Source: Porphyromonadaceae bacterium (lineage in GTDB: Bacteria > Bacteroidota > Bacteroidia > Bacteroidales > UBA12481). Taken from it: DNA of 37,590 nt. Position 1 is the first letter of the stretch. Each line of letters opens with the position of its first letter. The notes under the pieces were generated by a model. The model saw nothing but the letters and a program-made list of their open reading frames with translations. It did not search any database and was not told the origin of the DNA. Location: assembly GCA_007280905.1 (NCBI GenBank), contig QYQM01000124.1, forward strand, positions 1-37,590. Reading direction: 5' to 3'. The position numbers were made by a program, and so were the translations under genes. Shown here in pieces: positions 1-37,590 of the stretch.

Positions 1-969
1 ATAGGCTTCCAGATATTTCCTGAACGGAAAGCTTTTGGTAAGAAGTGGAGCCGTAATAATTTTTCCTGAAGCAATCATGTCAACAGCAGCTTCATAATCT
101 TCCTGCCGGTACATCATCGAACCAAAAACATTCAGCTCATGTTCACCCAGGAAAAACATATTTACGACCGGATTTTGGGAAAAGACTCCAAGAATAACGA
201 CATTCCCTCCTTTCTCCACAAATTGGATCAGAACATCCAGCGAAGATTGCACACCGGCAGCTTCAAACCCGACCTGAAAACCTTCGTCGCCGAAAAAAGC
301 TTTAACACTTTCCTCAAAAGAGGTATATTTAATGTTGACAGCCTCTTCGATTTCACATTTTTTTGCAATGGCTAAACGATAATCACTTACATCAGTTATC
401 AAAACCTTTTTGGCCCCACGGGCTTTGGCAAACTGAGCAACCAGATTTCCGATAGTGCCTGCTCCGGAAACCACTACATTTTTCCCTTTCAGCCCGGCAA
501 CACGGTTTGTCGAATGTGCTCCAACCGCAGCAGGTTCAATCATAGCTCCCTGTTCGAATGACATTCTATCGGAAAATGGAACAATCCTGTCGTCCGTCAC
601 AACAAAAAGGTCCTGTGCCACTCCCGGCGCCTGAAAACCCTGGACTTTTAATTCCTGACAGGCGTTATATTGCCCGCGTTTGCAAGGGCCGCAGGTTCCG
701 CACACTAGTTGAGGCCTGGCGGTTGCTTTCATGCCAGGTTTAACATTGGTAACCTTTTTCCCAACCGCTTCAATAATTGCTGAATATTCATGTCCCTGAA
801 CAACAGGATACGGGGTTGCAGGATGTTTCCCGTGAAAAACATGGATATCGGACCCGCAAACACCGATTTTCTTTATTCTCAATAAAACCTCATGGTCATT
901 CAAGGACCCAGGTTCCGGAATTTCCCTGTATTCAATCACCCCCGGCGATGTCATAATTGCTTGTCTCAT
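1..969 (-). CDS. Zinc-dependent alcohol/polyol dehydrogenase (MDR family), 3' end cut by window edge
   Basis: The first 323 codons of a medium-chain zinc dehydrogenase are present and the C-terminus runs off the window. Reading from the ATG at 969, the catalytic zinc region is GVCGSD (Cys38) and GHE (His60-Glu61). The four structural-zinc cysteines are Cys90, Cys93, Cys96 and Cys104, in CGTCGPC followed by KRGQYNAC. The Rossmann motif GAGTIG lies near residue 170. This set is typical of sorbitol, xylitol, threonine and related NAD-dependent dehydrogenases that oxidise a secondary alcohol to a ketone. The start is 10 bases after the stop of the SSS symporter, so the two are probably co-transcribed and may handle the same substrate. 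With L-xylulose enzymes upstream, a polyol or sugar substrate is a reasonable inference. The exact substrate cannot be read from sequence. Confidence 0.9.
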   Translation of the reverse strand, partial: MRQAIMTSPGVIEYREIPEPGSLNDHEVLLRIKKIGVCGSDIHVFHGKHPATPYPVVQGHEYSAIIEAVGKKVTNVKPGMKATARPQLVCGTCGPCKRGQYNACQELKVQGFQAPGVAQDLFVVTDDRIVPFSDRMSFEQGAMIEPAAVGAHSTNRVAGLKGKNVVVSGAGTIGNLVAQFAKARGAKKVLITDVSDYRLAIAKKCEIEEAVNIKYTSFEESVKAFFGDEGFQVGFEAAGVQSSLDVLIQFVEKGGNVVILGVFSQNPVVNMFFLGEHELNVFGSMMYRQEDYEAAVDMIASGKIITAPLLTKSFPFRKYLEAY

Positions 970-979
970 AATTAATCAA

Positions 980-2626
980 TTAAGAAAAAATGGTATACAG
1001 AACTACCAGTGTTAGAATTAAGAAAGAAGCCCATAATCTCGGATCCCTGATTCCAAGGAATTTCTCCCTGGTAATTACGGCAAGCGGATTGTCCCAGGTG
1101 TACTTTTCGATAACAGCAGGATCTGGTCTTGGAGTTAGATAACTGACAATAAAATAGATAAATGTACATATCACAAAAAGCCACCAGGCCTGTAACATGA
1201 AAGGCAGATGCAATCCTTTGGTGAAATACATGTAACCGCTGATGGGAGGAAAATCGATACAAAAGAAGGTTATCCCGAGCATTAAACCGGATATTAACGT
1301 TGTGATAGCTGCCTGTTTTGTACCTCTCTTTGAGAAAACGCCGAAAAGCAGTACGACAGCAACCGGTGGAGCTATTGCAGCCGCAATTTTGTTAATGGCT
1401 TCAAAGATGCTGGAAAATTTATCTCCCTGTGTTGACCATACCATTGCCAGCAACATAACTGCAACTGCAGCGATACGTCCGACTTGTATCTGCTTCTTAT
1501 CCGTTGTTGCAGGTTTTAGTCTTTTCACAATATCAACGGCCACCAGGGTTGCTGAACTGTTCAAAGCCGCAGCAATGGTGCTCATTAATGCTGCCAGCAG
1601 CGTGGCTGCCATAATGCCCTTTAAACCAACAGGAAGCAATTGATTGATCATTACAGGAAAAGCCTGATTGGCATCGGTGCCAATGATATCCCGGAACAAA
1701 ACATAGGCAATAACACCGGGAAGCACCAGGATAAATACCGGAAGAATTTTTAGAAATCCGGCAAAAATTGGCCCCAATTGCGCATCGCTTTGGGTTTTAG
1801 CACCCAGAACTCTCTGAACAATAGTTTGATCGGAACACCAGTACCATAAACCCAGAATCGGATAGCCAAGCAAACAGGCATACCAGGTGAGTCCCGACTC
1901 AAAGCCTCCTTCACCCAATGCTCTTAAGCTTTCTTTAGTATGCAGAATGCTTAATTGACCAGGCTTCAGAGCTGCCTTAAATTCAGCCAAAGTGTGTACT
2001 CCTTTATCCGGTAATGCAAAAATGGCAATCACTGTCAGTAATACAGCACCTCCGATCAGGATAACTGTTTGAATAGTTTCGGTAACCACCACGGCTTTCA
2101 ATCCACCCAACACAGTATAGATGGTTGTGACAATTGAAATAATGATAATGGAGGTAACTACGTCGATTCCGAAAAATGTTTCAAACACTATGGCGCCGGC
2201 ATACAGGCTCATACCGATATGGACAAACAGGGCACCGATAATTCCGATAAAAGCCAGAACGGTGCGGGAACCTGGTCCATATCGTTTTTCGAGAAATTCA
2301 GGCAGTGTTGAAATCCGGCTTTTAAAATAGAACGGGGCAAAAACCAGTCCGAGTAATATCAAGGTAATAGCTGCCAGCCACTCAAAGTTCCCCCAGACCA
2401 AGCCTTCATTATACCCCGATGCAGCCAGTCCCACGAGGTGAATGGTGGAAATATTCGAAGCAAAAAGTGCCGCTCCGATCACCGGCCATTTTAGCCCCCG
2501 GCTGGCAAGAAAATACCCATCACTGGTCATTTTCTTCATCTTCACCGACAATACTCCGACTACCAGAATACCAATCAGGTATGCTAATATTATTATAGAA
2601 TCTATTAAACTGATTGTTCCAATCAT
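980..2626 (-). CDS. SSS-family sodium/sugar symporter (SGLT-like)
   Basis: This is a 548-residue polytopic inner-membrane protein of the sodium:solute symporter family, in the usual size range for 13-14 helices. Family landmarks are the LPEFLEKRYG segment, GGLKAVVVTETIQ, WYWCSDQTIVQRVLGAK and the helix ALMSTIAAALNSSATLVAVDIVKR. They match the hexose/SGLT branch better than the proline or pantothenate branches, so sodium-driven sugar or polyol uptake is the likely role. A longer reading frame starts at 2683, but the ATG at 2626 is preferred. It has AGGAG at 2635-2631, four bases upstream, and begins directly with a first membrane helix (MIGTISLIDSIIILAY), whereas the longer version would cross the hairpin at 2663-2690. 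It follows susD after about 100 bases and precedes the dehydrogenase. Confidence 0.9.
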   Translation of the reverse strand: MIGTISLIDSIIILAYLIGILVVGVLSVKMKKMTSDGYFLASRGLKWPVIGAALFASNISTIHLVGLAASGYNEGLVWGNFEWLAAITLILLGLVFAPFYFKSRISTLPEFLEKRYGPGSRTVLAFIGIIGALFVHIGMSLYAGAIVFETFFGIDVVTSIIIISIVTTIYTVLGGLKAVVVTETIQTVILIGGAVLLTVIAIFALPDKGVHTLAEFKAALKPGQLSILHTKESLRALGEGGFESGLTWYACLLGYPILGLWYWCSDQTIVQRVLGAKTQSDAQLGPIFAGFLKILPVFILVLPGVIAYVLFRDIIGTDANQAFPVMINQLLPVGLKGIMAATLLAALMSTIAAALNSSATLVAVDIVKRLKPATTDKKQIQVGRIAAVAVMLLAMVWSTQGDKFSSIFEAINKIAAAIAPPVAVVLLFGVFSKRGTKQAAITTLISGLMLGITFFCIDFPPISGYMYFTKGLHLPFMLQAWWLFVICTFIYFIVSYLTPRPDPAVIEKYTWDNPLAVITREKFLGIRDPRLWASFLILTLVVLYTIFS

Positions 2627-2662
2627 AATACTCCTATTTGATTGCTGAAAGGCAGGAAACAA

Positions 2663-2690
2663 GAAACAGGTGGAAATCTCCACCTGTTTC
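2663..2690 (-). terminator. Perfect 12-bp hairpin between susD and the symporter gene
   Basis: GAAACAGGTGGA (2663-2674) and TCCACCTGTTTC (2679-2690) are exact reverse complements around a 4-base loop. On the minus strand the stem is followed by TTGTTTCC, a weak T-rich tail. It lies in the 99-base gap after susD. It could be a partial terminator that lowers symporter and dehydrogenase expression relative to SusCD, or a stabilising 3' stem-loop on the susCD transcript. The short T-run makes full termination uncertain. Confidence 0.6.
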
Positions 2691-2725
2691 CAGTTTCAAA
2701 CCAATAAAAATACTAAACCTAACGA

Positions 2726-4210
2726 TTAATGAATTCCTGTTCTTGTGTCCCACCACATCTGTGTTCCGTAAAAGATATCATTCTCAACAACATCCGTCGG
2801 GAATTTTGTGTTAAGAGATTTTTCCTCATCTGCATAAGCCAACCTGAACGGTGGGCGATTATGCTTCAGGGCATAGTTCTCCGAAGCCTGGTCCATAAGC
2901 GGGACATCAGTTCTTCTGCTCTCCGACCAAGCCTCAACGCTTTGCTTGAAGAGGGCGATCCATTTCTGAAAAGCAATCTTATGAAGATTTGTCGTCGTAC
3001 CACCACCCCATGCAACTTCAGGTTGAGTCAGGAAAGCAGCAATGGCATCTGCGCCGATCTTATTTTCCTCCAGTGACCTGATAATTCCGGTTTCATAAGA
3101 AGTACGGGCATTCCCGGCAGCAAAGTTTCTTTGTATTGCTTCAGCTATGATAAAATGCACTTCAGCGCAATTCATAAAAGGGGAAAAACCTTTTGGATCG
3201 TTACCGAAGCGATCGCCGATATGGGATACATTGTTACCGTTGTTCAAGGTATCACGGGTCTGGCCGTAATAAAACCTATACCCGTTGTAATTGCCATACT
3301 TATTTTTATCAACGTAGACCGGCAATCTGGGGTCATTATTGTCTTTCAAGGCGTTAACCAGAACACTGTTCGTTCTGTACTGATCCTTTTTGTTACCGTC
3401 AGGTGCACCCATCCTTTCAAACCATATCTCCTGATCCGGAGCAATACCGGGATACCAGAAATATGCATTATCGGAATTCTCCGTCATTATGGGATAAGTT
3501 GCAGGATCGTTTAATATTTCAGAGACGACACCTTTGGCAGTCGTTTCATCAACCAAAGACATACGCATGGCCACCCTTAACCGGGTTGAATTACAGAATT
3601 TTTTCCACTTTTCAATATTTCCCTTATAAATCCAGTCTCCAATACCCATGGAACCGGTGCCCTTGTTGAGCGAGTCTGCAGCTTCTTTCAACTCTTTAAG
3701 AATGGCTGTATATACCTCTTGTTGTGTATCATATTTCGGGTAAATGATACCTTCTTCCATAAGGAATGCTTCGGAATAGGGTATTTTCCCCCACATATCA
3801 GTAGTTTGCTGCGCACTATACGCTTTCATGGTAAGAGCAGCAGCATAGAGACTAGTGTTATGCTCTTCCTTTGCAAGCCTCATCGCATCAACAAAGTAGG
3901 TTAAACTTCGATACATTCCCCTCCACATGCTGTTATTTATGTCAACCCTGTATTCATAATCACCGAAACCGATAGCAGCAGTTTGCCCGGCATAAGAACC
4001 TGCATAATAGACGTCGAGCCTTTCCCCGAACAATGTGTACATTACGCTAGTGGTTGCATTGAGAAAAACATTTGTAGCAGGAACCACTGTCGGAGAATTG
4101 GGATTCACATTCATCTCTTCGAAATTCTTAGTGCAAGAATTCGAGATCATCAATACTGCAGCCAGTATTAGAAACTTTATTTTACTAATCGTTTTCATAA
4201 TTATCTTCAT
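2726..4210 (-). CDS. SusD/RagB-family outer-membrane lipoprotein (SusD-like_2 type)
   Basis: This is a 494-residue surface lipoprotein that partners the SusC channel and captures oligosaccharide. The N-terminus has a lysine-rich start, a hydrophobic stretch and the lipobox-like SNSC, then NFEEMNVNPNSPT, the hallmark opening of the SusD-like_2 branch. The length is normal. Two ATGs are possible: 4210 (MKIIMKTISK) and 4198 (MKTISK). The second gives the more usual signal peptide, and the difference is only four residues. The gene begins 12 bases after the SusC stop, the standard susC-susD arrangement. Substrate is not predictable from sequence, but the surrounding GH78 and GH127 genes suggest a rhamnose- or arabinose-bearing glycan. 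Confidence 0.95.
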   Translation of the reverse strand: MKIIMKTISKIKFLILAAVLMISNSCTKNFEEMNVNPNSPTVVPATNVFLNATTSVMYTLFGERLDVYYAGSYAGQTAAIGFGDYEYRVDINNSMWRGMYRSLTYFVDAMRLAKEEHNTSLYAAALTMKAYSAQQTTDMWGKIPYSEAFLMEEGIIYPKYDTQQEVYTAILKELKEAADSLNKGTGSMGIGDWIYKGNIEKWKKFCNSTRLRVAMRMSLVDETTAKGVVSEILNDPATYPIMTENSDNAYFWYPGIAPDQEIWFERMGAPDGNKKDQYRTNSVLVNALKDNNDPRLPVYVDKNKYGNYNGYRFYYGQTRDTLNNGNNVSHIGDRFGNDPKGFSPFMNCAEVHFIIAEAIQRNFAAGNARTSYETGIIRSLEENKIGADAIAAFLTQPEVAWGGGTTTNLHKIAFQKWIALFKQSVEAWSESRRTDVPLMDQASENYALKHNRPPFRLAYADEEKSLNTKFPTDVVENDIFYGTQMWWDTRTGIH

Positions 4211-4222
4211 TTTGGGAGGTTA

Positions 4223-7200
4223 TTAGAAGCTTAATCGCATTTTGATACCAAAGCTCCTGGTTGTTGGTATCTGAAAATTCTCAAATCCTACTCCGGAATC
4301 ACCACCACCAAGACCAACCTCCGGATCTATTCCGAGTTCGGCAGTGCTCTTATCACGGTATAAAATGGCAAGGTTTCTTCCATAGACAGAAATATTGAGT
4401 TTTTGTATCCATGGTATTTTACTGACATTAATATCATATCCAAGGACAGCTTCTCTCAGTTTCACGTAGGTACCGTCAAGGATTGAGTACTCATGGTTAT
4501 TCCACATCCATGCGCCACCATAGAAATCCTGAGCCGATACACGAATATCATTAACAGTGCCATCCTCTTTCACGCCATCCACAATCAGACCTGTCTCCCT
4601 GACGTTGTTTTGTGTCGTGATCTCATAAGTTCCAGTCGGATAGGCATGCCATGCCGTGACACTGAAGAAATCACCGCCTTTTCGCATATCGATCAGGAAA
4701 CTCAGGTATAGTCCTTTATAATTAAATGAGTTACGAATGCCGCCAACCCAATCGGGAGTAACATTCCCAAGGTTGGCACCTACGTTTGTTGTAAGCGGGA
4801 TTCCATCACTGCCAACTACAATCTTTCCTGCATCATTTCGCACATAAGGCAAGCCCCAGAGTACGCCCCATGGCTGACCAGGAACTCCAACCGTGGTGGC
4901 TCCTCCAAACCCATTTGATATCCTGTATGATTCCAGGTCGCCATAGAGTTCATTTACCATACTTTTATTTTTGGCCCAGTTAACCATGATATCCCATGAT
5001 AATCCGGAAGGTTTGTCAATTGCTTTAGCGGTTAACATCAATTCAACTCCATTATTTTCGATTTCTCCTGCATTCAGGCGCATGGCACTGTAACCTGTAG
5101 TGATTGAAGTAGCCACAGATAAGATCTGGTTAACTGTAGTCTGGTCATAATAGGTCACATCAAGAGAAAGCCGGTTTTTCCATAATCTGAAATCTGCCCC
5201 AAATTCAAACGAGGAGGTGATTTGTGGTTTAAGATTGGCAGGCGGATAGGTTGAACCAATACTAAACATTGAAATTGCATTAAATGTTCCAACACCATAT
5301 GTGTTTGCCAATTGGTATGCACCGGCGTCGCCCCCTACTTGTGCCCAACTACCCCTTAATTTTGCATAACTGAGAATATCAGATTCCAGTTTAAATGCTT
5401 CCGTAACATCAAATCCCAAGCTTACTGATGGATAAAAATAGGAACGGTTTTCGGCCGGAAGTGTTGAACTCCAGTCGTTTCTACCAGTAACACCCAGGAA
5501 TAGGAAGTTTTTATAGGATCCGTTAGCAGCAAAGAATACGCTGTTCACTTCCTTTTCATTGGTATTCATGGAAACGGTCGGATTTCCTTTTACGTTACCG
5601 ATGGTGTACAGGTCCGGAACGGTCAGATCACTTGCGGCCATGTACATGGATTGTGATTTGACGTTACGGTAGTTACCTCCTATGATACCATCGAGGCGGA
5701 TATCACCAAAAGCTTTGTCAAACTTCAGCCACAGGTCAGCATTGGTTTCATTGTAGTAGAATTGAGTCTGGTTGAACTGCCCCCCTCTCTTTCTGCTGAT
5801 ATTACCCTGTGTGCCGGATTGGGTAAGATCCTTTCTATATTCATTATAGAAGTCAATTCCTACCCTACCTAATACCGACAACCAATCTGTGATCTTAAAA
5901 TCAACGCTTGAGTTACCGAATAATCTGTTTCTGTTAAAACCTGTCAGATTTCTCAAATTATAGTATGGATTATCTCCGTCGGGGAAAATATAATCCGCGT
6001 TCCCTTTATCCTTAAATAGCTGTTTGGTATAATTGATATCAAAATCCCTTTGAGTCCAGGCGTAATCGACACCAATTCCTGAATAACCGTTATTAGGAAG
6101 GTTGTTGCTTTGCTTCTTAAGATAGGTTAAATTAGTTACGGCGGTAAGGCGGTCGGTTGGTTTTAATGTAAGACTGCCATTCAGTGTTTGCTGAGATTGA
6201 TCAGTATAATCTATTATCCCCTTGGTATTCATGTTGGTAAAAGCGAGCCTTCCCATCGCTTTGTCACCATTGGATGAAATAGCCAGACTGTTTTCAGCAT
6301 TGGTACCAGTCTGGAAAAAATCCCTGTAGTTATTTGGACGGGAAACCCATGGGCTATTGGGGCCTGTCGACCATTGGTCCAAGAGAAGACCGGCATCCAT
6401 CCTTGGACCCCAGTTGATTGGCCAGCTATCGTTTACTCCACCGCCGCCGCCATCTACCCAGTTATAAGAATAAGTTTTGGCATAATCCTGATAACTCATG
6501 TCCGGGTAATCCCGTTTCCAAATATATTCCTCGCCATTCCATCCACCGCCGTATTCATTTTGGAATTTCGGCAAATAGGCGACTTTATCAAAAGACATTG
6601 AAGAAGAAAAATCAACACCCAGTTTCCGGCCGTCTTTCCCCTTTTTGGTTGTAATTAGAATGACCCCGTTGGTTGCCCGGCTTCCATACAAAGCTGCAGC
6701 GTTTGCACCCTTCAAAACAGTCAAGGATTCGATGTTGTTGGGATCAATATCTGCAGCGGTATTGCCCCAGTCAATGCCTCCACCACCATCGAGGTTGGTT
6801 GTATTATTGAAAATCGGGGTGCCGTCAATAACAAAAAGCGGTTCGTTGCCGCTAAAAGATTTATTCCCCCTGATAACAATCCTTGAGGATGCTCCAACCG
6901 TACTACCACCGCTGGTAACCTGAACCCCTGCAATCTTACCAGACAGGGTATTAATAATATTGTTATCCTTAGCCTCAATAAGCTCGGCTGAATTGACATC
7001 CTGAACAGCATATCCAAGTGTTTTCTTTTCCCTGGAAATACCAAGGGCGGTAACAACCACCTCATCGAGGTTCATTACATCAATTTCCAAACTGACATCA
7101 TAGTTATTTGATGATGTGATTGGAACTTCCAGTTTGCAGTAACCGACTGATGAGAACACCAGGATGCCAGCTTGACCTTTTACTGACAAAACAAACCGGC

Positions 7201-7372
7201 CTTCACCTCCGGTAGTGGTTCCGGTTTGTGTTCCTTTTACCATTACAGTAACTCCTGGAATTGTCTGTTTATCAGCCGCGGAGGTAACTGTTCCGGTTAG
7301 TTGACGAGTTTGGCCGAAGAGAGTTCCGGCAAAAAAACTCATCAACAATACATAAAGTAGTTTTTGCTTCAT
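4223..7372 (-). CDS. SusC/RagA-family TonB-dependent outer-membrane transporter
   Basis: This is a 1049-residue TonB-linked importer. In order it has a signal peptide (MKQKLLYVLLMSFFAGTLFG), a carboxypeptidase-regulatory-like domain (about 25-105, with LTGTVTSAADKQTIPGVTV) and the SusC signature DEVVVTALGISREKKTLGYA near residue 105. A plug domain follows (about 115-240, including VIRGNKSFSGNEPLFVIDG and VLKGANAAALYGSRATNGVI), then a long beta-barrel ending in KMRLSF. The terminal Phe is typical of outer-membrane barrels. No STN domain is present, so it is not the kind that signals directly to a FecR/sigma pair. It heads the susC-susD-symporter-dehydrogenase group. About 60 bases of AT-rich DNA precede it and probably hold its promoter, but I see no convincing minus-strand TAnnTTTG. 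Confidence 0.97.
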   Translation of the reverse strand: MKQKLLYVLLMSFFAGTLFGQTRQLTGTVTSAADKQTIPGVTVMVKGTQTGTTTGGEGRFVLSVKGQAGILVFSSVGYCKLEVPITSSNNYDVSLEIDVMNLDEVVVTALGISREKKTLGYAVQDVNSAELIEAKDNNIINTLSGKIAGVQVTSGGSTVGASSRIVIRGNKSFSGNEPLFVIDGTPIFNNTTNLDGGGGIDWGNTAADIDPNNIESLTVLKGANAAALYGSRATNGVILITTKKGKDGRKLGVDFSSSMSFDKVAYLPKFQNEYGGGWNGEEYIWKRDYPDMSYQDYAKTYSYNWVDGGGGGVNDSWPINWGPRMDAGLLLDQWSTGPNSPWVSRPNNYRDFFQTGTNAENSLAISSNGDKAMGRLAFTNMNTKGIIDYTDQSQQTLNGSLTLKPTDRLTAVTNLTYLKKQSNNLPNNGYSGIGVDYAWTQRDFDINYTKQLFKDKGNADYIFPDGDNPYYNLRNLTGFNRNRLFGNSSVDFKITDWLSVLGRVGIDFYNEYRKDLTQSGTQGNISRKRGGQFNQTQFYYNETNADLWLKFDKAFGDIRLDGIIGGNYRNVKSQSMYMAASDLTVPDLYTIGNVKGNPTVSMNTNEKEVNSVFFAANGSYKNFLFLGVTGRNDWSSTLPAENRSYFYPSVSLGFDVTEAFKLESDILSYAKLRGSWAQVGGDAGAYQLANTYGVGTFNAISMFSIGSTYPPANLKPQITSSFEFGADFRLWKNRLSLDVTYYDQTTVNQILSVATSITTGYSAMRLNAGEIENNGVELMLTAKAIDKPSGLSWDIMVNWAKNKSMVNELYGDLESYRISNGFGGATTVGVPGQPWGVLWGLPYVRNDAGKIVVGSDGIPLTTNVGANLGNVTPDWVGGIRNSFNYKGLYLSFLIDMRKGGDFFSVTAWHAYPTGTYEITTQNNVRETGLIVDGVKEDGTVNDIRVSAQDFYGGAWMWNNHEYSILDGTYVKLREAVLGYDINVSKIPWIQKLNISVYGRNLAILYRDKSTAELGIDPEVGLGGGDSGVGFENFQIPTTRSFGIKMRLSF

Positions 7373-7435
7373 TGGTTATAATTTTACCTGTTAAACTTTT
7401 CAACTATTCAAAAAGTTAAAACTATCCCTAAGCAA

Positions 7436-7696
7436 ATGGAAAATGAACCACTTTGTTGGCATCTTCATGTACTATCTTTGCAACTCAAGGATTATTTCAT
7501 TGCCAACCTATTGCATGAGATCCGGACACCTCTTAATGCCATTATAGAATTCTCAGAGCTCTTGAAAGAAGAAGTTGAACTTGTTATTCCTGGGGCTTCC
7601 GTGGAATACTTCCCGATTATTCACCATGCCACTTCATCGTTATTAATATCGACATCCCACTGTCAGGCTCAGTTTTTTGATTCCTTTCATGTGTAA
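7436..7696 (+). pseudogene. Histidine-kinase HisKA remnant
   Basis: This is an 86-codon plus-strand frame, the only gene-like piece running against the rest of the window. Residues 18-40 (KDYFIANLLHEIRTPLNAII, then EFSELL) are an unmistakable H-box and first helix of a sensor histidine kinase, with the phospho-accepting His at residue 27. The following YFPIIHHATSSLL resembles the second HisKA helix. The sensor domain and the HATPase domain are both absent, and the frame closes 25 codons after the second helix begins. It cannot be a working kinase. It is probably a scar of a lost regulator (a hybrid two-component system often sits beside glycan loci). Confidence 0.7.
7452..7480 (+). promoter_or_regulatory. 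Bacteroidota-type promoter candidate on the plus strand
   Basis: TTTG at 7452-7455 and TATCTTTG at 7473-7480 are 17 bases apart. This fits the Bacteroidota housekeeping promoter pattern (TTTG, about 17-23 bases, TAnnTTTG). It points into the histidine-kinase remnant, which begins its recognisable homology only a few bases later. A promoter directly beside the middle of a kinase domain suggests either a deletion that brought them together or a chance match. Confidence 0.4.
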
Positions 7697-7931
7697 GCCA
7701 CTATAAAGAGTATCGAACGAAAGGTACGACCGCGGAGTCAGTGGTAAGGAGGGTAGTTTATGGAAGTTGTCAAATAATCGTACCCCAAACAACTCGACCG
7801 GTAAATATGCGCCAAATTCGGGACCATCCTCCCCCAAAAATTGGTGTACGAAAATCCGGACGATTATTTTAATGGAGCCTGAATTATTGATATACCTGTT
7901 ATTATCTAAGAAAGTGCTATTTAGCTTGATC
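7697..7931. other. Decayed spacer with no recognisable gene
   Basis: Between the kinase remnant and the next fragment I find no recognisable coding sequence. A 105-codon minus-strand frame (7643-7960) overlaps this stretch, but its translation has no family features, it has no clear ribosome-binding site, and it overlaps fragments on both sides. Together with the neighbouring scraps this makes about 880 bases (7373-8256) of remnant DNA. Confidence 0.5.
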
Positions 7932-8270
7932 TCAGGAAGGCAATTGGGTATCCTTGTCAATGTCGTCAGCCGTCAAATACCCTTTTTCTGTTAAACGGTA
8001 TACTGTTCCTTTGTTTTGAGATTCAAAGATTATTAATTCGTTATCTAATAGTTGTTTAACGGCAGATTCCCATCCTGCAAATTCCCGAGCACTTGAACAT
8101 TGAATATTTTTTTGGCCGCAAATAAGCTCATAACACTCCTGGTTTGAAAAAACAATAATATAGCCATCTTTATCTTCGGAGGTCTTTTTTATGATTATTT
8201 TAGCTTTGGCACTAAGAATGCTAATTAACGCAAAGTTGTTTTTTATTTCCTCCTCCTTAAAATCGGATAT
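7932..8270 (-). pseudogene. C-terminal fragment of an unknown protein with a winged-helix-like tail
   Basis: An open frame continues upstream to 8408, but that part overlaps the PA14 coding sequence in another frame. Only the piece from about DFKEEEIKNNFALISIL onward looks like genuine protein. Its end has the pattern AREFAGWESAVKQLLDNELI, then TVYRLTEKGYLTADDI, which resembles small winged-helix tails seen at the C-terminus of many uncharacterised bacterial proteins. No start codon or domain of its own can be assigned. It is most likely the 3' end of another gene left by a deletion that joined it to the PA14 gene at about 8260. The function is unknown. Confidence 0.45.
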
Positions 8271-10290
8271 ACGGTACCTGTACGCCGGTTCCGGCGGCAT
8301 TGATCCCTGAAAGCAAAGGATAGAGCTGACTAACGGGTACAATTTCTTTCGGCTGGCGGGTACTTTCCCATTCGAGTAAAATAAAGGCGTCGCCGGCTTT
8401 CTCGGCAAATTCCACCTTAATCGGTACTTTCTGACCGGCTGTCAGTGAAACGGTGGCAGTAAAGGTTTTGCCGCTGGCTGAGCCGTTCCAGGCATCGATC
8501 AGCAGCTCGTTATTGATATAGAGAATGCCCATGTCGTTAACTGTTAAATGAAAGGTATACGTCTCGGTATAAAGGGGTTCCAGTGTTCCTTCCCAGCGGA
8601 TGTTCCACCAGTCCTTGCTGATGCCGCAGCCCGGCGACACATCGGCCCAGGTTTGCATAGAATGCGGTGATATCGTTGAGGTTCTGCGAATTATCGGCCC
8701 AATGGAAATAAAACTCCGGCGTGCCTTCGGTTTTCAGGATGGCAGTACGGGGGATGCTGATCTCCATTTCGCTGCCACTGACGGAAAATGCTGCCGGTTG
8801 TGCATTTCCCCAGGCAACTCCGTCCCATTGTTTTACAGTCGTCTGATTTTTAGAGGTTACCCCGTAGTTGACCACATAATCATATCCCTCCCAACCGGTT
8901 CCCTTTTTACGGTCGGTGTCGAGGAAGAGGAGCATCCAGTTATTGCCGGCATGGGAGGTTAATGCCTCATTCGTTTTAACATAGAAGTAAATATTCTGAT
9001 CATCATAAGATACCCTGGATTCAATAATATCGTTTCGGCCGGTATTATTGATGAAGGTAACGGCAGGATCATATCCTTTAAAATTGCGGTGCATCACATC
9101 ACCCGGAGGATCTTTGAACACCGGGGTAATTTGGGTCCTGCATCCTCATAGTCAGGCAATTGCCGGTTTAAACCGTCCGTAACTACCCAATTATCAACAT
9201 AGTCCTGACTTTGCGAGTCGCTGTTTCCTGTAGCAGGATCGCTGACATAAAATGAACGAAGGGTTTCAGGGGCGGGGTAATAGATTGAATTTCCACTTTG
9301 ATTGGCGGATATGGTCACAATACCCGGTTCCCCGGTTAAAGTAACTGTATTCCCAACCAATGTTGCAGGACCTGCAACAAGCTTAAATTCAATTGGCAAT
9401 CCTGAAGATGCCGAAGCTGATAGAATAAAGGGAGGGTCAGTAATCTGTTTTTTACCGATGATATCAAAGTTGATGGTTTGCTGTTCAAGGTCGTTGTAAT
9501 TTATAGTTGCGCTATATAGTCTAAGTGCTGCATCTCTTTGTGCAACAGCAACTTTACCTAAAACTTCTACCTCCTTACCCGTAAAGGTTCCTGCGGCCTG
9601 CATGTCTGAATTATATACTGTACCTGAAGTATATATACTTCCTGATCTGCCGCCAAGGTCAATTCTGATGTAAGGAGCTCCATTATAATATACATTGATC
9701 GATGCTCCAAAATCTTCTATCCTTAATGTTCCTCTGTCTCTCAGACTTGTTACACCAGTGGGTTTAGGAACTGCAATTCTTGCTACCTGGGTTGCATCGC
9801 CATTTAATGGGCCTGTGAATTGAACAGTCATTGAAGATCCGTCAATTGCCGGATAAAATGCAATCCCCACACGATTGAATCCGGGGTCACCTGATGCGGG
9901 TTCCTGCAATTGATCAAGTAATACAGGATTGGCTCTTATGACTACACCGCCGCGACTGCTGCCGGCTGAGTAATCAATGTCGGTTTGAATAACATAAGGA
10001 GAAACATACGGTGTTATTGAGCATATGAGGCGTTTTTGGATCCATACAAACTGCAAATAACCAGCTGAAATATCACCCGCTCCGAAAACATTTGATTCCA
10101 TCGCATTCCATTGACCATAAAATACTGCACCGTCCCATGTAGTATTAAAGGTTTGGGTGTACTGGCTGGTATAGGTTGTTGCTGGTTTGTCACTGTCAAA
10201 CGATGACACCTGGGCACTTACAGGTAAAACAATCAAAAAGCTTAGTACGATACCTATTGTATTTATTATCTGAGTTTTAAAGTTTTTCAT
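8257..10290 (-). pseudogene. Secreted multidomain GH99-like glycosidase gene, catalytic core deleted and frameshifted
   Basis: The start is the ATG at 10290 (MKNFKTQIINTIGIVLSFLI, signal peptide ending VSAQ). The longer frame to 10350 would run through a repeat. The first frame encodes a beta-rich LamG/DUF1080-like region, an Ig-like segment (about 280-365) and the linker DNWVVTDGLNRQLPDYEDAG. That linker normally opens a GH99-like TIM barrel, but the frame ends at 9094. At about 9137 a different frame resumes with QITPVFKDPPGDVMHRNFKGY, a DOMON/CBM9-like domain that normally follows the barrel, so roughly a whole catalytic domain is missing. At about 8648 the frame shifts again. Removing one C from GGGCC would join YANLG to DVSPGCGISKDWW and a PA14 domain (WWNIRWEG, then VPVSQLYP). 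The product could at best be a truncated binding protein. Confidence 0.75.
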
Positions 10291-10305
10291 TTCGAGTTTG
10301 TTTTG

Positions 10306-10384
10306 TTGGTCACATAGATAGATTAACCGCATCAGGGACATAGAACACATAAGTTCTATTGTGATCTATGGTGTCTATTGTGGT
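10306..10384. repeat. Short palindromic dispersed repeat, copy 1 (left end shortened)
   Basis: Positions 10354-10384 match 19195-19225 at 28 of 31 bases. TTGGTCACAT (10306-10315) matches 19136-19145 exactly, and CATCAGG (10330-10336) matches 19180-19186. The order of these blocks is the same as in the other copy. The right arm and the left block are inverted relative to each other, so the element can fold back. It sits just upstream of the ATG of the broken glycosidase gene, in the 180-base gap after the MFS gene. Confidence 0.65.
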
Positions 10385-10470
10385 TAATTCTTGTCCATTA
10401 AATTAAAGCATCTGTCCGGATAAAATAGGGAAAACGGAAGTAACATAATGAATGCCAGGTTTTTCTTTAA

Positions 10471-11805
10471 CTAAGAAGTAAAAAATTCTTTTTCAATTTG
10501 TTCCAGGGTTTTCCCTTTAGTTTCTATCAGATATTTGTACACGAAAATGAAGCAGAGGACACACATTACGGCATAGATCAAAAATGTATATCCCCCTTTC
10601 AGATAGACCAAGAGAATTGGAAAACTGAAAGAAACCACCAAGTTAGCTGCCCATAAGCAGAATACGGCAAGGGAAACTGCATGGCTCCTGAGATTGTTTG
10701 GAAATATTTCGCCGATCAATACCCACACGATCGGGCCCAAAGAAAGCGCAAAAAAGGCCAGATAACCCATAATAAATATCAGCACAATGATCCCTGTAAA
10801 ACTGCCGGTAAAATAGGCTATCGAGATGGCAAACAGGAAAATCCCCATCCCCACCGATCCGATCAGCATGAGCAGTCTTCGTCCGAGCCTTTCAATCAAT
10901 AATATGGATACTATGGTAAATGTCAGATTAACCAATCCCATGATCATGGTTTGAAACAAGGCTGAATCATTGCCTAAACCCGCTGATTTAAAAATGGCCG
11001 GGGCATAATACATAATCACATTAATACCTGTAACCTGCTGAAATACAGCAAGAAGTATCCCGATAAACATTAATTTTCTCATTCGGCCCTTAAACAGCTG
11101 ACTGAATTTTCCGGCAATGGATTTTTCAGTGGATTCAATGATCTCTGCCATGGCCCTGGTGGCGGATTCGGCTCCGCCAATTCTCAGCAACACCTTGAGA
11201 CCCGCTTCTTTTCTATTTTTATGAACCAGCCATCTGGGGCTCTCCGGCACAAAGAACAGCAAAACGCCAAACAAAGCAGTCGGGATAATCATGATACCCA
11301 ACATGTAGCGCCAGTTATCAATTCCGCCATACTGGTACAGGAAGTTATTGGAAACAAAAGCCAAGGCCTGGCCGGTAAACGTGGCCAATTGATTGAACGA
11401 AACCATGCGGCCCCTCCATTCCAGTGGAGAGATTTCAGAGATGTAAACCGGGCAGAGCATAGAAGCCGATCCTACCGCAACACCGGCAAGCATCCTGAAA
11501 ACGATGAATTCCCCGAAGCAATTGGACATTGCACACCCAAGAGTTGAAAAAAGGAAAAGAAATGCGGTCATAATCAGCATCTTTTTCCTTCCGAAAACCT
11601 CGCTGGGTTTGCCTGCAAAGAGGCAACCGATCATGCACCCAATGATAATGCAGCTGACGGCCCACCCTTTCTGAATTTCATCCAGGCCAAATACCTGTGG
11701 AGTTTCAATAAATTCTATAGCCCCGGAAATAACCGAGGTGTCGAAACCGAAAAGAAAACCGCCGATGGCGGCGACAAAACAAACGAAAATAAGGTATGAT
11801 TTCAT
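10471..11805 (-). CDS. MFS sugar porter (XylE/GLUT-like)
   Basis: This is a 444-residue twelve-helix major facilitator of the sugar-porter family, so a proton- or gradient-driven inner-membrane monosaccharide carrier. Landmarks in order are GFLFGFDTSVISGA in helix 1, GRKKMLIMTAF after helix 2, RMLAGVAVGSASMLCPVYISEISPLEWRGR around helices 4-5, and the PESPRWL loop signature. After these come QQVTGINVIMYYAP in helix 7, ERLGRRLLML, and the C-terminal PETKG-like ETKGKTLEQIE. The QQ..G(I/V)N..MYY motif is the classic hexose/pentose binding segment. Its ATG overlaps the stop of the upstream URO-D gene by four bases (ATGA), which implies tight translational coupling and a shared substrate. It closes the LyxK/UlaE operon. 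Confidence 0.95.
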   Translation of the reverse strand: MKSYLIFVCFVAAIGGFLFGFDTSVISGAIEFIETPQVFGLDEIQKGWAVSCIIIGCMIGCLFAGKPSEVFGRKKMLIMTAFLFLFSTLGCAMSNCFGEFIVFRMLAGVAVGSASMLCPVYISEISPLEWRGRMVSFNQLATFTGQALAFVSNNFLYQYGGIDNWRYMLGIMIIPTALFGVLLFFVPESPRWLVHKNRKEAGLKVLLRIGGAESATRAMAEIIESTEKSIAGKFSQLFKGRMRKLMFIGILLAVFQQVTGINVIMYYAPAIFKSAGLGNDSALFQTMIMGLVNLTFTIVSILLIERLGRRLLMLIGSVGMGIFLFAISIAYFTGSFTGIIVLIFIMGYLAFFALSLGPIVWVLIGEIFPNNLRSHAVSLAVFCLWAANLVVSFSFPILLVYLKGGYTFLIYAVMCVLCFIFVYKYLIETKGKTLEQIEKEFFTS

Positions 11806-13037
11806 TTTCCGTAACGATCAATCATGCTGTTCAGCTTGTTACGGTAATAGGTGAAATTTTCGAAGTTAACATCCGGAGGTATTAAATGGTCGCCGAATGG
11901 TACGTATCCACCTGATTTTAAGACAATTTCAACAGGTTCAAGAATTTCATCGATTCGCTTTTTGCCCATTACTATTTCCGATTTTGGAATACCTCCGAGC
12001 ATCTGCAGTGACGGATATTTCTTACGCACCTTAACAATATCCATCCCGCAATGCGTTTCAAAAGGATACATTCCTGTAACACCGGCTTCAATAAACAGAG
12101 GTATGAGATCGTTGCAGTCACCGTCGGTATCAAGAAGAATGACTTTTACTCCTTTTGATTTCACAAAGTCACCAATCCTTTTGATATAGGGCAGAAGAAA
12201 TTCTCTAACCATATCGGTAGAAATCATTGATCCTTTGCCAAAAGAAATGTCTTCCCATATGTGCCAGTGATCAATGGAAACCTGAGATATAACTTCTTCA
12301 AAAACGGCTAACCAGATATTGGTGAAAGTATTCAGGATGTCGTGAACCAAATCAGGTTTCATGCAATACCAGATAAAAAGGTTCTCGTAACCAATCAGGT
12401 GGGCGAGGGTACCAAAGAATCCCTGCGGATAGCCTCCGATGGCAAGGGGATAGTCGCGGTTCCTGTATTCCTCCACGAGAATATCCCAATTAGCCGGAAA
12501 ACGGTCCGTCAGATTTTTTATATTCAATCGTTCTGCCTTGAGTTTTTGCCAGCTGGTTTCGTCTGTAATAGGCCAAAAAACGGAAGTTGGAATAGTGCCT
12601 TCCTCTTTCAGGAAGATCCTTTTTACCCCATCGATGTCAATATAAGTAAGCGTCTTGTCATCTTCGCCCAGGAATTGCACATCGAACATGGGACAAAAAT
12701 GCAGGTTGACGTCTACCAAACGCTGAGTATAATCCATACCAAAATGGTGCCTGACATCAGCATCAAGAGGAAAACCCTGGGTTGGCCAATACAATCCGCC
12801 CGCCGTTACGGCGATACCATTGGGTAAGCGGTCAATTCCATTGCAGGTCCAGGCTGCGCTGTACAAAGATGAGGTTGGCGTGGTGATTCCCGGATCAAGA
12901 ATCGGGTAGTTCTTCATGGGAAGACCCTGATCATACCAATTATTCACCGTTTCACCCCAGTATCCGAATTCCCATTTTAAGGAGTGAATATTGGTATTAA
13001 AACTCATTACTTCATGAAATCTTTCTCTAAGATTCAT
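11802..13037 (-). CDS. URO-D (HemE/MtaA-like) family protein of unknown function
   Basis: This 411-residue cytoplasmic protein has the URO-D fold pattern: MNLRERFHEVMSFN at the start, then GYWGETVNNWYDQGLP, and near the C-terminus YPFETHCGMDIVKVRKKYP, MLGGIPKSEI and GGYVPFGDHLIPPDVNFENF. It is not expected to be true uroporphyrinogen decarboxylase, because it sits inside a sugar operon and belongs to the branch that includes corrinoid methyltransferases. Where zinc methyltransferases carry His-x-Cys-Gly after the VI(L) strand, this protein reads LLDTDGDCND (residues 301-310), so the canonical zinc ligand pair is not conserved. A separate THCG lies at 328-331. The gene follows the L-xylulokinase after 33 bases and overlaps the sugar porter. 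Chemistry on a sugar or sugar ether is an inference; no function is established. Confidence 0.85.
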   Translation of the reverse strand: MNLRERFHEVMSFNTNIHSLKWEFGYWGETVNNWYDQGLPMKNYPILDPGITTPTSSLYSAAWTCNGIDRLPNGIAVTAGGLYWPTQGFPLDADVRHHFGMDYTQRLVDVNLHFCPMFDVQFLGEDDKTLTYIDIDGVKRIFLKEEGTIPTSVFWPITDETSWQKLKAERLNIKNLTDRFPANWDILVEEYRNRDYPLAIGGYPQGFFGTLAHLIGYENLFIWYCMKPDLVHDILNTFTNIWLAVFEEVISQVSIDHWHIWEDISFGKGSMISTDMVREFLLPYIKRIGDFVKSKGVKVILLDTDGDCNDLIPLFIEAGVTGMYPFETHCGMDIVKVRKKYPSLQMLGGIPKSEIVMGKKRIDEILEPVEIVLKSGGYVPFGDHLIPPDVNFENFTYYRNKLNSMIDRYGK

Positions 13038-13070
13038 TGTATTACTATTTTAATAAGTATTACTGATATT

Positions 13071-14597
13071 TCAATTAAAGTCCCGCCAAACCACCTCCAG
13101 GGCCGCGGAAACTTTTTTGTATAAAGCTAACTTCTTTTCATAAACCGGTATGTTGGCGGCTATCGGTTCCAGGCGGCATTTCACTTTTACCATATGTTGC
13201 GCTGCTTCAGGAAGATCCTGATAAACACCGGCTGCAACAGTGGCAGCCATTGCACAACCCAGGGTTCCAATTTCTTTGGTTTCGATGATCTCTACAGGCA
13301 AACCGAATACATCTGCAAAGATTTGCGCCCAGATCAATGAATTTGCAGCTCCCCCGCCAAGCCTGATTGCATCTGTTTTGGAACGGTTAACCACCAGTTT
13401 TTCAAGATGGATCATGTGGCAAAAAACGATACCTTCCAACACCGCCCGGATAATCTGGGATCTGGTATGATGGTTATCCAGGCCTACCAGTGATGCTTTC
13501 GCCTGAGGATTGTAATTGGAACCAAAGATATAGGGTAAAAAGATAATATTCTGCTCATCGGGAGCCACTGTGGCAGCTAGTTCATCGCAATAGTGGTAAA
13601 CATTCCTGTTCAATTCCTTAGCCCTGGCTATTTCTTCAGCTAAAAACAGTTCCAGGAACCAATCGTAGTTACTGGCCGAGGTTGGACTGGATTCCTCGAT
13701 CAGATAATATCCGGGTATACAATAGAGTGAATTCATCCTCACCGATTTATTCACTACCGGCTGTTTGGAAATATATTCATTAATACTCCAGGTACCGGCG
13801 ATAACGCATATATTATCCTCATTCACGATATCCATGGCGATGGCACAGGCATCAATATCGAACATGCCGCCTGCGAGTGGTGTACCCTCTTTAAGTCCCG
13901 TTTCCTCACTGGCACGTTTACTGACACCTCCGCAGAAGTCGGTTGATTTCTTTAACGGCGGCAGAGCTTCAAACAGATCCTCCAGTCCGAACTCAGCCAT
14001 CAGTGAACGGTCGAACTTCTCGTCTCTCAGGTTCAGCAAATTTGAACCCGAGTAATCCGTTAACTCGGCAAACGCCTGATCTGTAAGTTTAAACCGGATA
14101 TAATCTTTCACCTCGAATATCCATTTGATATTGGAGAGGATCTCAGGCTTATGGTCCTTAAACCAGCAAAGCAGTGAAACCGGCTGGCAGGCAATGATTT
14201 TCTGGTAAGTCTTTTCGAATACCCTGTCTGCTGTACCATCCTCATTCCACTTTTCAGGATACATCCACGCCCGGTTGTCAGTTGAGATGATTCCGTTGCA
14301 GCAGGGTTTATCGTCCTTGCCCCAGAGGTACAAACCCTTGCCATGGCCCGTACAGGCGATTCCTGTTATTTCACCCGCACCGAGTCCGGCTTTTGCAATC
14401 GTTTCCCGGATTACTCTGCAGTTCACCTGCCAGAGTTCATCCATATCGCGTTCCGTGTAGCCAGCCTGTGCGGTTATCATTTTGAGTTTCAACGATGAAG
14501 AGGCAATTTCGGTCCCCATGGCATCAAAGATTACCACTTTGCACATCGAACCGCCGTTATCAATTCCCATAAAATATTTTTTCATAATGTTCCTCAT
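13071..14597 (-). CDS. lyxK: FGGY carbohydrate kinase, L-xylulokinase type
   Basis: This is a 508-residue FGGY kinase that most resembles E. coli LyxK, which phosphorylates L-xylulose to L-xylulose-5-phosphate. Shared segments are FMGIDNGGSMCKVVIFDAMG at the N-terminal phosphate loop, AGYTERDMDELWQ, GKGLYLWGKDDKP followed by STDNRA, the region GGMFDIDACA, AGTWSINEYIS and SPTSASNYDW. The C-terminal adenosine loop LGGGAANSLIWAQIFADVFG is also present. Length is normal. The first ATG (14597) overlaps the stop of the epimerase gene by one base (TAATG). A second ATG at 14585 (MKKYFMG) has AGGA seven bases upstream and may be the true start. Being next to the UlaE-type epimerase strongly supports the L-xylulose assignment over D-xylulose. 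Confidence 0.88.
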   Translation of the reverse strand: MRNIMKKYFMGIDNGGSMCKVVIFDAMGTEIASSSLKLKMITAQAGYTERDMDELWQVNCRVIRETIAKAGLGAGEITGIACTGHGKGLYLWGKDDKPCCNGIISTDNRAWMYPEKWNEDGTADRVFEKTYQKIIACQPVSLLCWFKDHKPEILSNIKWIFEVKDYIRFKLTDQAFAELTDYSGSNLLNLRDEKFDRSLMAEFGLEDLFEALPPLKKSTDFCGGVSKRASEETGLKEGTPLAGGMFDIDACAIAMDIVNEDNICVIAGTWSINEYISKQPVVNKSVRMNSLYCIPGYYLIEESSPTSASNYDWFLELFLAEEIARAKELNRNVYHYCDELAATVAPDEQNIIFLPYIFGSNYNPQAKASLVGLDNHHTRSQIIRAVLEGIVFCHMIHLEKLVVNRSKTDAIRLGGGAANSLIWAQIFADVFGLPVEIIETKEIGTLGCAMAATVAAGVYQDLPEAAQHMVKVKCRLEPIAANIPVYEKKLALYKKVSAALEVVWRDFN

Positions 14598-15442
14598 TAT
14601 GGTTTTATTTCATTAAACATTGATCTTATGAATTCATTGGCGAAATTCAGTTGATATTGCCAATCCGGATTGCCCGTATACCAAAACTCACCTACAAATA
14701 TTCGTACGCCCAGTTCAAAAGCAATTTTTATTGCATTCCCGAAATCTACATGTCCCTGACCATAAGGCACTTCCCGGAAAACTTCCGGAACCGTTTCCTT
14801 CAGGTGGAAGGCAACCAGGTGACCATTTGCCGATCGCAGATCCTCTGATACGGTATGACCATACAAAACAGCCGCATTGGTTATGTTTCCCAGGTCGGGA
14901 TATACCTGAAGATAAGGTGATTGGATCAGATCGACATAATGCATGGCTTTATGAACGGTATTCATGAATTCTGTTTCCATGGTTTCAAACGCAAGGGTTA
15001 CCCCTTTTTTTGCAGCCATATCTGAGCTTTTTCTCAGGTTTTCCAAAAACAGTCTCCTGGTATTTTCATTGAATGGCTGGTAATACTCATCGTAACCGGC
15101 TATCTGAATGATTCTTATACCGGTATCTGCCGCAAAATCTATGGCATCCGACATGATTTCCATGCCTCGGACTCTTATTTTATCGTTCTCACTGCCAATA
15201 GGATACTTTCGATGACCGCTCAAACACATGGTCATGATTCGGGTCCCCGTTGCCCAGGTTGATTCAACAAGTTCCTGCCGCTGCTGCCTGTTCCATTTCA
15301 GCCGGCTTAACTTTTCATCCGTTTCATCGATACTGATCTCCAGAAAATCAAATCCTGCCTTTTTTGCTTCTGTCAGCTTTTCTTTGATCGACAGGGAATT
15401 GGGCATTGATTTCTCATAGAGACCCAGAAAATAATCATTCAT
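14597..15442 (-). CDS. ulaE: L-xylulose/L-ribulose-5-phosphate 3-epimerase (UlaE/SgbU family)
   Basis: This 281-residue cytoplasmic TIM-barrel enzyme interconverts L-xylulose-5-phosphate and L-ribulose-5-phosphate. It parallels E. coli UlaE along its length: LGLYEKSMP, GFDFLEISIDETDEKLSRL, CLSGHRKYPIGSE, IQIAGYDEYYQ, TLAFETME, VYPDLGN, FHLKETVPEVFREVPYGQG and FVGEFWY. The expected metal ligands are visible as Glu153, Asp183, His213 and Glu252. The start codon follows the stop of the lipoprotein gene with no gap, and the end overlaps the kinase start. The product would feed an L-ribulose-5-phosphate 4-epimerase (AraD/UlaF type), which is not in this window and must lie elsewhere. Confidence 0.92.
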   Translation of the reverse strand: MNDYFLGLYEKSMPNSLSIKEKLTEAKKAGFDFLEISIDETDEKLSRLKWNRQQRQELVESTWATGTRIMTMCLSGHRKYPIGSENDKIRVRGMEIMSDAIDFAADTGIRIIQIAGYDEYYQPFNENTRRLFLENLRKSSDMAAKKGVTLAFETMETEFMNTVHKAMHYVDLIQSPYLQVYPDLGNITNAAVLYGHTVSEDLRSANGHLVAFHLKETVPEVFREVPYGQGHVDFGNAIKIAFELGVRIFVGEFWYTGNPDWQYQLNFANEFIRSMFNEIKP

Positions 15443-17860
15443 TTAATGAGTTGTTTCGATTGATAATGGATTATTGAGTTTGACTTCAGGAATATTAATC
15501 CAAACCCAGGCCCTATCGCCACTCACAAAGCATTGATAATCATTTTTCTTCTTATTAATGATTACGCTGATTCTTTTAGTACTTGCAGGAAACGGACCCA
15601 ATCTGAAGTTTAGATTCTTTAAATCGCCTCCGGTGATCGTTTTTAGTGTTACTGATTGTTCTCCGTTTTTCGGGTAAGTCATGGTCATATGTATGCTGCA
15701 GGTATAGCTCTTGCCATCACTATATACAGTAACCGGATAATCGGAAATACGCATGCTCCAGTTTTCGGGCAATCGTGGCATAATCCGTAAGACTCCCGGA
15801 ACATTATCATCAATCCCGGCGCAGAGCAATATAGTATTTACCGTTTCGGCCTGTTGAAATCCATTACCCAGATCACCTTGCCTCCTGATGATCCCCCTTT
15901 TTAAATCGATGCTTGCGCACTCCGGTACAATATAGGGTTTGGGTAATCGTGGCGAATAGCAGAGGTGGGCCAGATTTATCATCCATTGGGTGGCATCATT
16001 CATTTTGTCGAGCAGCATGGCTGTTTGAGTGAGCATATCATGGTCATATCCAATGCCTTTGGGTCCATAAAAACCAGGTCTGGAATCCCTGTTTTTCATA
16101 TAAGTATTCCGTGAGCGTTCCATCCATTCGGCCGAAAGTTTATTGGTCAGATCGAAGCCATAATATTCCTTTAAAATTGTCAAAATATTTTCATGATAAA
16201 ACCCTGCTTTCTGCCATATTCTTCCATAGGTGGAATCGTCCGCCGGAAAATACACCTGCATGCTTTTTTGAAGTTGCGATGCACTGTTCCTCCATTTCAG
16301 GGAATAATCCGCAGCGTCTATTGAATCAGCCATCTCAGCATACATGAGCAGCCCCAGATAACAGGGGAAATTGCAATACAGGGTATAATCATTCATGCCT
16401 GCCTCACTCTCAGCGTAAAGGAGTCCGTATTTCGAGAATGATAATCCGGGATTAGCGAAAGACCAGGTTAGGTATTCAGCAGCTTCTTTAAGATAATTCC
16501 ATTTGTCTGATACCCATTGCTTGTTTCTGCCGCTGTTTTGCCAGACCTTCCAGTGGGATATCATAGAGTGACCCTGTCCATCCGTTTCAGGATTTCCGAA
16601 ATCCTTATAATGGCTGCCAAATTTGTCATGGGTATATTGAGTGGGCCATCCCACGCCGGTTAAAACATGAGAATAAACCAGGGGCTTATTGGCAATCACC
16701 GTCCAGTGCCCCGGAATTTTTTCCCCTCCAAGCTGAAGTGAAGGGTACATCTCCGGGAAATACATCAGTTGTTTATCGAGAAAATCCAGTGCCCGGTTTG
16801 ATTCCTCAAAATAATTCAGATCCGGGAGAATCATAATGGTTTTATTCCGGGTATAATAACAGTCGTAATAGGACCCGGAATTGTTTTCACCGATTGTGTT
16901 GGTCCATGTACCAAAGCCGTCGTAAAACCACGACGGTGCATTTAATGTGGATTCATGCACAATTCCATTCGGGTCCACCCGGCTTACCTGGTCGCTCAAA
17001 TTATAATGGAATACGCTGCTGATAATATCGGCTTCAGGTTCGCCCGAAAAAATAATAGAAGGCCCTTTGTAGGCCGGAGGAATATCAACAGATGCAACTG
17101 ACTGATAATCTGATTTAAAAGTATACAGTAGATGCATTAACCTTCGCAGGTTATTTTTAATAACTGGAGGATATGTGTTCAGTGTATCAATGGTATGATT
17201 AATGAAGAAACCTTCTTCATCAGTCGTATCAATTTTCGCAGACGCATTGCCAGCCATTGATTTCCCGCTCAATTCCCGGTCAAACCGGATATCCGGTTGT
17301 TTCAAATATCCCTCTTTAAGCTGATTATCAAAGTAATCAATGCTTTTTACTTTGCTTTTTCGGAGCCGTATTCTTAAAGTATAATTATAGTCGTCCTTAT
17401 ATAGATTATTAAGGAATATGGTGCTGTTCAGGAGCTTTCGGGCACTGGTGTCGGAGAGAAACGGCTCTTTTCCGGATATCCAGTTATTTTTAAACCAGAG
17501 CGTATATCCATAAACAAGGGGGATAGTATCTACTTTTTCATTTTCATAGGCAATTCTGAATTCACCGCCGTAATCGCCGATCATTCTGAAATTTTTGCTT
17601 TCGGTTGTTCCCCAGTCTGTTGATCCTTTATCAATATTATCGGTACCGGTGGAAATAAATAAATAGGTTGCAGTGATTCGTTCAGATTCTTCAAATTCCC
17701 ACTTTCTAACCATCTTCAATTCAGCTGTTGCAGAAGATAGCAATTCAATGGTCAGCAGCTGATCAGGCTCAGGAACAATGGATTTTTCCCTCCCGGTGCA
17801 ACCTGTAATCATGATTATACAAGAAATGAATAGCCCAATAAAAAGTGTACTATTTTTCAT
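15443..17860 (-). CDS. Six-hairpin glycosidase-like lipoprotein
   Basis: This 805-residue lipoprotein has signal MKNSTLFIGLFISCIIMITG with lipid-attachment Cys21 (ITGC). The first ~300 residues look beta-rich. From about 330 to 690 there is an alpha-toroid-like region with TWTNTIGENNSGSYYDCYYT, SHVLTGVGWPTQYTHDKFG, MNDYTLYCNFPCYLGLL and QGDLGNGFQQAETVNTILL, followed by a beta-sandwich tail. This layout matches six-hairpin glycosidases (the clan that includes GH63, GH65, GH78 and GH95), but I cannot place it in a numbered family. The acid/base pair cannot be assigned safely. Its start overlaps the cupin gene stop by four bases, and the epimerase follows immediately. An extracytoplasmic glycosidase translated between two cytoplasmic sugar enzymes implies that it releases their substrate. 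Confidence 0.7.
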   Translation of the reverse strand: MKNSTLFIGLFISCIIMITGCTGREKSIVPEPDQLLTIELLSSATAELKMVRKWEFEESERITATYLFISTGTDNIDKGSTDWGTTESKNFRMIGDYGGEFRIAYENEKVDTIPLVYGYTLWFKNNWISGKEPFLSDTSARKLLNSTIFLNNLYKDDYNYTLRIRLRKSKVKSIDYFDNQLKEGYLKQPDIRFDRELSGKSMAGNASAKIDTTDEEGFFINHTIDTLNTYPPVIKNNLRRLMHLLYTFKSDYQSVASVDIPPAYKGPSIIFSGEPEADIISSVFHYNLSDQVSRVDPNGIVHESTLNAPSWFYDGFGTWTNTIGENNSGSYYDCYYTRNKTIMILPDLNYFEESNRALDFLDKQLMYFPEMYPSLQLGGEKIPGHWTVIANKPLVYSHVLTGVGWPTQYTHDKFGSHYKDFGNPETDGQGHSMISHWKVWQNSGRNKQWVSDKWNYLKEAAEYLTWSFANPGLSFSKYGLLYAESEAGMNDYTLYCNFPCYLGLLMYAEMADSIDAADYSLKWRNSASQLQKSMQVYFPADDSTYGRIWQKAGFYHENILTILKEYYGFDLTNKLSAEWMERSRNTYMKNRDSRPGFYGPKGIGYDHDMLTQTAMLLDKMNDATQWMINLAHLCYSPRLPKPYIVPECASIDLKRGIIRRQGDLGNGFQQAETVNTILLCAGIDDNVPGVLRIMPRLPENWSMRISDYPVTVYSDGKSYTCSIHMTMTYPKNGEQSVTLKTITGGDLKNLNFRLGPFPASTKRISVIINKKKNDYQCFVSGDRAWVWINIPEVKLNNPLSIETTH

Positions 17861-19056
17861 TTGACAACAAATTGATTATTCGGTCCAAAATGTTTGAGGA
17901 TGACCATGGGTTCGAACTGGCTGTTATTGGTTATTTTAACGCCATTCCTGGCTGCATCCTCAGATACAAAATACTCATCGGAACTGGCCTGCCCAAATCT
18001 CAGCATGACAGCGGTTTCCGCATCATAAACACCAAATTTGCCATGACCCTGGATGATGATGCATCCGTAAGCCGCCTGATCTTTTATGATGACAGTTTGC
18101 CTTGGGTGAATGGTAAGTTCCTTAGCTGCAATATATTCATTGCCGTATACGATCCATTTTTCATCATATCCGGCACCTGAAGGAATCTGGATGGGAGGCC
18201 TGAAATAATGCTTTTTGTAATTCGGATCGATATTCTTTTCCCAATCCATCAGGCTGATCACATAATCAATATCCCGTTTTTTATCTGCCGGACAATTTTC
18301 AACCAGGAATTCATATGGATATACCTCGTTTGAGGTGACATTCTCATACACTGAATTCACATCGCTGTTCCACTGAGGTTCGTAAGTGAGATAGGAGCCG
18401 GGCGCATGCACAATGCCCGGCGGGGTATACCATCCCGTGCCCAGTTCGATGCGGTAGGCTCTGGATAATTCGGTAATCCGGGTATCGCCTTTTTCGTAAT
18501 TAAGCAGCCGTTCCCTAACCATTTCCCTGGTAACATCGGGGTCGAATCCAAAATAGGTATGGGGAAAATCACCGGGATAATTATTCATTTGGGGCGGATA
18601 ATAATAGGCTTCAGGCTTTCCTAACCGGCCCACCTTTTTTGCCGCTTCAAAACCGAGATGGAGATGATGAAACAAAGGTGCCTGGAAATCGAAAAATTTT
18701 GAATACATGGGCCAGGTGCCGTATTTATTGAACAGTTCATGACCTATAATGGAATTCTTTAATTCACCGACGGTATCTTTTAATGTGAATTTTTGCTCCA
18801 GTTTCTCTGAAAAGGGCAAAACATAGCTGATGCCTTCATCTTTGGGCGCCAGCTCGCCGTTCATGCATGGGATCACTGAAGAGAACCAGCGTTCTTTTAT
18901 GGAGCCCCTTTGTGTGCCAAGGGCATAATAATCATGAGGGTGCAGTCTTAGTCTCAGGCCTGCCTTACTAAACCGGCGAGGCACAAAAACAGGTACCAGA
19001 CGTAAGATACCCTGACCTTGTTCAAAGGTTCCCTTTATCAATTTATTTTCTGACAT
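17857..19056 (-). CDS. Cupin-fold, mannose-6-phosphate-isomerase-like protein
   Basis: This is a 399-residue cytoplasmic protein with no signal peptide. The core (about 120-225) resembles class I phosphomannose isomerase. HHLHLG (His131, His133), GKPEAYYYPP (Glu149) and PPGIVHAPG (His217) give a plausible metal-binding set, and TYFGFDPDVTREMVRERL parallels the isomerase helical insert. A second cupin-like half (about 300-395) contains AYGCIIIQGHGKFGVYDAE. It probably isomerises a sugar or sugar phosphate. As first gene of the packed LyxK/UlaE operon, an aldose-to-ketose step yielding a ketopentose would make a coherent pathway, since cupin D-lyxose isomerases exist; that is inference. It is preceded by a 215-base gap holding a palindromic repeat, and overlaps the next gene by four bases. 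Confidence 0.75.
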   Translation of the reverse strand: MSENKLIKGTFEQGQGILRLVPVFVPRRFSKAGLRLRLHPHDYYALGTQRGSIKERWFSSVIPCMNGELAPKDEGISYVLPFSEKLEQKFTLKDTVGELKNSIIGHELFNKYGTWPMYSKFFDFQAPLFHHLHLGFEAAKKVGRLGKPEAYYYPPQMNNYPGDFPHTYFGFDPDVTREMVRERLLNYEKGDTRITELSRAYRIELGTGWYTPPGIVHAPGSYLTYEPQWNSDVNSVYENVTSNEVYPYEFLVENCPADKKRDIDYVISLMDWEKNIDPNYKKHYFRPPIQIPSGAGYDEKWIVYGNEYIAAKELTIHPRQTVIIKDQAAYGCIIIQGHGKFGVYDAETAVMLRFGQASSDEYFVSEDAARNGVKITNNSQFEPMVILKHFGPNNQFVVK

Positions 19057-19119
19057 AATATTCTATTTTAATAATTAACTGATTTTATGAATATTACAAG
19101 TTAAAGAATTAAAAAACTA

Positions 19120-19225
19120 ACCACATTAGGTATATTTGGTCACATTAGTTGGAGTCAATCCGTTTAAATATTTCCGTGTCATCAGGCAATGGTATTCTAT
19201 TGTGAACTATTGTGTCTAATGTGGT
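19120..19225. repeat. Short palindromic dispersed repeat, copy 2 (complete, 106 bp)
   Basis: ACCACATTAG (19120-19129) and CTAATGTGGT (19216-19225) are exact inverted ends. The pairing continues imperfectly, about 22 of 29 bases, with CACATTAG (19141-19148) facing CTATTGTG (19197-19204). The element occupies most of the gap between the 1146-residue protein and the cupin gene. It shares three ordered blocks with 10306-10384. Size and terminal inversion fit a MITE-like or REP-like non-coding repeat; the rest of the 215-base gap is AT-rich and shows no gene. Confidence 0.7.
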
Positions 19226-19271
19226 AAAATATCGAAATTGCAAGTTTAAACCGGAAAAGCATTTTGGTTAA

Positions 19272-22200
19272 TTACTCTTCCAATTCGGCCGTTACGGCTA
19301 CAATCCCGAACGCCGGCATCACACCGATAGTTTCAAAAATCAGGTAATCGAGTTCACCCGGTTTGTTCAGGTTGATTTCAATAATACTCATCATGCATGA
19401 TTTGGTAACAACAGGCAGGCTGGTTGACCACCATCTGGGCTGAGGAAAGGCAGGCGGGTTTCCTTCTTTCCAGTCGGGCATATCCGGATTCAATAACGCC
19501 AGCAGCTCAAACCGGTCGGGCCGCGGTTCACGAAAGGATGCAAAACTCGTGGGATTCTTATCCGGCACCCAATAATCCACATCGCCCGGGTAATTCAAGG
19601 TTCGGGTATACACAATCTCCTTATTGCCGTAGGCGGTGATCCGGGCAACCGGTGCAAATATGTTATGGTTGTCGACAAAAGGTATAACCAGCAGGTAGAG
19701 CTTCTTATATTTCGTCCTTTCGAGGTCGAGTTTATACGAAACCTTCCCTGCCAGATGGGAAACCGGGATGAAATTAGTTCCCGGTATTTGAAATTTCAGT
19801 CCGGGGATCTGTGCCGCCTCAATTTCTTTTACATTTTTAAGTGCCCACATGGGTTTAGGCACTCCATAATCGGAAAATGTAAAAAAGATGTGCGGAAATC
19901 CGGGCATGATCCGAATGGTGGTCCAAAGGGTATCTGGCATCAAATCCTTTGCCGGCAGTTTAATGGAAACAAACCGAGGGGCATTAACCGGGTTTTCTAG
20001 GGTAAAATGAACGCTGACAGGAGCCTCACCCGGCAGGATGAATGTTGCAATATTATCACCGGACGAAAGAGTTGAGTTTAATGGCAACGTGAGGTCAATC
20101 AGCTGGTCTGAGCGGGATGCGAGCTTCACCGGCACCAGGAAATGGGTATTGGGCAGAGTTATACCTGCTTGCCCGGTGAACGATTTCCCCGTGTTATTCC
20201 TTACCTTAAGCCGGATAGTATTCTTGCCGGTTTGGTTGGCATTTCCCACAGAAGCGACTTCAAATCTGGGTAAAATGTTCAGATCCACTGCAGCAATAAA
20301 GGGCGATCCATCCGTTGTGCGGCAATCCAGAAAAAACGTCCTCCTTGAAAAATTGAGCAGTCCGAGCTGGTTGAACGACTGATAGGGGTCGAGTAAACGG
20401 GCCTGGACTTTTGACGAAAAAGAGGAGGATGAATTTGTTTTAACATTTTCCAGTACGCCATATCGATCCATAACGCGCTCAATAGTAGCCCCTTCCACTG
20501 AAATCTCTAGTTTTTCACCGGACGCTATGGATTGGGGAGCGTTGACTTTATAGATAACCGGTTCAAATTCAATCTTCAGTGCGGATTTTGCGGTATGCGG
20601 AACATCAAAGCAGAGGACGATATGATTAACACCCGGAATAATGGTGTAATGAACTTCTTTATTATTTACCGTGCACTTCACAATTTTCGATACCGGCAGC
20701 CGCCACCTGACTTTCAGCGGCAAATCCTTTGAGGAAGAGATTACATAGTTGATTTGATTTTGCTTTCTGGTATAATCGACTTGGAAATCTGGGAGATTCA
20801 GCTTCGCATAAGGCCAATGGTCGGGAAGCGAGGGTGAAACTTCCACATATCCCTCCGGGGCATGCACATTGATCCCGATCAGGGCTTCTGTTACTGCAAC
20901 AAGGTATAATCCTGCCGGCGGGGTAAAGTAGGCCGGTGTTGGTTCGGGACCGGTTTCGGGCCAGGAACCGCGGTGGTTAATGTCCTGGGCCCAGTCGGCC
21001 ATGGCCTTCAATGGGCGCCAGGTTTCATTGTTCAATCCAGATTTTGAAAAACCTTCGGCGGCCCAGGGCTGCTGGGCCTCGCCGCACTGCATTCCCCAGG
21101 TGCAGGCAATGCCGGTGGCATGCCAGGGAAAGTTATTGGATAGGAAGACGGCACCGTTTTCTCCGGTCAAACGGTCCCTTAAGTGACGCAGACCGGAATA
21201 CTTGTCATATTCATCAACCAGGTCATATATAATGGGATAGAGATAGGTCTGGTACTGCCCATCGGGCATTAACACTCCGGTTGGATCCTTATAATAGCCG
21301 AATCTGCCCAGGTCATTCATCCATAATTCCTTGTACAGTTTGCCGTGAACCATTGCAGCTTTGTTAAACCAAAGCGATGCTGTAGCGGAATCACCGGCAA
21401 ATTTTGATAACTCTGCACGGGTCATGAACATATTATACAGCTCCATGGAAGGCACTGAACCGTTGTAAGGATTGGCCAGAAAATCCTCCTGGTTTCCGAT
21501 CTGAAGTCCCCATGAGGGCAGGAAATCCCCGTCTTTGTCATATTCCTTCAAAGTTTGACCGATGACAGTATCCACATAGGGCATGATTAGTTTGGCAAAC
21601 TCCTTGTCGCCGGTATAATTGAGATAATGGCGCACCTGCCAAACCCAGTATGAATTGGACCCGCCGAAATCCCTTTTTGTAGCCTTATTGGGCATAAACT
21701 GCGGGACCGCACCATTTTTCAGCAAATTCTGAGCATGCTCGATAATGCAGGATTTCGACCGGTCGGTCTGACCTATCAGGTCGGCCGCTGCACCCACCTG
21801 CATATGCCACAGGGCCAGCCAGTGGTGGAGGCACTCGCCCCAGCCAAAAGGCTCCAGCCAGTTGTATTCCAGGTTATAGAGTGCCGACGCAAAAGCCTCA
21901 TTCATAACTGGTTCCGGCGTATTGAGTGAGGTCTTATACAATTCCTCATAATACTTTTTAACCCGGGTTCGCTCGGCAGCCGCATTTAGTTTTCTCAGGT
22001 TCTCCATGTCGCTGGCCTGATCTGAAAAAACCGTCAGCACATATCCTGAACCTTTAGCCATGCGTACATAGACCTGCTTGTTTTGATCACCGATTTTCCC
22101 TGCAACCACGGGTTCCGAACCCTTAACAACCACATGTAATCCATCTTTACCGCTCAGAAAAACAATACTTTGATCATCAATCCGGGTGAATTTATCAATG

Positions 22201-22712
22201 GTAATAACGGTGTCTTTGGCCATAAAGGAGGTGGCAAACTCGGAAAACAGGTTCAGTGTCCGGCCTTTGCCAAGAAGAACCAACACCTCGCGGGCCGGGG
22301 AAGTCTGAATATCGTACAACGCCGCTCCTGTCCATGTTTTGGCTCCCCTGCCTACGAGCAGCGGAGTAATGCGGGTGGTAATTCTTGTGCTTTCATAGGT
22401 AAAGGTGGCTTCTACCCCGCCCGGGATATCTTCAACCTTTATATTGCTGAATGACGATGGGTAAATGATCTTTCCGCCCACCGAAAGACAGGGCATAAAT
22501 TTGACCAGAAAATTATAATTCTGATAATCGAAGGTTTTTACCGGATAGGTCATCGCCGCCGAACTGGGCATAGCTTCACCGGTAAATACTACCGAATAAT
22601 GGTATCCGGCCATCCGCTTGTTCAGTACCTGTTGCTGCTGCTGTGCGCTAACTGACGACAATTGTGCGATGATCAGAAGAGCGAACAAAAAAATGGAACG
22701 AGATTGATTCAT
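19272..22712 (-). CDS. Large secreted six-hairpin glycosidase-like protein (1146 residues)
   Basis: This secreted protein has signal peptide MNQSRSIFLFALLIIAQLSS cleaved near VSAQ, then a glutamine run. Regions by inspection are a beta-rich N-terminal domain (about 30-240) and an alpha-toroid-like domain (about 265-620) with FASALYNLEYNWLEPFGWGE, HHWLALWHMQVGAAADLIG, FGGSNSYWVWQVRHYLNYTG and GWPETGP-type segments (RGSWPETGPEPTPAYFTPP). Long beta-sandwich regions follow to the C-terminus, including an NEW3-like stretch near 790-880. The toroid resembles six-hairpin glycosidases, but no CAZy family can be named with confidence. It begins 11 bases after the ABC binding protein, so it is co-transcribed with the transporter. 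Length is well above most relatives because of the C-terminal sandwiches. Confidence 0.65.
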   Translation of the reverse strand: MNQSRSIFLFALLIIAQLSSVSAQQQQQVLNKRMAGYHYSVVFTGEAMPSSAAMTYPVKTFDYQNYNFLVKFMPCLSVGGKIIYPSSFSNIKVEDIPGGVEATFTYESTRITTRITPLLVGRGAKTWTGAALYDIQTSPAREVLVLLGKGRTLNLFSEFATSFMAKDTVITIDKFTRIDDQSIVFLSGKDGLHVVVKGSEPVVAGKIGDQNKQVYVRMAKGSGYVLTVFSDQASDMENLRKLNAAAERTRVKKYYEELYKTSLNTPEPVMNEAFASALYNLEYNWLEPFGWGECLHHWLALWHMQVGAAADLIGQTDRSKSCIIEHAQNLLKNGAVPQFMPNKATKRDFGGSNSYWVWQVRHYLNYTGDKEFAKLIMPYVDTVIGQTLKEYDKDGDFLPSWGLQIGNQEDFLANPYNGSVPSMELYNMFMTRAELSKFAGDSATASLWFNKAAMVHGKLYKELWMNDLGRFGYYKDPTGVLMPDGQYQTYLYPIIYDLVDEYDKYSGLRHLRDRLTGENGAVFLSNNFPWHATGIACTWGMQCGEAQQPWAAEGFSKSGLNNETWRPLKAMADWAQDINHRGSWPETGPEPTPAYFTPPAGLYLVAVTEALIGINVHAPEGYVEVSPSLPDHWPYAKLNLPDFQVDYTRKQNQINYVISSSKDLPLKVRWRLPVSKIVKCTVNNKEVHYTIIPGVNHIVLCFDVPHTAKSALKIEFEPVIYKVNAPQSIASGEKLEISVEGATIERVMDRYGVLENVKTNSSSSFSSKVQARLLDPYQSFNQLGLLNFSRRTFFLDCRTTDGSPFIAAVDLNILPRFEVASVGNANQTGKNTIRLKVRNNTGKSFTGQAGITLPNTHFLVPVKLASRSDQLIDLTLPLNSTLSSGDNIATFILPGEAPVSVHFTLENPVNAPRFVSIKLPAKDLMPDTLWTTIRIMPGFPHIFFTFSDYGVPKPMWALKNVKEIEAAQIPGLKFQIPGTNFIPVSHLAGKVSYKLDLERTKYKKLYLLVIPFVDNHNIFAPVARITAYGNKEIVYTRTLNYPGDVDYWVPDKNPTSFASFREPRPDRFELLALLNPDMPDWKEGNPPAFPQPRWWSTSLPVVTKSCMMSIIEINLNKPGELDYLIFETIGVMPAFGIVAVTAELEE

Positions 22713-22723
22713 GGTATGGAGTT

Positions 22724-23644
22724 CTATTTATTCAGATTTTCTTTTGTAATCAATTGAAAGGGGATGTAATTGGTATGATCGACCCGTTTGCCTTCGGATA
22801 ACTTGACCGCGAGTTCCAGTGCGAGGATGCCTTGTCCGCGCGCATCCTGGAAAACAGTTGCGCATAATTTTCCATCTTTCACAGCCCTGAGTGCATCGGG
22901 AATGGCATCGATACCAATAACCAGTATATCATTTTGCTTGCCGGCGGCTTCAATGGCTTTTTGCGCACCAAGGGCCATTTCATCGTTCTGAGCAATCACG
23001 GCCTGCAGCGGTTTGCCAGTCGATAACCAGTTTTCCATGAGTTCCAGGCCCTGGGTCCGGTCCCAGTTACCGGATTGGTCGAAAATGATTTTTAGATCGG
23101 GATATCCTTTTAAAATTTCCAAGATCCCTTCAGTACGCTGTATTTCAGCTGAATGCCCATTGGGGCCCCGTATTAATGCTAAGTCTCCTTTGCCTTTCAA
23201 TAATTGGGATATGTATGTTGCAGCAATCCTGCCGGCCTCCTGGTCATTTGAACCGACGTAAGCATCTGCTTTATCCAGATTAACCACTACGGCATTGACC
23301 ACCACAATGGGTTTGCCTTCTCTTTTGGCAATGGATACCACCGGTGCCGATCCATATCGGTCGAAAGGATTCAGGATGATGGCATCCACATCGAGTGCCA
23401 GAAAATTCTCTACCTGCGAAATCTGATTTTCGGCCTTTCCCTGGCCATCCACTTCAATCAGTTTGACATTCAGCTCTTTGGCCCTATTTCGCATGGCATC
23501 CTGAATATTGATAACAAACTCGTTTTGGAGGTTCTGATAGGTTACACCGATTGTATGACTGTATTGAACCGATGGGTGCCGGTTGCAGCACAGACTCAGT
23601 ATAATAACTATCACTAAGGAAACGGGTTTTATTAACTTGCTCAT
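22724..23644 (-). CDS. CUT2-type sugar ABC transporter, periplasmic binding lipoprotein (RbsB-like)
   Basis: This 306-residue type I periplasmic binding protein has an N-terminal hydrophobic stretch ending LSLCCNRH, a non-canonical but plausible lipobox (Cys22 or Cys23). Typical RbsB landmarks follow: GVTYQNLQNEFVINIQDAMR, DVDAIILNPFD, YVGSNDQEAGRIAATYI, LIRGPNGHSAEIQRTEG, QAVIAQNDEMALGAQKAIE, VIGIDAIPDALRAVKDG and ATVFQDARGQG. The Asn/Asp pair in QNDEMA and the Asp in GIDAIPDA are usual sugar contacts. The ligand is a monosaccharide (ribose, galactose, xylose or autoinducer-like sugars in relatives). The start abuts the permease stop with no gap. Confidence 0.93.
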   Translation of the reverse strand: MSKLIKPVSLVIVIILSLCCNRHPSVQYSHTIGVTYQNLQNEFVINIQDAMRNRAKELNVKLIEVDGQGKAENQISQVENFLALDVDAIILNPFDRYGSAPVVSIAKREGKPIVVVNAVVVNLDKADAYVGSNDQEAGRIAATYISQLLKGKGDLALIRGPNGHSAEIQRTEGILEILKGYPDLKIIFDQSGNWDRTQGLELMENWLSTGKPLQAVIAQNDEMALGAQKAIEAAGKQNDILVIGIDAIPDALRAVKDGKLCATVFQDARGQGILALELAVKLSEGKRVDHTNYIPFQLITKENLNK

Positions 23645-24583
23645 TTACCGTGAATTTTTCTTTTCAAGAACCACCGCCAGCAGAATGATTATTCCTTTCA
23701 CCACCAGTTGCCAGTAGGATGAAACGTTCAGCAGATCAAGGCCGTTGTTCATGACACCGATAATCAGAACGCCGACAATGGTTCCAAAAATGGTACCCAC
23801 GCCGCCGGTCAGCCTGGTTCCTCCGATCACCACAGCAGCAATGGCATCCAGCTCATATCCCTGTCCGGTAGCCGGGGATCCCGACATCACTCTTGAGGAA
23901 AGCACAATACCTGCCAAACCCGACAGAATGCCGGCCAGGGTGTACACCCAAATGGTGATTTTACCCGTTTTAATGCCCGAAAGCGCTGCAGCTGTGGTAT
24001 TTCCGCCGGTAGCGTATACGTGCCTGCCAAATACAGTTTTGGATAGGAGCACCCAGCCTATGAAGATGATTATGATAAATATAATGACCGGCAAGGGTAT
24101 TCCGAGAAAATAGCTGCCTCCGATTTTGTTGTAGGAATCGCTCAGTTCAATTACGGGTCGTCCGTTGGTATATACCAGTGCGGCACCTCTGGCAATGGTC
24201 ATCATGGCCAGGGTCATGATAAATGGGGCTATTTTCCTTTTTGCGATGACAAAACCATTAAGGAACCCGCAAAGGCCTCCGACAGCCAATCCTGCAAAAA
24301 CCGGTACGATCAGCGGATAATCGCCGGAATGCGCAAATGAAGCGGCAATTACTGCTGCCAGTGCAATCACCGAACCTACCGAAAGATCAATGCCTGCCAG
24401 GATGATCACGAATGTCATCCCCACCGCCACAATTCCGTTTACGGATGTTTGGCGGAGAATATTCATGATATTGGTTGTCTTTAAAAATGCCGGAGACAGC
24501 AGCGACAAGAGAAGGATAAGGATCAGAAAGGCTACTAAGATCCCATAACGCGACAGGTATTGAAAAATTTGTTTTTGCTTCAT
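23645..24583 (-). CDS. CUT2-type sugar ABC transporter permease (RbsC-like)
   Basis: This 312-residue inner-membrane permease of the RbsC/XylH/AraH family has around ten hydrophobic segments. The signature GIVAVGMTFVIILAGIDLSV near residue 50 and the cytoplasmic coupling segment GNTTAAALSGIKTGKITIWV near 195 are both present. ELDAIAAVVIGGTRLTGGVGTIFGT near 245 is the most conserved family block. One permease gene is normal for CUT2 systems because it works as a homodimer. It follows the ATPase after 26 bases and abuts the binding-protein gene. Together the three genes make a complete importer. Confidence 0.95.
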   Translation of the reverse strand: MKQKQIFQYLSRYGILVAFLILILLLSLLSPAFLKTTNIMNILRQTSVNGIVAVGMTFVIILAGIDLSVGSVIALAAVIAASFAHSGDYPLIVPVFAGLAVGGLCGFLNGFVIAKRKIAPFIMTLAMMTIARGAALVYTNGRPVIELSDSYNKIGGSYFLGIPLPVIIFIIIIFIGWVLLSKTVFGRHVYATGGNTTAAALSGIKTGKITIWVYTLAGILSGLAGIVLSSRVMSGSPATGQGYELDAIAAVVIGGTRLTGGVGTIFGTIVGVLIIGVMNNGLDLLNVSSYWQLVVKGIIILLAVVLEKKNSR

Positions 24584-24609
24584 CGGTTTTAGCTATTTTG
24601 ACAACCTGT

Positions 24610-26109
24610 TCAGTTCATTATGGCAGCGAGAATATGTTCCTGGTTAAAACCGGAACGGTCAAACTCCCGTGATATCTTTCCTTTCCGGAAAGCAATTATT
24701 CTTTCGCACAATCCCATCAGTTCGGTCATTTCAGAAGAGACCATCAGGATTGACATGCCCTCCATGGCCAGTTTATTAATAAGCTGGTAAATCTCAGATT
24801 TTGCACCAATATCGATGCCCCGTGTGGGCTCATCCAGTAAAAGGACAGAAGGTTCAACCAGTAGCCATTTGGCCAGTACCACTTTTTGCTGATTACCTCC
24901 GCTCAGGTTACTGATTAATTGGTTCATAGTACCTGACTTTACCTGCAATTGGCTCGCAATGTAGCCGGCTGCCTGTTTTTCTTGAGTTCGATGAATCATT
25001 CCTCCGAAACCGGCAAACCTGGGCAAGACTGCCAGGGTTGTGTTAAACATCACTGTACCAAGCAGATTCAACCCGGCCAGCTTCCGGTCCTCAGGTACCA
25101 GCGCGAATCCGTTATTCATGGCATCGCCCGGCGAATGGATATGGACCCGTTTCCCCATTACCAGAATTTCTCCCGAATCTGCCGGGGGAAATCCAAAAAT
25201 CGATTTGATAAATTCAGATCTCCCCGACCCTACCAGTCCGGCTATTCCCAACACCTCACCTTTCCTGACACTGAGACTGATATCGATAAAAGCATTTTGC
25301 CGCGATAGGTTTTTTACTTCCAGAACCGTATCGCCAGGAATTGAAGTTCTATCGGGAAACAATTCCTTCAGTTCACGGCCAACCATTTTGTGTATCAATT
25401 CATCGCGGGTTATTTCGGTGGAATATCCCGTAGAAATCCATTTCCCGTCTCTTAATACTGTGATGCGGTCGCTTATCCGGAATACCTCTTCCATTTTATG
25501 GGAAATGTAGATAATTGCAACTCCCTGCTTTTTAAGACGTTGTAAAACCTCAAACAGAAAGTCAGCATCGATGGAAGAGATTGCCGACGTAGGTTCATCC
25601 AGGATTAGGATAGCGGCATTGCAAGATATCGCTTTAACGATTTCGACCAGCTGCATTTCGGAGATACTGAGCATTCCCATTTTCGTATGAGGATCGATAT
25701 TCAGGTGAAATTCCTGAAGGATGATTCCGGCCCTGGAATTGAGTTCCTCTTTTTTAACCATTCCCAATCGGGAAGGCTCGCGACCGGCAAAGATGTTTTC
25801 AGCCACCGTCATTTCCGGAAAATTGTTCAGTTCCTGATGCACCATGGCAATACCTGATTGCAAAGCCTGACGTTCATTTTGAATTTCCACCGGCTGCCCA
25901 TTTAACAAGATTTGCCCGCTATCCTTTTGATAGATACCGGCCAGTATTTTCATCAGGGTAGATTTACCGGCGCCGTTTTCGCCCATCAGGGAATGAATTT
26001 CACCGCGGCAGACATTCAGGCTGACCTCATCAAGCGCAACCGTTCCGGGGAATGATTTGGATAATCTTTGAATTTCAAGAAAAGGACTGATGTCATCAGA
26101 ATTATTCAC
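24610..26109 (-). CDS. CUT2-type sugar ABC transporter, double ATPase (RbsA/MglA-like)
   Basis: This 499-residue fused tandem ATPase has a first half with Walker A GENGAGKS (43-50), the signature variant LSISEMQ (147-153) and Walker B LILDEPTSA (Asp171, Glu172). The second half has a degenerate Walker A GLVGSGRSEF, signature LSGGNQQKVVLAKWL and Walker B LLLDEPTRGIDIGAK. One canonical and one degenerate site is the norm in this family. The start codon is GTG at 26109, 15 bases after the DUF6259-like gene's stop. The order ATPase, permease, binding protein, followed by a secreted glycosidase, places the transporter squarely inside the degradation locus. Confidence 0.96.
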   Translation of the reverse strand: MNNSDDISPFLEIQRLSKSFPGTVALDEVSLNVCRGEIHSLMGENGAGKSTLMKILAGIYQKDSGQILLNGQPVEIQNERQALQSGIAMVHQELNNFPEMTVAENIFAGREPSRLGMVKKEELNSRAGIILQEFHLNIDPHTKMGMLSISEMQLVEIVKAISCNAAILILDEPTSAISSIDADFLFEVLQRLKKQGVAIIYISHKMEEVFRISDRITVLRDGKWISTGYSTEITRDELIHKMVGRELKELFPDRTSIPGDTVLEVKNLSRQNAFIDISLSVRKGEVLGIAGLVGSGRSEFIKSIFGFPPADSGEILVMGKRVHIHSPGDAMNNGFALVPEDRKLAGLNLLGTVMFNTTLAVLPRFAGFGGMIHRTQEKQAAGYIASQLQVKSGTMNQLISNLSGGNQQKVVLAKWLLVEPSVLLLDEPTRGIDIGAKSEIYQLINKLAMEGMSILMVSSEMTELMGLCERIIAFRKGKISREFDRSGFNQEHILAAIMN

Positions 26110-26124
26110 AGATCCGTATATTAA

Positions 26125-28302
26125 TTATTGTTCCACCAGTATATGCAATCCATCTTCAGGGATCACTACCGGCTGGCCGGCGATTACGACTTCAGGAGCG
26201 TGGAATGGGCTGTAAAGCACTGCCTTGCGTATATCCCGGTGAGTAAATGTCCAATTGTATTGTACTGAATCCCCAGAACCATTTACCACAACGATTGCCC
26301 TTTTGGCCGTTTCCCTGTTCCCATGCACCTTATAAATGAGCCTGCCCGTGGTAGTGCCTGGTATTTCTTTAATACTGGCACCCTGATTATCAAAATAATT
26401 GCCCGTAAAAATATACGGAGCCAGTTCACCCCTGATCCTATTGATTTCGCGAATGTATTCCGCCAAATCACGATAGAGCGGCTGGTCGAGTGAACCCTGA
26501 TAGGATTCCGGTTCAACGCAGATCACGGCACCGGTGAGAACTGCGCCGTTCACACCGCGGAAGTCGCGCGGAGTGCTGATATGGTTGCAGGAGGTCCATT
26601 CCGGGAAAACATACCGCAAGGCTGATATCTCATTACGACTGGAGTTTCGGTATCCCACATCAAAATAAGGCAGGAGCCTGTCGTACCCGAATTCTGATCC
26701 CATGCGGAAATCGGGATTAATTGCTTTGCATTGCCTGTAAAGCCGGTCGATTGCCTGTACCAGTCCTTCACACAGGGCCAAATCAGGCTTCAGGTTATTC
26801 AACGGATTAAAGTCGAGTGCAGCTGCAACACAAACCTTGTCCATCTGGAATCCGTCAGCACCATCCCTGACGAGATCAAGAAACTGGTCGGCCAGGATTT
26901 TTTCGATTTCCGGGGTTATGGAAGCACGGACATGATATCGTACACTCAAGGCTGAGCGGGCCAGGAATGTACTTTCGCCCCATCCCATCCAGATGTTTTG
27001 CTGGCCAAACTGATCCTGCTGTTTAAATTTGAATAGCTCTGTTTTATACCATTCGGTATTCTGATCCAGAATATTATAATTATTGAAAACAAGGCACTTG
27101 CCCCCATTTCCTTTTATTGATTTTAATAATTCCTGAAAACCTTTCCTGCCACCCAGTTTTTCTTCGGGCTGGTATATCGGATAGTTCCGTTCTAATCCGC
27201 CGTTGTTCCAGCCGATCAGCTCAAAGCAATTGATGCCGTACTTTTGTGCATCGCGGGTCCATTCGCCATAGGTTTTAAAGTCGGCAATTATCTTATCTTC
27301 AGGCTGATAGATAATGGAAGTAAACCAGGAAGATTCCTTCCTCAGCCAGCTGTCCGATTTATCAAACGGGAAGTGTTCGAGGAACCATTTTCTATAAAAC
27401 AGGGAACCATCGTGCCAGTCGCCCTGATGGATCCTGATAATGAATTCACCGGATTCAAGAGTTTCACCGTCTTTAATGAAAGGATACCTGACATGCGAAA
27501 AGATCAATCCCACAGGCTTGCCGCCGGCATTTTCAGGAGTCAGCCAAGCATCCCTCTCCCCGCTGTTATCAGGCATCAGGTATGTATGCCAGGTGCTGAA
27601 CCGGAACTTCGTGTCGTGATATCCCAGGTAGAGTCCAAGTCCGGATTCCGGATCATACAGGTCCCACCAGGGCATTACCATTCCCGGGTAATGCTGGTAC
27701 CATTCCGCAGCCTCTGAGCCCAATCCCCGGTTACCGGGATAATTCCGGAACATGGAGATATCATGCTTTGAATTCTGGTTATAGTTGGGTGTAGCGAGCA
27801 TAGCGTCGCGGTTGTTGCCAAATTGGGTCCAGCCACCGAGCCGGGGAAACCAGAATTCCGCAGCAGGCTGATTAAAGTGGTTGGTTAACCGCGATTTGAA
27901 ACTGACATAATCCGGATAAAGGGTGATCGTGTATGACAGGTCGATCGGATAGATTCCTTTATCGGACGATAATCCTGAGAATTCAACAACGATCGAGTTC
28001 CCTATTTTTACCACTTGTTTAGGGGTTTGTAACATGCCGTCAATATAATTCGCCTGATAATCCTTCAAAGGAAGATTTATCCTGAAATTGCAGATCAGTG
28101 CGGGCTCGCCGATCATTTCACAATTGTTTCCCTTGATATGGAACGAATTTATTGCCCCGGACCTGGTATCGACCTTCAGCCGTATCTGGTCATTTTCCAA
28201 TATCAGCATAGAATCAGCTGCTGCAGCCATCAGGCAATGACTGCCAGACATAAGTACCAGCGCCGCCAGGATTTTACTGAGAATAGTTTTTATAAGGTTC
28301 AT
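26125..28302 (-). CDS. Secreted DUF6259-like glycosidase (TIM barrel, GH27/GH36-like)
   Basis: The chosen start is the ATG at 28302 (MNLIKTILSKILAALVLMSG), giving 725 residues with a proper signal peptide. The frame is open to 28368, but that would overlap the upstream GH78 gene by 26 bases. The N-terminal half is a beta-sandwich (about 30-310). A TIM-barrel-like region (about 330-620) contains YGINCFELIGWNNGGLERNY, LVFNNYNILD, RDGADGFQMDKVC and MGSEFGYDRLLPYFD. The Asp in FQMDK is a candidate nucleophile and the Glu in GSEFG or Asp in GYD a candidate acid, by analogy with GH-D clan enzymes. A small sandwich ends the protein. The family name is my best recognition; the substrate is unknown. 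Confidence 0.7.
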   Translation of the reverse strand: MNLIKTILSKILAALVLMSGSHCLMAAAADSMLILENDQIRLKVDTRSGAINSFHIKGNNCEMIGEPALICNFRINLPLKDYQANYIDGMLQTPKQVVKIGNSIVVEFSGLSSDKGIYPIDLSYTITLYPDYVSFKSRLTNHFNQPAAEFWFPRLGGWTQFGNNRDAMLATPNYNQNSKHDISMFRNYPGNRGLGSEAAEWYQHYPGMVMPWWDLYDPESGLGLYLGYHDTKFRFSTWHTYLMPDNSGERDAWLTPENAGGKPVGLIFSHVRYPFIKDGETLESGEFIIRIHQGDWHDGSLFYRKWFLEHFPFDKSDSWLRKESSWFTSIIYQPEDKIIADFKTYGEWTRDAQKYGINCFELIGWNNGGLERNYPIYQPEEKLGGRKGFQELLKSIKGNGGKCLVFNNYNILDQNTEWYKTELFKFKQQDQFGQQNIWMGWGESTFLARSALSVRYHVRASITPEIEKILADQFLDLVRDGADGFQMDKVCVAAALDFNPLNNLKPDLALCEGLVQAIDRLYRQCKAINPDFRMGSEFGYDRLLPYFDVGYRNSSRNEISALRYVFPEWTSCNHISTPRDFRGVNGAVLTGAVICVEPESYQGSLDQPLYRDLAEYIREINRIRGELAPYIFTGNYFDNQGASIKEIPGTTTGRLIYKVHGNRETAKRAIVVVNGSGDSVQYNWTFTHRDIRKAVLYSPFHAPEVVIAGQPVVIPEDGLHILVEQ

Positions 28303-28342
28303 TGCATGAATGGTTTTATACTTTGTGAATATTAACCTTCCT

Positions 28343-31114
28343 TTAATATTGAGATGCGGTAAACGCATAATACCCTGATCTTACTTTGAAAACAGCCCTG
28401 TTTTTCTCCAGGCCGATAAATTCCATACCGGTTGACTGCAAGGCCTTTTGCGTACCTTCCATCACTTCATCCGGCGAATTGGCAGGAATATAAACCGTTG
28501 CAGTGGTATTGGGGGGTACGGTAATGTTCCACCGGAACACGCGGTCTTCAATGGTCCATTCACTGCTGATCATACCGTAACCGGATTGATGAGAAGCTTT
28601 AACATGAGTCAACCCTTCAGGCATGATTGGCTTCATGATAATTTTGGCAAAACCGGGATGATCAAAACTGCTTTTTATTCCGGCCAGATATTCATAAAAC
28701 CAGATTATCAGGTCACCCAGCAGCATCACGTGGTTCCCTGAATTCATGGCAGGATCGGCAGTATTTCCGTTCCAAAGCTCCCATATAGTAGTAGCGCCAT
28801 TTTCAATCATATATCCCCAGCCGGGATAACTCTTGTTGGTAACCATTTGATAGGCGATATCCGGCCGGCCCCAGTCGGAGAGCGTACGCATGATCCACTG
28901 ACCTCCAACAAGGCCAGTGCTGATGTGCCCCTTATACTCTTCAACGGTTTTCTTTACCAGACTATAGAACACCCCTTTTGCCAGGTCATTCGGTACGATG
29001 CCAAAATACAGGGCCATGGCGTTGGCCGTAACCGTGTTATTAGCATAGAAAAGGCTGTCGGTATGAAGGAATTTCGTATTAATGGCCTTTTTAACACCCT
29101 CGGCCATCTGCATAAATTCTAGCTCATCATTGTTCTGATCAATAATTTCGGCATAGCGGCCCATCAGGTTAAGACAATAGAAGTAGTAAGCTGATCCCAG
29201 AAAATCGCCGGGAGTTTTTCTTTTTGGATCTTGTGAATGGATCATTTCAATGCGTTCGGGAGGCATGCACCAGTCGCCATATGAATCTTTGGTAATCAGG
29301 TCATCCTGCAAATAATTTTTACGCATGTAGAGCAGCCAGTTTTTCATGGCCGCATAATGCTGAATTATAGGCATTTTGTCACCAAACTGCTGATAGAGCA
29401 TGCCTGGGATCAAAACAAACGTGGATGGCCAGGTCATGTTATCGTTGTAGAATGGCCAGTATGCCGGCACTACATCGGGCACACTGCCGGATGGTTTTTG
29501 AGCATCGGCCATATCGGTGACCCATTTTGCATAAAGCCTGGAATTGCCGAAAACAAAGCTCTCGCCGTACGAATTGATCGACCGGTCGCCCAGCCAGCCC
29601 ATGCGTTCATCGCGTTGAGGGCAATCGGTGGGTATACTGCGGTAATTTCCCTTTATGGTGCGGCATGCAGCGGCATAAATGCGGTTGATCATTTCGTTGG
29701 AAGTCTCAAAACTGCCAGTGATGGGCATCTCATCATAAATGATTTTGCCCTCCAGGGATGAAAGATCAGGTATTCCGGGATAGCCGGTAATCTCAACATA
29801 TCGGAAGCCATGATACACAAAGCGGGGCTCCCAGGTTTCCTCATCACCGCCCTTCATCGTATAGATATCAGTAACCCTGGCACTGCGAATGTTGGCGAGA
29901 TACAGTGTGCCATCCTCCTTAAGACGCTCGGCAAAGCGGAGTTTTATAGCTTGGCCGCTGGTACCTTTTACCCTGATTTTCAGCCAACCGACCATATTCT
30001 GTCCCATATCAACGATATAAGTGCCTGGATCGGTTTGCTTTATGGAAAGGGGTTTAACGGTTTCCATGATTTTAATATTGGGGTTCATCTGGGCAACCAG
30101 GTTGTCGCAGGGCTGCTTAACTTCCATGGCCTGCCACCAGTCAAGGTCATTAAAGGCAGGCCGATTCCATCCCGGAAACTCTTTCCGGGCATCGTATTCT
30201 TCACCGTCGAATTCATTATTGGCCCGTATAGGTCCATCAGCTGTGAATTTCCACGTTTCATCACTTGAAATGGTTATTTGTGAACCGTCGGCCAACTCAA
30301 GTTCGAGCTGGAAAAGGACTTTAGGAAAACCATAATTGGCTATGGAAGGAATGCCCTCTTTCCAAACACCGGACTCACCGGGACGCATGCTCACAAAGCG
30401 TCCGTTGCCCAGGATTATGCCAACGGCATTTTTGCCTTTTGAAACCCATGAGGTGACATCAAATGTATTGTAATAGGCACGTTTGGTGTAGTCCGACAAG
30501 GCAGGGGATAGTATCTGATCACCCATTCTTTTTCCATTCAGATACAATTCATACAACCCCAGGCCGCATATATAGGCAGTTGCCCTGGTAATTCGTTTTT
30601 CTATCCCGAACTCTTTCCTAAAATAGCGGGCAGCCAGTCGTGAATACACCGAATCGGGACTTTCGCCCGGGAAAATTTTGTCGCAGCCGATCCAATGACC
30701 TTTCCAGTCGGATTTACCCAGGAGCCCCATCGACCATTCAGCGGGGTTGCTCCAGACCGACTTTCCCTTATTCGTGGTAACCATGACCTTCCAGTAACAG
30801 ATGATACGGCTTTCCAGCTGTTTTCCATCATATTGAATATTAAGTGATTGGGCAGATATTACTTCTCCGGAATCCCAGAGATCTCCTTTATCAGCTTCAA
30901 GAGTTTTGAGCGAAGATGCAACCAGGAGGCGGTATGAAGATTGCTGAATATCTCTTACGGTGCCGGAAATTTCCCAGCTTAATCGAGGAGCAGGCACATC
31001 AATTCCCAATGGATCAGAAAGATATTCGCATTTGATGTTATGCACTTCCGGAACCTGTCCGTGTGCAAGAAAGTTGGATGCAGTAATGGATAGAACAATT
31101 AATAGTGTTTTCAT
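28343..31114 (-). CDS. Alpha-L-rhamnosidase, GH78, full length
   Basis: This 923-residue secreted enzyme (signal MKTLLIVLSITASNFLAHGQ) hydrolyses terminal alpha-L-rhamnose. Domains in order are an Ig-like Bac_rhamnosid N domain (about 25-130, IKCEYLSDPLGIDVPAPRLS), a jelly-roll Rha_N domain (about 160-330, AYICGLGLYELYLNGKRMGD), a concanavalin-like domain (about 345-460, VDMGQNMVGWLKIRV), a six-hairpin catalytic domain and a C-terminal sandwich. The catalytic cluster TDCPQRDERMGWLGD gives Asp497, Glu503 and Asp510, and GATTIWELWNG gives the catalytic base Glu779. All are present, so the enzyme should be active. Its ATG abuts the stop of the URO-D fragment with no gap. Confidence 0.95.
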   Translation of the reverse strand: MKTLLIVLSITASNFLAHGQVPEVHNIKCEYLSDPLGIDVPAPRLSWEISGTVRDIQQSSYRLLVASSLKTLEADKGDLWDSGEVISAQSLNIQYDGKQLESRIICYWKVMVTTNKGKSVWSNPAEWSMGLLGKSDWKGHWIGCDKIFPGESPDSVYSRLAARYFRKEFGIEKRITRATAYICGLGLYELYLNGKRMGDQILSPALSDYTKRAYYNTFDVTSWVSKGKNAVGIILGNGRFVSMRPGESGVWKEGIPSIANYGFPKVLFQLELELADGSQITISSDETWKFTADGPIRANNEFDGEEYDARKEFPGWNRPAFNDLDWWQAMEVKQPCDNLVAQMNPNIKIMETVKPLSIKQTDPGTYIVDMGQNMVGWLKIRVKGTSGQAIKLRFAERLKEDGTLYLANIRSARVTDIYTMKGGDEETWEPRFVYHGFRYVEITGYPGIPDLSSLEGKIIYDEMPITGSFETSNEMINRIYAAACRTIKGNYRSIPTDCPQRDERMGWLGDRSINSYGESFVFGNSRLYAKWVTDMADAQKPSGSVPDVVPAYWPFYNDNMTWPSTFVLIPGMLYQQFGDKMPIIQHYAAMKNWLLYMRKNYLQDDLITKDSYGDWCMPPERIEMIHSQDPKRKTPGDFLGSAYYFYCLNLMGRYAEIIDQNNDELEFMQMAEGVKKAINTKFLHTDSLFYANNTVTANAMALYFGIVPNDLAKGVFYSLVKKTVEEYKGHISTGLVGGQWIMRTLSDWGRPDIAYQMVTNKSYPGWGYMIENGATTIWELWNGNTADPAMNSGNHVMLLGDLIIWFYEYLAGIKSSFDHPGFAKIIMKPIMPEGLTHVKASHQSGYGMISSEWTIEDRVFRWNITVPPNTTATVYIPANSPDEVMEGTQKALQSTGMEFIGLEKNRAVFKVRSGYYAFTASQY

Positions 31115-31984
31115 TCAAAACAGCTTTGACATATTTATTTTATCTCCGGTGTGGTCATCCTGAATGTCCCGGATTGAATCCTGGATGTTTTCGAGCAGAC
31201 TCCCGGCACCACGGTACAATGCCAGAATGTTTTCCATCGGAGTACCTACCTGCAGGGCATGAGTGGGACCCAAAAAAAGTCCACCTTCGGGGGTGGTGGG
31301 TTGCACAACATCATACACATCCAGGCCCATTTCTATCAACCGGGTTAAAAAAGCCCTGGCACAACCGCACATATGCATCATGGTTCTAGCTCCGTAACCA
31401 TGCACCATTTCAAAATACTTCCTGAACTTTGGGGCAAAGTGTTTTTCGAAGGTGTCAAAATCAATAATCTGGGCGGTCTGAGTACCCAGATCTTCTCCGA
31501 TGTGGGTAAAATCTATGAGGCCTCCGGCAGCCTGCAGCACCTGCTCATGCAATTCATAATAAAACCTGAAGCGGGCTTCCATGATTTCCAGATAAACCGG
31601 GTCATCGGTTATCAGATCGATCAAAACTTTTTCGGTTCCCCTTGCCCGGGCAATGCTGTTGATAAAGTCCATGTCGCCGGCTGTACCGAAGCATATCGCA
31701 TATCCGTGTTCCAGGATTTTTACGCATTGCTGCCTGATGGTGGAGTAATCGAACCAAGTGGCCTGCGGAAAATGGGATCGGTCCAGTTCATCCACTGAAT
31801 CAACATTCGCAAAAGGAAGATAGCAAGCCTCCAGGTATTTTCCTCCTTCAAAGGCAGCATACTTGTAACGTTCTCCCCAATATCCCTCAATGCTTCCATC
31901 GGGAAAGGTCCTTAGTTCCGGACCGGTATAAACAGGTTCAACATAACGGAAATCATCGCCTACTACCCGTAGCAGCTGTTCCAT
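31115..31984 (-). pseudogene. URO-D family methyltransferase-like gene, N-terminus deleted
   Basis: From MEQLLRVVGDDFRYVEPVY (ATG at 31984) to the stop at 31115 this is about 290 residues of a URO-D family protein whose usual first ~60-80 residues are missing. It retains EGYWGERYKYAAFEGGKYLE, FIHIGEDLG-like FTHIGEDLGTQ and TMMHMCGCARAFLTRLIEMG. The last contains the His-x-Cys-Gly signature used for zinc in corrinoid methyltransferases. It also keeps GPTHALQVGTPMENI and a natural-looking C-terminus. Upstream DNA belongs to another gene in a different frame. It is distinct from the intact URO-D gene at 11802-13037, which lacks the HxCG signature. It may still be translated from the internal ATG, but a functional barrel is unlikely. 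Confidence 0.7.
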
Positions 31985-32170
31985 ATTGGTTATAAATTTT
32001 ATCAAAATTCGCATCGAGCTTTTGAAAGATGGCTATATCCTGTTCAGGGCTTGTCATGCCGCACCACATGGGAACCAGGTTATCATAGGGAATGAACATA
32101 TCTTCGATTTTTTCAGAACCTTTTGCTATGTTCCTCATTTGCACATAGTAACCTTCCCTGCCTGCGATTC
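31953..32170 (-). pseudogene. Out-of-frame internal fragment, probably from the same six-hairpin glycosidase
   Basis: The frame reads GREGYYVQMRNIAKGSEKIE, then MFIPYDNLVPMWCGMTSPEQ and AIFQKLDANFDKIYN before running into unrelated codons and a stop at 31953. The phrase style resembles a late toroid helix of six-hairpin glycosidases. The upstream piece (ending PWCSESQ) is in another frame and meets it at about 32165. The downstream piece (URO-D) is in a third frame and meets it near 31987. It is therefore a scrap trapped between two junctions. Confidence 0.5.
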
Positions 32171-33796
32171 GGAGCACCAGGGGAAAAAGTCCATTGCGAT
32201 TTTCAATCCTGTTGTATAGGCCTGAGGAATATAAAACCGCTCATCGCTCAGAGGCCAAAACTTGCTCTGACCCAGTGCCTGATTTTTATTTTTAGCCTTG
32301 ATCAGCAGTTGCAGCGATGATTTCATCAGGTCCTGCACATTGTCATCGCCAGCCTGAAACCAGCCCAGAAATCCCCAGTAAAGATCGCGGGTCCATATGG
32401 AAGAATAGGTGGTTCTGCCGGCATCATAAGGTCCGTTAACTTTATGCACGCTTTCATCGGTACATTGAATAGTAAGTACTGGAACGTATTGATTATCAAC
32501 AAATTCATTTACCAGATTGTGCACATATCCGTGTAAAAAGGCTTCATCGATGGCCGGGATATCCTTGCTGACAATATGCCCGGTTATCAGATCCTTAGTA
32601 TCAGACCATGTATAAATCGCAATATCACCGGGGTCAATTACCAGGGTACTTACATAAGCATTTGCAGGAACCACCGAACCATCTTTTAAAACTTTCTTAA
32701 CTTTTGGATCGCACTCAATGGATAGTTTCATAGAATTCTTGAAATCGCGGTTTACCACAACGAGGTAAGAATTTGCACCATTCTCCAAAACCGAAACAAC
32801 AGCTCCGATACCTTCCGTTTTAAGAGCCTTTATCGGCGGTGGAAGATTTTCCAAAGGTTTTGTTCCAACAGGAATAATACTGCCGGTATGTGCTACAGAA
32901 ATAACCCTGGCATCCAGGAAAACACCCGACAAATTTTTGATTTCCCCGTTTACCAGTTTAATTCTGTCATAAACCACGCTTCTTTTGCCTTCGAGGGTAA
33001 TTGGAGCGTTATTAAATAATTTCCCGGCGGAATCATTTGGTGTCCAATAGGTAAAATATTGTATACCCTGTGCTCCGTAAGCCAAATTGCTGAATACCTG
33101 AAGTCTCAGGTTGGCCACAGTGGGAATGGGAAAAGGGTCCCAGGCATAAGAAAGTGCGAAAGCCCAGAATGGCTTTCCGGCTTTTCTGGCTGCTTGGGAG
33201 AAAATCTCCAGGTTCTCATACCATTTAGCACTTAAAGAATCGCCATAGGTAGGATAATGGTCAAAGGACAGAATCTGTACCGGAACTTCTTCAATAAACC
33301 GATCAACATATTCCTTGTACGTTTTAGTACCAAGCATCTGTTCGGTGGCATAATTGGGGAAGAGATTCAGATAACAAAAATGAATATCATCGACCTCACG
33401 GATTTTTCTTGCAAATTTGCCAAGTTCAGGAAATTCGTTGCGACGAGGTTCATCCCGGAGCAGATAACCGACAACAGCGGGATGGTTCATAAATCGTTTT
33501 ACCGTTTCTTCTGTATTTGCTGCAAGTTCCGGACAGTAAACGATCATTCTAATTCCTGCTTTCTGTGCAATATCGAGGGCTTTTGATGCAGATTCTGCAT
33601 TAGGAAAAAAGCTTAAATTGTGTGTTATTCCCGATTCTTTCAGTTCCTGATAGCGGCTTACGGTGGTTTCTTCGACTGGAATACTGTAATAGGCAAGGAC
33701 AGGAATTTGCCTTCCGGATACTATTTTCTCCTGAGATTCCGCACTTCCTATCCATGCAAAATTACTAACCAACAGTAAAAAGAGTAATTTCCTCAT
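32135..33796 (-). CDS. GH42-like secreted glycosidase fused in frame to a truncated six-hairpin glycosidase
   Basis: This is a 553-residue frame with signal peptide MRKLLFLLLVSNFAWIGSAE. Residues about 28-250 form a TIM-barrel-like region: IPVLAYYSIP, GIRMIVYCPELAAN, HPAVVGYLLRDEP (Glu116 a candidate acid), QILSFDHYPTYGDS, PFWAFALSY and FTYWTPNDSAG. A sandwich tail follows to about 398 (DPGDIAIYTWSD). This resembles GH42-type or related beta-glycosidases. Residues about 410-545 are of a different kind: HNLVNEFVDNQYVPVLTIQC, TTYSSIWTRDLYWGFLGWFQ, MKSSLQLLIKAKNKNQALGQ and ERFYIPQAYTTGLKIAMDFF. These are typical of a six-hairpin catalytic domain, cut short after PWCSESQ. The GH42-like part looks complete. 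The second part is a truncated enzyme, so the fusion is probably a deletion product and not a designed bifunctional enzyme. Confidence 0.65.
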   Translation of the reverse strand: MRKLLFLLLVSNFAWIGSAESQEKIVSGRQIPVLAYYSIPVEETTVSRYQELKESGITHNLSFFPNAESASKALDIAQKAGIRMIVYCPELAANTEETVKRFMNHPAVVGYLLRDEPRRNEFPELGKFARKIREVDDIHFCYLNLFPNYATEQMLGTKTYKEYVDRFIEEVPVQILSFDHYPTYGDSLSAKWYENLEIFSQAARKAGKPFWAFALSYAWDPFPIPTVANLRLQVFSNLAYGAQGIQYFTYWTPNDSAGKLFNNAPITLEGKRSVVYDRIKLVNGEIKNLSGVFLDARVISVAHTGSIIPVGTKPLENLPPPIKALKTEGIGAVVSVLENGANSYLVVVNRDFKNSMKLSIECDPKVKKVLKDGSVVPANAYVSTLVIDPGDIAIYTWSDTKDLITGHIVSKDIPAIDEAFLHGYVHNLVNEFVDNQYVPVLTIQCTDESVHKVNGPYDAGRTTYSSIWTRDLYWGFLGWFQAGDDNVQDLMKSSLQLLIKAKNKNQALGQSKFWPLSDERFYIPQAYTTGLKIAMDFFPWCSESQAGKVTMCK

Positions 33797-33852
33797 CTCA
33801 TGCTCCTTTCATTTTCAGATTATCTATTCTAAAACCGGACTAACTGCCAGCG

Positions 33853-36372
33853 TTAATCGAAAAAGATTGCACTCAAGGTTGCATTGGGTTCATTAATCAT
33901 ATTGATACGAAAACGAACCGGCTTATTATATTTGTAAATTAGATATTTACCCCTTGAATAGTCGCCCACCACTTTTACAGGTGCCAGAATTTCAAGTGTG
34001 TTCAGGTCGAACATTTCAACCTCAACCTTCCGGTTTTTTTCATCCCAATCCAAAAAATAGAGAGCTACCTGGTACGGGCGATCTTGCTTAAGGCTTATAT
34101 CAACCGTCATGGTTTGCAGGGTTGCAGATGCATTCTGCGTGTAGATGGCACCGGTATTCCTGGGAAATCCATTGTCAGGGGAAAGGGATGGTGCCCGCGG
34201 ATCATTTGTATTGACTGCCCATTGCACATTCAGATTAAGGTTAGTCTTCAACTCCGTTACAAAATCAGGCAATTTCCTGATATCGTTCTTATTATCGCAG
34301 GCAAACAAAACATATCCGCCAGAACCATACTGGCCGCCCCAGTTGCCGCCTGTGGTGGAATCCATGGCAATCTGACTCACCGGATAATACCAGGGAAGTT
34401 CCTGGTAAGCCGGGGTTTCACCGGAATAGGCAACATGAATGGCATAGTCACCTGGCTCCACGTTAATAAAATAAATAAAATCCTTATCCTTTTCAGAACC
34501 ACCGACGCCGGTTACCGGGGAATACTTCCCATACCAGGCCGTTTTTCCGTTGATCGTAATGGATTGTATGGTTTTCTCAACCCGTGGAATGCCGATTTTT
34601 GCCGTCACTCCTTCCGGAATAGTGACGGCACACTTACCCGTTTGAGTGTCAAAACCGGCGCTGATAGGACCATGCGGGGTTGGCACCGTACCCTTAACCC
34701 GGGTGATGGTGCGTCCAAGATGAGGAATGATTTCACAGGATGAAAAGCCCGGCATGCTAGGCCGAATGCCTAACACCTGTTCGGTGAGCCATTTTGTAAC
34801 ACCCCCGCCCCAGGGATGGCACATACTGACATAACCGGTTTGATTATTGGGTGGCGGATCGTTATAACCCAGGGCCTGGTTCCACGAAGGGCGGTAGAGT
34901 TCAAAAAAGGCAGTACCTCCATAATTAATCATACCTCCCCAATGATCGCGTATAAGGCTCATGGCATCGTCGAATTTCCCCATACGTGCCAAAGCATTGA
35001 TGATAAAGTACTGGTTAAAAGGAGATAACGACATCCTGTTTACGCGGTCAGAAAAATTCTTTTTGTACAATTCATTCTGTTCATCAGCATTTGTGAATCC
35101 TGCATTAATGGCATCCGCTGCAGCATGAAGCCCAAATGGTTCATACCATTTATTGTCCTCTTTCAGGCCGGAAATTTTCTCCTGTGCAAAATTCCTGTAT
35201 TTGTCTGACAATTCCTTTCTGCCAATCTTGTCCATAACATCAGCAAAATCGAGCCCTGATTCAAGGGTCAGCATTTTGTATGCCCGCTGGGACTCATTGC
35301 AGCTCGGATTTTCAAACATGGCTCCGATCCGTTCATCGGATCCGTAATATCCCAACGAAGGATTGGTACCAAAGTGGACAAAGGCTGCATCCATTTTTTT
35401 TGAAGCATTTTCGATGTAGCGAACCAGGGTTGTGCTATCGCCGGTATAGTTGTAATAATCGATCAGACTTTGGATCCAGTATAGGGAGTAGCTGAGTATT
35501 CCGTTATTCTGGTCAGCGGTATGGTTAATATTTGTATGTACAAAATCGGAATTCCCGAATGCTACCAGCGACGCAGCCTGGGATGTATAGGCATCGCCGG
35601 TCCAGGAGAACCGGTCGCTCCTTTCCATCAGGATTGCTCCGAAATATTCTTTAAGCAAATTCAGTTTCACCCCATATGCACCTGTGTACCAGATTTTTGT
35701 AAGCATCGTGTCGTTGCATGAAAAGCTGCCTTCATAGTTTGCGGGTTTTATCTGGCAAACCAGCCTGATATTGCTGATATGCCAGGGCGCTGTGAATGAA
35801 CGGACATGTATCCAGCCATACCGTACGCCCTCATATAACATATCATTGAGTTCGAGCCTGTAGGTATTTCCGTGTTTCACCGGTTCCATTGTTTTAAACC
35901 GGTGTTGAGCCCCGTCATTAACAACAGCTGGCTGATTGTACTCACTGATACTCATTTCAACCTTACCCTTCAGATCTTCTGAATCGAATTCCAGCCAGGC
36001 AGCACTTTCCTGTCCGAAATCAACGCGGATGGAACCGGTACCCTTAACTGTAACATCAGGAGATTTACCGGTAAGCGTTCCCATATTATCGAATGACCCG
36101 GGATTATCCGAGGTGACCTGAACCGGTTTAAGGGTGTAAATTTCCAGGTCGTCGGAGGCTTTTGGATTTTTCCATCGGTAAGCAACGAGCGGATCAGGTG
36201 ATTCAGCAACCTGTGCGCCGGAGAAACTGCCCTTAGCATAAAGATAGCGCTCGGGCGCCGGCGATTGCTGCCATGTCGGTTTATTGCAGGCAGCAAGGAG
36301 GGCAATAATTAGAATTGAAGAATATAACCCCATTTTCTGTTTAAGTTTCAGTGCCACTTTTTGTTGCGTCAT
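33853..36372 (-). CDS. GH78-like alpha-L-rhamnosidase lipoprotein
   Basis: This is an 839-residue lipoprotein with lipid-attachment Cys29 in ALLAACNK. The start at 36372 keeps the lysines before the hydrophobic core; a second ATG (Met14) would lose them. A beta-rich N-terminal half (about 60-205) leads to a six-hairpin domain (about 215-560). There, MERSDRFSWTGDAYTSQAAS (Glu250, Asp253, Asp260) corresponds to the DCPQRDERMGWTGD cluster of GH78, and GGTAFFELYRPSW (Glu491) to the ATTIWE base. A sandwich domain (about 560-650) and a C-terminal carbohydrate-binding-like region (about 665-839, ending NATLSAIFFD) follow. It is more divergent than the GH78 at 28343-31114, so the rhamnose specificity is likely but not certain. 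The gene lies 56 bases ahead of the GH42-like mosaic. Confidence 0.8.
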   Translation of the reverse strand: MTQQKVALKLKQKMGLYSSILIIALLAACNKPTWQQSPAPERYLYAKGSFSGAQVAESPDPLVAYRWKNPKASDDLEIYTLKPVQVTSDNPGSFDNMGTLTGKSPDVTVKGTGSIRVDFGQESAAWLEFDSEDLKGKVEMSISEYNQPAVVNDGAQHRFKTMEPVKHGNTYRLELNDMLYEGVRYGWIHVRSFTAPWHISNIRLVCQIKPANYEGSFSCNDTMLTKIWYTGAYGVKLNLLKEYFGAILMERSDRFSWTGDAYTSQAASLVAFGNSDFVHTNINHTADQNNGILSYSLYWIQSLIDYYNYTGDSTTLVRYIENASKKMDAAFVHFGTNPSLGYYGSDERIGAMFENPSCNESQRAYKMLTLESGLDFADVMDKIGRKELSDKYRNFAQEKISGLKEDNKWYEPFGLHAAADAINAGFTNADEQNELYKKNFSDRVNRMSLSPFNQYFIINALARMGKFDDAMSLIRDHWGGMINYGGTAFFELYRPSWNQALGYNDPPPNNQTGYVSMCHPWGGGVTKWLTEQVLGIRPSMPGFSSCEIIPHLGRTITRVKGTVPTPHGPISAGFDTQTGKCAVTIPEGVTAKIGIPRVEKTIQSITINGKTAWYGKYSPVTGVGGSEKDKDFIYFINVEPGDYAIHVAYSGETPAYQELPWYYPVSQIAMDSTTGGNWGGQYGSGGYVLFACDNKNDIRKLPDFVTELKTNLNLNVQWAVNTNDPRAPSLSPDNGFPRNTGAIYTQNASATLQTMTVDISLKQDRPYQVALYFLDWDEKNRKVEVEMFDLNTLEILAPVKVVGDYSRGKYLIYKYNKPVRFRINMINEPNATLSAIFFD

Positions 36373-36441
36373 AAATCTGCGATTTTAAGACTATTGTGCC
36401 CTTCAAAAAAAATAATGGAATGTTTGAATTCATCTACCTGA

Positions 36442-36923
36442 TTAATAATAATTTTCGTTCCCGAACGGACTCAGCCCGAATCCAAAATCGGTATCAAAAA
36501 GGATCCACCTCCATTTTCCGGCGGATCGTTCGGCCGCCACCACTTGATATTGTTTCCCGGCCAATCACTATTATCGAAATAGATTTCCGAAAGCTGATAA
36601 TCGATCCAGAAAACCCCGCCGTCTATCCCCTTCCAAGCCGGATGATCTGCGCTGGAAGCAGCCTCGGGATATTTCTGAAGGATCTCCCGGATGTTCATCA
36701 CCGGTGAAAAATCTGCAAGGAAATCGGTATGCCAGGTCAGGTAAAATATTCCAACGAACTTGTCCTTCCTGGAGGTGCCTGCTTCACGGGAGTCCGTTGT
36801 TTTGCGCCCCAGAGCATCTGTAGCCGTCCAATAATCGCTGCTGATTACAGGCGTCTGTGAATGTACTTTAAACGGACACATAGCCGCTAACAACCCCCAC
36901 CAGCATAACAATAAGGTTTTCAT
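36442..36923 (-). pseudogene. Mosaic: GH99-like N-terminus joined to a CotH-kinase fragment, frameshifted
   Basis: The frame opens with a signal peptide (MKTLLLCWWGLLAAMCPFKV) and the standard GH99-like opening DYWTATDALGRKTTDSREAG, VGIFYLTWH and HPAWKGIDGG. After GGVFW it changes abruptly to IDYQLSEIYFDNSDWPGNNI, a CotH-kinase segment, without leaving the frame. At the CGGCCG at 36531-36536 the CotH reading moves to another frame (ERSAGKWRWILFDTDFGFGL) that stops at 36442. Restoring one G there gives a continuous CotH reading, so a single-base deletion is the simplest explanation. The original frame stops at 36471. No intact domain remains, so no function is expected. Confidence 0.75.
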
Positions 36924-36935
36924 AAGGATTTCAGA

Positions 36936-37590
36936 TTATTTTGATGGGAACTCAGGCCTGGTAACCCCATCGCGATAAAGGATATGCCAGGTATTTTCCG
37001 GAAAAATATTATTCATGAACAGGGGTTGGGGAAGCCATACCCTGAACAGATTTTTTTCATCATATTGATTCCCAGCTGAAGCATAATCACACATGATCAG
37101 GTTAATCTGCTTATGATCAAAAAAGTGGGTATATCTGTACAGAAAAGGCACTTCAAATGCCATCCATACGTCAGCTGGTTTTTCCGTAACAGGTTTTAAT
37201 TCAATGTATTGGTCAGGCATACCTGAAGGCGGACATGGCTTGGGCAGCACATAGTTCAGTCCACCAAGCTCATCCACGTGATTCCACTTTGTTCCATCGG
37301 GAAGTAACCATAGATTAAAATTTTCAGCTTTTACAAACCTGCTGTCCAATGCAAGAACTATCGGTCCGCGCATTACCGCCAGATCGTTAACACTTCCCGG
37401 AGCCCTGATAATCCGTCCTCTGAGGTCCAATTCCAGATGAATTTTATCACCCTGCTTCCATTCCCTTTTAATGCTTATATAAGAACCTACGCTGCAGCTG
37501 ATTGAATCACCATTGACCAGCAGTGATGTATTTTTGCTCCAGGCCGGTATCCTGAGCCTGACCGTGAACCGCGCGGGTTTGGCCGGATCG
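36936..37590 (-). CDS. GH127/DUF1680-type beta-L-arabinofuranosidase, 5' part outside window
   Basis: The last 217 codons are present and the gene continues upstream beyond 37590. The visible part is the C-terminal sandwich domain of the DUF1680 family: FTVRLRIPAWSKNTSLLVNG, then GSYISIKREWKQGDKIHLEL and a conserved MRGPIVLALDSRF block. The order RIPAWS, NG, W..GD, RGP is diagnostic of GH127-type proteins. The catalytic Glu/Cys region lies in the unseen N-terminal part. The activity in characterised members is release of beta-L-arabinofuranose, but DUF1680 includes other specificities. It is the most upstream gene visible and lies 12 bases before the GH99-like/CotH mosaic. Confidence 0.85.
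   Translation of the reverse strand, partial: DPAKPARFTVRLRIPAWSKNTSLLVNGDSISCSVGSYISIKREWKQGDKIHLELDLRGRIIRAPGSVNDLAVMRGPIVLALDSRFVKAENFNLWLLPDGTKWNHVDELGGLNYVLPKPCPPSGMPDQYIELKPVTEKPADVWMAFEVPFLYRYTHFFDHKQINLIMCDYASAGNQYDEKNLFRVWLPQPLFMNNIFPENTWHILYRDGVTRPEFPSK

Follow-up and report, generated by a model that had tools for sequence, protein, structure and literature searches.

The 37,590-nucleotide window, that is, the whole stretch of DNA analysed (contig QYQM01000124.1 of a Porphyromonadaceae bacterium), as a whole forms a polysaccharide locus of the Bacteroidota type, carrying SusC/SusD-type genes and rhamnosidases; two rhamnosidase-like proteins are encoded. At positions 11802..13037 of the minus strand (the original prediction was silent on the strand), an uninterrupted ORF encodes a 411-aa protein of the uroporphyrinogen decarboxylase (URO-D) family, as had been proposed. 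Its PF01208 score was 38.4 bits, above the gathering score of 23.9. The gene overlaps by 4 bases (ATGA) with that of an XylE-like MFS sugar porter (10471..11805, minus), in agreement with the earlier reading. On the other side, 33 bases separate the URO-D gene start from the gene of an FGGY pentulose kinase (13071..14597, minus). This neighbor had been called L-xylulokinase; the profile match places it in the FGGY kinases, but the L-xylulokinase identity, though plausible, is unproved, and the best NCBIfam match, xylulokinase, scored 230.8 bits, under the model cut-off of 380.

Further genes follow on the minus strand. A TIM barrel similar to L-ribulose-5-phosphate 3-epimerase of the UlaE type (14597..15442) scored over the cut-offs of NCBIfam subfamily and equivalog models. 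The operon also includes an 805-aa lipoprotein of unassigned family (15443..17860), with neither a Pfam nor a PDB sequence match, which is likely to be glycoside-acting, judging by operon context only, and a 399-aa protein with a weak profile match, a possible sugar-isomerase cupin (17857..19056). An 1146-aa protein (19272-22712) had no Pfam or PDB sequence match; together with the 805-aa protein it is a candidate for new glycoside hydrolase families. Profile matches identified a monosaccharide ABC transporter consisting of binding protein, permease and ATPase (22724..26109).

Fold and superfamily

The Pfam match to PF01208 covers only the C-terminal half of the protein. An AlphaFold2 model built from 44 relatives had a pLDDT of 95.9 and a pTM of 0.93, and this predicted structure matched UroD chains over its whole length (Z 23.2, rmsd 3.6-3.7, 317-326 residues aligned) and the methyltransferase 4ay7 of Methanosarcina mazei (Z 20). 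The protein is therefore a member of the URO-D superfamily. Sequence searches against PDB were less informative: phmmer returned nothing relevant, and a profile search reached 4ay7 alone (E 0.04). The solved structures of MtoB and CdmB were absent from the fold matches, which has no bearing on kinship.

The nearest NCBIfam models were those of the MtaA/MtbA/CmuA type, although the scores were far under the cut-offs (TIGR01463, 32.2 bits against 235.4; NF004889, 30.5 against 244). These matches to methylcobalamin:CoM methyltransferase models were weak yet consistent, being found in 44/44 clade members. A HemE or another heme-pathway enzyme would share the fold (Z 23 to UroD), but sequence identity to HemE is only 10-15%, the hemE equivalog model TIGR01464 was not matched at E 0.001, and another URO-D of the same genome is the clear HemE-like one, with 332 bits on PF01208 vs 39 for the protein studied here. 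The view that the protein is not a characterised HemE is thus upheld, and a place in heme synthesis is so improbable that it can be set aside. The protein is neither HemE nor an MtaA/CmuA methyltransferase.

A clade with a rebuilt active site

GTDB genomes supplied 70 relatives; the first alignment comprised 63 sequences, among which D303, D305, G306, E327, R338, K352, D383 and H384 were invariant. Across 76 clade sequences, D256, E262, D263, D303, D305, G306, E327, R338 and D383 were identical in all, and K352 and H384 were kept in 75. The motif D303-T-D305-G306 (12120..12131, minus) lies at the position of the His-x-Cys-Gly site; residues 303-310 read DTDGDCND and align with the HxCG of MtaA, so the replacement reported in the original prediction is correct. 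E327 (12057..12059, minus) comes after the strand that follows D303/D305. K352 (11982..11984, minus) is a clade-specific lysine in a GGIxK motif, the one sequence that does not carry it having a gap. D383-H384 (11886..11891, minus) occupies the position of the third zinc ligand, which is Cys in MtaA-type proteins. The zinc ligands of MtaA, MtbA and CmuA (His-x-Cys and a distal Cys) are thus replaced by D303-x-D305 and D383-H384.

For comparison, 58 other URO-Ds were taken from the same loci and genomes as the clade members. His was present at position 303 in 58/58, nearly all had Cys or Asp at 305, position 327 was mostly Gln, and position 352 was variable; the HICG proteins of the own genome have GC where the clade has D383-H384. 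The nearby THCG (residues 328-331; 12045..12056, minus) had been pointed out as well. It is not a conserved site: 25% of relatives have H329 and 54% have C330, and a relocated zinc site was rejected on that ground. In a maximum-likelihood tree the clade formed one side of a branch with an SH-aLRT support of 97, which persisted (support 94) when eight of the signature columns were removed. Relatives of 50-81% identity span about a dozen phyla. The difference in the active site is genuine and rigidly maintained (signature in 75-76 of the 76 sequences), and what emerges is a sharply defined, previously unnamed clade of a known superfamily.

The missing HxCG had been taken as a sign of a new reaction, which is not supported. 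Because a His-x-Cys site is a typical feature of MtaA-type proteins, a protein that lacks it need not catalyse a reaction other than methyl transfer. CdmB of Acetobacterium dehalogenans, a methyltransferase of the UroD superfamily, binds no zinc, and the Moorella O-demethylase is likewise without it (PMC13222342). Since such zinc-free enzymes exist, corrinoid methyl transfer stays the leading explanation. The suggestion of ether or C-C bond cleavage on a sugar holds in its first half if a methyl ether is cleaved via a corrinoid; for C-C cleavage no evidence was found.

Sugar operons and corrinoid genes around the relatives

Sugar transport or catabolism genes were found in 42/61 close-relative loci, and within 2.5 kb in 39/61. 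The link to sugar operons is therefore real and recurring. The outcome named beforehand as refuting, relatives scattered without sugar genes, is nevertheless seen in part: in the Humimicrobiaceae-type Actinomycetota (L091-L095, L111) the URO-D gene has a constant place among housekeeping genes, with aro/efp/nusB on one side and an L,D-transpeptidase gene on the other, and no sugar genes. The commonest neighbors were homologues of monosaccharide ABC transporters, with an ABC permease in 26/61 loci; a sugar porter homologue was present in 9/61. The 399-aa protein recurred beside the URO-D gene in 13/61 loci, with 44-77% identity to homologues in other phyla. It had no Pfam or NCBIfam match, its profile match to mannose-6-phosphate isomerases was weak (E 0.01), and its AlphaFold model was poor (pLDDT 66). 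It probably represents an undescribed sugar-isomerase-like cupin family that travels with the URO-D gene.

Two operon styles recurred. The pentose style, to which the window belongs, combines the 399-aa cupin candidate, a ketose-epimerase-like barrel, a ribulokinase/xylulokinase-like kinase and a sugar porter. In the rhamnose style, a rhamnulokinase-like kinase is accompanied by rhamnose mutarotase and a xylose/rhamnose-isomerase-like barrel. The URO-D gene of Mariniphaga sediminis strain SY21 comes after RhaT. At one locus (L060:7093-8280) a CobW-type GTPase gene was observed between the cupin candidate and an FGGY kinase; CobW-type genes also adjoin corrinoid protein genes in Mariniphaga (L163) and at L160.

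The tight operon tie to kinase, epimerase, porter and cupin candidate speaks for the main rival to methyl transfer, a metal-dependent sugar isomerase, epimerase, lyase or sugar-acid decarboxylase. In such an enzyme, Mg, Mn or Zn would be coordinated by D303, D305 and D383/H384, with K352, E327 and R338 serving as acid/base groups and substrate ligands; in the window operon it could feed L-xylulose to the kinase. The clade-wide set D303, D305, E327, R338, K352, D383 and H384, unlike the residues of the corrinoid-linked URO-Ds, would suit an isomerase, lyase or decarboxylase of this kind, the CobW-type GTPase of the L060 operon is of a kind used in metal delivery, and most loci have no corrinoid gene near. 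We nevertheless regard a sugar enzyme without methyl transfer as rather unlikely, and the loci that do carry corrinoid genes argue against it.

An MtbC-like corrinoid protein or MttB was encoded at most two genes away from 8/76 clade members, which belong to Actinomycetota, Chloroflexota and Spirochaetota; none was so near in 68/76. Examples are L070 (URO-D, then corrinoid protein, then MttB), L087, L088, L083 and L072. Two distant members show related arrangements, one overlapping a corrinoid gene (L144) and the other lying near an MtrH-like methyltransferase and MetF (L143). Because most genomes have only few corrinoid-domain genes, the 8/76 adjacency looks well above random placement, by informal judgement. 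In several of these operons, genes for rhamnose mutarotase, rhamnulokinase and a rhamnose-isomerase-like barrel are present too, and the first sugar steps are therefore covered without the URO-D enzyme. That such operons still carry one or two clade genes beside corrinoid genes tells against an isomerase-like role, which also leaves the adjacency to corrinoid protein and MttB genes unexplained. On the other side, the 68/76 relatives with no near corrinoid or MttB gene and the housekeeping context of the Humimicrobiaceae-type genes count against a methyltransferase.

At genome level, the corrinoid domain PF02607 was present in 35/36 clade genomes and RACo in 35/37, and the own genome carries RACo (C43); the background for RACo was 17/149 relatives, 55/247 Spirochaetota and 81/244 genomes of a second phylum. 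In Spirochaetota, RACo was found in 8/8 clade genomes vs 47/239 others (Fisher 4e-6), a comparison in which clade members occur in 8/247 genomes, three of them with close relatives, too few for an independent test. Among Spirochaetota with at least two URO-D matches, RACo was present in 26/27, whether or not the clade was. The co-occurrence was consequently rejected as clade-specific proof: RACo tracks the expanded URO-D superfamily as a whole, and its link to the clade could come from other URO-D genes of the same genomes.

The window itself encodes no corrinoid protein, RACo or MT2. Elsewhere in the own genome, a different contig encodes a stand-alone MtbC-like protein, backed by PF02607 and PF02310, with another URO-D and a homocysteine S-methyltransferase as neighbors, and RACo lies on a separate contig. 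A search of the own genome with PF00809 found no MtrH-type methyltransferase, only a 301-aa frame and a 1233-residue frame that also bears corrinoid domains (MetH-like). With 13 URO-D matches and one such stand-alone corrinoid protein, the genome's content suggests that a single corrinoid carrier could serve many methyltransferases.

Proposed reaction

We propose that the protein is a candidate MT1-type substrate:corrinoid methyltransferase of a new URO-D clade, demethylating O-methyl sugars, and give this reading a probability of about one half. MT1 demethylation is the simplest account of the fold, the relatives, the corrinoid links and the sugar operons; from these we infer methyl transfer, a sugar as the substrate, and use of the corrinoid protein of the own genome. 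Acids, Lys, Arg and His would line the active site, in contrast to the His/Cys or the hydrophobic cavity of characterised members. An O-methylated sugar would be bound, probably a pentose in the window operon and, for other operons, a 6-deoxyhexose (rhamnose, for instance). A bound metal or general acid would activate the sugar hydroxyl as leaving group, and Co(I) of the corrinoid protein would take the methyl. On chemical grounds, sugar alkoxides leave poorly, which would account for a site rich in metal or acid groups where CdmB has an aromatic cavity. The freed sugar would enter the isomerase, epimerase and kinase steps encoded alongside. In the own genome, the methyl would pass to the stand-alone corrinoid protein, which RACo would reactivate; as the homocysteine S-methyltransferase is encoded beside that protein, the methyl could end in methionine, as in MtgBCDE (PMC12478193).

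The methyl donor may also be something other than a sugar, such as a methoxylated aglycone released by rhamnosidase, a methyl glycoside, or a quaternary amine used with MttB-type partners. The characterised URO-D enzymes that cleave methyl ethers act on aromatic ones (PMC8630106, PMC13222342), MttB-type genes adjoin several relatives, and the window encodes the two rhamnosidase-like proteins. The conserved site, however, is highly charged, unlike the aromatic and hydrophobic cavity of CdmB (PMC13222342), and thus fits a sugar better, and the genes that keep recurring nearby are those of monosaccharide transporters and kinases. A non-sugar donor is accordingly doubtful, and less to be expected than a metal-dependent sugar enzyme.

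The proposed sugar demethylase can be compared with several known systems. MtvB, OdmB, VdmB, MtoB and CdmB belong to the same superfamily, some of them without zinc, and work with a partner corrinoid protein and a RACo-type activator (PMC13222342); the clade has these near some relatives or in the host genomes. It differs in residing in sugar operons, where the corrinoid gene is usually not adjacent. The D-x-D-G motif, E327, K352 and D383-H384 also differ from the corrinoid-linked URO-Ds compared, an alignment that does not include the five named enzymes. MtgBCDE demethylates glycine betaine with homocysteine as acceptor, and resembles the own genome's corrinoid contig in its modular corrinoid protein and homocysteine methyltransferase; its donor enzyme is of the MttB type, however, and its substrate is a quaternary amine (PMC12478193). 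In porphyran degraders, a cytochrome P450 oxidatively demethylates 6-O-methyl-D-galactose (PMC10033563). That route would share the task of taking a methyl ether off a sugar before catabolism, but it depends on oxygen, releases formaldehyde and uses an unrelated enzyme family (PMC10033563).

Polysaccharides of plants, algae and microbes contain O-methyl sugars. If these were demethylated anaerobically via a corrinoid, their use in sediments, bogs and guts would be explained, and polysaccharide loci would be tied to one-carbon metabolism; a metal-dependent sugar enzyme would instead bring a type of reaction new to the URO-D fold. In both cases a function would be assigned to a clade whose sole annotation is 'uroporphyrinogen decarboxylase family'. 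The clade is real, intact and conserved, and a role in anaerobic sugar demethylation is probable. More tentatively, and with somewhat less confidence than in the enzyme assignment, this may be the first oxygen-independent, vitamin-B12-dependent stripping of O-methyl sugars, in which a hard-metal or general-acid set would expel the alkoxide and the methyl would go to methionine or folate, the system having probably spread horizontally among polysaccharide degraders, most of them anaerobic, of about a dozen phyla. In the literature searched we found no direct report of corrinoid demethylation of methyl sugars or of URO-D genes in rhamnose or PUL loci; the enzymatic removal of a sugar methyl ether described there is the P450 route for 6-O-methyl-galactose.

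The window carries a second URO-D homologue at 31115-32014 (minus), of the HMCG...TH type and without its N-terminus. It shows a 47-residue in-frame gap relative to a spirochaete relative (52% identity), and is a decayed gene or an assembly joint. Beside it, at 32135-33796 (minus), an N-terminal part resembling GH42 is joined to a piece of a different glycoside-hydrolase-like protein; this piece, 63% identical to L044 8371-9993, stops abruptly after about 150 residues.
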